From: Aquabacterium sp.
Lineage (GTDB): Bacteria; Pseudomonadota; Gammaproteobacteria; Burkholderiales; Burkholderiaceae_C
Length of the DNA: 64,000 nucleotides
Assembly (NCBI GenBank): GCA_023150345.1
Contig: JAKLLB010000007.1
Span: forward strand, 34,719-98,718
Direction: 5' to 3'
This document shows positions 1-64,000 of this stretch, piece by piece. The translations under genes were made by a program, and so were the position numbers. Positions within the stretch are counted from its first letter, which is position 1. Every line of letters begins with the position of its first letter. The notes under the pieces were generated by a model that was not told the origin of the DNA, ran no database searches, and saw only the letters and a list, made by a program, of their open reading frames with translations.

Positions 1-1524
1 ACCACGCTGGCGGTGCCTCTGGTCGACCTCAATGCCGTCGATGTGGAGCGCCTGCCCAAGGGCATCATCGATGGGAAGCTGGCGCAGCAGTACCACATTG
101 TTGCGCTGGCGCGACGCGGAAGCCGCCTCTACATCGGCTGCACCGATCCGACCGATCAAGAGGCGTCGGAGCGGATCAAGTTCGCCACCCAGCTGGCGCC
201 CGAGTGGGTGATCGTCGAGTACGACAAGCTGGCACGGATCCTGGAGTCGCAAGGCACCAGCACGACCGAGGCTCTGGAGAGCATCGCCGGGGACGACTTC
301 GAGTTCGATGTCACCGAGGAGGACACTTCCGCCGAGTCGGCCGAGGTAACCGCCGACGTCGAGGACGCGCCGGTCGTTCGGTTTCTGCAGAAGATGTTGA
401 TCGACGCCATCAACATGCGCGCGTCGGACCTTCACTTCGAACCTTACGAGAGCCACTACCGGGTGCGATTTCGCGTCGATGGGGAACTGCGCGAGATCAC
501 CCAGCCGCCGATCGCCATCAAGGAAAAGCTTGCATCGCGCATCAAGGTCATCAGCCGCCTCGACATCGCGGAGAAGCGCGTTCCGCAGGACGGCCGCATG
601 AAGCTGAAGTTCGGCAGCAAGGCCATCGACTTCCGCATCTCGACGCTGCCGACACTCTTCGGCGAGAAGATCGTCATCCGCATCCTGGATCCGTCCAGCG
701 CCAAACTGGGCATCGAAGCTCTGGGCTACGAAAAAGTCGAAAAAGAGCGGCTGCTCGCTGCCATCGGGCGCCCTTACGGCATGGTGCTGGTAACCGGTCC
801 GACGGGCTCGGGCAAGACGGTCTCGCTGTATACCTGCCTGAATATCCTCAACCAGCCTGGGGTCAACATCTCGACGGTGGAGGATCCGGCCGAAATCAAC
901 CTGCCCGGCATCAACCAGGTGAACGTGAACGATCGCGCCGGTCTGAACTTCGCCGCGGCGTTGAAGTCCTTCCTGCGGCAGGACCCCGACATCATCATGG
1001 TGGGCGAAATCCGTGACCTGGAAACCGCCGACATCGCGATCAAGGCCGCCCAAACCGGCCACCTCGTCATGTCCACGCTGCATACCAACGACGCGCCAAC
1101 GACGCTGACCCGGCTGCAGAACATGGGCGTCGCGCCGTTCAACATCGCCTCCAGCGTCATCTTGATCACGGCCCAGCGGCTGGCCCGCCGCCTGTGCGAG
1201 AACTGCAAGACACCCGCCGAGTACCCGCGCGATGCCCTGCTGCGGGCCGGCTATCGGCCTGAAGATCTCGATGGCTCCTGGAAGCCTTATCGGGCCGTGG
1301 GTTGCTCGTCGTGCAATAACGGCTACAAGGGACGGGTCGGCATTTACCAAGTGATGCCCATCACCGAGGCACAACAGCGCATCATCCTGGCCGAGGGCAC
1401 TGCAATCGACATCGCGGAGCAGGCCCGCAAGGACGGCGTCCGCGATCTGCGCCAGGCCGGGCTACTGAAGGTCCGCACGGGGCACACCTCGCTCGAGGAA
1501 GTGATCGCCGTCACGAACGAATGA
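1..1524 (+). CDS. pilB: Type IV pilus extension ATPase PilB, 5' end outside window
   Basis: Cytoplasmic hexameric ATPase that drives type IV pilus extension. The frame is open from base 1 and has no start in the window; the family N-terminus (roughly 70 residues) is missing, so this is an edge truncation, not a pseudogene. Counting from base 1, the P-loop GPTGSGKT is at about residue 266, the Walker B/Asp-box segment IIMVGEIRD at about 331, the His-box HTNDAPTT follows, and the PilB/GspE tetracysteine zinc motif is CENC (about 399) with CSSC (about 435). pilC follows after 61 nt and pilD next, the usual pilBCD order. The alternative, GspE of type II secretion, is less likely because a prepilin peptidase and coaE follow directly. 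Confidence 0.95.
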   Translation, partial: TTLAVPLVDLNAVDVERLPKGIIDGKLAQQYHIVALARRGSRLYIGCTDPTDQEASERIKFATQLAPEWVIVEYDKLARILESQGTSTTEALESIAGDDFEFDVTEEDTSAESAEVTADVEDAPVVRFLQKMLIDAINMRASDLHFEPYESHYRVRFRVDGELREITQPPIAIKEKLASRIKVISRLDIAEKRVPQDGRMKLKFGSKAIDFRISTLPTLFGEKIVIRILDPSSAKLGIEALGYEKVEKERLLAAIGRPYGMVLVTGPTGSGKTVSLYTCLNILNQPGVNISTVEDPAEINLPGINQVNVNDRAGLNFAAALKSFLRQDPDIIMVGEIRDLETADIAIKAAQTGHLVMSTLHTNDAPTTLTRLQNMGVAPFNIASSVILITAQRLARRLCENCKTPAEYPRDALLRAGYRPEDLDGSWKPYRAVGCSSCNNGYKGRVGIYQVMPITEAQQRIILAEGTAIDIAEQARKDGVRDLRQAGLLKVRTGHTSLEEVIAVTNE

Positions 1525-1533
1525 ACCCGACGA

Positions 1534-1549
1534 GGACCCTGCAGGGTCC
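1534..1549. repeat. 16-bp perfect palindrome between pilB and pilC
   Basis: GGACCC-TGCA-GGGTCC, a 6-bp stem with a TGCA loop, lies 10 nt after the pilB stop. No T-run follows, so a terminator is unlikely. It may be an intercistronic mRNA hairpin that sets the PilB:PilC ratio, or chance. Confidence 0.4.
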
Positions 1550-1585
1550 CGCCACAGCTCAAGACTGATCGGAGCCGAGACAAAC

Positions 1586-2806
1586 ATGGCAACTGCACAG
1601 GCAGCACGCAACCTCAAGGAGGCAGTGTTCGAGTGGGAGGGTCGCGACCGCAACGGCAAGGTCGTGCGGGGCGAGGTGAGGGCGGGTGGCGAAGCGGCCG
1701 TCAGCGCCTCCTTGCGCCGCCAGGGCATCCTGCTGACCAAGGTCAAGAAGCGTCGCACCAGCGGCGGCCGCGCGATCAAGCAAAAGGACATCGCCATCTT
1801 CACCCGGCAGCTGGCCACGATGATGAAGGCGGGCGTTCCGTTGCTGCAGTCCTTCGACATCGTGGCGCGCGGCGCCACCAATCCGAAGCTGACTCGATTG
1901 CTCAACGACATTCGCCAGGACGTCGAGACCGGCACCAGCCTGTCGGCCGCGTTTCGAAAACACCCGCTGTACTTCGACGCCCTGTACTGCAACCTGGTGG
2001 AGGCCGGTGAATCCGGCGGCATCCTGGAAGCCCTGCTGGATCGCCTGGCGATCTACCAGGAAAAGACCATGGCGCTGAAGTCGAAGATCAAGTCGGCGCT
2101 GATGTACCCGATCGCCGTGCTGGTGGTGGCCTTCCTGGTGCTGACCATCATCATGATCAAGGTCATACCGGCGTTCAAGGATGTGTTCCGATCGTTCGGC
2201 GCCGAGTTGCCGGCGCCCACGCTGGTGGTCATCGCCATGTCGGAGTTCTTCGTCGCCTATTGGTGGATCATCTTCGGCGTGCTCATCGGCGGCGGCTACA
2301 TGTTCCTCCAGACATGGAAGCGTTCCGAGAAAATGCAGATGGCCATGGACCGGCTGCTGCTGCGGCTGCCGGTGTTCGGCGACCTGATCAACAAGTCGGT
2401 CCTGGCCCGCTGGACGCGAACGCTGGCCACCATGTTCGCCGCAGGCGTTCCGCTGGTCGAAGCACTGGACTCCGTCGGGGGAGCAGCCGGCAACGCGGTC
2501 TACGCAGTGGCCACGCAACAGATCCAGCGCGACGTGTCCACGGGCTCGGCGCTCACCACGGCCATGCAGACGTCGGGCGTCTTCCCGACCATGGTGCTTC
2601 AAATGACCTCGATCGGCGAGGAGTCCGGATCGCTGGATCACATGCTGGGCAAGGCGGCCGAGTTCTACGAGGACGAAGTGGACGAGATGGTCAAGGGGCT
2701 TTCCGCCTTGATGGAGCCGTTCATCATCGTGATCCTGGGAACGATGATCGGTGGCATCGTGGTCGCGATGTACCTGCCCATCTTCAAGCTCGGCGCGGTG
2801 GTCTGA
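1586..2806 (+). CDS. pilC: Type IV pilus inner-membrane platform protein PilC
   Basis: Polytopic inner-membrane protein (406 aa) forming the platform on which the PilB/PilT ATPases act. Two T2SSF repeats are visible: the first begins near IAIFTRQLATMMKAGVPLLQ, the second near LARWTRTLATMFAAGVPLVE. Hydrophobic membrane segments are at about residues 170-200, 215-240 and 378-400 (the last ending YLPIFKLG). The ATG is preceded by GGAG about 11 nt upstream. pilD starts 4 nt after the stop, so the genes are translationally close. Length matches the family (about 405 aa). GspF is the paralogous alternative; context favours PilC. Confidence 0.95.
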   Translation: MATAQAARNLKEAVFEWEGRDRNGKVVRGEVRAGGEAAVSASLRRQGILLTKVKKRRTSGGRAIKQKDIAIFTRQLATMMKAGVPLLQSFDIVARGATNPKLTRLLNDIRQDVETGTSLSAAFRKHPLYFDALYCNLVEAGESGGILEALLDRLAIYQEKTMALKSKIKSALMYPIAVLVVAFLVLTIIMIKVIPAFKDVFRSFGAELPAPTLVVIAMSEFFVAYWWIIFGVLIGGGYMFLQTWKRSEKMQMAMDRLLLRLPVFGDLINKSVLARWTRTLATMFAAGVPLVEALDSVGGAAGNAVYAVATQQIQRDVSTGSALTTAMQTSGVFPTMVLQMTSIGEESGSLDHMLGKAAEFYEDEVDEMVKGLSALMEPFIIVILGTMIGGIVVAMYLPIFKLGAVV

Positions 2807-2809
2807 CCC

Positions 2810-3745
2810 GTGGATCTTCTCGGCGAGTGGCACTGGCTGCTGTCACCGGTGTCCCTGGGTGTGCTCGGGCTGTTGATCGGCAGTTTCCTCAATGTGGTGA
2901 TCCACCGCCAGCCGGTACTCCTCGAGCGAGGGTGGTTGCACGATGCCGCGCAGTATCTGCAAGACGGCAGCGCCATGCAGCGGGTGTTGGGCGCGGGCTC
3001 CCCGCGGTTGTCGGAGCTGGCCCGAACCGGGCAGGCCCTCGAGACCGACCTGAACGCGCTGCCAGCGATGTCGTTGGCGCGCCCGCGCTCGCGCTGTCCG
3101 CATTGCGGCCATCTCATCGCCTGGTACGAGAACATCCCGGTCTTGAGCTGGCTGTGGCTGCGCCGACGGTGCTCGGCCTGCAAGGCGCCGATCTCCTGGC
3201 GCTATCCCCTGGTCGAGTTGCTCACCGGCGGCCTGTTCTTTGCCGTGGCTGCGCGGTTCGGCCCCACCGCAACCTCCGCCGTGCTATGCGTGGCAGTGGC
3301 GCTGATCGTGGCCGCCGCCCTGATCGACCTCGATACCACCTTGCTCCCCGATGACCTGACCTTGCCGTTGATCGGCCTGGGACTGCTGGCCGCGTGGCAG
3401 CACTGGTTGCCGATCAGCCTGGAGCAGTCGGCGTTGGGTGCACTGTTCGGCTACTTCTCGCTGTGGGCGGTGGCATGGCTGTATCGGGTGATTCGCGGCG
3501 TGCAGGGCATGGCCGAAGGCGACTTCAAGCTGCTGGCGGGGCTGGGCGCATTGCTGGGTTGGCAACTGCTGCCGGCAATCATCCTTCTGTCGTCCATCGT
3601 TGGTGCCGCCGTGGGCATCTTCCTCATCGCCGCCCGCGGGCACGGTCGCAGCGTTCCCATCCCGTTCGGGCCCTACCTCGCTGGGGGCGGATTGGCAGCC
3701 GTCTTCTTCGGCGGTGAACTGCTGCGGCTGTGGGGCCTGGGCTGA
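2810..3745 (+). CDS. pilD: Prepilin peptidase / N-methyltransferase PilD
   Basis: Bifunctional inner-membrane aspartyl protease that cleaves type IV prepilin leaders and N-methylates the new N-terminus. The protein is 311 aa with a GTG start at 2810, 4 nt after pilC. The N-terminal cytoplasmic domain carries the zinc tetrad CPHC (about residues 97-100) and CSAC. It contains a longer than usual insertion between the first membrane helix and the zinc motif (about residues 38-88). Catalytic aspartates are in LIDLDTTLLPDD and in AEGDFKLLAGLG (GxGD-type motif). About seven further hydrophobic helices follow. If a type II secretion system exists elsewhere, this enzyme could also process its pseudopilins. 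Confidence 0.95.
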   Translation: MDLLGEWHWLLSPVSLGVLGLLIGSFLNVVIHRQPVLLERGWLHDAAQYLQDGSAMQRVLGAGSPRLSELARTGQALETDLNALPAMSLARPRSRCPHCGHLIAWYENIPVLSWLWLRRRCSACKAPISWRYPLVELLTGGLFFAVAARFGPTATSAVLCVAVALIVAAALIDLDTTLLPDDLTLPLIGLGLLAAWQHWLPISLEQSALGALFGYFSLWAVAWLYRVIRGVQGMAEGDFKLLAGLGALLGWQLLPAIILLSSIVGAAVGIFLIAARGHGRSVPIPFGPYLAGGGLAAVFFGGELLRLWGLG

Positions 3746-3767
3746 CCCGCTGCAACGAAAGCCGACA

Positions 3768-4397
3768 GTGGCTGCAGTGCGCATCGGCCTGACCGGAGGA
3801 ATCGGCAGCGGCAAGAGCACGGTGGCACGCATGTGGGTCGCGCTCGGGGCCACGCTGGTCGATACCGACGCCATTGCCCATGCCATCACCGCGCCGGGTG
3901 GCGCCGCCATGGCGGCCATCCGCGATGCATTCGGCGACAGGGTGGTCGCGGCGGACGGCGCGATCGATCGCGCACACATGCGCGAACTCGCCTTCTCGGA
4001 CCCGCTGGCCAAGCGCCGCCTGGAGGCCATCGTGCATCCGATGATCGGCCTGGAGGCCCAACGGCAGGCGCAGGCTGCCACAGGACCGGTGGTCTTCGAC
4101 GTGCCGCTGCTGGCTGAATCTGCCGCGTGGCGAGCCCGTTGTGATCGCATACTCGTCGTCGACTGCCCTGAGGAAGTCCAGGTCGAGCGCGTGGTCGAAC
4201 GCTCTGGCTGGCAACCTTCCCAGGTGCGCACCATCATCGCCCAGCAGGCCAGTCGCCCGCGACGGCGCAGCATCGCGGATGCCGTGATTCACAACGCCGG
4301 GCTGTCGCTCGACGACCTGCGCGATCAGGTGCGCGACCTGTTTCGGCTATGGGTCGATCGCGCACCACACGACCCGCTGTCCACCCGGCCGCTCTGA
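3768..4397 (+). CDS. coaE: Dephospho-CoA kinase CoaE
   Basis: Catalyses the last step of coenzyme A synthesis: ATP-dependent phosphorylation of the 3'-hydroxyl of dephospho-CoA. The P-loop GGIGSGKST sits a few residues from the N-terminus, followed by DTDAIAHAIT (conserved DAD-like region) and VVFDVPLLAES, which is typical of CoaE. I chose the GTG at 3768, giving a 209-aa protein with the motif at the usual place; upstream codons overlap pilD. It lies 22 nt after pilD, an order conserved in beta- and gammaproteobacteria. The link to piliation is positional, not functional. Confidence 0.95.
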   Translation: MAAVRIGLTGGIGSGKSTVARMWVALGATLVDTDAIAHAITAPGGAAMAAIRDAFGDRVVAADGAIDRAHMRELAFSDPLAKRRLEAIVHPMIGLEAQRQAQAATGPVVFDVPLLAESAAWRARCDRILVVDCPEEVQVERVVERSGWQPSQVRTIIAQQASRPRRRSIADAVIHNAGLSLDDLRDQVRDLFRLWVDRAPHDPLSTRPL

Positions 4398-4461
4398 CGC
4401 CCTGTGAAACAATGGCGTGGCTGCCCGGAAAGACACCAGTCGGCCACGCTGAGGTTGCGCC

Positions 4462-5217
4462 TTGATCCTGTACGAGTATCCGTTCAACGAGAGCATCCGC
4501 ACCATGCTGCGGCTCGAGCATCTGCTCGACCGGTTGGGGCAACTGCTGCCACGCGAGGCTGCGGTCGACCACCACTTCGCGCTGGTCACCCTGTTCGAGA
4601 TCCTCGACGTCTCGGCTCGCGCCGACCTCAAGTCCGAGTTGCTCAAGGAGCTCGAGCGGCACCGCGGCCAGTTCGCGACTTACCGTGGCAATCCGAACGT
4701 ATCTCAGCAGGCGCTCGATGAGATCACCGCCCGTCTGGACCATGCCTTCGATGGACTCAGTCACCAGTACGGGAAGGCGGCACAGCTGCTCACCGGCAAC
4801 GAATGGCTGATGAGCGTGCGCAGCCGGATCAGCATCCCCGGTGGCACCTGTGAATTCGACCTGCCGGCCTATTACGCGTGGCAGCAACGCAGCGGCGAGC
4901 AGCGGCGCGCCGACCTGGAAGGCTGGATTTCGTCGCTGGAGCCGCTGGCCGCGTCGTTGCAGGTGCTTCTGCAGTTGCTGCGCGATGCGGGCGTGTCGCA
5001 CAAGGTGGTCACCACGCACGGCCAGTACCAGCAGAGCCTGCCGCCTGGCCGGGCATACCAGCTCCTGCGGCTGCGCATCGACCCGACGAGCGGTCTCATC
5101 CCTGAGATCACCGGGCACCGTCTCATGGTCTCGGTGCGCATGATGCGCTGCGAACCCGACGGGCGACTGCGGCCAGTTCAGGATGACGAGTCCTTCGAAC
5201 TGACGTTCTGCGGCTGA
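4462..5217 (+). CDS. zapD: Cell division protein ZapD (FtsZ bundling factor)
   Basis: Cytoplasmic protein that binds the FtsZ C-terminal tail and crosslinks protofilaments in the division ring. The 251-aa sequence begins ILYEYPFNESIRTMLRLEHL, the hallmark N-terminus of the family (DUF1342), and contains ISIPGGTCEFDLPAYYAW, a characteristic core segment. The start is a TTG at 4462: an in-frame stop (TGA at 4450-4452) and the lack of ATG or GTG before the conserved N-terminus leave no better choice. It sits between coaE and yacG as in other proteobacteria. The rare TTG start may keep expression low. Confidence 0.93.
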   Translation: MILYEYPFNESIRTMLRLEHLLDRLGQLLPREAAVDHHFALVTLFEILDVSARADLKSELLKELERHRGQFATYRGNPNVSQQALDEITARLDHAFDGLSHQYGKAAQLLTGNEWLMSVRSRISIPGGTCEFDLPAYYAWQQRSGEQRRADLEGWISSLEPLAASLQVLLQLLRDAGVSHKVVTTHGQYQQSLPPGRAYQLLRLRIDPTSGLIPEITGHRLMVSVRMMRCEPDGRLRPVQDDESFELTFCG

Positions 5218-5229
5218 AACCCGAGCGCC

Positions 5230-5439
5230 ATGGCCACCGAGCCCGTTCGACCGCACCAGCGACACGTCGATTGCCCGGCATGCGGATCGCCCACGGAGTA
5301 TGGCCCGCAAAACGCTTGGCGCCCGTTTTGCAGCGAGCACTGTCGACGGGCCGATCTCGGCGCGTGGGCCAGCGAGCGCTATCGCATGCCGGCGGCACCG
5401 CTTGATGATCCGGACCCACCGGCGGCCGACCCGCACTGA
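5230..5439 (+). CDS. yacG: DNA gyrase inhibitor / zinc finger protein YacG
   Basis: Small (69 aa) zinc-binding protein; the E. coli homologue binds GyrB and inhibits gyrase. The four zinc ligands are CPAC near the N-terminus and CSEHC, followed by the typical RRADLGAWASERYRMP segment. The C-terminus is acidic and proline-rich. It starts 12 nt after the zapD stop and ends the pil-coaE-zapD-yacG run; the groESL promoter lies just downstream. Confidence 0.92.
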   Translation: MATEPVRPHQRHVDCPACGSPTEYGPQNAWRPFCSEHCRRADLGAWASERYRMPAAPLDDPDPPAADPH

Positions 5440-5470
5440 CCCCGCGAACCTCGCGGCCGGCAGGCGGCCC

Positions 5471-5498
5471 TTGAACGGCGCAGACTCGACCCTATAAT
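5471..5498 (+). promoter_or_regulatory. groESL promoter (-35 TTGAAC, -10 TATAAT)
   Basis: TTGAAC at 5471-5476 and a consensus TATAAT at 5493-5498 with a 16-bp spacer lie just upstream of the CIRCE element. The -35 reads CTTGAA when extended one base, as in sigma32 promoters, but the -10 is sigma70-like, so vegetative transcription repressed by HrcA is the simplest reading. Confidence 0.75.
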
Positions 5499-5505
5499 CG
5501 AGCTG

Positions 5506-5532
5506 CTAGCACTCAACCAAGTCGAGTGCTAA
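5506..5532. promoter_or_regulatory. CIRCE operator (HrcA-binding site)
   Basis: CTAGCACTC, 9-nt spacer, GAGTGCTAA: the CIRCE inverted repeat (consensus TTAGCACTC-N9-GAGTGCTAA) with a single mismatch. It starts 7 bp downstream of the -10 box, so it covers the expected transcription start of groES. HrcA itself is not encoded in the window. Confidence 0.95.
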
Positions 5533-5635
5533 CAGTCGAGGCAGCCCGTTCTGACTCGATCAACATGTGAATGAGTGCTCACCTTGTTGGGCGCTCACCC
5601 CTTTCAGAGCAGACAGCGACATCCAAGGAGATGCG

Positions 5636-5926
5636 ATGAAACTTCGTCCGTTGCACGATCGCGTGATCGTCAAGCGCCTTGAAAACGAAACCAAGACAGC
5701 CTCGGGCATCGTGATCCCCGACAACGCCGCAGAGAAGCCCGATCAGGGCGAGGTGCTGGCCGTCGGCCCGGGCAAGCGCAACGACAAGGGCGACTTCGTG
5801 GCCCTGAACATCAAGGTGGGCGACCGCGTCCTGTTTGGCAAGTACAGCGGCCAGACCGTCAAGGTCGACGGCGACGAACTGCTGGTGATGCGCGAAGAGG
5901 ATCTTTTCGCGGTCATCGAGAAGTAA
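5636..5926 (+). CDS. groES: Co-chaperonin GroES (10 kDa)
   Basis: Heptameric lid of the GroEL folding chamber. I chose the ATG at 5636, giving [16 protein letters not shown] and a 96-aa protein of standard length; AAGGAG lies 5 nt upstream (5625-5630). The mobile loop ([19 protein letters not shown]) and the C-terminal [17 protein letters not shown] are canonical. An in-frame upstream ATG (5567) would add non-conserved residues. It is cotranscribed with groEL 130 nt downstream and probably controlled by HrcA through CIRCE. Confidence 0.97.
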
Positions 5927-5957
5927 TTGCCCGCGGCAATCACTCTCGTCGCGGGCT

Positions 5958-5976
5958 GACTTGGCTTGGCCAAGTC
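5958..5976 (+). repeat. Intercistronic hairpin between groES and groEL
   Basis: GACTTGG, loop CTTGG, CCAAGTC: a perfect 7-bp stem in the 130-nt groES-groEL gap. No T-run follows, so it is more likely an RNA processing or stability element than a terminator. Its function is inference. Confidence 0.5.
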
Positions 5977-5987
5977 AAGGGCCGTAG

Positions 5988-7700
<1,713 letters not shown>

Positions 7701-7779
7701 GACCTTGTCAACCGGTGCAGTGCGCGAGCCGTGCTGCACCGGGAACAATCGGTCGGGCGGCGTGAGCCGTGTGACCGCA

Positions 7780-7805
7780 CGGGCTGCCTTCGGGCAGCCC
7801 GTTTG
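7780..7805 (+). terminator. Rho-independent terminator after groEL
   Basis: CGGGCTGCC, TTCG tetraloop, GGCAGCCCG, then TTTGCATT. A 9-bp GC-rich stem with a stable UUCG loop, 80 nt after the groEL stop. Confidence 0.85.
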
Positions 7806-7876
7806 CATTGGGGCGCGCCAGAGTGTCGCCACCACGTCGCACGGACGATAATCCACGAGAACGCCACGCTGCAGTC

Positions 7877-9505
7877 ATGAGCCGACGCCCCACTTTGCAG
7901 GACTTCGTCGAAGACGAGATGCTTCGCGCACCGATGACATTCGACCAGGTGGTCGACACGGTGCAGGAGCGATGGACCCAGACACGCGGGCCGCAGACGC
8001 GCCAAGGCGGCGACGCCACGCGGCTGCTGCAGATGCACCGCCCCGATCTGGTCAACTCCGCCGTGCGGGCCTTGCGCGAACAGGTCCGCACGACGCTGGC
8101 CTCCATCGGTGGCAAGACAGCCGGAGCGGCAACGACAGGGGCCGCAGCCCCGGTTGGCGGCAAGCTGGTGCTGTCGTTGATCGATGAAGACGCGGTGTCG
8201 GCCGACATCGAACAGGCCCGCGCCGTCGAGCGCATCAAGTCGATGGCCGAGTTCGAATTGCGCGAACTGCAGTCGTTCACCTCGGCGCTGGTGGGTGACT
8301 TCAACGTCTCGCGCGACACCAACCCCTTCCGGCCCGATGCCTGGGTGCGGGCCTTGTGGGACGGCCTGCAGTCGGTGCCGCTGCCTGCCCAAGCGCGCGC
8401 TGCATTGCTGCACGACGCGGCCGAGCCGCTGGCGCGGACACTGCGCCAGAGCTATGCCGCTGCCTGCAGCCGCCTCGAAGAAGAGGGTGTGGAGCCGGCG
8501 GCCTACCGCACGATCGTGGTGTCGCCCTCTGCGCGCGCCTCGGGCGATACCGTGCAGGCGCCGCTGGCCACCACGCTCAACGAGATGCGCGAGAGCCTGC
8601 CGATGCCACTCGATGGCATCCCGCCTCCGATGCCCGCGGCGCCAGCGCCCATCGAGCCTGGCCGCGCCGCGGGCGGGGTCGCCTCCGCAACGCCCGGGCC
8701 AATGTTCGGCGCACCGACCGTGGCCGGCCCCGGCAGCGCGGTCGACGCGCAACTGATCGAGTTGCTGTCGCGCCTGTTCGACGCCATCCAGGTCGACCGC
8801 TCGGTGGTGCCCACCTGCCTCACGCTGCTGCTGCGCCTGCATCCGACCGCCCTGAGGCTGGCCATGCAAGACGCACGCATGCTCGAGGACTACGACCACC
8901 CGGTCTGGCGCTTCATGGATCGCCTGTCTCATCTGGTGGGCACGGCGCCGGCCAGTGACATCGAGCGCAGCTTGGGTTATGCACGGCAACTGATCGACCA
9001 TCTCGTGTCCGATGGTCAGGCCAGTGTGGCGCGATTCGAGTGGGCGTTGGGCCGCCTCGAAGCGTTCGAACGCCACGGCTTCGAGCGCGCGCTGAACGTC
9101 GCACAGCCCGAGATCCTGCAGTTGCAGCTGGACGTCGACAGCCAGAGCGACGCGTTGGATGTGGGCACACTCGACACCGTGCCGGCCGAGCTGATGGACG
9201 AACCCCATGTGCCCGACGAGGACGACGATGGCACCGCCGCGGTGCCAGACGCCACACCCGGCGAGCACATGCGCGCCTACCTGCAAGGCGACTGGCGCCT
9301 GCTGCAACTGCTGTGGATCGACCGAACCGGCCAGACCTGGCTGCTGCGCGACGTGTCCGCCGACCAGCACTGGGCACTGCGCCTGCCGGCCATCGAGAAG
9401 CTCTTCGCCGCCCACCTGGCGATGATGGTCCGCCCGCCGTCGCTCGTGCGCAGCGCAGCAGCGCGCGTGCTGCGTGCTCTCAAGCAGGGACAACCGGTGT
9501 CATGA
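7877..9505 (+). CDS. DUF1631 family protein of unknown function
   Basis: Soluble protein of 542 aa, with the start set at the ATG 7877 (MSRRPTLQDFVEDE). Features shared with DUF1631 proteins: LSLIDEDAVSADIEQARAVE, the LQSFTSALVGDFNVSRDTNP block, the GVEPAAYRTIVV segment, LLLRLHPTALRLAMQDARML followed by DYDHPVWRFMDRL, and a C-terminal WRLLQLLWIDRTGQTWLLRD module. It is shorter than many members (often about 700 aa). A low-complexity Ala/Pro linker separates the halves at about residues 245-290. No catalytic motif is visible. Some PilZ-like c-di-GMP proteins have a similar C-terminal module, but I cannot show binding residues. Confidence 0.8.
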   Translation: MSRRPTLQDFVEDEMLRAPMTFDQVVDTVQERWTQTRGPQTRQGGDATRLLQMHRPDLVNSAVRALREQVRTTLASIGGKTAGAATTGAAAPVGGKLVLSLIDEDAVSADIEQARAVERIKSMAEFELRELQSFTSALVGDFNVSRDTNPFRPDAWVRALWDGLQSVPLPAQARAALLHDAAEPLARTLRQSYAAACSRLEEEGVEPAAYRTIVVSPSARASGDTVQAPLATTLNEMRESLPMPLDGIPPPMPAAPAPIEPGRAAGGVASATPGPMFGAPTVAGPGSAVDAQLIELLSRLFDAIQVDRSVVPTCLTLLLRLHPTALRLAMQDARMLEDYDHPVWRFMDRLSHLVGTAPASDIERSLGYARQLIDHLVSDGQASVARFEWALGRLEAFERHGFERALNVAQPEILQLQLDVDSQSDALDVGTLDTVPAELMDEPHVPDEDDDGTAAVPDATPGEHMRAYLQGDWRLLQLLWIDRTGQTWLLRDVSADQHWALRLPAIEKLFAAHLAMMVRPPSLVRSAAARVLRALKQGQPVS

Positions 9506-9566
9506 GCCGGCAGGGCTCGGCCCGAAGATGCTCCCGTCGCCATCTGGGCGGCCCCGACCACCGTCC

Positions 9567-11888
9567 ATGGGCATGACGGCGCGGCGTGGGCATGCCGTCT
9601 GCGCCGTCGCACTGGCCCTGGCGACCGCCACGGGCCATGCCGGACCTGACAGCGCATCGGCACCTGCGGCAACCCGCGTGGTCGCCCCTCCAACGACGGG
9701 TGCGGCCGCTGCGCATGGTGCGGCGGTGCCCACTGCACGCAGGCCGCGCATCGGCCTGGTTCTGTCGGGCGGCGGGGCTCGCGGGCTGGCGCATGTGGGC
9801 GTGCTGAAGGTGCTCGAGCAGATGCAGATCCCGGTCGATGTGATCGCGGGCACCTCGATGGGCGCCATCATCGGCGGCCTCTACGCGAGCGGCATGCGCG
9901 CCGACGAGCTGGAGCGCGAGCTGCTGCGCCTGGACTGGGACACGATCTTTGCGCCGCGCATCGAGCGCCAGTACCTGTCGCAGCGGCGCAAGGAGGAGGA
10001 CTTCGAGGTTTCGCCGGTACTCGAACTGGGCTTGCGCGACGGCGAGTTGCTGGCACCGCGCGGCGCCGTATCCAGCCGGGGGCTGGAGTCGCTGTTGCGC
10101 CACTACACCTTGCCGGTGCGCGATGTGGCCAGCTTCGATGCACTGCCCATCCCGTTTCGGGCAGTGGCCACCGACATGGAGACCGGCGAGCCCATGATCA
10201 TGGACGGGGGCGATCTGGCCCTGGCGCTTCGATCGAGCATGAGTGTGCCGGGAGTCTTCGCGCCGACCGAGGTCGACGGACACATCCTCGGCGACGGTGG
10301 CCTGGTGAATAACACACCGATCAGCGTGGCGCGCGCGCTGGGCGCCGAGGTTCTGATCGTCGTGAACATCGGCACGCCGCTGGGGGGGCGTGAAACGCTG
10401 GGCTCGGCGCTCGGACTCACCCAGCAAACCATCAACATCCTCACGGAGCAGAATGTCCAGCGCAGCCTGTCCACGCTTCAGCCACACGACGTCCTGCTCG
10501 CGCCGGCGTTGGGCACCTACACGTCGGCCGACTTCTCATCGGCACGCGAACTGATGGCACTGGGCGCGGCCGGTGCACGCGGCCGCAGCGATCGGTTGAG
10601 TCCGTTGTCGATTCCGACCCCTGACTATGCCCGCTGGCGCCAAGCACATGCGGCGCCCTCGCTCGGCCGGCCGCAGCTTGCCGCGGTGCACATCGAAGGC
10701 AGCACGGTGACCAACCCGCAGCGCCTCATCCAGATGCTGGAAACCCGGCCAGGACAGACGTTCGACAGGGACCGTGCCGAGCGCGACACGCGGCGTCTGG
10801 CCAGCGCTGGGGACTACACCCGAACCGACTATCAACTTCGACGCGACAGCGGCGGTGCCGACGTCGTGGTCTTCGAGCTCGAGGACAAGCCCTGGGGCCC
10901 GAGCTATCTGCGGGTGGGGCTCGATCTGAGCACCGACTTCCGCGGCCGCAGTGCGTTCAACCTCAAGCTCGGCCACAACCGGCACTGGCTGTCCGCCAAT
11001 GGCACCGAGTGGCGCAATCGGCTGCAGATCGGCGAGGTGCCTTTGCTCTCGACCGAGCTGTACCACCCGTTGGCCTGGACGGCTTCGCGAGCCGACGACT
11101 GGTTTGTGGCCGCGCACGCAAGCGTCGAGCGGCGGCGGCTCGGGCAGTACGCGACCGCCAGCGGGGAAGAAACCGCCATCTTCCGCCGTGACACGCTGCG
11201 CGCGGGGATCGACCTGGGGCAGCCCTGGGGCGAGATCGGCGAGTTGCGCCTGGGCTGGATACAACAGTCGCTGAGCACAGTCCCGCAGATCGTGAGCGGC
11301 AGCCATGCCGGGCCCACAGGGCGAGCCCGTTGGTCGGAGACCGGCGTGCGCGCCCGAGTGGTGTTCGACCAGCTCGATGCAGCCAGTTTCCCGCGCGACG
11401 GATACCGGGCCGAAGCCGAGCTCGGCTGGGGTGCTCGCAGTGGCGATCTGCGCGGGCGCTTCAGCCGCATCGAAACGCAGGCGCAATGGGTGCACAGCGC
11501 CGGTCTGCATACGCTCAGCCTTTATGGCGCGCTTCAGATGGCCGATTCGCGGCAGGTGCTGAGCGTGCCACGCTACCGCCTGGGCGGCTTCCACCAGTTG
11601 TCGGGCTATCACGCAGGGCAGTTGACCGGCAACGATGTGCTGCTGCTGCGCGCGAACTGGTATCGACGGCTCAATGCCACCCCCACGCTGACCCGCGGTT
11701 TCTTCGTGGGCGCCTCGGTCGAGGCCGGCAACGCCTGGGCGCAGCACTCGGACATACGGCTCGCCGGCCTGCGCACCGGCATGAGCGTGTACCTGGGCGC
11801 GGACACCGGAATCGGACCTCTGTACCTCGGCCTGACCCACGCCCCCCGAGGCAGCACCGGGGTGGTGTTGTTCATCGGCCGGCCCTGA
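9567..11888 (+). CDS. Patatin-like phospholipase with POTRA and Omp85 barrel (PlpD-type, type Vd)
   Basis: Predicted secreted or surface phospholipase A of the PlpD/FplA kind. From the ATG at 9567 (773 aa): a signal peptide (about residues 1-30), a patatin domain with oxyanion motif SGGGARG (about 68), nucleophile GTSMG (Ser97) and catalytic Asp in GDGGLVNN (Asp243). A POTRA-like segment spans about residues 370-450 (VHIEGSTVTNPQRLIQMLE), and the rest is a 16-strand-type Omp85/bacterial surface antigen barrel ending in hydrophobic VVLFIGRP. This domain order defines type Vd autotransporters. Other in-frame starts exist (9528, 9573); 9567 gives the cleanest signal peptide but no clear Shine-Dalgarno. 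It converges on engB with 6 nt between stops. Confidence 0.88.
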   Translation: MGMTARRGHAVCAVALALATATGHAGPDSASAPAATRVVAPPTTGAAAAHGAAVPTARRPRIGLVLSGGGARGLAHVGVLKVLEQMQIPVDVIAGTSMGAIIGGLYASGMRADELERELLRLDWDTIFAPRIERQYLSQRRKEEDFEVSPVLELGLRDGELLAPRGAVSSRGLESLLRHYTLPVRDVASFDALPIPFRAVATDMETGEPMIMDGGDLALALRSSMSVPGVFAPTEVDGHILGDGGLVNNTPISVARALGAEVLIVVNIGTPLGGRETLGSALGLTQQTINILTEQNVQRSLSTLQPHDVLLAPALGTYTSADFSSARELMALGAAGARGRSDRLSPLSIPTPDYARWRQAHAAPSLGRPQLAAVHIEGSTVTNPQRLIQMLETRPGQTFDRDRAERDTRRLASAGDYTRTDYQLRRDSGGADVVVFELEDKPWGPSYLRVGLDLSTDFRGRSAFNLKLGHNRHWLSANGTEWRNRLQIGEVPLLSTELYHPLAWTASRADDWFVAAHASVERRRLGQYATASGEETAIFRRDTLRAGIDLGQPWGEIGELRLGWIQQSLSTVPQIVSGSHAGPTGRARWSETGVRARVVFDQLDAASFPRDGYRAEAELGWGARSGDLRGRFSRIETQAQWVHSAGLHTLSLYGALQMADSRQVLSVPRYRLGGFHQLSGYHAGQLTGNDVLLLRANWYRRLNATPTLTRGFFVGASVEAGNAWAQHSDIRLAGLRTGMSVYLGADTGIGPLYLGLTHAPRGSTGVVLFIGRP

Positions 11889-11894
11889 CCCGAC

Positions 11895-12581
11895 TCAGCA
11901 CCCGGGCTCGATCCAGGCCCGCAAGGTGCACGCGGCGTCGCCCAAGCCCTGGCGGGTGAGCGCCGAGAACAAGGCAATGCCGATGTCGGCGTATTCGGTG
12001 GCCACCTCGCCCAGTACCTGCTGAGCCTGCGCCAGCGCACGCTGTCCCTCCTGGCGACTGAGCTTGTCGGCCTTGGTCAACAGCACCAGCAGGTGTACCT
12101 CGCCCACGCCGACGCGCGGCGCAACGAACTCGAGCAACTGGCGGTCCAGATCGGTGAACCCATGGCGGGCGTCGACCATCATCACCACGCCTGCCAGCGA
12201 GTGCCGATGGGCCAGATACTCGGCCATCACCTGCTGCCAGCGTCGCTTGGCATCCCGGGCCACCGCCGCGTAGCCGTAGCCCGGCAAGTCGGCCCAGAGT
12301 GCATCGGGCGCCTGGGGCGGGCCCAGCTCGAACAAGTTGATGTGCTGCGTGCGACCTGGCGTCTTGGACGCGAAGGCCAACTGGCGCTGCTGGGCCAACG
12401 TGTTGATGGCCGTGGACTTGCCGGCGTTGCTGCGGCCGACGAACGCGATCTCGGGCAGGCCGGGGGGCGGCAGCTCGTCGAGGCGGCTGGCCGTGGTGAG
12501 AAAGCGGGCACCCTGGGTCCAGGCCAGGGCGGCGCGCTCCCGCGGATCGGGTTCAGCGTGCTTCGAGTTCGAGGTGGTCAT
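11895..12581 (-). CDS. engB: Ribosome biogenesis GTPase EngB (YihA/YsxC)
   Basis: Essential-type small GTPase acting in late 50S subunit assembly. Start placed at the ATG complementary to 12579-12581 (MTTSNSKHAEPD; 228 aa). GTPase motifs: G1 GRSNAGKST, G3 DLPGYG, G4 TKADK; the TPGRTQHINLFEL switch I region is typical. The gene is divergent from the cytochrome c4 gene (47 nt apart), a pairing common in betaproteobacteria. Longer upstream readings run into that intergenic region and are not conserved. Confidence 0.95.
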   Translation of the reverse strand: MTTSNSKHAEPDPRERAALAWTQGARFLTTASRLDELPPPGLPEIAFVGRSNAGKSTAINTLAQQRQLAFASKTPGRTQHINLFELGPPQAPDALWADLPGYGYAAVARDAKRRWQQVMAEYLAHRHSLAGVVMMVDARHGFTDLDRQLLEFVAPRVGVGEVHLLVLLTKADKLSRQEGQRALAQAQQVLGEVATEYADIGIALFSALTRQGLGDAACTLRAWIEPGC

Positions 12582-12628
12582 GGAGCATTGTAAAATCCGC
12601 AGGTTTGCCCATTCCAAGGTCTCTCGAC

Positions 12629-13249
12629 ATGAAGTCGCTGCTCGCCCTGACGCTTCTGGCCGCCGTGGCCATGCCCACCCTCGCCGCGGACGCCGCGAAT
12701 GCCGCTGGAGCCAAGCCCGACCTGGCCAAGGGGCAGGCATCGGCCCAGGTGTGCGTCGCCTGCCACACCGTCGACGGCAGCCGCGGCGCGCCGGCCAACC
12801 CCATCCTGGCCGGCCAGCATGCCGACTACCTCGTCAAGCAACTCACCGAGTTCAAGTCCGGCAAGCGTGCCAATGCCATCATGTCGGGCATGGCTGCCAC
12901 GTTGGCCGACGGTGACCTGAAGCATGTCGCGGCCTATTACAACAGCCTGAAGGCCGAGCCCGGTGCCGCGCGCAACAAGGATCTGCTGCTGCTGGGCGAG
13001 AAGATCTATCGCGGCGGCATCGCCGCCAAGCAAGTGCCGGCATGCGCCGGCTGCCACAGCCCGTCGGGCGCTGGCATACCGGCCGAGTATCCGCGCCTGG
13101 CCGGCCAGCATGCCGACTACACCGAGGCGCAACTGGTGGCGTTCCGGGCGGGTCAGCGGGCCAATTCGGCGCAGATGACCACCATCGCTGCGAAGATGTC
13201 CGACAAGGAAATCAAGGCCGTGGCCGACTACATGGCTGGCCTGCGCTGA
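12629..13249 (+). CDS. Diheme cytochrome c4
   Basis: Periplasmic electron carrier between the bc1 complex and terminal oxidases. Start at ATG 12629 gives MKSLLALTLLAAVAMPTLAA, a clean Sec signal peptide; 206 aa in total. The two heme sites are CVACH (Cys42) and CAGCH (Cys139), in two similar domains. The repeated ILAGQHADYLVKQL and RLAGQHADYTEAQL segments show the internal duplication of c4 cytochromes; MSGMAATL and MTTIAAKM carry candidate axial Met ligands. It lies directly upstream of resB-ccsB, the machinery that attaches its hemes. A TGTAAAAT sequence at 12589-12596 could be its -10. Confidence 0.93.
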   Translation: MKSLLALTLLAAVAMPTLAADAANAAGAKPDLAKGQASAQVCVACHTVDGSRGAPANPILAGQHADYLVKQLTEFKSGKRANAIMSGMAATLADGDLKHVAAYYNSLKAEPGAARNKDLLLLGEKIYRGGIAAKQVPACAGCHSPSGAGIPAEYPRLAGQHADYTEAQLVAFRAGQRANSAQMTTIAAKMSDKEIKAVADYMAGLR

Positions 13250-13278
13250 GCCAGCCGGCACAGCCATTTCCCCTGCAA

Positions 13279-13308
13279 CGGGCCGGTCGATGACCGGCCC
13301 GCGTCGTT
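13279..13308 (+). terminator. Hairpin terminator after cytochrome c4 gene
   Basis: CGGGCCGGTC, loop GAT, GACCGGCCCG: a perfect 10-bp stem (13279-13301) followed by CGTCGTTT. It would separate the c4 transcript from resB. Confidence 0.7.
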
Positions 13309-13338
13309 TGGACGGCCCCCCACCGGATAATCCCGCGC

Positions 13339-15501
13339 ATGTCATCCCCCGGCCCATCCAGCGCCAGCGTCGCCCCTGCCCGGCCCTGGCGCGATGCCTA
13401 TGAGCTGCTGGCGTCGATGCGCTTTGCCATCGCGCTGTTGACACTGATCTGCATCGCGTCGGTGATCGGCACCGTCGTGCAGCAGAACGAGCCCTACGTC
13501 AACTACGTCAACCAGTTCGGGCCGTACTGGGCGGAAGTGTTCGCGGCGGTGGGGCTCTACACCGTCTACAGCGCGGGCTGGTTCTTGGTGATCCTGGGCT
13601 TCCTGGTGATCTCGACCAGCCTGTGCATCGCCCGCAACACGCCCAAGATCCTGGCCGAACTGCGCACGTTCAAGGAGCAGGTGCGCGAACAATCACTGGC
13701 GGCATTCCACCATCGGGCCGAGGCCGTATTGGCCTCGACGCCCGATGCCATGCTGCAGCGCAGCCATGCGTTGCTGGCCGCGCTGGGCTGGCAGGCACGC
13801 GCGCAGGTCCGCACCAACGGCACCATGATCGCCGCTCGCAAGGGCATGGCGCACAAGATCGGCTACCTGGCGGCGCACTCGGCCATAGTGCTGGTGTGCC
13901 TGGGCGGCCTGCTGGATGGCGACCTCGTGGTGCGGGCACAGATGGCCTGGCAGGGCAAGAGCTCATACAGCGGTTCCGGCCTGGTGCGCGACGTGCCGGC
14001 CCAGCACCGGCTGTCGGCCACGAGCCCGACGTTCAGGGCCAACCTGCTGGTACCCGAGGGGGGCCGCGCGGGGGTGGCGATACTGAACATGCCGGACGGC
14101 GTCGTCTTGCAGGACCTCCCGTTTGACGTGGAGCTGCGCAAGTTCTCCGTCGAGCACTACGAGACGGGCATGCCCAAGCTGTTCGCCAGCGAGATCGTCA
14201 TCCACGATCGCGACACCGGGGCCACCCGCGCCGCCACGGTCAAGGTCAATGAGCCCGTCACGCACCGCGGCATCACGATGTACCAGAGCAGCTTCGACGA
14301 CGGCGGCTCGCTGCTGCGCCTGCGTGCGCGCCCGCTGGCCGGCGGGCCGGGCTTCGATCTGCAAGGCACGGTGGGGCAGACCACTGAACTGACCGGAGCG
14401 CAGCAGTCCCTGCGGCTGGAGTACACCGGCCTGCGTGTCATCAACGTCGAAGAGGTCGGCGGTGCAGCCGCACCCGATGGCGTGGGCACCGCTTCCGCGT
14501 CCGCCTCCGAAGCTGCCGCGTCGGCCGCCGGGTTGGGGGCCACCATCGAGCGTCACCTGGGCTCGGCCGCCCGGCCTCCCGGCAAGCGCACCACTCGAAA
14601 CATCGGACCGTCGTTCACCTACAAGCTTCGCGATGCGAGCGGGCAGGCGCGCGAATACCAGAACTACATGCTGCCGGTCGACATGGACGGCCAGCGTGTG
14701 TTCCTGGCCGGCGTGCGCGACACACCCGCCGAGCCGTTCCGCTACCTGCGAATTCCGGCAGACGCGAACGACAGCCCCGACGACTGGCTGCGTGCACGCG
14801 CCGCATTGCTGGACCCCGTGCTGCGCGAGAAGGCCGCGCAGCGCTACGCGAGCCTGGCCACACCGGCAGACCGACCGCAGATGCGCGACCAGATCCAGGC
14901 CACCGCCCTGCGCGCGCTGGCGCTGTACGCAGGTGCCGAGCGCGTGAGGCCCGCATCGGCCGCGGCCAGCGCCCCTGGCGCCGATCCCCTGCCGGGCGGG
15001 CTGCCCGCGCTGGCCGAGTTCATCGAGTCGCAGGTTCCGCAGGACGAGCGCACGCGCATGAGCGAGGTGCTGCTGCGCATCCTCAGCGGCAGCCTGTTCG
15101 AACTGGCGAACCTCGCGCGCGAGCAGGCCGGCCTGGGCGCGCTGCCGCTGGGCGAAGGCACGCAACGATTCATGCAGCAGGCGATGATGGCCTGGTCCGA
15201 CGCTGCGTACTACCCAGCGCCCGTGTGGCTGCAACTTGACGACTACACGCAGATCCAAGCCAGCGTGTTCCAGGTGGCGCGCGCTCCGGGTCGCAACCTG
15301 GTCTACCTGGGCGCCGTGCTGCTGATCGTCGGCGTCTTCGCGATGCTCTATATCCGCGAGCGGCGCCTGTGGATCTGGCTGCAACCCGAGCCTGGCGGCC
15401 ACACCCGCGTCAGGGTGGCGCTGTCGACCACCCGACGAACGCTCGACGCCGACGCCGAATTCGACCAGTTCCAGGCTGCCTTGCTGGAGAAGACGCCATG
15501 A
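13339..15501 (+). CDS. resB: Cytochrome c biogenesis protein ResB (Ccs1)
   Basis: System II cytochrome c maturation component that, with CcsB/CcsA, exports heme and attaches it to CXXCH motifs on the outer face of the inner membrane. 720 aa. Membrane segments are at about residues 30-50, 75-97, 175-195 and 655-675, with a large periplasmic domain between the third and fourth. The motif VTHRGITMYQSSF is typical. The domain contains low-complexity Ala/Ser and Ala/Pro insertions (about residues 375-400 and 535-550). The stop overlaps the ccsB start by 4 nt (ATGA), so the pair is translationally coupled. Confidence 0.95.
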   Translation: MSSPGPSSASVAPARPWRDAYELLASMRFAIALLTLICIASVIGTVVQQNEPYVNYVNQFGPYWAEVFAAVGLYTVYSAGWFLVILGFLVISTSLCIARNTPKILAELRTFKEQVREQSLAAFHHRAEAVLASTPDAMLQRSHALLAALGWQARAQVRTNGTMIAARKGMAHKIGYLAAHSAIVLVCLGGLLDGDLVVRAQMAWQGKSSYSGSGLVRDVPAQHRLSATSPTFRANLLVPEGGRAGVAILNMPDGVVLQDLPFDVELRKFSVEHYETGMPKLFASEIVIHDRDTGATRAATVKVNEPVTHRGITMYQSSFDDGGSLLRLRARPLAGGPGFDLQGTVGQTTELTGAQQSLRLEYTGLRVINVEEVGGAAAPDGVGTASASASEAAASAAGLGATIERHLGSAARPPGKRTTRNIGPSFTYKLRDASGQAREYQNYMLPVDMDGQRVFLAGVRDTPAEPFRYLRIPADANDSPDDWLRARAALLDPVLREKAAQRYASLATPADRPQMRDQIQATALRALALYAGAERVRPASAAASAPGADPLPGGLPALAEFIESQVPQDERTRMSEVLLRILSGSLFELANLAREQAGLGALPLGEGTQRFMQQAMMAWSDAAYYPAPVWLQLDDYTQIQASVFQVARAPGRNLVYLGAVLLIVGVFAMLYIRERRLWIWLQPEPGGHTRVRVALSTTRRTLDADAEFDQFQAALLEKTP

Positions 15502-16865
15502 CCTCGCCCACCGCCGTCTCGTCCGCGACCGCCGCCTCCATCCCGCTCGGCCGCAAAGGCCTGCTGTCGGGGCGCAGCACATTCGACTGGATGTTTGCCG
15601 CGCTGGTGGTGGCGGGCGCCGCCTTCGCCCTGCATCGCTATCGTGCGTCGATGGACGGCTACGAGCTGGCCATCCTCGCCGCCAGTGCGCCCGTCGTCGT
15701 CGCGTTGGGCTGGTACTGGGGGGCACTGCGTCCGCTGGCGCTCGCCTGTGGCGCGGCCACGCTGACGGCCATCGCGCTGTACGCGCAGCGAACTGACGGC
15801 TTCGGTGCCGATCTCGCGCGGGCCGACCAGGTGTTTCTGCTCAAGTACGCCTTGTCCAGCCAGAGTGCCATCCTGTGGATGTGCGTGCTCTTCGTGATGA
15901 GCACGGTGATGTACTGGATCGGGTTGTTCGTCCGCGCCGACGACAACACCGCGCAGCGCATGGGTTCGCGGCTGGCCTGGGCCGGTGTGGGCATGGCGCT
16001 GGTGGGCACCCTGGTGCGCTGGTACGAGAGCCACCAGATCGGACCGGACATCGGACACATCCCGGTGAGCAACCTCTACGAGGTGTTCGTGATGTTCTGC
16101 TGGCTCACGGCGCTGTTCTACCTGTACTACGAGCAGCACTACCGCACGCGCGCGCTGGGTGCGTTCGTCATGCTGGTGGTCTCCGCCGCGGTCGGCTTTC
16201 TCGCCTGGTATGCCGCGGTGCGCGGCGCGCACGAGATCCAGCCGCTGGTACCGGCGCTGCAGAGCTGGTGGATGAAGCTGCACGTGCCGGCCAACTTCGT
16301 GGGCTACGGCACCTTCTCGCTGGCGGCGATGGTGGCATTTGCCTACCTGCTGCAGCACCAGGCCGGTGAGACGCGCTGGTGGAAGCTGGCGCCGCTGGGG
16401 ATCATCGGCATGGCACTGTGCCTGCAGCCGGTGGTGTTCCGGCAGAAGGCGCTGGAGGGCCTGTCGAGCTACTGGGCGGTGTACTTCGGCATCGCGGCCC
16501 TGGTGGTGGGCGCGATCCTGGCCGCCCGCCGGCGCATCGCCGAACGACTGCCGGCGCCCCAGGTGCTCGATGACCTGATGTACCGCGCCATCGCGGTGGG
16601 TTTCGCCTTCTTCACGATCGCCACCATCCTGGGCGCCTTCTGGGCCGCCGAGGCCTGGGGCGGCTACTGGAGCTGGGACCCGAAGGAGACCTGGGCCCTG
16701 ATCGTGTGGCTCAACTACGCCGCCTGGCTGCACATGCGGCTGATGAAGGGCTTGCGCGGTGCGGTGTCGGCCTGGTGGGCGCTGGCCGGGTTGCTGGTCA
16801 CCAGCTTCGCCTTCCTGGGCGTGAACATGTTTCTCACTGGGTTGCACTCCTACGGCAATCTGTAG
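15498..16865 (+). CDS. ccsB: Cytochrome c biogenesis heme export/lyase protein CcsB (CcsA)
   Basis: Polytopic partner of ResB that carries heme across the membrane. The ATG at 15498 overlaps the resB stop; 455 aa. The tryptophan-rich heme-handling (WWD) motif WGGYWSWDPKET lies at about residue 387, followed by LIVWLNYAAWLHMR with conserved His. About eight membrane helices are visible. Conserved histidines flank the motif (for example KLHVPANFVGYGTFS). Together with resB and the upstream c4 gene this is a complete system II block. Confidence 0.95.
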   Translation: MTSPTAVSSATAASIPLGRKGLLSGRSTFDWMFAALVVAGAAFALHRYRASMDGYELAILAASAPVVVALGWYWGALRPLALACGAATLTAIALYAQRTDGFGADLARADQVFLLKYALSSQSAILWMCVLFVMSTVMYWIGLFVRADDNTAQRMGSRLAWAGVGMALVGTLVRWYESHQIGPDIGHIPVSNLYEVFVMFCWLTALFYLYYEQHYRTRALGAFVMLVVSAAVGFLAWYAAVRGAHEIQPLVPALQSWWMKLHVPANFVGYGTFSLAAMVAFAYLLQHQAGETRWWKLAPLGIIGMALCLQPVVFRQKALEGLSSYWAVYFGIAALVVGAILAARRRIAERLPAPQVLDDLMYRAIAVGFAFFTIATILGAFWAAEAWGGYWSWDPKETWALIVWLNYAAWLHMRLMKGLRGAVSAWWALAGLLVTSFAFLGVNMFLTGLHSYGNL

Positions 16866-16949
16866 CTCCGCCGACGGCGGCGTGCACGGCGTCTCCCGGG
16901 CGGCAAGAGGGTTGCCGCTCCGCTGGCCAGCGTAGCCGTCGGGCTGGAT

Positions 16950-16975
16950 GTAAGGTCCAGGCCGGCCGCTACGTC
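16950..16975 (+). promoter_or_regulatory. Candidate ECF-sigma promoter for msrPQ (GTAAGG-N16-CGTC)
   Basis: GTAAGG at 16950-16955 and CGTC at 16972-16975 are separated by exactly 16 nt, about 30 nt before msrP. This resembles the GTAACC-N16-CGAA element of Caulobacter SigF (ECF16), which controls YedY-type genes. One or two bases differ and no ECF sigma gene is in the window, so this is a pattern match only. Confidence 0.4.
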
Positions 16976-17004
16976 CAACCCGCATACGCCTGGAGCAACT
17001 GACC

Positions 17005-18012
17005 ATGGGCCACCCCTTCCGCTCACGTGCTGCGCGTGGGCTCGATCATCCCCACTCCTGCGAGATCACGCCGCGCGCCTGGGCCATGGGTCGTCGCGAC
17101 TGGCTGCGATCGGTAGCGGCCGGTGCGCTGGGGCCGGCGCTGGCCACCTGGGCCGCACGCGATGCCCTGGCGCAGGCCAGGTCGGGCGGACCGGCCGGCA
17201 CGCCCCTGCCCGCAGCGCGCAGCGGCGTGGCCGGTGCGGTGACGATGGAGCGCCACACCTCACGCCAGGATGCGACCAGCTACAACAACTTCTACGAGTT
17301 CGGCACCGACAAGGCCGATCCGGCTCGCCAGGCGCACACCTTGCGCACACGCCCCTGGACGGTGGCGGTGGACGGCGAGGTCAAGCGTGCGCAGGTGTTC
17401 GATATCGACGCTCTGCTGAAGCTCGCACCGATGGAAGAGCGCATCTATCGGCTGCGTTGCGTCGAGGGCTGGTCGATGGTGATCCCCTGGGTGGGGTGGC
17501 CGCTGGCCGAACTCATCCGCCGGGTGGAGCCCACCGCCAACGCGAAGTTCGTCGAGTTCCATACCCTGGCCGATCCCAAGACAATGCCCGGCGTGTCCTC
17601 ACGCGTGCTGGAGTGGCCCTATGTCGAGGGCCTGCGCATGGACGAAGCGCAGCATCCGCTGACGCTGCTCGCCTTCGGCATGTATGGTGAAGTGCTGTCG
17701 CCGCAGAACGGCGCGCCGCTGCGACTGGTCGTGCCGTGGAAGTACGGCTTCAAGAGCGGCAAGTCGCTGGTGCGCATCCGCTTCGTCGAGCGTGAGCCGC
17801 GCACGGCGTGGGTCAAGGCCGCGCCCCAGGAGTATGGCTTCTACTCCAACGTCAACCCGAAGGTGGACCATCCCCGCTGGAGCCAGGCCCATGAGCGACG
17901 CATCGGCGAGGATGGTCTCTTCACCAAGAAGAGGCCCACGCTGATGTTCAATGGCTATGAGGCGCAGGTGGGCCAGCTCTACGCGGGTATGGACCTGGCG
18001 CGGCACTTCTGA
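17005..18012 (+). CDS. msrP: Periplasmic methionine sulfoxide reductase, molybdopterin subunit MsrP (YedY)
   Basis: Molybdenum-cofactor enzyme that reduces methionine sulfoxide in periplasmic proteins, taking electrons from MsrQ. 335 aa. The N-terminus has the family segment [17 protein letters not shown], where RR (residues 30-31) begins the Tat signal. The Mo-ligating cysteine is Cys152 in [12 protein letters not shown], followed by VPWKYGFKS and PHWK-like cofactor contacts. The stop TGA overlaps the msrQ ATG by one base. It has its own intergenic region (16866-17004) with a candidate ECF promoter. Confidence 0.95.
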
Positions 18013-18698
18013 TGGCGAGCGCCACGCCGGCAAGCCTGCACGATCGACTGCATCGCCTGTGGATGCACCGGCTGGCGCGCCCGGTCCTGTTCGGACTGTG
18101 CCTGCTGCCGCTGGTGCACCTGGCCTGGGGCGCCGCGACCGATGCGTTGGGGCCCAATCCCGCCGAAGCCCTGATCCGGCGCAGCGGCGAGTGGACGCTG
18201 CGCCTGCTGTGCGCCACGCTGGCCGTCACCCCGTTGCGGGAGTGGACGGGCTGGAGCGCGCTGGCCCGCTGGCGTCGCATGCTCGGGCTCTACACCGCGT
18301 TCTACGCATGCGTGCACTTCCTGTGTTACGCGTGGCTCGACATGGGCTTCACGTGGGCCGACATCGCCGCCGACATCGCCAAGCGGCCCTTCATCCTGGT
18401 GGGTGCGCTCTCGCTGCTGCTGCTGGCCCCGCTGGCTGCCACCTCGTTCGGCCGGGCCATGCGGGCCATGGGAGCTGCCAACTGGAAGGCGCTGCATCGC
18501 GCGGTCTACGCCATCGCCCTGCTGGCGCTGCTGCACTTCTTCTGGATGCGAGCCGGCAAGAACGACTTCGAACTGTGGACGATTTACGCTGCCGTGCTGG
18601 GCGTGTTGCTGGGCTGGCGCATCTGGCGTCAGATGCGTTCATACTCGCGTGCAGTGCCGCGTTCGACCGCCGCCCGCGTACCGCCGACGGCGGGTTGA
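18012..18698 (+). CDS. msrQ: Heme-binding membrane subunit MsrQ (YedZ)
   Basis: Inner-membrane b-type heme protein of the ferric reductase-like family that feeds electrons from the quinone pool or flavin to MsrP. 228 aa. About six membrane segments; histidines in FYACVHFLCYAW, KALHRAVYAIALLALLHFFW are the expected heme ligands. The start ATG overlaps the msrP stop (TGATG), showing tight coupling. Length is slightly above the typical 200-220 aa because of a basic C-terminal tail. Confidence 0.94.
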   Translation: MASATPASLHDRLHRLWMHRLARPVLFGLCLLPLVHLAWGAATDALGPNPAEALIRRSGEWTLRLLCATLAVTPLREWTGWSALARWRRMLGLYTAFYACVHFLCYAWLDMGFTWADIAADIAKRPFILVGALSLLLLAPLAATSFGRAMRAMGAANWKALHRAVYAIALLALLHFFWMRAGKNDFELWTIYAAVLGVLLGWRIWRQMRSYSRAVPRSTAARVPPTAG

Positions 18699-18743
18699 AG
18701 CGCAGCGCCGGATGCCCGCGACACGGGCGACCGGAGGCCCTGC

Positions 18744-19859
18744 ATGTCGCAACCCGCCCTGCCCGACAACCACGACCCGGACCTCGCGCAGCTGCTCGAA
18801 GCCAGCGCGGCGGCGCTCGCCCGCGGCGACCACGAGCAAGGGGCCGAGCAGGCATCGCTGGCGGTGGAGCGCGCCCTGGTGGCCCGGAGTCCGGACGCCG
18901 ACGGCGGACGGGCGCTCGACCTGCTGGCGGCCCACCAGTGGCGACTGGGTCACTTCGAGGACGCCGCCATGACAGCCCGGCGGGCGCTGGTGGTCTGGCA
19001 ACGTCTGGACGACGGTCCGCGGCTGTGCGCCACGCAGTGTCTGCTGGCAACGGCATACACCGAAATCGGCCTGCATGAAGAAGCACTGCGCCAGGCGGCC
19101 GCGGCCTTCGACCTGGCGCGCCGACGCCATCTGCCAGCCGAGGAGGCATTGGCGCTCAATCGCCTGGGCATTTGCCATGACCGGCTGGGCGATCCCGAGC
19201 GCGGCGAGCGCTACCTCGGCCGAGCACTCGCGCGGGCGCGCGAACAAGGCAGCGACGAGCCGGCGCTGATGGCCCTGAACAACCTGGCGGCAGTGGCCAT
19301 CAGCGCCTATCACCTGCTGAGCGAGCGTGGCGAGAACAGCGAGGCGCATGGCTTCCTGTCGCGGGGCCTGCGTTACGCCGAGCAGGCACTGGAGCTTGTG
19401 CTGCGAGGCTGCGACGTCTACCGGCAGACCGTGGTGCGCGGCAACCTCGGAGAGCTGCACACGCTGCTGGGTCACTACGTTCTCGGTGAGCAGTACGTGC
19501 GCAACACCATCCTGCAGGCCGAGAGCCACGGCTGGACTGCGGTGGCGCTGCGCTCGCGCTACCTGTTGGGGGAACTTCGGGCCGCGCAGGGCCAGCACGA
19601 CGAAGCCGTGATCGAGCTGCAACGGACGCTCGACGGCCTGCGCCAGCACGAGCACACCACCACGCGCATGCGTGTGCACCGGGCGCTGCACCGGTGCTAC
19701 AAGGCGCTGGGTCGTTTCGAGCAGGCTCTGGCCCACTTCGAGTCCTACCACGAGCTCGAGCTCCAGCGGCTGGCCCTGCAGTCACGCGCCCAGGCTCGGC
19801 TGATGGTGAACCGACAGGACGTGGAGCAGACCTGGGGCGACCCGGCGACTCAAATCTGA
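18744..19859 (+). CDS. TPR-repeat protein resembling the sensor half of a diguanylate cyclase
   Basis: Soluble 371-aa protein made of about six tetratricopeptide-type helix pairs (for example HQWRLGHFEDAAMTARRALV, TAYTEIGLHEEALRQAAAAF, NRLGICHDRLGDPERGERYL). It ends in a basic coiled segment, SRAQARLMVNRQDVEQ, which resembles the linker joining TPR regions to GGDEF or other output domains in betaproteobacterial proteins, but here a stop follows and no output domain is present nearby. There is no signal peptide. Function unknown; likely protein-protein interaction. The next gene encodes another TPR-like protein. Confidence 0.75.
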   Translation: MSQPALPDNHDPDLAQLLEASAAALARGDHEQGAEQASLAVERALVARSPDADGGRALDLLAAHQWRLGHFEDAAMTARRALVVWQRLDDGPRLCATQCLLATAYTEIGLHEEALRQAAAAFDLARRRHLPAEEALALNRLGICHDRLGDPERGERYLGRALARAREQGSDEPALMALNNLAAVAISAYHLLSERGENSEAHGFLSRGLRYAEQALELVLRGCDVYRQTVVRGNLGELHTLLGHYVLGEQYVRNTILQAESHGWTAVALRSRYLLGELRAAQGQHDEAVIELQRTLDGLRQHEHTTTRMRVHRALHRCYKALGRFEQALAHFESYHELELQRLALQSRAQARLMVNRQDVEQTWGDPATQI

Positions 19860-19997
19860 CCGGGCGCCCCCACCCGGTCACCGCCCACCCCGGGGACGCG
19901 CGCTCCGGCCCCGTCGATGCGTGCCAGCCTGCACGCACGACGACGGCGCGACCCCCGGTGTGCGGGGAAGGCAAAGCGGCGCCCGGCGCCTAGGATC

Positions 19998-20651
19998 ATG
20001 CGCATGAAGAACCCGCGCCGCGCCGCCTTCGTTGCCGACCCGTCCGCCCCCGCAACCCTGCAGGATGTGGCAGGCGAGCCGTTGACCGATGGCCGCGCGC
20101 GCCAGGCGCTGAAGCTGGCATTGCGGGTGCTCGACCTGGCGGGCGTGTTCAAGCGGCCGCACGACATGGTGCAATCGCTGACCCAGGTCGCGCGCGCGCT
20201 CAAGGCACTGGACTCGCTCGACAGCGCCGAGGGTTACCTGGAACAGGCCCTGCACTGGGGCGAGGCAGCGCCCGGCCACGACCTGCAACTCGACCTGGGT
20301 TGCGAACTGGCCGAGCTGAGCTGCACGCTGGCCGAGCAGCAGCGCGATCGCGCCGAGCATGATCGTTACGCCGGCATGGCGGCACGTGACCGCGCCCGCA
20401 CCCGCGCATTGGAAGTCGCGGCGCTGGCCGGCCGCGTCAGCGACGCCCATTGCGAGGCCAAGCTGCTGCTGCGCGTCAGCGATGTGCTCGACCGTTGCGG
20501 CGACCACGACCACGCCACCTCGCTGCAGAACCGCGCCGTGGCCCTGATGGGCATCGGCCTGCATGAGCCGAGCGCCGAGCCAGCGCAGGCAACCCCCCAG
20601 TCGACCTGGGAACAGCGTCTGCTCGCTCCGAGCTCCACGCTGCTGATGTGA
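19998..20651 (+). CDS. Small TPR-like cytoplasmic protein of unknown function
   Basis: 217 aa from the ATG at 19998 (MRMKNPRRAAF), with AGGAT just upstream; a second ATG at 20004 is equally possible. The sequence is alpha-helical with TPR-like periodicity (ALKLALRVLDLAGVFKRPHD, YLEQALHWGEAA). RARTRALEVAALAGRVSDAH resembles repeats in the preceding gene. No catalytic residues recognised. Being downstream and same strand as the larger TPR protein, it may be part of one signalling pair; that is inference. It converges on the sensor kinase gene. Confidence 0.65.
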   Translation: MRMKNPRRAAFVADPSAPATLQDVAGEPLTDGRARQALKLALRVLDLAGVFKRPHDMVQSLTQVARALKALDSLDSAEGYLEQALHWGEAAPGHDLQLDLGCELAELSCTLAEQQRDRAEHDRYAGMAARDRARTRALEVAALAGRVSDAHCEAKLLLRVSDVLDRCGDHDHATSLQNRAVALMGIGLHEPSAEPAQATPQSTWEQRLLAPSSTLLM

Positions 20652-20660
20652 ACGCGCTGA

Positions 20661-20681
20661 CCCCGGCAACTCGCCGAGGGG
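20661..20681. terminator. Bidirectional hairpin between convergent genes
   Basis: CCCCGGC, loop AACTC, GCCG-A-GGGG, a GC stem with one bulged base, in the 37-nt gap between the TPR gene and the sensor kinase gene. No T-run on either side. Confidence 0.4.
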
Positions 20682-20688
20682 CCTGCGT

Positions 20689-22110
20689 TCAACCGCCGTG
20701 GCCGTCGCCCCAGGTCATGCGGTAGGTGGTCGTGAACGGCTGAAGCGGGTTCGCTGTCCCGAAGTGGCCGCCGTGCATGGCGGCTATCTTGTGCGCCAGC
20801 CTGTGGCCCAGTCCAAGCCCGAGCGCCGGGCCCGACGATCGTCCGGCCGCGCCCCCAGGCGCGGCCGTGCCGGGCGCATCCACGCGTGGACCATTGCGAC
20901 CCGCGACACGCTCGCCGTCGTCGCTGACCTGCAACCAGCGCCCCTGGGCATCGAGCGCGAGTTCGATCGACGCACCCGCGGGCGTGTGAGCGAGCGCGTT
21001 CTCCACGAGGTTGCGCAGAATCATTTCCAGCAGCAGCGGGTGCCCCCGCATCGGCACGGAATCGGGCGCGCGCATCGACAACGCGTGCCCGCTGTCGAGC
21101 GCGGCTTGTGCATAGCGGCCGAGCACATCGCGACCCAACACGGCCAGGTCGCACTCGACGGCCGCCTCTTCCAGCTCGACACGGCTGGCGCGTGCCAGGG
21201 CCAGCAGCTGGTCCAGCATCTGCGCCACGCGCCTGGCGTCGCGCTCGATCCGATCGAGCGCCTGCGTCCGGTCTTCGTCTGCCAGGGGGCCGCGCACGTT
21301 TGCTGCATGCAAGGCCAGTGAAGCCAGCGGCGTGCGCAGTTCGTGGGCCAGCTCATTGGCCAGTTGCCGCTCGTTGGCCAGCGCAGCCTGGTAGCGCTGT
21401 CCCAGCGTATTGACGGCATGCGCGAGCTGCGCCAATTCCCGGTGTCGTGGCAGGGGGTCGATGTTCTGCACCGTGCGGACGTCGAGGGCCTGGACTCGAT
21501 CGGCCAGTTGCCTCAACGGCTGCATCGCACGTCGCAGCGCCCATCCGAGTACCACGGCCACGACGGGCAGCAACCACAGGCCGGGCTCAGCCACCTGGCC
21601 TGCAATGTCCCACGCCAGATCGTCGTGCTCGGGCATGCTCACCAGCACCATCACCCGCCGCTCGCGCGAAGGCCCGTTCCACCGTGCATATGCGCGCCAG
21701 CGCGTCGCCGGCTGTCCCAGCTCGAGCGTGGCATAGCCCTCATCGGGCTCGAACGCCGGCGTTGGCGCACTGCCGAAGCGACTGAGCAGGCGCCCGTCGG
21801 AACCCCAGACCGCCACGCTCATCGACCGCTGGTAGTCGTGCGCGCGCAAGATTGCACCGCCCGGCGGCGGCGGTGGCATCAGCCGCTCATCGGCGAATCG
21901 GTTGTCGCGCTCGGCGAGCAGCAGCGCTGCAACGCCGGCGAGATGCCCGTCGGTCAACTCGTCGGCCTCGTGCCAGCCGGCGTGGAAGCCCGCGGCCACC
22001 ATCGCCACCCACACGATGAGCAGCGCGCCCAGACCCCAGGCCAACAGCCGCCTGCCGAGCGTCGGTCTGTACCCCTGCCGCACTCCTGCGGGCCCCTGCG
22101 GTTTCCTCAT
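20689..22110 (-). CDS. PmrB/QseC-type sensor histidine kinase
   Basis: Inner-membrane sensor of 473 aa, start at the ATG complementary to 22108-22110 (MRKPQGPAGVRQGY). Helix 1 is at about residues 20-42, a periplasmic domain of about 125 residues follows, then helix 2 (GLWLLPVVAVVLGWAL) and HAMP. The phospho-acceptor His is in LANELAHELRTPLASL. The N box is LVENALAHTP and the G2 box GLGLGHRLAHK. Its start overlaps the regulator stop by 4 nt. Adjacent EptA and PAP2 genes suggest control of lipid A modification, as PmrAB does, rather than the quorum-linked QseBC role. Confidence 0.88.
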   Translation of the reverse strand: MRKPQGPAGVRQGYRPTLGRRLLAWGLGALLIVWVAMVAAGFHAGWHEADELTDGHLAGVAALLLAERDNRFADERLMPPPPPGGAILRAHDYQRSMSVAVWGSDGRLLSRFGSAPTPAFEPDEGYATLELGQPATRWRAYARWNGPSRERRVMVLVSMPEHDDLAWDIAGQVAEPGLWLLPVVAVVLGWALRRAMQPLRQLADRVQALDVRTVQNIDPLPRHRELAQLAHAVNTLGQRYQAALANERQLANELAHELRTPLASLALHAANVRGPLADEDRTQALDRIERDARRVAQMLDQLLALARASRVELEEAAVECDLAVLGRDVLGRYAQAALDSGHALSMRAPDSVPMRGHPLLLEMILRNLVENALAHTPAGASIELALDAQGRWLQVSDDGERVAGRNGPRVDAPGTAAPGGAAGRSSGPALGLGLGHRLAHKIAAMHGGHFGTANPLQPFTTTYRMTWGDGHGG

Positions 22111-22796
22111 GTCGCAGCCACGAAATAGCCCACGCCGCGCAGCGTGCGGATGATGTCGTCGCCCAGCTTGCGGCGAAGTCTGTGCACGTGCACCTCGATG
22201 GCATTGCTCTCGACACCGGCGGCGCCCCAGTCGTACAGGCGCTCCTCGATCTGCAGCCTGGACAGCACGCGCGGGCGCACCTCGGCCAGCGCCAGCAACA
22301 CCGCGAATTCGCGGGCGGACAGTTCCACGGCGACGCCGCCACGCCAAGCCTGGCGGGCCGCCGGATCGAGCTCCACATCGCCCAGCACCACGCGTGGCTG
22401 CGCGCGACCGACACTGCGGCGACGCAACGCACGCATGCGCGCCGTCAGTTCGCCCACGTCGAACGGCTTGACGACATAGTCGTCGGCCCCGAGGTCGAGC
22501 GCGGCAATCCGCGATGGCACCTCGTCGCGCGCAGTCATGACCAGAACAGGTGTCGCCGCGTCAGGCACGGTGCCCGACGGCTGCGCTCGCAGACGGGAGA
22601 GCAAAGCGCTGCCATCGCCGTCGGGCAGGCCCAGGTCGAGCAGCACCAGATCGAAGGGTTCAGCCGCGAGAGCGGCCCAGGCGCGGGCCATGGTGTCCGC
22701 CACATCGACCGCGCAACCCTGCTGGCGCAACTGCGAACGCAGGCCCGACGAGATGCCTTCGTCGTCTTCGACCACCAACACACGCATGGTCCGCAT
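22107..22796 (-). CDS. PmrA/QseB-type OmpR-family response regulator
   Basis: DNA-binding regulator of 229 aa. Receiver: acidic pocket in VLVVEDDEG, phospho-acceptor Asp in LVLLDLGLPDGDG, Lys in DYVVKPFD. The C-terminal winged helix includes LEERLYDWGAAGVESNAIEV and HVHRLRRKLG, typical of the QseB/PmrA/BasR subfamily. Start at 22796 (MRTMRVLVVEDD) or 22787 (MRVLVVEDD); neither has a clear Shine-Dalgarno. It is cotranscribed with the kinase and divergent from PAP2-eptA. A CTTAAG-N5-CTTAAG box lies 62 bp upstream and could serve both directions. Confidence 0.88.
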   Translation of the reverse strand: MRTMRVLVVEDDEGISSGLRSQLRQQGCAVDVADTMARAWAALAAEPFDLVLLDLGLPDGDGSALLSRLRAQPSGTVPDAATPVLVMTARDEVPSRIAALDLGADDYVVKPFDVGELTARMRALRRRSVGRAQPRVVLGDVELDPAARQAWRGGVAVELSAREFAVLLALAEVRPRVLSRLQIEERLYDWGAAGVESNAIEVHVHRLRRKLGDDIIRTLRGVGYFVAAT

Positions 22797-22858
22797 TGTC
22801 GCGCCCCGAGCCTCATCCCTGGACACGGCCCAGTACCGCCCGCGGGGCCACCGGGGCA

Positions 22859-22875
22859 CTTAAGACCTGCTTAAG
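22859..22875. promoter_or_regulatory. PmrA/QseB-type box (CTTAAG-N5-CTTAAG)
   Basis: Two perfect CTTAAG hexamers separated by ACCTG form an 11-bp-spaced direct repeat, matching the YTTAAK-N5-YTTAAK box bound by PmrA/BasR and related QseB regulators. It sits between the divergent regulator gene and the PAP2-eptA genes. A TACGGT -10-like hexamer (22886-22891) lies 10 nt after it on the plus strand. Confidence 0.8.
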
Positions 22876-22899
22876 GCCGGCTCCCTACGGTAGCCGGCC
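22875..22899 (+). repeat. 8-bp inverted repeat abutting the PAP2 start codon
   Basis: GGCCGGCT, 9-nt loop, AGCCGGCC: perfect arms ending one base before the ATG at 22900. No Shine-Dalgarno is visible there. In RNA it could sequester the start region; in DNA it could be an operator. Confidence 0.5.
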
Positions 22900-23601
22900 A
22901 TGACAGACGATCGCATGGCCCGATGGTGGGCCGCGTTCACGATCCCGGCCCTGCCTGCCGTGGCCTGGGATGCAACGGGCCTCGACTACCCACTGGCGCG
23001 GGTGGCGGGCGGCCCTGAGGGTTTCGCCGCGCGTGGGCACTGGCTGCTGCAAGGCGTGATTCACGATGGCGGTCGGTGGCTGGCCTGGGCGGCGGCCACC
23101 GCGCTGTGCCTGGCGATCTGGTGGCCGATCGGCCCGCTGCGTCGCCTGTCGCTGGGCCGACGCCTCCAATGTGCGGTCAGCGTGCTCGGCGCGGTGCTGA
23201 CCGTCAGCCTGCTCAAGCACGTCAGCAGCATCCACTGCCCGTGGGACCTGTCGGCTTTCGGCGGCTGGGTCGATCCGGGTCGACTGTCGACATCGGCAAC
23301 TGACGCCGGCTCTGCGCCAGGCCATTGCTTCCCGGCGGGGCACGCGACTGCCGGCTTCGCTTTCGTGAGTGGCCATTTGGCGTTCCGCGGCGTGGACGAA
23401 CGCATCGCGCGGGCCTGGCTGTGCGCCGCTCTGCTGGTCGGCACAGCGTTTGGCCTGGCGCAGCAGTGGCGCGGTGCCCACTTCATGAGCCACACGCTGT
23501 GGAGCGCGGTCACCTGCTGGTGGGTTGCGCTAGCGGGAGATGCGCTGCGCCGCAGCGCCGAGCGCCGCTGGCCTTACCTGGATCGCGCAAGTGACGACTG
23601 A
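22900..23601 (+). CDS. PAP2-family membrane phosphatase
   Basis: Inner-membrane phosphatidic acid phosphatase-type enzyme (233 aa). The PAP2 signature is partly visible: an S-S-I-H-C-P-W-D segment near the first motif, FPAGHATAGFAF for the PSGH motif, and QQWRGAHFMSHTLWSA for the SR-x5-H motif. About five membrane helices. Next to eptA it may dephosphorylate lipid A, undecaprenyl diphosphate or the diacylglycerol-containing product of EptA; the substrate cannot be told from sequence. Its end overlaps the eptA GTG by 11 nt, so the two are coupled. Probably activated by the divergent response regulator. Confidence 0.85.
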   Translation: MTDDRMARWWAAFTIPALPAVAWDATGLDYPLARVAGGPEGFAARGHWLLQGVIHDGGRWLAWAAATALCLAIWWPIGPLRRLSLGRRLQCAVSVLGAVLTVSLLKHVSSIHCPWDLSAFGGWVDPGRLSTSATDAGSAPGHCFPAGHATAGFAFVSGHLAFRGVDERIARAWLCAALLVGTAFGLAQQWRGAHFMSHTLWSAVTCWWVALAGDALRRSAERRWPYLDRASDD

Positions 23602-25270
23602 CGCCCGCACCCTGGACACGGGCCGGCGCCGGGTGATCCACCCGCTGCGGCCCGGCCTGCACCCCCTGTGGCCGGTGCTGGCCACGGCACTGTGGATCGC
23701 CACGCTGGGCAACCTCGCGCTGTGGCGTGCCCTTTACCAGTATGGACTGCTGCAGGGATGGAACGGCTTCATCTTTGCAATCGGACTGGGCACTGCGCTC
23801 GCGGCGCTTCTGGTGGTGCTGCTGGGCCTCCTGGCCTGGCGACGGACCCTGCGCCCGGCGCTCGTCGCAGCGCTGGTGACCAGCGCGGTGGCGACCCATT
23901 TCATGCTCGGCTACGGCGTCGTCATCGATCGCGCGATGCTCGTGAACGTGGCACAGACGCATGCCGCCGAAGCTGCCGATCTGATGACACCCAGCCTGTT
24001 GCTGACCGTGTCCATGCTCGGCCTGTTGCCGGCCTGGTGGACCTGGCGCATCCCGATTGCGACTCGGCCGTGGCCCGGGCAGTTGCGGCACAACCTGCTG
24101 GCCGCAGGCGCAGCGGCGGCGGTGGCCGTGCTGGCGCTGTTGGCGGTGTTCCAGCCATTGTCGTCGGCGGTGCGCGAGCACCGGCCCCTGCGCTACCTGG
24201 TCAACCCGCTCAACACGGTGGTTGCCGCCGCCCAGGTGGTCGCGGCGCAACTCAAGGCTGCGCCTCAGCCCCTGCGGCCCCTGGGGCGCGACGCGGCGGT
24301 GGCACCGCCCTCGTCCGCTCGCCGCCCGCCGCTGCTGGTGCTGGTGCTCGGGGAGACGGCGCGCGCCGACCACTTCGGGCTCAACGGCTACGCACTCGAC
24401 ACGACGCCCGAACTGGCGGTGCTGGGCGTGGTGAGCCAGCGCCAGGCCAGGTCATGCGGCACCAGCACGGCCGCATCCGTGCCCTGCATGTTCTCGCACA
24501 TGTCGCGCACGGAGTTCGACGGCGCCACCGCGCGACACGAGTCGCTGGTCGACGTGCTGCACCACGCTGGTCTGGCCGTGTTGTGGCTGGACAATCAGGC
24601 CGGCTGCAAGGGGGTGTGCGACCGGGTTCCCAACGTGAACACGAGCAAGCTGGGAGACAACGCGCTTTGCGCCGATGGCGAGTGCCGCGACGAAGTCATG
24701 CTGTCGGACCTGGATGCGCGCATCGCGTCCATGCCGGGTGATCGTCGCGCGCGTGGAATCGTGCTCGTGATGCATCAGATGGGCAGCCACGGCCCCGCCT
24801 ACTACAAACGATACTCGGCCGCATTCAAGCGCTTCCGCCCCGAGTGCCGCAGTGCCGCGCTGCAGGATTGCAGCCGCGAGGAGGTGGTCAACGCATACGA
24901 CAACACGATCGCCTACACCGACCACTTCCTGGCCGCGACGATCCACTGGCTGCAGGCGAAGTCGGACCAGGCCGACACCGCGCTGCTGTATGTATCCGAC
25001 CACGGTGAATCGCTGGGCGAGCACAACCTGTACCTGCACGGCTTGCCTTACGCCATGGCCCCAGACACCCAGAAGCACGTGCCCTGGATCACGTGGATGT
25101 CACCCGGCTTCGCGCTGCGCACCGGCGTCACGCGCGCGTGCCTGCAGCAGCGCCTGGACGAGCCCGTCTCGCATGACCACTACTTCCACTCCGTGCTGGG
25201 CTTGCTCGACGTTCAAACCCAGGCGTACCGGCCGGAGCGCGACTTCTATCGGGCGTGCAGGTCGCCCTGA
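23591..25270 (+). CDS. eptA: Phosphoethanolamine transferase, EptA type
   Basis: Inner-membrane enzyme that moves phosphoethanolamine from phosphatidylethanolamine to lipid A, lowering surface charge and raising resistance to cationic peptides. 559 aa from the GTG at 23591. Five N-terminal membrane helices (about residues 20-195) precede a periplasmic sulfatase-fold domain. LVLGETARADHFGLNGY contains the catalytic Thr, [19 protein letters not shown] is typical, and LYVSDHGESLGEHNLYLHG provides the zinc Asp-His. Cysteines for the usual disulfides are present (CKGVC, CADGEC). It is coupled to the PAP2 gene and lies downstream of the PmrA-type box. Confidence 0.92.
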   Translation: MTTDARTLDTGRRRVIHPLRPGLHPLWPVLATALWIATLGNLALWRALYQYGLLQGWNGFIFAIGLGTALAALLVVLLGLLAWRRTLRPALVAALVTSAVATHFMLGYGVVIDRAMLVNVAQTHAAEAADLMTPSLLLTVSMLGLLPAWWTWRIPIATRPWPGQLRHNLLAAGAAAAVAVLALLAVFQPLSSAVREHRPLRYLVNPLNTVVAAAQVVAAQLKAAPQPLRPLGRDAAVAPPSSARRPPLLVLVLGETARADHFGLNGYALDTTPELAVLGVVSQRQARSCGTSTAASVPCMFSHMSRTEFDGATARHESLVDVLHHAGLAVLWLDNQAGCKGVCDRVPNVNTSKLGDNALCADGECRDEVMLSDLDARIASMPGDRRARGIVLVMHQMGSHGPAYYKRYSAAFKRFRPECRSAALQDCSREEVVNAYDNTIAYTDHFLAATIHWLQAKSDQADTALLYVSDHGESLGEHNLYLHGLPYAMAPDTQKHVPWITWMSPGFALRTGVTRACLQQRLDEPVSHDHYFHSVLGLLDVQTQAYRPERDFYRACRSP

Positions 25271-25285
25271 CTCGACCTGGTCGTG

Positions 25286-25305
25286 CGTACGACGCCTGTC
25301 GTACG
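25286..25305. repeat. Perfect 8-bp inverted repeat
   Basis: CGTACGAC, loop GCCT, GTCGTACG, 15 nt after the eptA stop and 36 nt before the next ORF. It could act as a weak terminator (no T-run) or an operator for the small secreted protein gene. Confidence 0.5.
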
Positions 25306-25340
25306 ATCACGGCATCCTCGCTACCGCGCGGTGTCCAACC

Positions 25341-25691
25341 ATGCTCTCGCTGCGTTTTGCCGGTCGTTCCATTCGCCCCCTGCTGCTGGCGGTCATCGCC
25401 TGCGGATCTGCTGCTGCCCAGCCGACGACTGCGGCAGAACCCGGGTTGGTCGATCGCGTGCGAGGTACGGTCGTCAGGGGCGCCAGCGCTGCCGCATCGG
25501 GCATCGAGAAGGGCGCGCGGGCTGTGGAGCGCGGCGTACAAAGCGGCGCCAGTGCGGCGGCACAGGGCGTGCGTCGCGGCGTGGTTGCCGCGGCCAGTGG
25601 CGTGGAGCGCGGCGCACAGGCGGTGGCCCGCACCGCTGGTGCCGTGGCCCAGAAGGCCAGCGGCGGCGCTTCGCAGCCGGCCGAGAAGTAG
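25341..25691 (+). CDS. Small secreted protein with 11-residue helical repeats
   Basis: 116 aa. A Sec signal peptide (about residues 1-27, cleavage after GSAAA) is followed by consecutive 11-residue units: RGASAAASGIE, KGARAVERGVQ, SGASAAAQGVR, RGVVAAASGVE, RGAQAVARTAG. Small residues alternate with charged Arg/Glu, as in LEA or apolipoprotein-like amphipathic helices that bind membranes or stay disordered. There is no recognisable family. It lies between eptA and the convergent uvrA; the opposite-strand reading has no coding features. That it is a real gene rests on the signal peptide and repeat. Confidence 0.6.
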   Translation: MLSLRFAGRSIRPLLLAVIACGSAAAQPTTAAEPGLVDRVRGTVVRGASAAASGIEKGARAVERGVQSGASAAAQGVRRGVVAAASGVERGAQAVARTAGAVAQKASGGASQPAEK

Positions 25692-25717
25692 CGCTGGCGC
25701 CCGGCCACGCGGCGCTG

Positions 25718-25741
25718 CCGGTCGACGAAACGTCGAGCCGG
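25718..25741. terminator. Hairpin between convergent small-protein gene and uvrA
   Basis: CCGG-TCGACG, loop AAA, CGTCGA-G-CCGG; stem with one bulge and no T-run, in the 65-nt gap between the two stop codons. Confidence 0.45.
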
Positions 25742-25756
25742 TCCCCAGGGGTCGAA

Positions 25757-28700
25757 CTACCGCGCCAGCACCGGCCTCAGCGCCACGCCAGTGTGAGTGC
25801 CCTGCTCCACCAGGTGCTCGGGCGTGCCGGCGGCAACGACGCGACCGCCCTGCGCGCCGCCTTCCGGGCCCAGGTCGACCACCCAGTCGGCTTCGGCGAT
25901 GACGTCGAGGTCGTGCTCGATCACCACCACGCTGTGACCGCCGTCGACCAAGCGGTGCAGCACCCGGATGAGGCGCTCGACATCGGCCATGTGCAGGCCC
26001 ACCGTGGGCTCGTCGAGCACATACAAGGTGTGCGGCGCGCGCGGTCCGCGCCGCGGCGCGCGGGCGTCGGCGGCCTCGGTGGACAGCGGCAGTTCGTCGC
26101 GCACCTTGGCCAACTCCGTGACAAGCTTGATGCGCTGGGCCTCGCCGCCCGACAGCGTGGGCGAGGGCTGGCCCAGGGTGAGGTAGCCCAGCCCGACGTC
26201 CTGCAACAGCTTCAGCGGGTGGGCGATGGCCGGCATGCTGGCGAAGAACTCCACCGCTTCGTCGACTTCCATGCGCAGCACCTCGCCGATGCTGCGCCCG
26301 CGCCAGCTCACGGCCAGCGTCTGCGGGTTGAAGCGCATGCCGTGGCACTGGTCGCAGGGCAGCTTCACGTCGGGCAGGAAGCTCATCTCGATGGTGCGCA
26401 CGCCTTGCCCCTCGCATGCAGGGCAGCGGCCCTCGCCGGTGTTGAAGCTGAAGCGGCCGGCGGCATAGCCGCGCGCCTTGGCCTCCAGCGTCTCGGCAAA
26501 GAGCCTGCGGATGGCATCCCAGAAGCCGATGTAGGTGGCCGGGCAGGAACGCGGTGTCTTGCCGATCGGCGTCTGGTCGACCTCGAGCACGCGCTCGACG
26601 AGTGCTGTGCCCTCCAGGCCCGCGCAGCCCACCCAGGCCGGCACGCCCAAGTCGACGCCGCGGTTCGAGCGCCCGCCGCCGCCGCGCGCGGTCAGCGCAG
26701 CCTGCACGTTGGCCAGCAGCACGTCACGCGCCAGCGTGCTCTTGCCCGAGCCCGAGACGCCGGTCACCGCCACCAGGCGCTGCAACGGCACCGATACGTC
26801 GATGTCCTGCAGGTTGTGCAGCCGTGCGCCGCGCAGCGCCAGGTGATCGGTGGCGAGGTTCACGCGCCGCCGCGGGCGCAGTGGATGGCGCAGCGGCTGC
26901 GCCAGCAGGCGCCCGGTGACCGAAGCGGGCTCGGCCTGCAGCGCGGCCACGCTGCCCTGCGCCACCACCTGCCCGCCACGCCGGCCGGCGCCGGGGCCGA
27001 TGTCGATGAGGTGGTCGGCACGACGGATGGTGTCCTCGTCGTGCTCCACCACCACCAGCGTGTTGCCCTGCGCGCTCAGGCGCGCCAGCGCACGCAGCAA
27101 GATGGCGTTGTCGCGGGGATGCAGGCCGATGGTGGGTTCGTCCAGCACGTAGCACACGCCCTGGAGGTTGCTCCCCAGTTGAGCGGCCAGGCGGATGCGC
27201 TGCGCTTCGCCGCCCGACAGCGTGGGCGCAGCCCGGTCCAGGGTGAGGTAGCCCAGGCCCACGTCTTCGAGGAAGGCCAGCCGCGCCGCCACCTCGGACA
27301 CCACGTCGCGTGCGATCGCCGCGTCGCGCCCCTGCAGCTGCAAGCCCTGGGCCCAGGCGCGCGCCTGGCCGACCGACCATCGCGCCACCTCGGTGATGGC
27401 GTGGCCGTCGAAGGTGATGGCGCGCGCCACCGGGTTCAGGCGGCTACCGGCGCAGTCCGGGCAGGGCGTGTCGGCCAGGTCGTCGAGCTCGGGCTCGGCC
27501 CCCGCCAGGCGCTGCTCGCGGCCGTTGGAGTCGTCGTCGCGCCGGCTGTCGTCGAGTGCGCGCCGCTGCTCGCGGCTGAGCGCCAGCCCGGTGCCGACGC
27601 AACTGGTGCACCAGCCATGCGCGCTGTTGTACGAGAACAGGCGCGGATCTGGCTCGGGGTAGCTGGTGCCGCATTGCGGGCAGGCGCGACGCGTGGAGAA
27701 CACGCGCAGCGTGCCGATGCCGGCACTGGAGCGGCCCTCGCGCAGCGCTTCGTGCAGGCCGTCCAGCGGCGCCAGCACATGCAGCACGCCCTTGCCCAGG
27801 TCGAGCGCGCGCGCCAGCAGCTCGCGCAGTTCGCCCTCGGCGTCGGCACGCACCGTGAGGTCGCCCACCGGCAGTTCGATGGTGTGTTCTCGAAAACGGT
27901 CCAACCGCGGCCAGGGGTCGACACGCAGGAACTCGCCATCGACGCGCAGATGGGTGTGGCCGCGCGCCTTGGCCCACTTGGCCAGGTCGGTGTAGACGCC
28001 CTTGCGTGCCACCACCAGCGGCGCCAGCAAGCCCACGTGGCGGCCGGCGTAGTCGCGCAGCAGCTGGGCGGCGATGCTCTCCACGCTCTGTGGCCGCACC
28101 TCGGCGCCATCGTGCACGCAGCGCTGCAGGCCCAGCTTCACCCACAGCAGGCGCAGGAAGTGCCAGACCTCGGTGGTGGTGGCCACGGTGCTCTTGCGCC
28201 CGCCGCGCGACAGCCGCTGTTCGATCGCCACCGTGGGCGGTATGCCCCAGACGGCGTCGACCTCGGGCCGCCCGACCGGTTGCACGATGCTGCGCGCGTA
28301 GGCGTTGAGGCTCTCGAGATAGCGGCGCTGGCCCTCGTTGAACAGGATGTCGAAGGCCAGCGTGCTCTTGCCCGAGCCCGACACCCCGGTGATGACGCTG
28401 AAGCGGCCGCGCGGAATCTCGACCGTCAGCCCGCGCAGGTTGTGCTCGTGAGCGTTGACGATGCGGATGGCCTCGTCGCGCCGCTCGCGCAGGCGCTGCT
28501 GCAGCGGCCGGCCGTCGAACGCCGCATCGCGCTCGCGCGTGCCCAGCGCGCCGTCGTACTCGCGCAGCGCGCGCCCGGTGTGCGAGTGCGGATGCGCCCG
28601 CACGTCCTCGGGCGTGCCGGTGCAGACGATGCGTCCGCCATCCTCGCCGCCCTCGGGTCCGAGGTCGATGATCCAGTCGGCGCTGCGGATGACGTCGAGG

Positions 28701-31501
28701 TTGTGCTCGATGACGATGAGCGAGTGCCCGGCCTCGAGCAGCCGCCGCAGCGAGCGCATGAGCTTGGCGATGTCGTCAAAGTGCAGGCCGGTGGTGGGCT
28801 CGTCGAACAGGAACAGCGTGCCCTTGCGCGCGGCCGGTTGGCGCGGGCCCTGGGCGGCGTCGGCCAGGAAACCGGCCAGCTTCAGGCGCTGGGCTTCACC
28901 GCCGCTGAGCGTGGGCACCGGCTGGCCCAGGCGCAGGTAGTCCAGGCCGACGTCGATCAGGGGTTGCAGCCGCGTCAATACCGCGCCATCTCCGGCAAAG
29001 ACGCGGCAGGCCTCGGCCACCGTGAGCTCCAGCACATCGGCCACCGACAGGCGCCTGTCCTCGGCGGCCGGGCCGGCGCCCAGCAGCCGCTCGAGCTTGA
29101 CCTCCAGCAGCTCGGCGCGAAAGCGCTTGCCATCGCAGTCCGGGCAGCGCAGGTACACATCCGACAGGAACTGCATCTCGACATGCTCGAACCCCGAGCC
29201 GCCGCAGGTGGGGCAGCGGCCGTCGCCGGCATTGAAGCTGAACATGCCGGCGCCGTACTGGCGCTCGACCGCCAGCGGCGCCTGCGCGAAGAGCTTGCGG
29301 ATCTCGTCGAACGCGCCGACATAGCTGGCCGGGTTGCTGCGCGCTGTCTTGCCGATGGGCGACTGGTCGACGAACACGGCATCGGCCAGCCAGTCGGCGC
29401 CGAGCAGCCGGTCGTGCGCGCCGCTGGCCTCGGCCGGTTTGCCGAAGTGGCGCAGCAGCGCCGGCACGAGCACGTCCTGTACCAGCGTGCTCTTGCCCGA
29501 ACCCGAGACACCGGTGACGACCACCAGTCGCTGCAGCGGGAACTCGACATCGAGCCGACGCAGGTTGTGCTCGCGCGCGCCTTCGAGCAGCAGCCGCGGC
29601 GTGGCCTCGCCCACATGGCGGCGCAACCCCAGTCCGACCTGCTTGCGCCCACCGAGGTATGCACCGGTCAGCGTGTCGGCATGGCGAGCCTGGTCGGGCG
29701 TGCCGTCGAAGACGATGCGCCCGCCGCGCTCGCCCGGGCCCGGGCCCATGTCGATCAGCCGGTCGGCAGCCAGCATCACCGCCGGGTCGTGCTCGACGAC
29801 CACCAACGTGTTGCCTGCATCGCGCAAGCGGTGCATGGCCTGCACGATGCGGCTCATGTCGCGCGGATGCAGGCCGATGCTGGGTTCATCGAGCACGAAC
29901 AGCGTGTTCACCAGCGAGGTGCCCAGCGCGGTGGTGAGGTTGATGCGCTGCACCTCTCCGCCCGAGAGTGTGCGGCTCTGTCGGTCCAGGCACAGATAGC
30001 CCAGGCCGACGTCGCACAGGTAGGTCAGCCGCGTGCGGATTTCGGCCAGCAGCAGCTTGAGCGCTTCGTCCAGCAGCACATCGGGCAGTTCCAGCCGCTC
30101 GAAGAATCGCTGCAGTCGATGCAGCGGCAGCACCATGAGATCGTGCAGGCACAGCCCGGGCAGTGCCTGCAGCTGGTCGGCGCTCCAGGCTACACCTGCG
30201 GGCATGAAGGGCACCTGCGCGCCGACGCCCTCGCCCAGGGCGCGCCGGGCATCGGCGGCGCTGCCCAGGCGCCACAGCAGCGCCTCGGTCTTCAGGCGCG
30301 CGCCGCAGCAGTCCGGGCACGGCGTGTAGCTGCGGTACTTCGACAGCAGCACCCGGATGTGCATCTTGTAGGCCTTGCTCTCCAGGTAGCCGAAGAAGCG
30401 CCGCACGCCATACCAGTGCTGGTTCCAGTTGCCGTTCCAGTTCGGGCTGCCCTCGATCACCCAGGCCTGCTGCGCCGGCGTGAGCTGGTTCCAGGCCGTG
30501 TCGCGCGGAACCCCGGCCTCGCCCGCATACTTGATCAGGTCGTCCTGGCATTCCTTCCAGGCCGGCGTCTGCATCGGCTTGATGGCCCCGGCGCGCAGCG
30601 TCTTGCGGTGGTCGGGGATCACCAGGCTCAGATCGACGCCGATGACACGGCCGAAGCCGCGGCAGGTGTCGCAGGCACCCAGCGCCGAGTTGAAGCTGAA
30701 CAGCGCGGGCTGGGGCTCGGCATAGCGCAGGTCGCTGTCGGGGCAATGCAGGCCACTGCTGTAGCGCCAGACCTCGACCACCGTCGGCTCGCCGCCTGCG
30801 CTTGCCGCCATCACATGCACGTCGACGCGGCCGCCGCCGCGGCGCAGCGCCAGTTCCACGGCCTCGATCACCCGCGCCGGCTCGGCAGCGCCCAGGCGCA
30901 GACGGTCGGCGACCACATCGAGCACTTTGCGGTGACCGACCACCCGCTCGCCCTGCACCCGTGCGAAGCCGCTGGCGGACAGCCACTGCGCCACTTCGTC
31001 GGGCGTCACCTGCTCGGGCAGCTCCACCGGAAAAGTGATGACCACTCGAGGGTCGCCCGCGGCTGCGGCACGCTCGCGCAGGTCGTCGTGGATGCTGTGC
31101 GGCGTGTCGTGGCGAACGCGCTGCGCGGTCTGGCGGTCGTAGAGCTCGGCGGCACGCGCATAGAGCAGCTTGAGGTGGTCGTTGAGCTCGGTCATCGTGC
31201 CGACCGTGCTGCGACTGGTGCGCACCGGGTTGGTCTGGTCGATGGCGATGGCCGGCGGCACGCCGTCCACCTGGTCGACCGCGGGGCGGTCCATGCGGTC
31301 GAGGAACTGGCGCGCATAGGCGCTGAAGGTCTCGACGTAGCGCCGCTGGCCCTCGGCATAAAGGGTGTCGAAGACGAGGCTGGACTTGCCCGAGCCCGAG
31401 GGTCCGGTGACAACTGTCATCTCGCCGGTGCGCAGATCGAGGTCGAGATGCTTCAGGTTGTGCTGGCGCGCCCCGCGGATGCGTATGACTCCCTCGCTCA
31501 T
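25757..31501 (-). CDS. uvrA: Double-length UvrA: two excinuclease A units fused in tandem
   Basis: Nucleotide excision repair damage-recognition ATPase, here 1914 aa, about twice the usual 940. Start at the ATG complementary to 31499-31501 ([18 protein letters not shown]), preceded by AAGGG. Four P-loops are visible: GPSGSGKSS (about residue 32) and GVSGSGKST (about 664, 1037 and 1579). Four ABC signatures are present: [11 protein letters not shown] (about 509) and LSGGEAQR (about 867, 1429, 1784). Zinc-finger pairs include [48 protein letters not shown] and [17 protein letters not shown]. The second unit starts at about residue 1012 with [15 protein letters not shown]. No frameshift separates the halves. 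Tandem UvrA fusions are known in betaproteobacteria; whether this is the only UvrA cannot be told here. Confidence 0.93.
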
Positions 31502-31666
31502 GCAGCCCTTCCCGGATGACCAGGCGAAGGATTCTAGGAGGGCCACCCGCCTGAGCAACGCGTCACGGAATGTCCCTTCGACATCAGGGTTGCGCGCAAC
31601 GCGCAGTCCGCCCCCGGGGCCCAGAATCGTCGCGGTGTGAACTGCCTATGGCAACAGGAGTACGGC

Positions 31667-32782
31667 ATGACGAAGACGTGGGCGCGCTGGTTGACGGTGG
31701 GTGCGGTGCTGGTCGCGACCGGTGTGCCGGGCTGGGCTCAGATCCGCCTCGGCCAGACCGCCGGCTTCACGGGGCCGGTGGCAGCGGGTGTGAAAGAGAT
31801 CACCGACGGCGCGAAGCTGTACCTCGATGCGGTGAACGCCCGCGGCGGGATCGGCGGGCAGAAGATCGAGCTGGTTTCGCTGGACGACAAGTTCGATCCC
31901 AAGCTCGCGGCCGAGAATGCCCGGAAGCTGATCGACCAGGGCGTGCTGGCGCTGTTCCTCACCCGGGGCACACCGCACTCGCAGGCGGTCCTGCCGCTGC
32001 TGACCGAGCACAAGCTGGCGCTGGTGGCGCCATCCACGGGTGCCATGGCGCTGCATCAGCCGGTCCATCCGTGGGTGTTCAACGTGCGGGCCACCTACCA
32101 GCGCGAGGCCGAGCGCGCGGTGCAGCACCTGTTCCTCATCGGCATGCAACGCATCGCGGTGATCCAGGTCGATGACAGCTTCGGGGCCGATGCGGCCACA
32201 GGCGCGCTCAAGGGCTTCGCCAGTCAGAAGAAGAGCCCCGCTGTGCATGTGAAGTACGACCGCACCAAGCCCGACCTGGCGCCGCTGATCCCGAAGGTGA
32301 TGCAAAGCGATGCGCAGGCTGTGCTCTTCATCGGCTCGGGCACCACAGTGGTCGAAGGGGTGACGCAACTGCGTGCCGCCGGGTCGCGGGCCCAGCTCGT
32401 GACCTTGTCCAACAACGCGTCGTCGGGTTTTGTCAAGTCGCTGGGCGACCATGCCCGAGGCACCATCGTCAGCCAGGTGTTCCCCTATGAGCGATCGCTG
32501 GGCGCACCGATCGTCAAGGAGGCCCACGACCTGCTGCAGGCCCGCGGTGGCGCCGAGGTGACGCCGGCCATGCTGGAGGGCTTTTCCGCTGCCAAGGTGC
32601 TTGTCGAAGGGCTGCGCCGTGCCGGCAAGGAACTCAGCCGTGCAGGCCTGCAGCGCGCACTCGAGGGCATGCGCCGGGTCGACATCGGCGGCCTGGAAGT
32701 GAGCTACGGCCCCGACGACCACACCGGCCTGGACTACGCCGAGCTGTCGATCGTTGGCGCCGACGGCCGCTTCAAGCGTTGA
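31667..32782 (+). CDS. Orphan periplasmic substrate-binding protein (Liv/Peripla_BP_6 family)
   Basis: 371 aa with a signal peptide (MTKTWARWLTVGAVLVATG, cleavage near GWA). The fold is that of leucine/amide-type solute-binding proteins: IRLGQTAGFTGPVAAGVKEI, VNARGGIGGQKIELVSLDD, ALVAPSTGAMA and GFSAAKVLVEGLRRAG. ATG at 31667 has CAGGAG 7 nt upstream. No permease or ATPase is adjacent; the next gene is a hybrid histidine kinase. It may present a ligand to a sensor or share another Liv permease. It is divergent from uvrA (165 nt gap). Confidence 0.85.
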   Translation: MTKTWARWLTVGAVLVATGVPGWAQIRLGQTAGFTGPVAAGVKEITDGAKLYLDAVNARGGIGGQKIELVSLDDKFDPKLAAENARKLIDQGVLALFLTRGTPHSQAVLPLLTEHKLALVAPSTGAMALHQPVHPWVFNVRATYQREAERAVQHLFLIGMQRIAVIQVDDSFGADAATGALKGFASQKKSPAVHVKYDRTKPDLAPLIPKVMQSDAQAVLFIGSGTTVVEGVTQLRAAGSRAQLVTLSNNASSGFVKSLGDHARGTIVSQVFPYERSLGAPIVKEAHDLLQARGGAEVTPAMLEGFSAAKVLVEGLRRAGKELSRAGLQRALEGMRRVDIGGLEVSYGPDDHTGLDYAELSIVGADGRFKR

Positions 32783-32864
32783 ATTCGTCGCGTCCTGGCT
32801 CGCGTCGGCCCCAGCGGGAGCGGGCGAAGTGATACATTTTTCGGCACTCCGGAGCAGTTTGCCG

Positions 32865-35258
32865 ATGACCCCAGACGACCCGCTGGAACGCCTGCGCAGG
32901 CTCGAGCGGGTCACGGCCGGCTCGCTGGATGGCTATTGGGAGCGCAACCTGCGCACCAACCGCAGCTGGTACTCGCCCAGCTTTCGGATGCTCTTCGGCT
33001 TCAGCGCAGACGAGTTGCCCGACGATCGCAACGTCGTCAACACCCGCATCCACCCCGAGGACTGGCCCAGCTTCGAGGCCGCCTACACGCGCGCCATCGC
33101 CCAGGTCGGCCGCTTCAGCTACGAGCTGCGCTACCGCGACGCACGCGGCCAGTGGCGCTGGGTGCGCGGGCGCGGCCAGGCCTGGCCGGGTGCAGACGGG
33201 CGTGCCGAGTTCATCACCGGGGCAGTCAGCGATATCCACGCCGAGAAGGTGGCGCAACAGTCGCTGGAAGAGGCCAATGGCCGCTTCGAGCGTGCCATCG
33301 AGGCCTCGGAGGAGGGCTTGTTCGAGCGCATCGAAGGCGAGCCCGCCATCCTGATGTCCGATCGCTACCTGGCGCTGATCGGCTTCGCGCGGCATGAGTT
33401 GCCTGCCGATCGCCGCTGGCTGCTGGAGCGCTTCCATCCGGATGACCTGGAGGAGTTCAATCGCGTCGTGACCGAGGGCGTGGCGGCCCTGGGGCGCTGG
33501 GAGGTGCGGTTTCGCTTCCGCCACGCCTGCGGCGACTACCGCTGGTACCGCCAGCGCGGCGTGGCCCGGCAGATGTCCGATGGCCGAGTGCGGGTGACCG
33601 GGATGATTGCCGATGTGCACGAGCTCACGCTGCAACGCCAGGAGCTCGAGCGCACGCGCAGCCAGCTCGAGACCCTGGTGGCCGAGCGCACCGCCCGCCT
33701 GGAGGCCGCGCTCTCGCTGGCCCGCGAGAGGCAGATCGAGGCCGAACGGGCGAACGCGGCCAAGTCGCGCTTTCTCGCGCACATGAGCCACGAGATCCGC
33801 ACGCCCTTGAACGGCGTGCTGGGGCTGCTCGACCTGGCACGACGCGCCGCGCCCACGCCCGACCTGCAGCGCTATCTCGACACCGCCAACCACTCCGGCC
33901 AGTCGTTGCTGCAGGTGATCAATGCGGTGCTCGATTTTTCGCGCATCGAGGCCGGGCGCCTGGAACTGCGCCCCGAGCCATTCGACCTGGCGGCGATCCT
34001 CGTCGACACCGTGCGCGCGGTGATGCCGCTGGTGCGCGAGCGCGCGCTGATGATGCTGTTCGACTGGGTCGAGGGCCCGAGCTGGGTGCTGGCCGACCCG
34101 GCCGCGGTGCGTCAGGTGATCACCAACCTCGTGGGCAACGCGGTGAAGTTCACCGAGCGCGGCCATGTCCAGGTGGTAGGTCGCAGCCAGTTGCAGGACG
34201 ACGGCCGGCTATTGGTGCAGGTGGTCGTCCGCGATACCGGACCTGGCATACCTGCCGAAGTGATGGGCCGCATCTTCGATGCCTTCGAGCAAGGCGACGC
34301 GAGCCTGGCCCGGCTGCACGGCGGCACCGGCCTGGGACTGTCGATCGCCCGGTCGCTGGCCGCGGCGATGGACGGCGACATCACCGCGAGCAGCCCGGCG
34401 GACGGCGGCTGCCAGTTCACGGTGACGCTGCGCCTGAAAGGAGCCGACGCCCCGGCCGTGCCCACACCCCGGCCCGACGGTGAGGCCTGGCTGGTGCATG
34501 CCACGCCCCTGGGTGCGCAGTGGCTGGAAAAGCGACTGGCCCGGTTGGGCTGGCGCACACGCGCACTGGGCACGGTCGATGAGTTGCTCGCCCTGGCCCG
34601 CGCCCAAACGCCGCAACTGGTGCTGCTGTCCGAATCCGGCCTGACCCATGACCTGGACCTGCGCCCCATACGGGCCGCGTTCCCCGACATCCCCATGCGA
34701 CTGCTGGTACGTCCGGACTGGCACTCTCCGGGACTGGAGACCGAGGCACAAGCGCTGGGCATCGGGACGGTCCTGACACCGGTCACACCGGTGGAGTTGC
34801 TGCGCCTGACCCAGGTGCAGGCGCCACCGAAGCGGGTGCGGCCAGAACCCGGCCTGCGCGCGCCCACCTGGCCGGCGGGCAGCCGGGTGCTCCTCGTCGA
34901 AGACAACCCGGTCAACCAACTCATCGGCCAGGAATTCCTGCGCGTGTTGGGTTGCACGGTGCGCACGGCCGGTGACGGCGCGCAGGCACTGGTGGACTGC
35001 GTGGACTTCAGGCCCCAACTGGTGCTGATGGACCTGCAGATGCCCGGCATGGATGGCCTGGAGGCCACGCGCGAGCTGCGCCGCATGCAGCAGGAAGATC
35101 GCTGGCCGGGCGCGCCCATCGTGGCGCTGACCGCCCATGCGGCGCCGGCCGACCACGCAGCCTGCCTGGCCGCCGGAATGGACGGCGTGCTCACCAAGCC
35201 GCTGGCGCTGGATGCGCTGTGGCGTGAACTCGACCGCAACCTTCGATCGGGACCGTGA
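32865..35258 (+). CDS. Soluble PAS-containing hybrid histidine kinase with two receiver modules
   Basis: 797 aa, start at ATG 32865 with GGAG at 32851-32854. Two PAS_3-type domains (about residues 10-130 and 140-260), a coiled linker (about 260-300), HisKA with FLAHMSHEIRTPLNG, then HATPase (NLVGNAVKFTERG, DTGPGIPAEV, GTGLGLSIARSL). A degenerate receiver-like segment follows (about 535-650; LVLLSESGL where the Asp would be). The canonical receiver then has VLLVEDNPVNQ, phospho-acceptor in LMDLQMPGMDG, and LTKPL. No membrane segment or signal peptide is visible. The 82-nt gap to the binding-protein gene suggests joint expression. No dedicated response regulator output is encoded nearby. Confidence 0.88.
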   Translation: MTPDDPLERLRRLERVTAGSLDGYWERNLRTNRSWYSPSFRMLFGFSADELPDDRNVVNTRIHPEDWPSFEAAYTRAIAQVGRFSYELRYRDARGQWRWVRGRGQAWPGADGRAEFITGAVSDIHAEKVAQQSLEEANGRFERAIEASEEGLFERIEGEPAILMSDRYLALIGFARHELPADRRWLLERFHPDDLEEFNRVVTEGVAALGRWEVRFRFRHACGDYRWYRQRGVARQMSDGRVRVTGMIADVHELTLQRQELERTRSQLETLVAERTARLEAALSLARERQIEAERANAAKSRFLAHMSHEIRTPLNGVLGLLDLARRAAPTPDLQRYLDTANHSGQSLLQVINAVLDFSRIEAGRLELRPEPFDLAAILVDTVRAVMPLVRERALMMLFDWVEGPSWVLADPAAVRQVITNLVGNAVKFTERGHVQVVGRSQLQDDGRLLVQVVVRDTGPGIPAEVMGRIFDAFEQGDASLARLHGGTGLGLSIARSLAAAMDGDITASSPADGGCQFTVTLRLKGADAPAVPTPRPDGEAWLVHATPLGAQWLEKRLARLGWRTRALGTVDELLALARAQTPQLVLLSESGLTHDLDLRPIRAAFPDIPMRLLVRPDWHSPGLETEAQALGIGTVLTPVTPVELLRLTQVQAPPKRVRPEPGLRAPTWPAGSRVLLVEDNPVNQLIGQEFLRVLGCTVRTAGDGAQALVDCVDFRPQLVLMDLQMPGMDGLEATRELRRMQQEDRWPGAPIVALTAHAAPADHAACLAAGMDGVLTKPLALDALWRELDRNLRSGP

Positions 35259-35284
35259 ACCCAGGCACTCGGTCCCGACGCCGC

Positions 35285-35307
35285 GGCCGGCCCGGCGGCG
35301 GCCGGCC
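35285..35307. terminator. Hairpin between convergent kinase and hydrolase genes
   Basis: GGCCGGC, 9-nt loop, GCCGGCC in the 53-nt gap between stops; no T-run. May serve both directions. Confidence 0.4.
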
Positions 35308-35311
35308 CTGA

Positions 35312-36172
35312 TCAGCCCAGCGCATCGGTCTCGCTGACGCCGCCCAGGAATCGCTCCACCAGTGCGTACTGCGCTGGCGTGTTCAGTGCCGGCGCGTGAC
35401 CGCAATCGGCGATCGTGGCCACCACGGCCTGGGGTCCGCGCGTGCGCATGGCCTCGGCCACCTCGGCGAGCAGCAGGTCGCTGTGCGCACCGCGCAGCAC
35501 CAGCACCGGGATGTCCAGGCTGTCCCACGCGTCCCATTGCAGGTAGTCATCGGGATGACAGGTGAACTGCCGCACCATGGCGGGGTCGTAGTGGGGCGTC
35601 ACGCGGCCGTCGGGCAGGCGGCGGGTGCTGGTTTCGGTCAGGCGGCGCCACTGCTCGTCGCTCAGCCATCCATAGGGGCGGTAAACGGTGCGGAAGTACT
35701 GCTCGAGCTCGGTGACGGTGGCAAACGCGTCGGGGTTGCCGGCGTACGAACAGATGCGCGCGACAGCGGCCGGCTCGAGCTCGGGGCCGATGTCGTTGAG
35801 CACGAGCCGGCGGATGCGCCCGCGCAGCAGCGTGGCGGCGCAGCGCAAGCCGATCGCCCCGCCCATCGACGTGCCCAGCCAATGGCAATGCCCGATGCCC
35901 AGTTGGTCGAGCAGCGACTCGGCCAGCCGCGCGTAGAAGGCCAGGCAGTACTCGTCGTCTGGCCGCGGGCTCCACTGCGAGAGGCCGCGGCCGATGGTGT
36001 CGGGGCAGATGACGCGCCAGCGTTGCGACAGATGGGCGGCAATGTCGTCCATGTCGCGCCCCGTGCGGGCCAGCCCGTGCCAGGCGATCACCACTTCGTC
36101 GTGCTGCTCGCCCCACTCGGTGTAGTGCAGCTCGCGCCCGACGCAGCTCAGGTAGCGGGAACGGTGGGTCAT
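35312..36172 (-). CDS. Alpha/beta hydrolase
   Basis: 286-aa cytoplasmic alpha/beta-fold hydrolase. The HGLART oxyanion region, nucleophile elbow GTSMGG, acid Asp in GAHSDLL and His in DCGHAPALN are all visible, so a full triad is likely. No signal peptide. It is the last gene of the minus-strand run (43-nt gap after the 3-hydroxybutyrate-oligomer hydrolase), which suggests it acts on an imported ester or oligomer, for example a hydroxyalkanoate dimer. The family is too broad to fix a substrate; an esterase or C-C hydrolase role is also possible. Confidence 0.85.
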   Translation of the reverse strand: MTHRSRYLSCVGRELHYTEWGEQHDEVVIAWHGLARTGRDMDDIAAHLSQRWRVICPDTIGRGLSQWSPRPDDEYCLAFYARLAESLLDQLGIGHCHWLGTSMGGAIGLRCAATLLRGRIRRLVLNDIGPELEPAAVARICSYAGNPDAFATVTELEQYFRTVYRPYGWLSDEQWRRLTETSTRRLPDGRVTPHYDPAMVRQFTCHPDDYLQWDAWDSLDIPVLVLRGAHSDLLLAEVAEAMRTRGPQAVVATIADCGHAPALNTPAQYALVERFLGGVSETDALG

Positions 36173-36215
36173 CGCGATGTCCTCGTCGTGGCGGCGCAGG
36201 CGCGACTGGCGTGCC

Positions 36216-38327
36216 TCAATCGGGCACGTTCATCGTCGAGCCGCTGAAGGTGATGGCATCGGCAGCGGCCGGTTGCCCGGCGATGGGCGGCACGTTGCCG
36301 GAAGTGAGCGCCGGCGCGGCGCCGGGGGTACCGCCACGGGGCAATGTGCGCACCACCTGGCTGGGAGGCAGTGCGGTGCCGTTCTTCAGGTGGGCCCACA
36401 TCGCGTCCAGCGCGCGATTGAGGTACAGGTGCAGCGGCACATAGCGGCTGTCGTAGCCCGGCAGCACCGCTTGCAGGCCAATGAACCCGTCGAAGTGCTG
36501 GGCGTTGGTCACCTCGACGTACGACAGTTTGCTGGCCGCACCTTCGACCACCTTGTTCAATGCGGTGTAGGGCCGCGAGGTGTGGTTGACCGGAAGCAGC
36601 GCATCGGAGCGGCCATGGACGATGATCGCCGGGCGGCCGCCCAGGTTCGCGCTGCGGCGGGTCTCGTCCAGGCCGGTCTGCAGTGCCTTGGCCGTGGCGT
36701 CACTGCCGGTGAGCAGGTTGCGCAGGCACAGGGCCCCGTCGAGGTTGAAGTCCTGCTTCAGCGTCGACGGCGAGAACGAAAAGAGATCGCGCAACGCGGC
36801 GCCGGGGCTCTGGTTGTTGATCAGTTGCACGCCGGCCGAAGGTGGCACGCCGTTGCCGGTGGCCGCCATCGTCGACAGGCCCGCGGCGAGCGCGGTCGGC
36901 ACGCCAGCGGCGGTGGTGGCACCGTAGCTGTAGCCACACAGGTGGTCCTTCACGCTGGCACGGGCCAGCGCGTTCGCAAACGTCACCGTGACCGCTGGCG
37001 CCACCTCGAATGCGGCGTGCGAGGCATGCAACGGGTTCGACTCGGCCTCCCAGCCGTAGTCGCGCAGCTTCTGCAGGGCCTCGTCGGCCTGCTCGGCCAA
37101 GGTCTCGGCAACCAGCAGGCCCTTGGCCTTGAGCGAGGCGCAGCGGTTGGCCGCGAAGGCCGCCACCACAAAGGCACCGCCGGGCGTGCCCGCCACCTGT
37201 GCCGACTGCGAGGCACAGCTCTGATACAGGTTGGCGTAGCTGGTGAAGTCGAAGAGCGTCTTGCCCACGGTCGTCACCGCGGTGCCGCCGCGACGGATGG
37301 TCACGCCCGGGTTGGCAGGCAGCTCGACCGCGGGCTCGGCCACCGCCACGCCGTCGATCAGGCCACCGCGATCGAGCTCCGCCGCCGCCAGCGCAGCACC
37401 GCCACCATTGGACACGCTCGAGGCGATCACCAGCGTGTTGGCTGGCGTCATCGCGCGTTCGCGGGCGCCATCGGGCAGTCGTGCGCCGTACTCCTGGTTG
37501 AGCACCCACAGCGCGAACTCCACCGCCTGCAGTGTGAAGGTGCCCCAGTCCTTCTCGGGGTTGCGCTGCGAGTGCGCATGCTTGAACGCGAAGCGGTTGG
37601 GCGTGGCGGCGTTGAGCGCCGCCAGATCGGCGGCCGGCAGCGCGGCGCGGAAGTGGGCGCTCGATCCGGCCGTCGCCGCTGCGGCCCGGGTGCCATCGAT
37701 CAGGGCCACGGTGTCACCGGCCAGGTCGTGGGGTGCACTGCCGGTGCCTTTGTCGGTGTAGGCCACCGCGCAGCCGCGCTTGAGGCCCCATTCGCCGGTG
37801 GAAATGGCTCCGTACACGCCGCGCGAGCCCGATGACGTGGCGGTGACGATGCAGGGCGCGGCAGGGTTGAAGGTGGCAGGCACCTGGACCATCAGGGTGA
37901 CGTTGCGCGCACCGCTGCCGTCGTCGCTGTAGGCGATGGCCTCCAGCCCGGCAATGCGGCCTTCGCCACTGCCGGCCACGCCATTGGCGTCGACGTTGGG
38001 GCCGTAGAACACGCCGTAGCCGCCACTCGCGCTGGTATCGACGATGGCGCGGTAGCTGCTGTAGATGGCCAGCCGGCGAATCTCGGTGGCCGTGGGCGTG
38101 GCCGACACCGCCGGCGCCGTGGCCAAGGCCAAGCCGGTGCGCCCGAGCCCCGCCGTGAGCAGGTCGTCGCTGGTGCCGTCGTAGCGGGTGGTCGTCACGG
38201 CGCCGACGTACGCCGGCTTGACATTGACCTCGATCGGGTCGCTGTCGAGCGCGCAGCCCGTCAACGCGAGGGCCGCGGCAGTGGCCGTCGCGCTGGTCAG
38301 GCGGGCACGCGGATGGTGTCGGTTCAT
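36216..38327 (-). CDS. D-(-)-3-hydroxybutyrate oligomer hydrolase (lipoprotein)
   Basis: 703 aa; hydrolyses oligomers of 3-hydroxybutyrate to monomers in poly-hydroxybutyrate breakdown. The N-terminus has a lipobox (ALALTGC), so it is predicted to be exported and lipid-anchored. Family segments seen: AIYSSYRAIVDTSASGGYG, ATSSGSRGVYGAI, the nucleophile region IASSVSNGGGAALAA, and NPGVTIRRGG; a C-terminal IIVHGRSDALLPVNHTSRPY holds candidate acid and LSYVEVTNAQHFD the His. It lies directly after livM (36-nt gap) in the same direction, which is unusual and points to uptake of its products by the ABC transporter. Confidence 0.88.
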   Translation of the reverse strand: MNRHHPRARLTSATATAAALALTGCALDSDPIEVNVKPAYVGAVTTTRYDGTSDDLLTAGLGRTGLALATAPAVSATPTATEIRRLAIYSSYRAIVDTSASGGYGVFYGPNVDANGVAGSGEGRIAGLEAIAYSDDGSGARNVTLMVQVPATFNPAAPCIVTATSSGSRGVYGAISTGEWGLKRGCAVAYTDKGTGSAPHDLAGDTVALIDGTRAAAATAGSSAHFRAALPAADLAALNAATPNRFAFKHAHSQRNPEKDWGTFTLQAVEFALWVLNQEYGARLPDGARERAMTPANTLVIASSVSNGGGAALAAAELDRGGLIDGVAVAEPAVELPANPGVTIRRGGTAVTTVGKTLFDFTSYANLYQSCASQSAQVAGTPGGAFVVAAFAANRCASLKAKGLLVAETLAEQADEALQKLRDYGWEAESNPLHASHAAFEVAPAVTVTFANALARASVKDHLCGYSYGATTAAGVPTALAAGLSTMAATGNGVPPSAGVQLINNQSPGAALRDLFSFSPSTLKQDFNLDGALCLRNLLTGSDATAKALQTGLDETRRSANLGGRPAIIVHGRSDALLPVNHTSRPYTALNKVVEGAASKLSYVEVTNAQHFDGFIGLQAVLPGYDSRYVPLHLYLNRALDAMWAHLKNGTALPPSQVVRTLPRGGTPGAAPALTSGNVPPIAGQPAAADAITFSGSTMNVPD

Positions 38328-38363
38328 TGCACGGGTCTCCTCGTCGGGTTTGCAGCGTTTCGG

Positions 38364-39440
38364 TCAGGGACGGGCCCCAGCCACGCGCAGTGCGCGCAGC
38401 CGGCCGACCACGCCGGCCGGAAAGTGATAGACAGATAGCACGAACAGCACGCCCAGCCACAGCAGCCAGCGGTCGGGCGAGACGAACTGCGACAGCACGG
38501 GAACGCCTTCGAGCGCCGCGCCGGCAACCTTGAGCAGGTCCTGCAGGTAGTTCTGCGCCAGCATGAACAACACGCCGCCGAGCACGGCGCCATACATCGT
38601 GCCCATGCCGCCGATGACGACGATGAGCAGGATGTCGAGCATGATCTCGAACGACAGCGTGGTGTCGGGACCGGTGTAGCGCAGCCACAGCGCCAGCAGC
38701 GCGCCGGCCAATGTGGCCCCCATGGCGGCCAGGACATTGCTCAAGGTGCGGAAGACGACTGTTCGAAAGCCGATGGCCTCGGCACGGAAGTCGTTCTCGC
38801 GTATGGCCTGCAGCACGCGCCCGAACGGGGAGTTGACGATGCGCAGCAGCACCAGGACGGCCACCAGCACGACGGTGAACAGCAGGTAGTAGGTGAACAG
38901 CTTGCCGTCCACCGCGACGCCCAGCAGCGGCTGTTCGAGCGGTTCGAACGACGGGCTCAGCCACTCGGGGTTGCGGAACGTGAGCCCATCTTCGCCGCCA
39001 GTGAACTCGGACAACTGCGAGGCCAGCGTCAGGAATGCCGAGGCCACCGCCAGCGTGATCATCGCGAAGAAGATCGCCTTCACTCTCAGCGAGAACAGGC
39101 CGATCACCAGCGACAGCGCCAGCGACACCGCCATCGCTGCGGCCAGCCCCACCGCCACCGCGCCCCAGCCCGCCCCCATCCGGGTGCTGGCGATGGCCAC
39201 GCCGTACGCGCCGATGCCGAAGAACATGGTGTGCGCGAAACTGACGATGCCGGTGTAGCCCAGCAGCAGGTCGTAGCTGGCCACCAGCAGGATGAACACC
39301 AGCGTCTTGGCTGCCACCCCCAGCGCCTTGCTGCCGGGAAACAGGAACGGCGCCAACGCCAGCGCCAGGACGATGGCCACCAGTGCCAGCGCCAGCCAGC
39401 GGCTGCGCGGCAGATCGTGCGACAAGAGACGGTTCAGCAT
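38364..39440 (-). CDS. livM: Liv-type ABC transporter permease LivM
   Basis: Inner-membrane permease of the branched-chain-amino-acid (HAAT) class, 358 aa, about nine hydrophobic helices. The family segments YDLLLGYTGIVSFAHTMFFG and the EAA-like loop ENDFRAEAIGFRTVVFRT are clear, with GGMGTMYGAVLGG near the end. It pairs with LivH (64 nt upstream). The true substrate need not be an amino acid; the adjacent hydroxybutyrate-oligomer hydrolase suggests short hydroxyacids. Confidence 0.92.
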   Translation of the reverse strand: MLNRLLSHDLPRSRWLALALVAIVLALALAPFLFPGSKALGVAAKTLVFILLVASYDLLLGYTGIVSFAHTMFFGIGAYGVAIASTRMGAGWGAVAVGLAAAMAVSLALSLVIGLFSLRVKAIFFAMITLAVASAFLTLASQLSEFTGGEDGLTFRNPEWLSPSFEPLEQPLLGVAVDGKLFTYYLLFTVVLVAVLVLLRIVNSPFGRVLQAIRENDFRAEAIGFRTVVFRTLSNVLAAMGATLAGALLALWLRYTGPDTTLSFEIMLDILLIVVIGGMGTMYGAVLGGVLFMLAQNYLQDLLKVAGAALEGVPVLSQFVSPDRWLLWLGVLFVLSVYHFPAGVVGRLRALRVAGARP

Positions 39441-39504
39441 CGGGTGCTACCTCGGAGACTGGCGCAGGCAGGCAGACAGGCCGACGGTGTTCATGCCCGG
39501 TGCC

Positions 39505-40533
39505 TCACCGATTGGTCACCGGATACAGGCCCTGCGGGCGCCACAGCAGGATGGCCACCATCAACCCGATGTTGGAGAACAGGGCCACCTTGGGCGCCAG
39601 GTAGCCGGTGTAGTTGGCCAGCACGCCCACCATCAGCGCGCCGATGAAGCAACCCAGCGTAGAACCCAGCCCACCGATGATGATGACGATGAAGATCAGC
39701 ACATTGACCTGTGCGCCGATCTGCGGCACCACGTTCTGCTGGAACAACCCCCACATGACGCCACCCAGGCCGGCCAGTGCCGAACCTGCGACGAACACGC
39801 CCACGAACAGCCGGCGGATGCGGTAACCCAGCGACTCGACCATCTCGCGGTCCTGGACGCCAGCGCGTATCAGCAGGCCGATCTTGGTGCGGTTGAGGGT
39901 GTAGACCAGCAGCGCGAACACCACCAGGCCGATGACCATGGCCAGCACCCGGTACCGCTCGATGGCCGCGTCACCGATGAACCAGGCCCCGCGTACCACG
40001 TCGGGCAGCGGCAACGGAATCTGCTGCGGGCCCCAGATCACCTTGATGATCTCCTCGCCGATGATCATGCCGCCCATGGTGATGAGGATCTGCTTGAGAT
40101 GCTGGCCGTACACCGGACGCACCATCACGCGCTCGAACGCCAGGCCCACCGCGCCGGCCAAGGTCATCGCAGCGAGCATGGCCAGGAACATCGCACCCAG
40201 TTGCGCCGCACCGCCCTGCCAGCCCGAGGCCGCCCCCATCACGCTGGTGGCCACGAACGCGCCCAGCGCGATGAACACGCCATGCCCGAAGTTCAGCACG
40301 TCCATCAGCCCGAACACCAGGGTCAGGCCGGAGGCGGTGATGAAGACGATCAGGCCCATCGCCAGACCGGCCACCGTGAGCGTGAGCCAGGTGCTGGGGC
40401 TGCCGACCAGCGGCAGGGCCAGCGCGGCGAGGGCCACGAGCAGCGCCAGGGGCTTCCAGTCGAAGCGCGATCGCGGCACGGCTTGCGCGTCGGTCGCGCC
40501 CGCGGTCGTGGCCGCGGCGGGGCTGGCGTTCAT
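39505..40533 (-). CDS. livH: Liv-type ABC transporter permease LivH
   Basis: 342 aa; start at ATG complementary to 40531-40533 (MNASPAAATTAGATD), overlapping the livF stop by 4 nt. About eight membrane helices. Diagnostic segments: TASGLTLVFGLMDVLNFGHG, LITMGGMIIGEEIIKVIWG, the EAA loop DREMVESLGYRIRRLFVG and GGLGSTLGCFIGAL. The N-terminal 30 residues are Ala/Thr-rich and cytoplasmic. Longer upstream readings overlap livF and are not conserved. Confidence 0.92.
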   Translation of the reverse strand: MNASPAAATTAGATDAQAVPRSRFDWKPLALLVALAALALPLVGSPSTWLTLTVAGLAMGLIVFITASGLTLVFGLMDVLNFGHGVFIALGAFVATSVMGAASGWQGGAAQLGAMFLAMLAAMTLAGAVGLAFERVMVRPVYGQHLKQILITMGGMIIGEEIIKVIWGPQQIPLPLPDVVRGAWFIGDAAIERYRVLAMVIGLVVFALLVYTLNRTKIGLLIRAGVQDREMVESLGYRIRRLFVGVFVAGSALAGLGGVMWGLFQQNVVPQIGAQVNVLIFIVIIIGGLGSTLGCFIGALMVGVLANYTGYLAPKVALFSNIGLMVAILLWRPQGLYPVTNR

Positions 40534-41270
40534 TGGTGGGCTCCCAGCGACAGGCCCAGCAGGCGCTGCTGCAGGGCATCGTCTTCGGCCAGCTCGCGCA
40601 TGGCGCCGCGGTGCACGATGCGGCCGTCGTCCATCACCGCCACGCTGTCGCCCAGCGCCCGGGCCATCGTGAAGTTCTGCTCCACCAGCACGATGGTCGT
40701 GCGCTGGCGTTTCAGCTCGCTGAATGCGGTGATCAGGTTCTGGATGATCGACGGGGCCAGGCCTTTGCTGGGTTCGTCGATCAGGATGAGCGCGCGCGGC
40801 TCGCAGATGGCGCGTGCCACGGCGAGCATCTGCTTCTGCCCGCCCGAGAGCTTGCCTGCCGGATAGAGCCAGAACTTGCGCAGCGCAGGGAACAGCCCGA
40901 AGATCCAGTCGAGACGGGCACCGTCGAGTTCGCCGGCGTGGCGCGCGGCGCGCGCGGCCAGCACCATGTTCTCCTGCACGGTGAGATCGCTGAAGATGCC
41001 CATGTTCTCCGGCACATAGGCGATGCCGCGTGCGGCGATGTCGGGCGTGGCCAGACCGTCGAGCCGTTCGCCGCGGAACCGCAGCTCGCCCGCACTGGCT
41101 TTCCACAGGCCCATGATGGTGCGCAGCGTCGTGCTCTTGCCGGCGCCATTGCGCCCCAGCAGCATCGTGACCTCGCCCTCGGGCACCGCGAAATCCACGC
41201 CATGCAGGATGTGATAGGCGCCGATGTGCGTGTGCACACCGCGAAGGTCGAGCAGGGGCTTGTGGGTCAT
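40530..41270 (-). CDS. livF: Liv-type ABC transporter ATPase LivF
   Basis: 246-aa cytoplasmic ATPase. Walker A GRNGAGKST, signature LSGGQKQMLAVARAI, Walker B LILIDEPSKGLAP, His switch VLVEQNF; YVPENMGIFSDLTVQENM is typical of LivF. It starts 4 nt after livG and its stop overlaps the livH start (ATGA), so livG-livF-livH are tightly coupled. Forms a heterodimeric motor with LivG. Confidence 0.94.
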   Translation of the reverse strand: MTHKPLLDLRGVHTHIGAYHILHGVDFAVPEGEVTMLLGRNGAGKSTTLRTIMGLWKASAGELRFRGERLDGLATPDIAARGIAYVPENMGIFSDLTVQENMVLAARAARHAGELDGARLDWIFGLFPALRKFWLYPAGKLSGGQKQMLAVARAICEPRALILIDEPSKGLAPSIIQNLITAFSELKRQRTTIVLVEQNFTMARALGDSVAVMDDGRIVHRGAMRELAEDDALQQRLLGLSLGAHQ

Positions 41271-41274
41271 GGCC

Positions 41275-42069
41275 TCATGCTCCGGTCTGGGACTGGCCGG
41301 GTTGCGGCGCCGCGCCGAGGTAAGCCTGCTGCACCACCGGCGAGGCGATCACCTCGGCCGGAGGTCCGTCGGCTACCAGCGCCCCGTTGTGCAGCACGAC
41401 GATGCGATCGGACAGCTCGCGCACCACGTCCATCTTGTGCTCGACCAGCAAGATGGTGCAGTCGGGGCGGGCCTTGATCGAGCGGATCAGGTCGAGCACG
41501 ACGGGCACCTCGTCCACGCTCATGCCTGCCGTGGGCTCGTCGAACATGAACACGCGCGGCTGCAAGGCAATCAGCATCGCCACTTCGAGCTTGCGCTGGT
41601 CGCCGTGGGGCAGGCTGCTGGCATGCGCGTCGTGGCGATCGCCCAGGCGCACCTGCTCGAGGATGGCCTGTGCCTCGTCCACCCAGGCGCGGCGATCGAG
41701 CCACACGCGCCAGAAGTCCAGGCCGCCGAAGGGTCCGCCCCTGCCGCGACCGGATTCGCGCGCCTGGATGGCCAGGCGCACGTTCTCGCGCACGCTCAGG
41801 TTGGGAAACAGCTGCGTGAGCTGGAATGCGCGCCCCAGCCCACGGTGCGTGCGCACCGGCGCCGGCAGCGCCGTGAGCTCGTGCCCGTCCAGCCACACCT
41901 GGCCCTCGCTGGCGGGCAGCTGGCCGGAGATGAGGTTGAAGTAGGTGGTCTTGCCCGCGCCGTTGGGGCCGACGATGGACGTGAGCGTGCCCGGCTCGAA
42001 TCGGCACGACACGTGGTCCACCGCCACGTGGCCGCCGAAACGGATGGTCAGATCGCGGGTTTCGAGCAC
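41275..42069 (-). CDS. livG: Liv-type ABC transporter ATPase LivG
   Basis: 264-aa ATPase partner of LivF. Walker A GPNGAGKTT, LivG-type GRAFQLTQLFPNLSVRENV, Walker B VFMFDEPTAGMS, His in LLVEHKMDVV. The signature is LPHGDQRKLEVAML instead of the usual LSHGEQR; the Ser-to-Pro and Glu-to-Asp changes are worth noting but the surrounding motif is intact. The gene follows the binding-protein gene after 98 nt, a gap typical where binding protein is made in excess. Confidence 0.93.
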   Translation of the reverse strand: MLETRDLTIRFGGHVAVDHVSCRFEPGTLTSIVGPNGAGKTTYFNLISGQLPASEGQVWLDGHELTALPAPVRTHRGLGRAFQLTQLFPNLSVRENVRLAIQARESGRGRGGPFGGLDFWRVWLDRRAWVDEAQAILEQVRLGDRHDAHASSLPHGDQRKLEVAMLIALQPRVFMFDEPTAGMSVDEVPVVLDLIRSIKARPDCTILLVEHKMDVVRELSDRIVVLHNGALVADGPPAEVIASPVVQQAYLGAAPQPGQSQTGA

Positions 42070-42167
42070 AGGCGTGCCGGTGTTCCTGGGGTGCAGGGCA
42101 GCCGCCTGCGGCGCCGTTGACGGGCGCGCAGGGCGAGGCCGGTGAAGTCGTATGCGTCTTTAACGTG

Positions 42168-43361
42168 CTAGCGCTTGTTGCGGATCGGCACGTTCATCTC
42201 TTCCGGCTTGATCTCGCGCACGAGTTCGGGCACGCCCCAGGCGAAGGCCGGGTCGGCCTTGATCTTGAAGTGATACATGCTCTGCATCGCCTGATGGTCG
42301 TCCTTGCGGAAGGTCATGCGGCCCTTGGGTGTCTCGAAGCTCATGCCTTCCATCGTGGCCATGAGCTTGTTCGTCGCTGCGTCGCCCTGGGTCTTCTTCA
42401 GTGCCTCGACCACGGCGATGGCCGCGCTCATGCCGCCGGCGGTGAAGAAGTCGGGCGGCGCCTTGAACTGCTTGTAGTGGTTGGCCACCAGCCACTCGTT
42501 CACCGGGTTCTTTGGAATGCCGAAGTAGTAGTAGGTGGCGCCTTCCATGCCCGGGAAGTTCTTGTAGGCGGCCATGGCCGGCAGGATGTTGCCGCCGGTG
42601 GCGATCTCGATGCCATAGCGCTTGAGGTCCATGTCGGCGATCTTGAACGGATTGCCGGCGCCGGCCCAGATGATGAAGATCACCTTGCGGCCCGGCTGAT
42701 CCTTGAGCTTGTCGATCAGGCGCTGCGCGCCGGCGGTGAAGTCCGTCGTCGTGGTGGGCAGGTACTCCTCGTGGATGATCTTCGCGGTCTTGAGGGCATC
42801 CTTGAACGCCTTCACGCCGTCACGACCGAAGGCGTAGTCCTGCGCCAGCGTGGCAACGGAGACGCCAGCCTTGTCCAATGCCACCGCGTTGCTGATCGCG
42901 TCCTGGCTGGAATTTCGACCCGTGCGGAAGATGTACTTGTTCCACTTGTCACCGGTGATCGAGTCGGCCACCGCCGGTTCCACCAGCAGGATCTTCTTCG
43001 ATTCCTCGGCCACCGGCAGCATGGCCAGCGCGACGCCGCTGCTCGTCGGGCCGATGGCGATATCGGCCTTGTCGTCGTTATAGGCGGCGGCCAGCAGGCT
43101 CTTGCCCAGGTCCGGCTTGCCCTGGTCATCCTTCTCGATGACGACGATCTTCTTGCCCGCCACCTGCATCGTTCCGCCAGTGGCGTAGTCCAGTCCCATC
43201 ATGAGCCCGGTCTGGGTCTGCTTGCCATACGCTTCCAGCGGACCGGTCTTGCTGTAGACATGGGCGATGCGGATTTCACCCTGCGCCCAGACGGCGGGGG
43301 AGGCCAACGCGGCTGCCAGCGCACCGGCCAGCAGGGTGGTGGGGAACAGGCGGCGCTTCAT
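42168..43361 (-). CDS. Periplasmic substrate-binding protein of the Liv-type operon
   Basis: 397 aa; start at ATG complementary to 43359-43361 (MKRRLFPTTLLAGALAAALA, signal peptide cleaved near VWAQG) with AGGAG 8-10 nt upstream. Peripla_BP_6 fold: IRIAHVYSKTGPLEAYGKQT, VVIEKDDQGKPDLGKSLLAA, ADIAIGPTSSGVALAMLPVA, TLAQDYAFGRDGVKAFKDAL. First gene of the livGFHM-hydrolase operon, behind a sigma54 promoter. The binding-site residues do not fix a ligand; the operon contents favour a 3-hydroxybutyrate-type acid over amino acids. An in-frame extension to 43517 lacks a signal and crosses the promoter. Confidence 0.9.
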   Translation of the reverse strand: MKRRLFPTTLLAGALAAALASPAVWAQGEIRIAHVYSKTGPLEAYGKQTQTGLMMGLDYATGGTMQVAGKKIVVIEKDDQGKPDLGKSLLAAAYNDDKADIAIGPTSSGVALAMLPVAEESKKILLVEPAVADSITGDKWNKYIFRTGRNSSQDAISNAVALDKAGVSVATLAQDYAFGRDGVKAFKDALKTAKIIHEEYLPTTTTDFTAGAQRLIDKLKDQPGRKVIFIIWAGAGNPFKIADMDLKRYGIEIATGGNILPAMAAYKNFPGMEGATYYYFGIPKNPVNEWLVANHYKQFKAPPDFFTAGGMSAAIAVVEALKKTQGDAATNKLMATMEGMSFETPKGRMTFRKDDHQAMQSMYHFKIKADPAFAWGVPELVREIKPEEMNVPIRNKR

Positions 43362-43424
43362 GGGTGTGTCTCCTGGGTGTAGGGGCCGCAGCCGTGCGGC
43401 TGCCAACAGAACGCGGTAGCCATT

Positions 43425-43439
43425 GCAAGCGTTGTGCCA
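43425..43439 (-). promoter_or_regulatory. Sigma54 (-24/-12) promoter of the ABC-hydrolase operon
   Basis: Read on the minus strand: TGGCAC-AACGC-TTGC followed by A, matching the TGGCAC-N5-TTGC consensus in every conserved base with the invariant GG and GC correctly spaced. The predicted transcription start is near 43414, about 52 nt before the binding-protein ATG. Confidence 0.9.
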
Positions 43440-43556
43440 TGCGCACCAGATCAGTGCAAACCCTGACAAAGCCGCCAACCGCACGGCGAAACCGCGGAAA
43501 CGCCTCATGAGATGCATGAATTTCGTACACTCTTCGTGCGGCCGAATGTGTTTTCT

Positions 43557-43583
43557 TCAGACAGTTCTACAGGAACTGTCTGA
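43557..43583. promoter_or_regulatory. Perfect palindrome, likely enhancer (UAS) for the sigma54 activator
   Basis: TCAGACAGTTC, spacer TACAG, GAACTGTCTGA: perfect 11-bp arms. Its centre is about 156 bp upstream of the predicted sigma54 start, the usual range for activator binding, and 29 bp beyond the activator gene stop. On the plus strand TTTT follows, but no plus-strand gene ends there, so a terminator role is unlikely. Confidence 0.8.
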
Positions 43584-43611
43584 TTTTCAGTCAGTGTCGC
43601 GAAACGCCCGA

Positions 43612-45141
43612 TCAGACCGGGCGCCCTCTGGTGCCCAGTTCCGGGTACCGTGCGAGCCGATCGTAGAAGGCCGCGCGCGACATCCGAAGCAGCCGCGCCG
43701 CGGCCAGGCGGTTGCCTCCGGTGGCCTGCAACGCCTGCGCCATGGCCTGGCGCTCGAGTTCCGCCACCTGCTCCGGCAGCGGACGCACCGCGATCGACGG
43801 TTCGCTGCGTCGTTGCGGCTCGGCCGCCCGCTGTGCTGGCTCGGGTGAGTCGGCTGCATCGGTCGACGCTCGAGGCAACCCCAGTGACGCTACTCCTGTC
43901 AACGCGCCCTCGAAGTGCCGCGCATCGAGCAACAGATCGTCGGTCATCAGCGCGGCCTGCTCGAGCAGGTTGCGCAGCTCGCGGATGTTGCCCGGCCAGG
44001 GCTGCCGCGCCAGCAGGTCCAGGGCAGCGGCGGTCAGGCTCTTGTGCGGCAGGCCGCCACGGCGCGCGATGTCATCGAGCAGTGCGTCGGCCAGGGCTTC
44101 CAGGTCGGCGAGGCGCTCGCGCAGGGCGGGCAGGCGGATGGGCAGGACATTGAGCCGGTAGAACAAGTCGGCGCGGAACCGGCCATCGGCCACCATGGCG
44201 GGCAGGTCGCGGCTGGTGGCGGCGATCACACGCACATCCACCTTCACCACCTGGTTGCTTCCCAGTGGCTCGACTTCCTGCTCCTGCAGCGCACGCAACA
44301 GCTTGGCCTGCAGGGCCAGCGGCATGTCGCCGATCTCGTCGAGGAACAGCGTGCCACCGTCGGCCAGCTTGAACTTCCCCTCGCGGCCACGGCGATCGGC
44401 CCCGGTATAGGCGCCGGGCGCAACGCCGAAGAACTCGGCCTCCAGCAAGGTGTCCGGCACGGCCGCGATGTTGACGCCCACGAACGCATGCCCGGCGCGC
44501 GCCGAGGCCGCGTGGATCGCATGCGCCAGCAACTCCTTGCCCGTGCCGGTCTCGCCCAGCAGCAGCACCGTGGACTCGGTGGCCGCGACCCGGCGCGCCT
44601 GGCGCTTGACCTCCAGCGCCGCGGGGCTCGCGCCGATGTAGCCCGCGATGGTGTACTTGGGCCGCCGCTGCGCGGCCAGCTGGCGCTGCGCGTCCTCGAG
44701 CTCGCGCTGCAGGCGACCGAACTTGGTCATCAGCGGCTGCATGGTGCTCTCGGGATGGTCCATCAGCACCATGCCCAGTGCCCCGATCACCCGCCCCTGT
44801 GGGTCGCGCAGCGGCACCCGGCTGACGAGGAAGGTGCCGGCCTTGTTGGTGAGCAGGTCGACCATGATGGGCCGGCCTGTATCCACGACCTGGGCCATCA
44901 GCGTATTGGGCACGACCTCCTCGACCCGTCGCCCGACGAAGTCCGACTCCCCTTCGAAACCCAGCGCCGGCAGGAAGCGTTTGTACCCCTCGCTGATCCA
45001 GACGATGCGGTGCTCGTGGTCGACCACCATCATGCCCTGCACGGTCTGCGCGTAGAGATCGAACATCGACTGCGCCGCCAGCTTGAGCAGGCTGTCGGCA
45101 TCCTGCGGCAAATTCGACGACGTATGCGAGATCAGGGCCAT
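43612..45141 (-). CDS. PAS-containing sigma54-dependent transcriptional activator
   Basis: Enhancer-binding protein of 509 aa, start at ATG complementary to 45139-45141 (MALISHTSSNLPQDADS). N-terminal PAS sensor (about residues 20-125; QGMMVVDHEHRIVWISEGYK), AAA+ domain with Walker A GETGTGKE, the sigma54-contact loop as GAYTGA (tyrosine variant of GAFTGA), Walker B GGTLFLDEIGDM, then WPGNIRELRNLLEQ and a Fis-type helix-turn-helix (NRLAAARLLRMSRAAFYDRL). It lies immediately upstream of, and in line with, the sigma54-driven transporter operon, so it is the likely activator; the PAS ligand is unknown. Confidence 0.93.
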   Translation of the reverse strand: MALISHTSSNLPQDADSLLKLAAQSMFDLYAQTVQGMMVVDHEHRIVWISEGYKRFLPALGFEGESDFVGRRVEEVVPNTLMAQVVDTGRPIMVDLLTNKAGTFLVSRVPLRDPQGRVIGALGMVLMDHPESTMQPLMTKFGRLQRELEDAQRQLAAQRRPKYTIAGYIGASPAALEVKRQARRVAATESTVLLLGETGTGKELLAHAIHAASARAGHAFVGVNIAAVPDTLLEAEFFGVAPGAYTGADRRGREGKFKLADGGTLFLDEIGDMPLALQAKLLRALQEQEVEPLGSNQVVKVDVRVIAATSRDLPAMVADGRFRADLFYRLNVLPIRLPALRERLADLEALADALLDDIARRGGLPHKSLTAAALDLLARQPWPGNIRELRNLLEQAALMTDDLLLDARHFEGALTGVASLGLPRASTDAADSPEPAQRAAEPQRRSEPSIAVRPLPEQVAELERQAMAQALQATGGNRLAAARLLRMSRAAFYDRLARYPELGTRGRPV

Positions 45142-45234
45142 GCCCGAGACTCTAGTGCACGGCGAACCCACACAATCGGGCGGCGCGACGTTGACGCCAC
45201 CGTCTCGCTTCGACGTTCCCTGACCTGCCGCCGC

Positions 45235-48198
45235 ATGCCCGACGCGACTCCACCGACCGAAGGCCCGCCGCCGCGCGCGACTGGCGGCGCCGCGGCGCAG
45301 GGGCTGTCGCCACCGGCGCCGGACGCCGCGCTCGCGGCGCGCTGGCAGTTGGACCGTGCCGCGGCCGCAGCTCTGCTGCGCTTCTCCATATTCGCCAACG
45401 TGCTGGGGCTGCCGCTGCCGCTGCTCTATGGCGGACTCACCCCGGCCCGGCGCCTGTGGATGATGGTTCTCCTGGTGGCCATGCTGGGCATGCAAGTCAC
45501 GGTCAGTCGCCTGCTCGACCGCCGCCCGCACGCATTGACGGTGACCACGCTGTGCATGCTCAGCGTGATGTTGGCGATGATGCAGTTCGCGATGGGCGTC
45601 GGCGTGCAGGGCCAGGCGCAGGGCTTGGCCGCGCTGCTGGTGGTGCTGGCCGGCGTGCTGGCCGGCACGCGTGCAGCGTGGGGCCTGGCGGCGTTGAACC
45701 TGGCATGCGTCGCGCTCCTGTACGGGGTCGAAATGGCGGGCGTGATCCCTGGGCGCACGCTCCTGGCCCAGCAACCGACGATCAACCGCGCGATCACGCT
45801 GTCGTTGGTCATCACTTGCGGCCTGCTGGCGGCGCTGGTGCTGGCGCGGCAGTACCTGCACGCTCTGGACGAAGCGGCCCTGCAGCGCGAGCGGCTGGAC
45901 GGGATGCTGCGCATCGGCACCGACTGGATCTGGGAGCAAGATGCCCTGGGTCGATTCACGTTCGTGTCGCCCTCGTTCACCCAGCGCACCGGCCTGGCAC
46001 CAGACCGCGTGTTGGGTCGTGCACTGTGGGACCTGCCGGACGTGCAGGCGCCCGAGCCAGGCTGGCAGGCGCTGCGCCAGGCCTATGACGCCCGGCATCC
46101 CCTGCGCGACGAGCTGCTGCGCATGCAAGCCGCCGATGGTCGCCGTTTGCTGGTGGCCGTGACCGCCGAACCCTGGTACTCGCCCACCGGCAAGCTGCTG
46201 GGCTGGCGCGGCGCGGGCCATGAGGTGACACGGCTGATGGAGGAGGCGCAGCGTCGGCGCGAGTCCGAAGACGTCCTGTTGCGCATCTTCGACACCACGC
46301 CCGACGGCTTGGCGGTGAGCACGCTCGACGAAGGCCGCTTCCTGATGGTGAATCGGCACTTCGCCGCCATGCTCGGCCGCACGCCCGAGGACATCGTCGG
46401 CCGTACCTCGGTTGAAATCGGCTACTGGCGCGACGCCGCCGAGCGCGAACCGTTCCGGTCGGAACTTGGCGCCCGCGGCCAAACGCAGTTGCGCGCGCAC
46501 CGCCTGTACACCGCCACCGGCGCCGAGGTGGCGGTGCTGACCTCGGCCGCACTCATCATGTTGCACGAGCGCGCGCATGTGGTCACGGTGGCGCGCGACG
46601 TGACCGAAGTCGAGCGCGAGCGACACGAGATCGGCAGTGTGCTGGAGCACGCTCCCTTGGGCATCGCACTGGCCCGCGACCATGTGTTGCGGCGGGTGAA
46701 CCCGGCGTTCGAGCAGTTGCTCGGCTACCCGCCGGGAACGCTGGCCGGGCGCGCTGCACATGAGATCTTCTCGCGGGAGCGCGACCACGCCACTTACCTG
46801 TCCATCGCGGCGCAGGCACTGGAACCCGGTGGGGTGGAACGCGAGCTGCGCTGGCCGCAGCCCGACGGGGTCATGCGCGAAGTCTGGCTGCGCGGCGTCC
46901 CGGTCGACCCTCAGCGACCCGGCGACGGCGTGGTGTGGCTGGCACAAGACGTCGCCGAGCGCCGCCGCGCGCAGAGGCAACTTGCCGAGGCCAAGGAGCA
47001 GGCGGAGTCGGCCAGCCGTGCCAAGAGCGCATTCCTCGCAACGATGAGCCACGAGATGCGCACGCCGCTCAACGGCACGCTGGGCATGATCCGTTTGGCC
47101 CGCGGCGAGACCGCCGATGCCACGCGCCGCGACGAGTACCTGCGCCATGCCGAAGCCAGTGGCCAGGCGCTGGCACAGATCATCTCGGACGTGCTGGACT
47201 TGTCGCGCGTCGAGGCCGGACGTCTGCAGTTGGAGCACACCCGCTTCGACCTGCACGCGCTGGCGCAGTCGGTGCATGCCGTGCACCTGCCGCAAGCGCA
47301 GGACCAGGGCCTTGCATTCACTCTGGTCATCGAGCCCGGCGTGCCGCGACTGGTGGACGGCGACCCGGTGCGCGTGCGCCAGATCCTGGTGAACTATGTC
47401 GGAAATGCGCTGAAGTTCACCCCGTCGGGCTCGGTGGAACTGCGCCTGGCGCCATGCGATCGTCCCGCCGACGCACCCGCCGGCACGGTGGGCGTGCGCC
47501 TCAGCGTGACCGACACCGGCATCGGCATCGACGACGCGACCCGCGCACGGCTGTTCCAGCCCTTCGAGCAGGCCGACACTTCGACCACCCGCCGCTTCGG
47601 GGGCACCGGACTGGGGCTCTCGATCTGCCGCGAGCTGGCGCGGCTGATGGGCGGGCGCGTCGACGTGCACAGCACGCCCGGCCAGGGCAGCGAGTTCATC
47701 GCCGAAGTGCCGCTGATGCCGTCAACCGGCGCGCCGGATGCCACCTCGCCCGTCGCGAGCGACACGCCATTGGTCGGCCGCCGCATCCTCGTGGCCGAAG
47801 ATCACCCGGTGAACATGATCATTGCCGCCGAGACGCTGCGGCGCTGGGGCGCCGAAGTGGACGAAGCCACCGACGGCGCCTTGGCGTGCGAGCAGGTGCA
47901 GCGCGCCCGCGATGAGGGCCGCCCCCACCACGCCGTGCTGATGGACATGCACATGCCGGTTCTCAACGGCATCGAGGCCACGCGGCGCCTGCGCCAGAAG
48001 GTGCCGGCGAACGAGCTGCCCATCGTCGCGTTGACCGCGGCCGCCCTGGCCAGCGAGCAGCAGCAGGCGCTGAACGCCGGCATGAACGACTTCGTCACCA
48101 AGCCCATCGATCCGGCGCAGTTGCTGCTCGCGCTGCAACGGGCCTGGAACTCGGGCGACTCTCCGATGAATGCGGGCGATCCCCGGAGCGCCACCTGA
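45235..48198 (+). CDS. Membrane-bound multi-PAS hybrid histidine kinase
   Basis: 987 aa, start at ATG 45235. About five to six N-terminal membrane helices (about residues 45-205; for example LWMMVLLVAMLGMQV and ITLSLVITCGLLAALVLA). Three PAS domains follow (starts at about 220, 345 and 465). HisKA has FLATMSHEMRTPLNG, HATPase has NYVGNALKFTPSG, DTGIGIDDATRA and GTGLGLSICREL, and the receiver has ILVAEDHPVNM, MDMHMPVLNG and FVTKPID. It is divergent from the sigma54 activator with 93 nt between; a functional link is possible but not shown, as the activator has a PAS domain rather than a receiver. Confidence 0.9.
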   Translation: MPDATPPTEGPPPRATGGAAAQGLSPPAPDAALAARWQLDRAAAAALLRFSIFANVLGLPLPLLYGGLTPARRLWMMVLLVAMLGMQVTVSRLLDRRPHALTVTTLCMLSVMLAMMQFAMGVGVQGQAQGLAALLVVLAGVLAGTRAAWGLAALNLACVALLYGVEMAGVIPGRTLLAQQPTINRAITLSLVITCGLLAALVLARQYLHALDEAALQRERLDGMLRIGTDWIWEQDALGRFTFVSPSFTQRTGLAPDRVLGRALWDLPDVQAPEPGWQALRQAYDARHPLRDELLRMQAADGRRLLVAVTAEPWYSPTGKLLGWRGAGHEVTRLMEEAQRRRESEDVLLRIFDTTPDGLAVSTLDEGRFLMVNRHFAAMLGRTPEDIVGRTSVEIGYWRDAAEREPFRSELGARGQTQLRAHRLYTATGAEVAVLTSAALIMLHERAHVVTVARDVTEVERERHEIGSVLEHAPLGIALARDHVLRRVNPAFEQLLGYPPGTLAGRAAHEIFSRERDHATYLSIAAQALEPGGVERELRWPQPDGVMREVWLRGVPVDPQRPGDGVVWLAQDVAERRRAQRQLAEAKEQAESASRAKSAFLATMSHEMRTPLNGTLGMIRLARGETADATRRDEYLRHAEASGQALAQIISDVLDLSRVEAGRLQLEHTRFDLHALAQSVHAVHLPQAQDQGLAFTLVIEPGVPRLVDGDPVRVRQILVNYVGNALKFTPSGSVELRLAPCDRPADAPAGTVGVRLSVTDTGIGIDDATRARLFQPFEQADTSTTRRFGGTGLGLSICRELARLMGGRVDVHSTPGQGSEFIAEVPLMPSTGAPDATSPVASDTPLVGRRILVAEDHPVNMIIAAETLRRWGAEVDEATDGALACEQVQRARDEGRPHHAVLMDMHMPVLNGIEATRRLRQKVPANELPIVALTAAALASEQQQALNAGMNDFVTKPIDPAQLLLALQRAWNSGDSPMNAGDPRSAT

Positions 48199-48259
48199 CC
48201 ACCTTGGGTTTGGTCGTTCCTCTGGGGCCCGCGTGACCGGGGCGGTATCCTCGCGCGCC

Positions 48260-49960
48260 ATGTACCTGCATCGCTACGGGTTGTCGCGCGAGCCGTTCTC
48301 GATCGCGCCCGATCCGCGCTTCCTCTACCTGAGCGATCGTCACCGCGAGGCCCTGGCGCACCTGCTGTACGGGCTCCAGGGCAACGGCGGTTTCGTCATA
48401 CTGACCGGCGAGGTGGGTGCCGGCAAGACGACGCTGTGCCGGGGACTGCTCGAGCAAGCCGATGTGCACGGTCGGATCGCGTACATCTTCAACCCGCGGC
48501 TCACCGAACTGGAGCTGTTGCAGACGGTGTGCGACGAGTTCGGCCTGGAGGTCGAAGCGTCGAGCCGCAGTTCGATCAAGGCGCTGATCGACACCCTCAA
48601 CGCGTTCCTGTTGGCCGAGCACACCGGCGGGCGGCGCTGCGTGCTGGTCATCGACGAAGCGCAGAACCTCAGCGATGGCGTACTCGAGCAGTTGCGACTG
48701 CTCACCAACCTCGAGACGACCGAGCGCAAGCTGCTGCTCATCGTGCTGGTCGGCCAGCCGGAGTTGCGCGAGATGCTGGCCCGCCCGCAACTGGCCGCCC
48801 TGGCGCAACGTGTGATCGCGCGCTACCACCTCGAGCCGTTGTCGGCGGCGGACACGCGGGCCTATGTGCGCCACCGCCTTCGCGTGGCCGGTGCGACCGA
48901 TCCCCTGCCGCTGGGCGATGCGGCGGTGGCGCGCGTGCACGCGATCACCGCAGGCGTGCCGCGCAGAATCAACCTGCTGTGCGACCGGGCCCTGCTTGCC
49001 GCTTACGCAGCGGACTGCGATCAGGTCGAGCCGGGCCAGCTGGATGCTGCGGCCGCGGAAGTCGGCCTTGGTGCCGCACGGGCCACCCCGGATGGCGGGA
49101 TCCCGGCGTGGCGGCTGGCTGCGATGAGCGCCGCCTTCGGTGCGGCCATCGGCGCCGTCGGCCTGGCGATGTGGTGGCACGGTCGTGCGCCGCCATCGGC
49201 CACGCCCGTGGCGGCCAGTGCCCCGGCAGTCGACCGCCGCTTGGCGATTGCACCCACCCCGACGGCGAGTCGTCCGACCGGCGCAGTCGATGCACGCGCA
49301 TCGGATGCCGATCGCCCGAACCCGCCCGCGCTCGCGACAACGCTGCACCGCACCCACCTGCCCGAACTGTGGCCGCGCCTGCATGCCGATATCGACGACG
49401 CATGGCACCAGCTGGCACGACACTGGAGCGTGACATCGCCAGCCGCGCAAACTGGCAGCGCGCCGGCCACAAGCCGCGACTGCCCCGTTTCCGCTCCGCT
49501 GCGTTGCTGGCGCGGCACCATCACGCTGGCGCAGGCGATGGCACTGGACCGCCCCGCCCTGCTGCTGCTGCGTGATGCAGTGGGCGCCGAACGCGCGGTA
49601 CTGCTGCGCTCGCTTGGCGCCCAGGATGTCGTCGTCGAGACCAGCGCCGGCGTTTGGCAGTTGTCGAGGGCCGAGCTGGCCCAGGCCTGGAGCGGCGACT
49701 ACGCCACGCTGTGGCGCTCACCCGAGGGCTGGCCCGCGCAGGGCACGCCCGAGCCGACCGATGCAATCGTTGCGTGGCTGGAGCAGCAACTGGACGCGGC
49801 GATGCCACGCGATGCCAGCGTCCCATCGCCAAGCTGGCGCGAGCGGCTCATGCGATTTCAGCGCGCGCAGGGCCTCAAGCCCGACGGTCTGCCCGGGCCC
49901 ATGACCGTGATGCAGTTGAACCGCGCGCTCGGCGTGCACGAGCCGCGGCTGGAACACTAG
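48260..49960 (+). CDS. ExeA/GspA-type AAA ATPase with C39-like and peptidoglycan-binding domains
   Basis: 566 aa from ATG 48260 (MYLHRYGLSREPFSIAPDPR, the classic ExeA N-terminus). AAA domain with Walker A GEVGAGKTT (about residue 47) and Walker B VLVIDEAQNLS; a single membrane helix at about 300-318; a periplasmic region with a degenerate C39-like segment (CWRGTITLAQAMALDRPALL); and a C-terminal peptidoglycan-binding motif (LMRFQRAQGLKPDGLPG). ExeA works with GspB/ExeB to place the type II secretin through peptidoglycan. GspB follows after 9 nt; no other gsp gene is in the window. Confidence 0.88.
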   Translation: MYLHRYGLSREPFSIAPDPRFLYLSDRHREALAHLLYGLQGNGGFVILTGEVGAGKTTLCRGLLEQADVHGRIAYIFNPRLTELELLQTVCDEFGLEVEASSRSSIKALIDTLNAFLLAEHTGGRRCVLVIDEAQNLSDGVLEQLRLLTNLETTERKLLLIVLVGQPELREMLARPQLAALAQRVIARYHLEPLSAADTRAYVRHRLRVAGATDPLPLGDAAVARVHAITAGVPRRINLLCDRALLAAYAADCDQVEPGQLDAAAAEVGLGAARATPDGGIPAWRLAAMSAAFGAAIGAVGLAMWWHGRAPPSATPVAASAPAVDRRLAIAPTPTASRPTGAVDARASDADRPNPPALATTLHRTHLPELWPRLHADIDDAWHQLARHWSVTSPAAQTGSAPATSRDCPVSAPLRCWRGTITLAQAMALDRPALLLLRDAVGAERAVLLRSLGAQDVVVETSAGVWQLSRAELAQAWSGDYATLWRSPEGWPAQGTPEPTDAIVAWLEQQLDAAMPRDASVPSPSWRERLMRFQRAQGLKPDGLPGPMTVMQLNRALGVHEPRLEH

Positions 49961-49969
49961 GGCTTGCCC

Positions 49970-50704
49970 ATGTCCATTGTGCTCGAGGCCCTGCGCCGCG
50001 CCGACCGTGAACGTCGGCAGGCCTCCCATGCCGACGGTCTCGGCGAGATCGTGCTCCAGCCTGCCGACGCGCCGACGACGGCGCCCACGACGACGGCCGC
50101 GGCGTACCACCGATGGGCATGGGGCGTGGTGGCGGCCATCGTGGCCATCGTGGCCGTCGCGGCCATCGGCGCTGTCGCCTGGTCATGGCGGTTCGGCCCG
50201 CATCGACCCGACCCTGGCGTCGCACGCTCGATGCCGAGCGCAAGCAACGCAACCGCTGCGACGGCCACGTCGGCCACGTCGGCCGCGTCGGCCGTGGCCA
50301 TGCCGCGGTCGCAGCAGTCCGCCGGTCATGCATCTCCGGCTGCGGCCGCTGGAGCGTCGGTTGCCGCACCTGCGGCGCACGCTCGCGCAGCGCGCGACGC
50401 GTTGCCACCGCTGCCCGCCGCCCAACCCCAAGCCGACCGGCCGGTGGTTTCCACGCCCAGCCCTGCGCCTGCGCTCGAGGCGGCGGCAACCGGCCCGGTG
50501 CCCGAGCGCTGGCGCGGGCGGCTGGCGCAGTGGCGATTCGGCGGCGCCCTGGACTCGACCGATGCGGCCCGCCGCATGGTGTTCATCGATGGCCAGCTCT
50601 ACCGCGAAGGCGATGAGCCCACACCGGGTTTGAAGATCGTGCGCATCCGGCTGCGCAGCGCGCTGTTCGAGGCCGAGGGGCGGCGCTTCGAGTGGACGTA
50701 TTAG
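49970..50704 (+). CDS. gspB: GspB-type general secretion protein
   Basis: 244 aa from ATG 49970 (MSIVLEALRRADRERRQ), the conserved cytoplasmic N-terminus of GspB. One membrane helix at about residues 47-70, a long Ala/Ser/Pro linker, and a C-terminal GspB domain (RMVFIDGQLYREGDEPTPGLKIVRIR, ending FEAEGRRFEWTY). Partner of the upstream ATPase in peptidoglycan handling for secretin assembly. An upstream TTG (49964) would add two residues only. Confidence 0.87.
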   Translation: MSIVLEALRRADRERRQASHADGLGEIVLQPADAPTTAPTTTAAAYHRWAWGVVAAIVAIVAVAAIGAVAWSWRFGPHRPDPGVARSMPSASNATAATATSATSAASAVAMPRSQQSAGHASPAAAAGASVAAPAAHARAARDALPPLPAAQPQADRPVVSTPSPAPALEAAATGPVPERWRGRLAQWRFGGALDSTDAARRMVFIDGQLYREGDEPTPGLKIVRIRLRSALFEAEGRRFEWTY

Positions 50705-50815
50705 GGGCGGCTCGCACCGGTCTACGCCGGCCGACGCCGGTCCTCAGGGCGAGCGAGCGAGCGCACCCACCGTTCACGTGCCGCCAGCCCTCTCCTGCCA
50801 GTCTCCGAGCATTGC

Positions 50816-50834
50816 TATAATGCGAATCGTTATC
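50816..50834. promoter_or_regulatory. Fur box upstream of the ftr operon
   Basis: The 19-bp site starting TATAATGCGAATC matches the Fur consensus (GATAATGATAATCATTATC) at 15 of 19 positions and overlaps a TATAAT -10-like hexamer at 50816-50821. It lies 82 bp before the ftrA start, so iron repression of the operon is expected. Confidence 0.85.
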
Positions 50835-50916
50835 GTTTGCGTGACTGTTTTTGTATTCCCGACACTCGCTCAGGGACCTGCACCCGTCGACATCTCGAAC
50901 CCCAAGGACTCCGTTC

Positions 50917-51352
50917 ATGCGCTACATCCGCTCCCTCATCCTGGTCTGCACAGCCGCCTGGGCAACCGCGGCGGCTGCCCTCGAATACCCGAGAAGCCGA
51001 CATCCACGCCCTGGCGAACAACCCGAACGGCATCCCCGAGGGGTTCTGGGTGCCGCACATCCTGGTGAAGTACGAACTGACCAAAGTCGGCTCGAACGAG
51101 GTCATCAAGGGCGACATGATGCCGATGGTCGCCTCCGACGGCCCGCATTACGGCGACAACGTCAAGCTCAAGGGCCCGGGCAAGTACAAGCTGAAGTTCA
51201 TCGTCTATCCGCCCAGTGCCAAGGAGAACCCCACCGGCCACATGTTCGGTCGCCACACCGACCGCGCCACGGGTGTGCGGCCGTGGTTCAAGCCGGTCGA
51301 AGTCGAGTGGGAGTTCACCTATGCCGGCATCGGCAAGAAGGGCGGCTACTGA
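50917..51352 (+). pseudogene. ftrA: ftrA/P19-type periplasmic iron-uptake protein, internally deleted and frameshifted
   Basis: Homologues (FtrA, Campylobacter P19) bind copper and iron and feed the FtrC permease. The signal peptide is encoded in one frame from ATG 50917 (MRYIRSLILVCTAAWATAAA, then LEYP). The mature domain continues in another frame from about 50990 (READIHALANNPNGIPEGFW), through FWVPHILVKYELTKVGSNEV, MMPMVASDGPHYGDN, FGRHTDRATGV, to EFTYAGIGKKGGY. About 40 residues normally found between these blocks are missing, including the segment just before EADIH, so a deletion not divisible by three has occurred. The Met and two His of the metal site remain. Either a recent pseudogene or an assembly error; the C-terminal half is otherwise pristine. 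Confidence 0.8.
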
Positions 51353-51354
51353 TC

Positions 51355-52767
51355 ATGCGCAGGACCGCAATGGCGTCGGCGCTGGCCGCCGCGCTGGCAG
51401 GCCCCGCGCTGGCCGCCGACGATGCCGTGATGGCTGAACTCAAGCGCCTGGCGGCACGCGTCGAGGCACTGGAGCAGCAAAACCAGGAGTTGAAGAAGGC
51501 CCTGGCCAGCGAGCGGTTGTCCGAGAAGGACCCCGAGATCGTCAGCCGGATCAAGTACGTCGAGACCCAGGTCGATGCGATCAAGGGCCCGGCCACCAAG
51601 CTCGCCGATGCGCTGGACGGTGTATCCGTCGAGGGCAGCCTCGTGGCCATCGCACAGAGGGCCGGGGCCGGTGCAACCAGCAGCGGCACACGCGAGTCGC
51701 GCATCAACTACCGCGGTGACGTGGGTGTGACGCTGCCCGCGGGTTCGATGGGCGACCAGGAAGGCACGCTCTACACGCAGGTGCGGATGGGACAGGGCAA
51801 TGGCGTCGGCCTGCGCCCCACCTACAGCAGCACGCCCAACACCGGCGCGTTCGAGAAGGCCGAAGGCGCCGACGACTCCTTCGCCATCCTGGCCCAGGCG
51901 TGGTACCAGCTGAAGGTGCCATTGAGCAACAGCGCCCGCAAGGAGGATGCGCGCGAGCACCTGTACCTCACGGTAGGCAAGATCGACCCCTTCGTGTTCT
52001 TCGACCAGAACGCCGCTGCAGACGACGAATCCGCCAAGTTCCTCAACAACGTCTTCGTGCACAACCCGCTGCTCGACTCCGGTGGCGATATCGGTGCCGA
52101 CGCCTATGGCTTCCAGCCCGGCGCCGTCCTGCGCTATGAGAACAGCCGCCAGAAGGGCGGCGAGTGGGCACTGTCGTTGGGTCTGTTCGCGTCCGACGCC
52201 GGCGCCAACTTCTCGGGATCGAGCCGAACGTCCTTCGTGATCGGCCAAGCCGAGATGAACACGCGCTGGAACTACCTGCCCGGGGCGGTGCGGGCCTACG
52301 CCTGGCGCAACGCCCGGGCGGCAAGCTACGACGGCGCGCAACGCGCACATGCGGGCTGGGGCATCTCCGCAGACCAGAAAGTGACCGAGGCCCTGACGCT
52401 GTTCGGCCGCTTCGGGCACCACGCCTCGGGGCTGGTGCGGTTCGATCGCGCCATCACGCTGGGCGCAGAACTGGAGGGCACGCCATGGCGCCGTTCAGCC
52501 GACTCACTGGGCGTGGCTTTCGGCCAGCTGCGCACCAGCCGCGGCTTCCGGCGCGACTCGGCCACCGTCGATGGCGATGGCGACGGGTTGCCTGACCATG
52601 GCTACATGGCCGCGGGCAGTGAACGACAGGCCGAGCTGTACTACCGCTTCAAGCTCAACGATGCCGTCGAGCTGACCCCGAACCTGCAATGGATCGGCCG
52701 TCCGGGCGGCGATGCGAGCGCCCCGGCGGTCAAGCTGGTGGGGCTGCGCGCGACGCTGGGATTCTGA
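51355..52767 (+). CDS. Outer-membrane porin-like protein of the iron operon
   Basis: 470 aa from ATG 51355, 2 nt after the ftrA stop. Signal peptide (MRRTAMASALAAALAGPALAA), then a coiled coil (AELKRLAARVEALEQQNQEL, about residues 25-55) and a beta-barrel resembling OprB-type carbohydrate porins: VGVTLPAGSMGDQEGTLYTQ, GKIDPFVFFDQNAAADDESA, and a terminal strand ending GLRATLGF with C-terminal Phe. Placement inside ftrA-ftrB suggests an outer-membrane channel for the iron substrate, but the family usually moves sugars and the ligand is inference. Confidence 0.8.
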   Translation: MRRTAMASALAAALAGPALAADDAVMAELKRLAARVEALEQQNQELKKALASERLSEKDPEIVSRIKYVETQVDAIKGPATKLADALDGVSVEGSLVAIAQRAGAGATSSGTRESRINYRGDVGVTLPAGSMGDQEGTLYTQVRMGQGNGVGLRPTYSSTPNTGAFEKAEGADDSFAILAQAWYQLKVPLSNSARKEDAREHLYLTVGKIDPFVFFDQNAAADDESAKFLNNVFVHNPLLDSGGDIGADAYGFQPGAVLRYENSRQKGGEWALSLGLFASDAGANFSGSSRTSFVIGQAEMNTRWNYLPGAVRAYAWRNARAASYDGAQRAHAGWGISADQKVTEALTLFGRFGHHASGLVRFDRAITLGAELEGTPWRRSADSLGVAFGQLRTSRGFRRDSATVDGDGDGLPDHGYMAAGSERQAELYYRFKLNDAVELTPNLQWIGRPGGDASAPAVKLVGLRATLGF

Positions 52768-52776
52768 GGATCCGAA

Positions 52777-53127
52777 GTGGCTGCAACTGCAATCCGGCAT
52801 GCCACCGCGCTTGCGCTGGCCATCCTGGGCGCCATGCACCCGCCACCCGGCGCGGCGCAGCCACTGCCCACCTTCGAAGTGGTCGCGCGTGACGGCCGGC
52901 TGAGTCCACCCCGCCTGGAAGTACCGGCAGGCTCGCGCATCAAGCTGGTCATCAAGAACGACGGCAAGAGCCCGATCGAGTTCGAGAACCTGGCCATGCG
53001 GGTCGAGAAAGTCCTGGCGCCCGGGGGAACTTCGTTCGTCGTCCTGCCCCGCCTGAAGCCCGGTGAGTATGAGTTCATCGACGAGTTCCACATGGACACC
53101 GGCAAGATGACGGTGGTCGCGAGGTAG
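52777..53127 (+). CDS. ftrB: Periplasmic cupredoxin-like protein FtrB
   Basis: 116 aa from GTG 52777 with GAGG about 8 nt upstream. Signal peptide (about residues 1-28, ending PGAAQ) and a cupredoxin-1/EfeO-type domain: FEVVARDGRLSPPRLEVPAG, IKNDGKSPIEFENLAM, and LKPGEYEFIDEFHMDTGKM. FtrB homologues are proposed to oxidise Fe2+ for coupled transport by FtrC. The classical Cys ligand is absent, as in this family, leaving Glu, His and Met as candidate ligands. Follows the porin by 9 nt. Confidence 0.88.
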   Translation: MAATAIRHATALALAILGAMHPPPGAAQPLPTFEVVARDGRLSPPRLEVPAGSRIKLVIKNDGKSPIEFENLAMRVEKVLAPGGTSFVVLPRLKPGEYEFIDEFHMDTGKMTVVAR

Positions 53128-53139
53128 GAGATCCGGCCG

Positions 53140-53970
53140 ATGTGGAATGCACTGGTTGTGGTGTGGCGCGAGAGCCTGGAGGCCATGCTGGTCATCGGCG
53201 TGATGCTGTCGTGGATCGCGCGGCAACCCGATCCGGCCATGCTTCGGCGCGGCTTGTGGGCGGGCGTCGGCGTCGGCCTGGGCCTGGCCTGCGCACTGGG
53301 CTGGGCGACCTATGCCGCGAGCAGCGAGTTTGTCGGTCATGCCCTGGAGCGGTTTCAGCTCGCCATGATGCTCGGCGCCGCGGTGCTGCTGCTGCACATG
53401 GTGCTGTGGATGCATGCGCACGGCCCCGGCATGAAGCGCGCACTCGAACAACAGCTCGAGCGCGCCTCCGCGTCCAGCGGCGCCCGGCTGGGCATGGCCG
53501 CGATCACGGCGCTGGCGGTGGCGCGCGAGGGTGCCGAGACCGTGGTCTTCCTGTATGGGCTGGGCATGGAAGGCGACGGCACTGCTGCCGAACCGCTGTT
53601 CGCAGGCGCCGCCAGCGGCTTCGGGCTGGCCCTGATCACCGCGTGGGCGATGGTCCGCGGCGCCCGCTTCCTCAACGTGCGCACGCTGTTCCTGGCCAGC
53701 GAGTTCCTGCTGCTGCTCATCGCCACCGCCTTGTGGGTGGCGGCCGTCGACCGGATGATCGCCATGGACTGGCTGCCCGCGCTGGTCGATCCGCTTTGGG
53801 ACGCATCGGCAATCCTGTCCGACAGCCGCGGCGTGGGCCGCTTCCTGGCGGACTTCATGGGCTACCGCGCGCAACCCGCCGCCTCTGTGGTGATTGCCAT
53901 CGCAGCCTTCTGGGCCTTGGCGCTGTGGCGGATCACCCGCATCGGCCGCATCGGTCGCCCGCATCGCTGA
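53140..53970 (+). CDS. ftrC: FTR1-family iron permease FtrC
   Basis: 276 aa, seven predicted membrane helices. The two iron-binding REXXE motifs are WRESLEAMLVIGV (about residue 10) and AREGAETVVFLYG (about residue 127). Homologous to yeast Ftr1 and bacterial EfeU/FtrC, which import ferric iron after oxidation. It is 12 nt after ftrB and 1 nt before ftrD. Confidence 0.93.
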   Translation: MWNALVVVWRESLEAMLVIGVMLSWIARQPDPAMLRRGLWAGVGVGLGLACALGWATYAASSEFVGHALERFQLAMMLGAAVLLLHMVLWMHAHGPGMKRALEQQLERASASSGARLGMAAITALAVAREGAETVVFLYGLGMEGDGTAAEPLFAGAASGFGLALITAWAMVRGARFLNVRTLFLASEFLLLLIATALWVAAVDRMIAMDWLPALVDPLWDASAILSDSRGVGRFLADFMGYRAQPAASVVIAIAAFWALALWRITRIGRIGRPHR

Positions 53971-53971
53971 C

Positions 53972-55426
53972 ATGACCCCGGCAACCCCTGTCACGCTGGG
54001 CGATGGCCGTGCGACGGCAGATGTGCGCAGCGTGGTGTCCCAACCTGTCCGCACGAACCGCTGGTCCGTGGGCATCGAATCGTTCTTCGTGCGCCACCGC
54101 GAACGGTTGATCTGGCTGCACGCGGCGATGTTCGTGGTCTTCCTGCTGGTCATCGGCCTGCCGCCGCTGCTGCCCGATCCGCCCGAGAGCGCCACCCCAT
54201 GGACGCACTACACGACGCTCGCCAACTGGCTGCTGTGGGGCGTGTGGTTTCCGCTGGTGTTCCTGTCGGTCATCTTCACCGGCCGTTCCTGGTGCGGCAT
54301 CTTCTGCCCCATGGGGGCGGCCACGGAGTGGACAAACAAGGTCGGCCTGCAACGGCCCATACCGCGCTGGATGCGCTGGGAGGGCACACCCGCCGTGAGC
54401 TTCATCGCCGTGACCCTGCTCGGTCAGACCCTGGGCGTGCGCGACCACGCCGAGGGTGCGGCAGTCCTCTTCGGCGGCACGATGGCCCTGGCCATGCTCA
54501 CGGGGTTCCTGTATGGCCGCAAGAAGCGGGCGTGGTGCCGACACCTGTGCCCGATCGGCCGCGTTCTGGGCCTGTACTCGCGCCTGGGCCCTGTCAACAT
54601 CGAGCCCCAGGTGCGCACCGCCGGCGAGGACATCTACTCCCTCAAGGGCGCCTGCCCGACGATGATCGTGCTGCCGCGCAAGGCGGAGTCGCGCCACTGC
54701 ATCGAGTGCTTCCGCTGCGTCAACCCCGGCGCCAGGGGCAGCCTGCGGCTGGTGTTGCGCGGCTTCGGCAGCGAGATCGAGCGCATTCGCAGCCACCGCG
54801 CCAATTTCGCCGAGGCGTGGATGCTGTTCCTGGACACCGGCATCGCACTGGGCGGCTTCCTGTGGCTGATCCTGCCGCAATACCAGCGACTGCGGCAGGG
54901 AGTTGCCGAATGGGCCATCGCGCGCGACTGGGCGTGGCTGTTCGAGTCCGGTCCGTCGTGGCTGATGAGCGTACACCCGCAGCGTGGCGAAGTCTTCTGG
55001 TGGCTCGACTTCTTCATGATCATCGCCTTCATGACCGGGTTCATGGCGCTGGTCGCTGCCGTACTGGGTTCGCTCACGGCGGCGGCGGCGTGGTTGTCCG
55101 GTCGCATGGGTGGCGACGCCACCGCCCGCCAGCGTTTCACCGAACTGGGTTACCAGTACGCGCCCGTGGCAATGGTGTCGCTGATCGTCGGCCTGGGCAG
55201 CGGGCTGTTCGACCCGATCGCGCTCACACCACTGGGCCCGACCGGAGCCCAGGCGGCCAAGGGACTGCTATTCATGCTGGGTGCGGCCTGGAGCGTGTGG
55301 CTTGGGGCACGCATACTCGCGCGCCAGGGCGTGTCGGCCGGCAGGCGCTGGCTCCCCCTGCTGCCCGGAGTGCTGGGCAGCGCGCTGGTCGGCCTCGCGT
55401 GGTGGCCGGCGATATTCGGTCTGTAG
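53972..55426 (+). CDS. ftrD: Polyferredoxin-type membrane protein FtrD (4Fe-4S)
   Basis: 484 aa from ATG 53972. Membrane segments are at about residues 45-62, 85-103 and several after 280. NapH-like cysteine motifs on the cytoplasmic side: CGIFCPMG (about 110), CRHLCPIG (about 194) and CIECFRC (about 243). FtrD is thought to take electrons released when FtrB oxidises Fe2+ into the cell. Last gene of the ftr run; convergent with the propeptide-like gene, with 10 nt between stops. Confidence 0.9.
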   Translation: MTPATPVTLGDGRATADVRSVVSQPVRTNRWSVGIESFFVRHRERLIWLHAAMFVVFLLVIGLPPLLPDPPESATPWTHYTTLANWLLWGVWFPLVFLSVIFTGRSWCGIFCPMGAATEWTNKVGLQRPIPRWMRWEGTPAVSFIAVTLLGQTLGVRDHAEGAAVLFGGTMALAMLTGFLYGRKKRAWCRHLCPIGRVLGLYSRLGPVNIEPQVRTAGEDIYSLKGACPTMIVLPRKAESRHCIECFRCVNPGARGSLRLVLRGFGSEIERIRSHRANFAEAWMLFLDTGIALGGFLWLILPQYQRLRQGVAEWAIARDWAWLFESGPSWLMSVHPQRGEVFWWLDFFMIIAFMTGFMALVAAVLGSLTAAAAWLSGRMGGDATARQRFTELGYQYAPVAMVSLIVGLGSGLFDPIALTPLGPTGAQAAKGLLFMLGAAWSVWLGARILARQGVSAGRRWLPLLPGVLGSALVGLAWWPAIFGL

Positions 55427-55436
55427 GTCGCGCCGG

Positions 55437-56027
55437 TCACTTCGCGCGCGTCTGCGTCCACCAGTTGGGGCTGGCCGAAACCACTTCGCCAGACTCATGG
55501 ATGCGATTGGCCATCGCCAGGGCCTCGCTGCCTGGCGCAGTGGGCAGCAAACGCCAGGCCGGCCCGATGGCCATGGCTTGCCCCGCCGGCAGGCCGCGCG
55601 TGGCCAGCCAGGTGTCGATCTGCTGGCTGCTCCAGCCGGGCTGGAACTTCACCAGCACGCCACCGGGCAGCGCCATCAGTCGGCCAGCGGCCGTACCGTT
55701 TTGCCGGTAGACCGCCGAACGTGCACCAGCGGCCATCGCACCTTGTGGCTGCACACCGGCGCCATCGCCAGGGGCGACCCTCAGCACCCGAACCAGGCTG
55801 TCGCCGGCCACCTGCTGGGCACCCGGGCCTGCCGCACGCGCTCGAGCCACAGGAGCGCCGAACTCGGCAACCAGATCCGGCTGCGCGACGATGGCCACCT
55901 TGCGTCCGCCATCGTAGTAGTAGGCCTGCTCATCGGCGGCAAACGCAGTCGGCGCCACGAAGGCGAACCCCACGCATGCCCAGGCCTGAGAGCCGCGCTT
56001 CCACTTCTTCGGGATGTTCATCATCAT
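55437..56027 (-). CDS. Stand-alone subtilase propeptide-like secreted protein
   Basis: 196 aa, start at ATG complementary to 56025-56027 (MMMNIPKKWKRGSQAW), with GGGGA upstream; two more ATGs follow directly. Signal peptide cleaved near TAFAA. The mature start EQAYYYDGGRKVAIVAQPDL and the end ANRIHESGEVVSASPNWW match the beginning and end of S8 protease propeptides (inhibitor I9-like; usually ending AEPN-x-W next to the catalytic domain), but no catalytic domain follows. It starts 13 nt after the S8 protease stop, so it probably acts in trans as chaperone and inhibitor of that protease. Inference from sequence pattern only. Confidence 0.6.
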   Translation of the reverse strand: MMMNIPKKWKRGSQAWACVGFAFVAPTAFAADEQAYYYDGGRKVAIVAQPDLVAEFGAPVARARAAGPGAQQVAGDSLVRVLRVAPGDGAGVQPQGAMAAGARSAVYRQNGTAAGRLMALPGGVLVKFQPGWSSQQIDTWLATRGLPAGQAMAIGPAWRLLPTAPGSEALAMANRIHESGEVVSASPNWWTQTRAK

Positions 56028-56040
56028 GCGTCCCCGGCTT

Positions 56041-58035
56041 TTAGTGGCCATACACCTTGATCGACCAATCGGTCAGCGTGCTGGCGGTGCCCTTCTGATC
56101 GGCCACGCTCAGCTTCCACGCGCCGTCGGCGGGCTCGTCCATCAGTCGAACGATGCCGAACCGGAAGCCGCCTGCCAGGGTCTTGCCGCAGGTCGTGGGC
56201 TTGGGGTTGTTCTCGTCGCTGGTGTCCACGCATTGGCGCGGCGTCGTCAACGTACTCGACGTGCCCGCCGGACTGGTGAGCGTGATCGTCAGATCGCCCA
56301 CCTCGGCCGTATCGGCATCGACCACGACATCGACGAACTCCAGCTTGGAGATGCCTGTCGCCGCGAGTTCGATCGTGCTGACCAGCGGTGCCGCGTCCGT
56401 ACCCACCGCACCGGTGGCACCGCGGCTGGCCGTGCTCGACTTCTGGGCCGGCAGATTGCTCCAGGCGCGGGCAGCGGTCACGGCGGCGGCCGCATCGGCT
56501 GCACCGAACCCGTACTGGTGGTTCACCTTGAGACCGCCGCCATTGGTGACCCAGTCGGTGTCGGTGGGATCGTTCTGGCGGGCCGTGCGTGCCAGGATCG
56601 CCCGCACGTCGCGCCACCCGAGGTTGGGGTTGGCCTCGATCATCAACGCAGCGACGCCGGCGACTTCGGGTGTGGCCGAAGACGTGCCGTTGATGCAGCG
56701 CGTGTAGTTCGGCTTGCCGGTGTAGTCGGTGTACGTCTCGCCCGGCTTCTTCGCAGTGCTGCCGTTGTTGTATCCGCCGTCGCCCATCACGTCGGCCGAC
56801 GTCATCGTGTGCTGCTCGCACTGCTCGCCGCCGTAGCCCATGACCAGGATGTTGGAGCCGGGTTCCGAGTAGGACGAGCGCTTGCCCTGGTCGTTCAACG
56901 ACCCGATGGCGAACACGCCCTGGTAGTTGGCCTGCCCGTCGTGGTCGGACCGATCGGTGGGCGCGCCGTTGCCAGCCGCCCAGGTGTAGATGGCACCCCT
57001 GCCGCCCCGGCCGTTGGTCGTGCCCCGGTCGATGGCATCGCGCCAGGCCTGGGTTGACGGGTGGTTGCCGCCGGTTCCATCGGGCGCGCCGTAGCTGTTG
57101 GTGTAGATGTGGTTGTCCGCCAGATCCTTGACGACCGCGTCGGCACCGTACTGGTCCACGCTGGCCTGCAGCAGGTTGTAGCCGACCACGCGGGCGTTGA
57201 AGGCGACCCCGACAACGCCGATGCCATTGAAACCCTTGGCTGCCGCCAGCGCCCCGCAGGACGTGCCGTGGCTCGACTCGCTGCCCGATGGATCACCATA
57301 CGCGTTGGTGCGGTAGTCCCAACTCTTGCCGGCGACGACATCGAAGTCCTCATGCGTGATGTCCAGCCCGTCGTCGACCACCGCGATGCGCACGCCGGCA
57401 CCCGTGACATGGTTCCAGGCCATGGTCACGCGCAGGTCCTCGCCTGCCAGGCCGGCCTGGCCCGACGGGCCCGCCTGGCCGGTGTTGTTCAGGTGCCATT
57501 GGTCGCCGAACAAGGGATCGTCGGGTATGACCGGGGCCAGCGCGGCTGTGCCGCCAACGCTCACGAGTCCGGCCAGCGTGACGACAACGTTGGTGTACGT
57601 GCTGTCGCCCAGGCGCACCTTCGGCAACGTGACCCGGCCACTGGCCGGGTCGTAGCTGTTCCAGCTGGTGATCGGTGGATCGGTACCAGCGGCCAGCAGC
57701 TGGCCCCAGGTGATGACCACGTCGTTGTAGCGCGTATCCCCGACGACGATGGTACCGATCGTCACACGGTCCGGCGCTGCAGGGTCATAGACCGTGGGCG
57801 AGAAGGCCGTCGGCACCGGCGCAGCATCGGCGCGTGGGGCCGCCGCGACCGGCACGGCACCGGCAACAGACAGCGCACGAGGCCCGGGAGATTCGATCGC
57901 CGTTTCGCCAGGCTCAACGGAGCGCGAGGCCGCCGGATCACCCCCTCCGCCACAGGCCGTGAGCGCGGCGAGCGCAAGCAATCCCCATGCACGATCAGGG
58001 CAAACACAGAGGCGAGTGGGCATGGGCTTGCGCAT
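56041..58035 (-). CDS. S8 (kexin-like) serine protease lipoprotein with P domain
   Basis: 664 aa. Lipobox (LALAALTACG) predicts a lipid-anchored exported protease; RBS GGAGGG is 8 nt upstream. After a tandem N-terminal repeat (about residues 75-160) the catalytic domain shows Asp in VRIAVVDDGLDITHEDF, His in GSESSHGTSCGALAAAKG and Ser in INGTSSATPEVAGVAALM, a complete subtilase triad. The C-terminal 110 residues form a P/Homo B domain (ISKLEFVDVVVDADTAEVGD to DWSIKVYGH), so this is a proprotein-convertase-like subtilase. No I9 propeptide is present in the protein itself; the next gene encodes one. Substrate unknown. Confidence 0.9.
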   Translation of the reverse strand: MRKPMPTRLCVCPDRAWGLLALAALTACGGGGDPAASRSVEPGETAIESPGPRALSVAGAVPVAAAPRADAAPVPTAFSPTVYDPAAPDRVTIGTIVVGDTRYNDVVITWGQLLAAGTDPPITSWNSYDPASGRVTLPKVRLGDSTYTNVVVTLAGLVSVGGTAALAPVIPDDPLFGDQWHLNNTGQAGPSGQAGLAGEDLRVTMAWNHVTGAGVRIAVVDDGLDITHEDFDVVAGKSWDYRTNAYGDPSGSESSHGTSCGALAAAKGFNGIGVVGVAFNARVVGYNLLQASVDQYGADAVVKDLADNHIYTNSYGAPDGTGGNHPSTQAWRDAIDRGTTNGRGGRGAIYTWAAGNGAPTDRSDHDGQANYQGVFAIGSLNDQGKRSSYSEPGSNILVMGYGGEQCEQHTMTSADVMGDGGYNNGSTAKKPGETYTDYTGKPNYTRCINGTSSATPEVAGVAALMIEANPNLGWRDVRAILARTARQNDPTDTDWVTNGGGLKVNHQYGFGAADAAAAVTAARAWSNLPAQKSSTASRGATGAVGTDAAPLVSTIELAATGISKLEFVDVVVDADTAEVGDLTITLTSPAGTSSTLTTPRQCVDTSDENNPKPTTCGKTLAGGFRFGIVRLMDEPADGAWKLSVADQKGTASTLTDWSIKVYGH

Positions 58036-58247
58036 GGTGATTCCCTCCGGGCAGCGTGTGTTCGTCGCGGCGGCTCAAGACCGCCACCGCCAGCCGGCGG
58101 GCTGCACCGCCAACCGCATGCGACATGCGCGATCGCCGCACTCTGCTCCCGGCCATCCGCGTTGTCCATCGATAGTGCCCGTGCTTCTCATGGGGAATCC
58201 GGACATCCGCCACCAGACGCGCACGTTTCGTGGTACCCAGGCACCGA

Positions 58248-59243
58248 TCACGACAGGCCCGCTGCCACCGGCGTGCCGGGGCGGGTCTTCCACAACGACA
58301 CCACCACGCCGCCGGCGATCAGCGCGAAGGTGATGCCCAGAGAGACGGGCGCGGGTATCTTGCCGATGACGCCGACCAGGAAAATCTTCGAGCCGATGAA
58401 GACCAGAACCAGGGCCAGCGCGTACTTCAGGTAGTGGAAGCGGTGGATCATCGCCGCGAGCGCGAAGTACAGGGCGCGCAGGCCGAGGATGGCGAAGATG
58501 TTGCTCGTGTAGACGATGAACGGATCGTTGGTGATCGCGAAGATCGCCGGCACCGAGTCCACCGCGAACACCAAGTCGATCGCCTCGACCATGCACAGCG
58601 CCAGGAACAGCGGCGTGACCCACCGCACGGTGCGACCGCTCACCGGGTCGGGCTCGCGGACCATGAAGGCGTTGCCACGCAGACCGTCGGTCACGCGCAG
58701 GTGACTGCGCAGGAACTTCAGCAGCCGGTTGTTGCCGATGTCGGGCGTGTGGTCGGCGGCCATCCACATCTTCACGCCGGTGGCGACCAGGAACAGGCCG
58801 AACACGTAGAGCACCCAGCTGAAGTTGGACACCAGAGCCGCGCCCACGCCGATCATCAGCGCGCGCAGCACGATCACGCCCAGGATGCCCCAGAACAGCA
58901 CGCGATGCTGGTACCGCCTTGGGATGGCGAAGAAGGTGAAGATCATCGCGATCACGAAGACGTTGTCCATCGACAACGACTTCTCGATCATGAAGCCTGT
59001 CAGGTACTCGACGCCGCTCTGCGCACCCAGGTACCACCACACCCAGGCGCCGAACAGCAGCGCGACGCTGATGTAGCCGGCCGACAGCACCAGGCTCTCG
59101 CGCACGCCGATTTCGCGGTCGTCCTTGTGCAGCACGCCCAGGTCGAAGGCCAGCAGCGACACGACGATGAGTGCGAACAGCAGCCACAACCACAGGGGCT
59201 TGCCGATCACGGGGGATTGCAGAAGGCTCAGCAGGATGTCCAA
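58248..59243 (-). CDS. TerC-family membrane protein (Alx-like, probable metal exporter)
   Basis: 331 aa, about nine membrane helices. TerC signature features: FALIVVSLLAFDLGVLHKDD near the N-terminus, SLSMDNVFVIAMIF with conserved acidic residue, FAVDSVPAIFAITNDPFIVY, and the ending typical of Alx. TerC/Alx proteins export manganese or take part in tellurite and pH stress. Divergent from a NhaR-like regulator. I looked for a yybP-ykoY manganese riboswitch in the 5' leader and did not see one. Confidence 0.92.
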   Translation of the reverse strand: MDILLSLLQSPVIGKPLWLWLLFALIVVSLLAFDLGVLHKDDREIGVRESLVLSAGYISVALLFGAWVWWYLGAQSGVEYLTGFMIEKSLSMDNVFVIAMIFTFFAIPRRYQHRVLFWGILGVIVLRALMIGVGAALVSNFSWVLYVFGLFLVATGVKMWMAADHTPDIGNNRLLKFLRSHLRVTDGLRGNAFMVREPDPVSGRTVRWVTPLFLALCMVEAIDLVFAVDSVPAIFAITNDPFIVYTSNIFAILGLRALYFALAAMIHRFHYLKYALALVLVFIGSKIFLVGVIGKIPAPVSLGITFALIAGGVVVSLWKTRPGTPVAAGLS

Positions 59244-59321
59244 GGTATTGCTCCGCAGTGGGCGCGCCCCGGACCGGCTTCAGCCGGCAGGGATGTGCGT
59301 CGACCCGACAAGGCCCGCATG

Positions 59322-59342
59322 TTGCGCGCCGACTCGCCGCAA
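59322..59342. promoter_or_regulatory. Candidate LysR-type operator (TTGCG-N11-CGCAA)
   Basis: Perfect 5-bp inverted arms separated by 11 nt, in the intergenic region between terC and the divergent LysR-family gene; interrupted dyads of this size are usual LysR-family sites. It starts 78 bp upstream of the terC start codon. Confidence 0.4.
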
Positions 59343-59386
59343 ATGAAGGCAAGATGGCCGAACCGACATATCGGAAAAACCTGAAG

Positions 59387-60274
59387 ATGAGCCAGTCGTT
59401 CAGCTACCGACACCTGTACTACTTCTGGGTTGTGGCCAAGGAAGGCGGCATGGCGCGCGCGGCCGATCGCCTCGACATGGCGGTGCAGACCATCAGCGCC
59501 CAGGTGCGCGAGCTCGAGCGCGAACTGGGGGTATCGCTGCTCAAGCCCGCCGGTCGCGGACTGGCGCTCACGGAAGCCGGCCAGGCCGCGCTGCGGCAGG
59601 CCGACCTGATCTTCCAGCTCGGCGAGCAGATGCCCGCACTGGTGCGCGAAGCCGGCCAATCCCGGGCCACGCGGCTGGCAGTGGGCATTTCGGACGGCCT
59701 GCCCAAGCTGGCGGTGCGGCGGCTGCTCGAACCGGTTCTGGGCGATGCGCAGCTGCGGCTGTTGTGCCACGAAGATCGCTTCGACGACCTGCTGGCGGAG
59801 TTGGCCCTGCACCGCTTGGACGTGGTGCTGGCTGACCGGCCTGCGCCGCCGAACCCGAACCTGCGGGTCTACAGCCACGCGCTGGGCGATTCACCCCTGG
59901 CCTGGTACGCCGCGCCGACGCTGGCACAGGCCACCCGCCCCGATGACGCGCTGGCCACCCGCCTGGCGGCCATGCCGGTGCTGCTGCCCACGGCGCATGC
60001 GGCCGTGCGCCCGCGGCTGGACACCTGGTTGGAGCGGCAGGGCATCGCGCCTCGCCTGGCCGGCGAATTCGAGGACCATGCGCTGATGGTGACCTTCGGC
60101 TCTGCCGGCATGGGCGCGTTCGCGGCGCCGGATCTGCTGCAGGACAAGCTCACGACCCGCTACGACGTCGTGCGCCTGGGCGCCTGCGAGGGTGTGTTCG
60201 AGCACTTCTGGGCCATCGGCACCGAAAAGCGCATCCAGCATCCGCTGGTGCAGCGGCTGCTGCCTGCCCGATGA
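59387..60274 (+). CDS. nhaR: NhaR-like LysR-family regulator
   Basis: 295 aa from ATG 59387 (MSQSFSYRHLYYFWVVAKEG, matching NhaR). An in-frame ATG at 59354 with a better Shine-Dalgarno (GAAGG) would add 11 residues and is a real alternative. N-terminal winged HTH (GGMARAADRLDMAVQTISAQVREL), C-terminal effector domain (VGISDGLPKLAVRRLLEPVL, FGSAGMGAFAAPDLL). E. coli NhaR senses sodium and activates the antiporter nhaA; here the neighbour is terC, so a cation or metal-stress role is likely. Confidence 0.88.
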   Translation: MSQSFSYRHLYYFWVVAKEGGMARAADRLDMAVQTISAQVRELERELGVSLLKPAGRGLALTEAGQAALRQADLIFQLGEQMPALVREAGQSRATRLAVGISDGLPKLAVRRLLEPVLGDAQLRLLCHEDRFDDLLAELALHRLDVVLADRPAPPNPNLRVYSHALGDSPLAWYAAPTLAQATRPDDALATRLAAMPVLLPTAHAAVRPRLDTWLERQGIAPRLAGEFEDHALMVTFGSAGMGAFAAPDLLQDKLTTRYDVVRLGACEGVFEHFWAIGTEKRIQHPLVQRLLPAR

Positions 60275-60297
60275 ACGCAAACCTTCAGTCGCAGTGC

Positions 60298-60324
60298 GGG
60301 CGGACCCGGCCGGCCCGGCCGCCC
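60298..60324. terminator. Hairpin between convergent regulator and binding-protein genes
   Basis: GGGCGG, inner CGGCCGG-rich loop, CCGCCC in the 63-nt gap between stops. No T-run; probably works in both directions. Confidence 0.45.
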
Positions 60325-60337
60325 CACGATCACGACA

Positions 60338-61525
60338 TCACCAACGGTCGCTGCGCAACTGCGGCTGCCAGACACCATCGCGCAGCAGGTACACGGCCAC
60401 GGCCGAGTAGCGCTGCTCGCCGTCGGGGCCGAAGCGCATCGAGCCGGTGACCGGCGCCACGCCATCGAAGTTGGGGCTCTTCAGCCGCTCGAGCAGCTTC
60501 GCCCGGTCGGCGGTGTCGTTGCGCGAAATGGCGTCGGCCACCAGATGCACCGCGTCGTAGGCATAGTGCGCACCGTAGACCGGATCGCCCTTGTACCGCT
60601 TGCGAAAGTTCTCGAGGAACGCCGCACCAGCGGGAAATTCGCGGGCCTCGACGATCGGCGAGGTGGCGTAGATGGCTGCCACCTGCCCGGCCACCTTGGC
60701 CAGCTTGTCGGTCTTGATGGTGTCGCCACCGACGATGCGCAGCCGCTGCAGGCCGGCCTTGGCGCCCTGCTGCACCAGTGCCTCGACCTGGAAGTCGTTG
60801 AGCGTGGCCACCAGCACATCGGTCCTGGCCTTGGCCATCTCGCCGACCAGGGCCGCGAAGTCGGTGGTCTTGTCGTCCATCGTCTTGCGCAGCACCACTT
60901 CCTTCTTCTGCGCGGCCAGTTCCTTGGCGGCATCGTCGGCCAGCCCCTTGCCATAGGGCGTGCCATCGTCGACCACCGCGAAGCGCTGCGCCCCGCCGAG
61001 TTGCGCCGCATAGGAGCCCAGGGCCTTGGCCTGCAGGTTGTCGTTGGCGACCAGGCGCAGCGTGGTGGGCACGTCCTGCCGGGTATAGGCAGGGTTGGTG
61101 GAGATGGCCAGCTGCGGGATGCCGGCACCCGCGTACATCTTGGCCGTGGCGATGCTGACACCGGAGTTCAGGTGCGCCAGCGCCACGGTCACGCCAGCGT
61201 CGATGAGCGATTGGGCCGCGGCCTTGCCGGCATCGGCATTGGCCTTGTCGTCGGCCTTCACCAGTTCGAGCTGCACCCGGCCGGAGCCCACCCGAACTCC
61301 ACCCTTGGCATTGATTTCGTCGACCGCCATCTGCGCGCCGTTGACCATGTCCTGGCCCAGCGCTGCGAGCGGGCCGGTGAGCGGCTGACCGACACCGATC
61401 TTGATCACACTCGGCTCGCGCGAGCACGCGCCCAGGCCGGCCATCGCCAGCGCCACCAACCCCCACCGCCAGGCCTGCTGCCAGGTCGAGCGCGCCCGCG
61501 GCGCGCCTATCCAGGAAAAACGCAT
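60338..61525 (-). CDS. Liv-type substrate-binding lipoprotein
   Basis: 395 aa; start at ATG complementary to 61523-61525 (MRFSWIGAPRARSTWQQ), preceded by AGGAGGT. Lipobox in MAGLGACS. Peripla_BP_6 fold: IKIGVGQPLTGPLAALGQDM, VDEINAKGGVRVGSGRVQLE, LAHLNSGVSIATAKMYAGAG, RIVGGDTIKTDKLAKVAG. It resembles LivJ/LivK-like binding proteins, but no permease or ATPase is nearby, so the transporter partner or any sensory role is unknown. Divergent from the HD-GYP gene. Confidence 0.88.
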   Translation of the reverse strand: MRFSWIGAPRARSTWQQAWRWGLVALAMAGLGACSREPSVIKIGVGQPLTGPLAALGQDMVNGAQMAVDEINAKGGVRVGSGRVQLELVKADDKANADAGKAAAQSLIDAGVTVALAHLNSGVSIATAKMYAGAGIPQLAISTNPAYTRQDVPTTLRLVANDNLQAKALGSYAAQLGGAQRFAVVDDGTPYGKGLADDAAKELAAQKKEVVLRKTMDDKTTDFAALVGEMAKARTDVLVATLNDFQVEALVQQGAKAGLQRLRIVGGDTIKTDKLAKVAGQVAAIYATSPIVEAREFPAGAAFLENFRKRYKGDPVYGAHYAYDAVHLVADAISRNDTADRAKLLERLKSPNFDGVAPVTGSMRFGPDGEQRYSAVAVYLLRDGVWQPQLRSDRW

Positions 61526-61648
61526 GCTGTACCTCCTGTGCGTGGCGGCCCGCATGCGCATGTCACAGATGAGCAACAACCGGGTCGCGCGGCGGGATTC
61601 TGCCTGTAACCCGCCCGGAATCATCCAGTCACATCCCTTATACAAAAC

Positions 61649-61662
61649 ACACGTTCGTGTGC
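61649..61662. promoter_or_regulatory. Inverted repeat in divergent promoter region
   Basis: CACACG-TT-CGTGTG in the 196-nt region between the binding-lipoprotein gene and the HD-GYP gene, next to TATAC sequences; a second palindrome GCGTATACGC lies at 61692-61701. Both are candidate operators; no regulator is assigned. Confidence 0.4.
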
Positions 61663-61721
61663 TCATTCACGACTGCGCCCCGGTCGACATTGCGTATACG
61701 CGCATCCCGTGGAGCCCGAAC

Positions 61722-63011
61722 ATGAGCACCGCTGTCCACCAGACCGTCTTCCAGACCGCCAACCCCCACGCTCTGGCCACGATCCTGGATGCCGCCGAGA
61801 CGCGGCGCATCATCGCCTGCCGGGACATCTTCGACCTCGCGGGCACCAAGCTGTGGGCGCGCGATCAGCCGGTGTCGCAGGCGTTGCAGCGCAAGCTGAT
61901 GGACCGCAAGCTGCGCCAACCGCTGGAGGCCTGCCTGATGGCCGAGGATGGCGTCACCGCGACGACGCTGCGCGACACCGTTCAGGCCCTGCTCGATCTG
62001 GACACCGCGTTGGCCGCGCTGCTGAGCCCATACGCCGAGCGCATCGCCGAGGAGGTGCCCCGCCTGCCGCTGCATCCGGTGGTGCAACTGCTGCTGACCG
62101 CGGCGCAGTCGTCGCGACCCGCGCAGTTCGTGCACGCGGTGCAGGCCATGGCGCTCAACGGTGCCCTGGCGTTGGCGCGCAGCGCCACCACGGTCGATCT
62201 GCGCATGGCCCTGCTGGCCGGGCTGATGCACGACCTGGGCGAGATGTACATCGACCCGGTCTACGGAGAAGCCGCGGCCGACCGGCATCTCGACTTCGCC
62301 AGCTACGAGCACCTGGTGGTGCACCCGCATGTCGGGCACCTGCTGGTGTCGCAACTCACCGACTACCCCCCGCGACTGGCACGCGCGATCGCCGAGCATC
62401 ACGAGCGGCTCGATGGCTCAGGCTACCCGCACCGGCTGCGCAATGAGCAGATATCACCGCAGGGCCGCCTGCTGGCCGTCACCGAGGCCACATTGGGCGT
62501 ACTGCGTTCCGACCGTGCAGGCTCACCGGACGCGGCGACGGCATTGCAGCGCGCCAGCGTGGCGCTGCGTGTCGTCCCCGGCGAGTTCGACATGACCTGG
62601 ATCGGGCCGGTGGCGCATGCGGCCCGTCCCCGCGCAGGGGCGTCCGAGACCGGCGAACCCGATGGCGCGCTCCTGGCCCGGTTGGCCGCACTGGATGGCA
62701 CCCTGATCTGCGCCCAGCACCAGGCGGAAGCCGTGCGCGGCGATCCCCATGCCCTGCCCCTGCATCCGGCGATGGACCTGGCACGCCACCTTCTGGCGCG
62801 ACTGCGCACCGGATGGAACGCCAGCGGCCTGTGGAGCGAGGCGGCGCTGCGCGAGTGCCAGGCCGGCGAGATCGATCGCATCGAGGAAGAACTGCGCTAC
62901 CGGCTGCGCGGCATCGCGCGCGCCGTGCACCTGCATGCGGGCCACCAGCCACCCGAGCTGGCGCTGCTGCTGGAGCGCCTGTGCGAAGGCTTCGAAGTCG
63001 AGCCCGCCTGA
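61722..63011 (+). CDS. HD-GYP domain phosphodiesterase
   Basis: 429 aa from ATG 61722 with GGAG 8 nt upstream. HD-GYP domain at about residues 125-265: the HD pair is in AGLMHDLGEMYIDP, HPHVGHLL is next, then HHERLDGSGYPHRL with the GYP signature. These are metal and c-di-GMP ligands of active enzymes, so c-di-GMP hydrolysis is plausible. The N-terminal 120 residues and the C-terminal helical region (about 310-429) match no domain I recognise; there is no receiver domain. No membrane segment. Confidence 0.85.
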   Translation: MSTAVHQTVFQTANPHALATILDAAETRRIIACRDIFDLAGTKLWARDQPVSQALQRKLMDRKLRQPLEACLMAEDGVTATTLRDTVQALLDLDTALAALLSPYAERIAEEVPRLPLHPVVQLLLTAAQSSRPAQFVHAVQAMALNGALALARSATTVDLRMALLAGLMHDLGEMYIDPVYGEAAADRHLDFASYEHLVVHPHVGHLLVSQLTDYPPRLARAIAEHHERLDGSGYPHRLRNEQISPQGRLLAVTEATLGVLRSDRAGSPDAATALQRASVALRVVPGEFDMTWIGPVAHAARPRAGASETGEPDGALLARLAALDGTLICAQHQAEAVRGDPHALPLHPAMDLARHLLARLRTGWNASGLWSEAALRECQAGEIDRIEEELRYRLRGIARAVHLHAGHQPPELALLLERLCEGFEVEPA

Positions 63012-63035
63012 TACCCGGGCCGTCCGCCCAGGGCG

Positions 63036-64000
63036 TCAGGCGGTCTCAGCCGCCGGCAGCAGTGCCTGGATGCGTGCGAGCAGGTCGTCTTCCTCGTAGG
63101 GCTTGCCCAGCAGCACGCTGACCCCTGCAGCCTGCGCTTCGGCGCTGTGCTTGTCGTTGGACGAGGTGATCATGATCACCGGGATGTGGGCGGTGCGCGC
63201 ATGGCCGCGCACATGGCGCGTCAGGGCGAACCCGTCCATCCCGGGCATCTCGACATCGGTGATCAGCACATGCGGCAGGGTCGACTCGAGCTGTTTCACC
63301 GCGTCGGTGCCATCGTCGGCCAGCAACACCTGGTACTGCGCGCGCGCCAGCACGCGGCTGGTCTTCACGCGCACCACCTTGGAGTCGTCGACCACCATCA
63401 CCACGATGGGCGTATCGGCGGCCGGCGACGATGGTGCCGCCGGTGGCGCGGTGCGGCGCTGTGCCTCCGCTCGCGCCCGATCGGCAGCCTGCCGGCGCTC
63501 GGCGTCGAGGCGGGCCGCCTCGATCAACGCATGGCGCTGCGCGGTCTCCCGCGCGGCGGCCTCGCGCGCTTCGGCCTCTCGGGCGGCAGTTTCACGGGCG
63601 GCAGCCTCGCGCGCAGCAGCAGCCTCCCGTTCGGCAGCTTCGCGGGCGGCGGCTTCGCGCTCAGCCAGTAGCCGCTGTTCCTCGCGTCGCTGCTCTTCCC
63701 GGCGTTGCTCCTCCAGGCGCTGGGCTTCCAGGCGCTCCGTAGCCAGTCGCTCAGCTTCCAGTCGCTCGGCTTCCAGTCGCTCGGCTTCCAGTCGCTCGGC
63801 TTCCAGCGCTTGCGCCTCCTGGTCCTCGGCGGATGCCAGCAGTGCCGGCTCGACCGGCTCGGCCAGCGTGTCCGGCTCATCCGGCGACACAACCGCGTCC
63901 AGCGTCTTCGCAGGCGACCCGGTGACGGCCCACTCCAGCGGCGGCAGCGAGTCCGACTCGGCCTGTGGTGCGGGCGATGACTCGCCGCGCTGGGCGGCCA
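63036..64000 (-). CDS. Response regulator with long repetitive coiled-coil linker, 5' end outside window
   Basis: The frame stays open to the right edge, so the start lies beyond 64000; a GTG at 63890 is internal. The visible 320 residues have an acidic/proline-rich stretch, a charged coiled coil of LEAER-type pentads then Ala/Arg/Glu repeats (about 95 residues), and a C-terminal CheY-like receiver: [20 protein letters not shown], phospho-acceptor in [20 protein letters not shown], Lys in [12 protein letters not shown]. It ends with the receiver and has no DNA-binding domain. It is convergent with the HD-GYP gene (24 nt), with which it could form a c-di-GMP signalling pair; that is inference. 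Confidence 0.8.
63742..63806. repeat. 15-bp tandem repeat within the response regulator gene
   Basis: About four near-identical copies of GCTTCCAGTCGCTCG, encoding LEAER pentads on the minus strand. The copies at 63752-63796 differ by at most one base, which suggests recent slippage expansion. Confidence 0.85.

Follow-up and report, generated by a model that had tools for sequence, protein, structure and literature searches.

A sigma54-linked Liv-type transporter operon of Aquabacterium sp. as a probable uptake line for PHB products

Introduction

Little is known about the bacterial uptake of PHB breakdown products. The three-gene system hbtABC, which serves the uptake of 3-hydroxybutyrate (3HB) in Ruegeria pomeroyi, is of the TRAP type, and HbuT of Bacillus subtilis is, to our knowledge, not an ABC operon. 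The accessible text of a 2023 paper recognises no bacterial system other than the marine hbtABC as confirmed for 3HB uptake (PMC10130141). HbuT is presented in the accessible part of a 2021 review with presumed 3HB uptake and, by the title cited there, as a membrane transporter; according to the same text, soil bacteria have no known transporter for 3HB supplied from outside (PMC8000602).

The hydrolysis of 3HB oligomers is the activity for which the PF10605 family is named. PhaY1 and PhaY2 of Ralstonia/Cupriavidus are also 3HB-oligomer hydrolases and are described as intracellular in the accessible part of PMC2864759. Importers of the LivKHMGF/HAAT class are made up of a PF13458 binding protein, two permeases, and two ATPases. 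No Liv-type importer of 3HB or PHB oligomers was found described in the accessible text of the open-access literature searched, which included PMC2864759, PMC12117332, PMC3734047, PMC8000602, and PMC11374999.

Organization of the locus

The operon lies in a 64-kb window (the whole stretch of DNA analysed) from the genome of Aquabacterium sp. A sequence-only reading had described seven head-to-tail genes on the minus strand, preceded by a near-perfect sigma54 promoter and with the gene of a sigma54 activator next in line. All seven genes and that of the activator lie where they had been placed, with corrected starts for two of the seven. The seven encode a periplasmic binding protein (SBP; 42168..43361; PF13458, 397 aa including the signal peptide), a livG-type ATPase (41275..42069), a livF-type ATPase (40530..41270), a livH-type permease (39505..40533), a livM-type permease (38364..39440), a 3HB-oligomer hydrolase of the PF10605 family (36216..38327; 703 aa, a predicted lipoprotein), and a cytosolic alpha/beta hydrolase, abH (35312..36172; 286 aa), all on the minus strand and all assigned by Pfam. 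The PF13458 protein, the two ABC ATPases, and the two BPD_transp_2 permeases place SBP and livGFHM in the structural family of Liv/HAAT ABC importers.

The most likely start of SBP is the ATG at 43361 (MKRRLF, with a signal peptide recognized by eye) and not 43517, and livH starts at the ATG at 40533, which overlaps the livF stop codon as ATGA. The tight packing of livG, livF, and livH, with a 4-bp gap followed by this overlap, is as expected of one transcript. The remaining gaps measure 98 bp (SBP-livG), 64 bp (livH-livM), 36 bp (livM-oligomer hydrolase), and 43 bp (oligomer hydrolase-abH). Upstream of SBP, a 250-bp gap holding a perfect -24/-12 site leads to the activator gene (43612..45141, minus strand).

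A conserved core of transporter and cytosolic hydrolase

The survey set consisted of 299 genomes of the same family, searched with SBP at a threshold of 1e-100 and with abH at 1e-75. All 99 places of a full or near-full PF10605 hydrolase were fetched with their flanks and searched with the proteins of the window; from at least 100 SBP loci without a linked hydrolase, 40 were taken, chosen by hand. In the resulting family sample (L049-L147 and L150-L189), 89 loci from 89 distinct genomes have SBP. The named loci (L190-L269) partly share assemblies with this sample, and the two sets were kept separate and not summed. The named record nearest to the window genome (G000) is a Burkholderiaceae MAG (L190), whose SBP is 98% identical. 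As the SBP places cover 148 of the 160 SBP genomes, the linkage counts are lower bounds, and the presence of a gene in a locus depends on the identity thresholds chosen.

SBP was detected in 160 and abH in 161 of the 299 genomes, with both in 148, SBP alone in 12, abH alone in 13, and neither in 126. Linkage was given more weight than p-values because Fisher tests on such co-occurrence ignore the relatedness of the genomes. Where at least 5 kb was seen beyond livM, abH followed it in 85 of 86 loci of the family sample and in 45 of 47 among the named loci; one of the latter misses, L264, has an abH that starts on the last base of livM and was excluded by the distance rule, and the other, L195, is a true miss. 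All 40 fetched SBP loci without a linked hydrolase show the order SBP-G-F-H-M-abH, six of them with a depolymerase gene as well. The core set consists of the activator, SBP, livGFHM, and abH, and the near-obligate partner of the transporter is abH, not the oligomer hydrolase. Chance adjacency of these genes is ruled out by their conserved linkage across the family genomes. In abH, residues S102, D232, and H259, the presumed catalytic triad, show at least 97% conservation across 93 sequences including that of the window, and the protein carries no signal peptide by eye.

Beyond the family, SBP was found at 1e-90 in 23 of 398 genomes of a phylum sample. Seven of the more distant loci were inspected, and all seven keep the order SBP-G-F-H-M. 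Among them, abH was matched in L274 (58%) and L272 (35%), another alpha/beta hydrolase-like gene occurs in L271, and L270 has a match to the activator (52%). Apparent acyl-CoA ligase and enoyl-CoA hydratase genes, recognized by eye in L271 and L275, suggest a wider carboxylate clientele, and the distant loci point to carboxylate or ester substrates in general.

The oligomer hydrolase and depolymerase modules

The PF10605 protein of the window matches the profile over its full length (1038.5 bits, residues 23-703) and has the S-x-S-N-G motif of the family, as SVSNG; it is a predicted hydrolase of 3HB oligomers. Its N-terminus, MNRHHPRARLTSATATAAALALTGC, reads by eye as a lipoprotein signal with an LTGC lipobox, unlike the intracellular PhaY1 and PhaY2. 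A lipobox is present in at least 21 of 51 operon copies of the hydrolase, a lower bound because internal starting points were used in translating many of the remaining 30.

PF10605 was matched in 102 of the 299 family genomes, and in 93 of these a copy is full or near-full. Full-length hydrolase and SBP occur together in 61 genomes, SBP alone in 99, hydrolase alone in 32, and neither in 107; the 99 SBP-only genomes, against 61 with both, rule out the hydrolase as an obligate partner of the transporter. The two genes lie within 12 kb of each other in at least 49 of the 61 genomes that have both. In six of the 12 unlinked cases (G034, G075, G077, G143, G212, and G258) the hydrolase adjoins another Liv-type transporter, and the locus of G142 looks split by contig ends.

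The sequence-only reading had proposed a neighbourhood survey of the hydrolase family as a check, and this survey supports the link with PHB: in 52 of the 99 places, from 52 genomes and 34 genus codes, the hydrolase and the livM-type permease of the operon are found at one locus. Whole loci of this kind have the order activator-SBP-G-F-H-M-hydrolase-abH, with SBP 76-91% identical to that of the window. At the thresholds used, 36 of the 99 hydrolase places have no other gene of the operon, and six of these 36 adjoin another Liv type. A Liv-type transporter of another kind is found no more than about 3.2 kb away from eight further oligomer hydrolases, six of which were inspected. In L108, L110, L112, L116, and L132, four of them inspected, the hydrolase is kept with the activator or abH and the transporter is missing, so the transporter is dispensable there. 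Membership of the operon changes 12 times on the hydrolase tree (parsimony on a quick tree, with no control for chance). The oligomer hydrolase is an optional insert in the operon.

The second insert is the gene of an extracellular PHB depolymerase, found between SBP and livG in 25 of the 89 loci. Among 44 strong depolymerase copies, 32 lie directly beside SBP and 12 elsewhere, five of the 12 in genomes without SBP; 116 of the 160 SBP genomes have no depolymerase at 1e-40. The one depolymerase tested scored 28.6 bits with PF10503 (cut-off 23), has an fn3 domain, and shows a GLSSGG motif by eye. Many loci have, in addition, a second PF13458-type protein (SBP2) between the hydrolase and abH, giving the family order activator-SBP-[depolymerase]-G-F-H-M-[oligomer hydrolase]-[SBP2]-abH. 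Acidovorax delafieldii DSM 64 has every part of the operon, and Roseateles, Ideonella, and Variovorax have subsets of it.

For the SBP tree, 21 changes of state were counted for the hydrolase module and 15 for the depolymerase (again by parsimony on a quick tree, uncontrolled for chance), which suggests repeated gain and loss of modules around a constant core. The core stands without either module in 34 of 87 family-sample loci, in a sample enriched for hydrolase loci. Since the hydrolase and the depolymerase are each absent from most SBP genomes, the core must serve some purpose when they are missing. An association between the two modules in the 89 loci was dropped as evidence, as the sampling is biased toward hydrolase loci; a test by independent pairs gave a median p of 0.25, which is not significant.

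The window genome itself has one PF10605 gene, a 3HB dehydrogenase above the family cut-off, and a match to the intracellular PHB depolymerase family PF06850, in two pieces. No extracellular depolymerase was found in it at 1e-40 with the enzyme of a relative or above the PF10503 cut-off, an absence that is provisional because the genome is 94% complete. The window genome does not, as it stands, hold a complete PHB-degradation operon, for which an extracellular depolymerase in the same genome would be needed.

Promoter, putative operator, and activator

The promoter TGGCACAACGCTTGCA (43424..43439, minus strand) was recognized by pattern match and by its conservation in relatives. The site TGGCACN5TTGCA at 43439-43424(-) has 0 mismatches and is the only such match in the 64-kb window. 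Matches with up to two mismatches are as frequent as expected by chance (42 against 40.2), so only the perfect site carries weight. Upstream of SBP, a -24/-12 score of at least 9/10 was reached in 66 of 89 loci, compared with 23 of 1780 single-base shuffles.

A 17-bp putative activator-binding dyad, TGACTGAAAATCAGACA (43577..43593), precedes the -24 element by about 140 bp. In the form TGTCTGAAnTTCAGACA, for which discovery and scoring used one set of sequences, the dyad matches at least 12 of 16 positions in 72 of the 89 upstream regions, each from a different genome; among single-base shuffles, 9 of 1780 reach this level. The 89 family-sample regions are a recount; with named loci added the dyad is present in 133 of 164 regions, a mixed set in which some assemblies are counted twice. 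The only match of TGNCTGAANNTCAGNCA with 0 mismatches in the 4.58-Mb genome is at this locus, other matches having one mismatch, and with this single exact place the conserved dyad looks like a dedicated local operator of the neighbouring activator. A perfect 11-bp inverted repeat, TCAGACAGTTC-5-GAACTGTCTGA (43557-43583), overlaps the dyad and is absent from 14 other loci inspected.

The activator (509 aa) combines a PAS domain, an AAA domain (225.6 bits), and a Fis-type HTH (HTH_8), all found by Pfam, and its GAFTGA loop reads GAYTGA. With the -24/-12 site and the putative upstream site, these features are those of a sigma54 enhancer-binding activator. Where 3 kb or more could be seen, its gene lies upstream of SBP in 52 of 68 loci of the family sample and in 57 of 68 named ones. 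Relatives of the activator in other families, 50-54% identical, adjoin apparent TRAP transporter genes (by eye) in three of four loci. HbcR of Pseudomonas, which targets 3HB oxidation genes, is likewise a sigma54 activator, likened to the present one by its described function and not by sequence. It answers (R)-3HB, according to the accessible part of PMC10482368.

The binding protein and its likely ligand

An AlphaFold2 model of SBP (pLDDT 85.5) was compared with known structures by Foldseek. The best match was 3n0x (RPA4397), 72% identical in the Foldseek alignment. With 3n0x and 3nnd, both of Rhodopseudomonas palustris, the model gave TM-scores of 0.87 and 0.93, and the two are very probably of the same subfamily as SBP. 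The title of 3n0x names a branched-chain amino acid transporter. No ligand of 3n0x or 3nnd was found in the accessible open-access literature, and the accessible main text of an R. palustris screen (PMC3223731) contains no words starting with RPA43, butyr, or acetoacet.

After 3n0x, the matches are mostly aromatic-acid binders, followed by urea, leucine, and amide binders, and the nearest structures with a ligand named in the title bind aromatic carboxylates. The R. palustris aromatic-acid proteins 4ey3, 4evq, 4evs, and 4f06 belong to the same transporter class and bind carboxylates without an amino group, but they are only 22-28% identical to SBP, which has PHB hydrolases as neighbours.

Residues were compared using only LivJ/LivK and subfamily rows, at about 25% identity between SBP and LivJ and with an uncertain register. 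In LivJ, we take S79, T102, and E226 to hold the amino acid. The carboxylate serine S79 is kept in SBP as S108. T102 faces Ala in two alignments and a gap in one, and E226 faces the invariant I259 in two of three; the third, which contains mistranslated rows, has a Glu at E226 in another register. Under this uncertain register, the loss of T102 and, in two of three alignments, of E226 argues for a ligand that is not an alpha-amino acid. All subunits also score below the NCBIfam cut-offs for Liv proteins, with 183/362 bits for LivG, 156/441 for LivF, 76/379 for LivH, 77/366 for LivM, and 55/477 for the binding protein. They likewise fall below those for UrtABCDE, the nearest being UrtE (208.5/285.8). 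The system shares the make-up of LivKHMGF/HAAT importers and differs from them at T102 and probably at E226, in scores far below the cut-offs, and in its tie to an esterase and PHB hydrolases.

Proposed uptake route and alternatives

We give a probability of roughly 0.7 to the view that the operon serves the uptake of PHB products and not of amino acids. The best reading, judged equally probable, is the ATP-driven import of short 3HB oligo-esters, perhaps also of the monomer, with hydrolysis in the cytosol. In this route, PHB would be cut outside the cell by an extracellular depolymerase, whose gene belongs to the operon in many relatives; the owner of the window genome, with no recognisable depolymerase copy, may scavenge oligomers released by others. 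The PF10605 lipoprotein, anchored in the envelope, would trim the oligomers, and SBP would capture short 3HB oligo-esters, perhaps also the monomer, for import by LivHMGF at the expense of ATP. Cytosolic abH would then split the esters to (R)-3HB, which 3HB dehydrogenase would oxidise to acetoacetate. The PAS domain of the activator may sense 3HB or a related carboxylate, whereupon the activator would bind the conserved dyad and switch on the promoter. If the operon does serve PHB products, oligomers are cargo with about even odds, the monomer is a distinctly weaker candidate, and another short hydroxyalkanoate takes the remainder. Overall, an ABC importer that takes in polyester oligomers uncut (dimers and short chains of 3HB), for hydrolysis in the cytosol, is a tentative proposal, at somewhat below even odds.

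The sequence-only reading had tied a Liv-type importer to PHB products by a route in which oligomers are cut outside, the acids imported, and hydrolysis finished inside. The tie to PHB is supported by the conserved linkage with PHB hydrolases, with the amendment that the oligomer hydrolase is optional and abH near-obligate; the import of acids loses its preference, as a nearly constant cytosolic esterase would fit oligo-ester import at least as well. The near constancy of abH beside the transporter favours the import of esters. Import of 3HB monomer or acetoacetate, with ester cutting finished outside and abH left to leak clean-up or internal PHB turnover, is accordingly judged unlikely. In its favour, monomer could be released outside the cell by the PF10605 and depolymerase modules, and monomer is what hbtABC transports, the one bacterial 3HB importer described as confirmed (accessible text of PMC10130141). 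Against it, abH and the transporter hardly ever occur apart (148 genomes have both, 12 only SBP, and 13 only abH), and abH is also present where the operon encodes no external hydrolase (34 of 40 loci), which fits an imported ester better.

A possible but doubtful alternative is that the transporter accepts short hydroxy- or ester-carboxylates in general, such as plant or microbial esters or other polyesters, and was recruited several times for PHB degradation through the inserts. The frequent core without either module, the repeated changes of state of both modules on the SBP tree, and the CoA ligase- and enoyl-CoA hydratase-like neighbours of distant relatives are in its favour, yet the two modules are steps of one pathway and are found repeatedly inside the same operon. 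That the transporter imports amino acids is very improbable. The architecture of the family, the title of 3n0x, and the retained S79 would agree with it, and they are set against the conserved linkage with PHB genes in 34 genus codes, the loss of T102 and, in two alignments out of three, of E226, and scores well below the Liv and Urt cut-offs.

Concluding remarks

The operon is a testable candidate for an importer of 3HB or PHB products in 160 of the 299 family genomes sampled, and it suggests what a group of amino-acid-class transporters is likely to do. Its putative operator and activator may provide a sensor for 3HB or PHB, and the system bears on the consumption of bioplastic in soil and water. 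If the import of polyester oligomers holds true, the operon would be a polyester counterpart of oligosaccharide and oligopeptide uptake, present in about half of the sampled genomes of the family and equipped with its own sigma54 switch and operator.

Oligomer hydrolase loci with another transporter or none

A different Liv-type transporter was found near the 3-hydroxybutyrate-oligomer hydrolase in eight loci of the family sample (L060, L066, L083, L090, L094, L103, L113, and L126), its ATPases being 38-44% like those of the window and its genes arranged as G-F-SBP-H-M in the loci whose order was read. This set looks like an independent pairing of a PHB hydrolase with a Liv transporter. In L126, a depolymerase gene and SBP2, a second PF13458-type binding protein, are also close to the hydrolase.

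Remnants of the operon devoid of the transporter were also observed, where the hydrolase adjoins either the sigma54 activator gene (L108 and L116) or abH, the cytosolic alpha/beta hydrolase gene (L110, L112, and L132). In L132, a short stretch resembling the SBP (56 aa) and another resembling LivM (51 aa) persist, as though its transporter had been lost by deletion.

Sensor kinases and additional binding proteins

Family searches identified a second PF13458 binding-protein gene in the window (31637-32782, plus strand), overlapping a PAS hybrid histidine kinase gene (32754-35258, plus strand), the pair being convergent with abH. Relatives of this binding protein, at 60-76% identity, occur in several fetched loci (L062, L071, L078, L084, L091, L152, and L168), and the kinase is possibly a ligand sensor for the operon's own substrate. 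Another PAS hybrid sensor kinase-like gene (45235-48198, plus strand), assigned by eye, is transcribed divergently from the activator gene; only the nearest relative (L190) has a well-conserved copy, at 89%. The window carries one more gene for a PF13458 binding protein, its third, at 60338-61666 (minus strand), and the genome contains 18 PF13458 matches.

The SBP2 gene is flanked by the hydrolase and abH genes in L050, L051, L053, L055, L063, L072, L109, L122, and others. By sequence comparison, SBP2 is ~36% like the binding protein at 31637-32782. As a second binding protein without its own transporter, SBP2 may broaden the ligand range of a single translocator.
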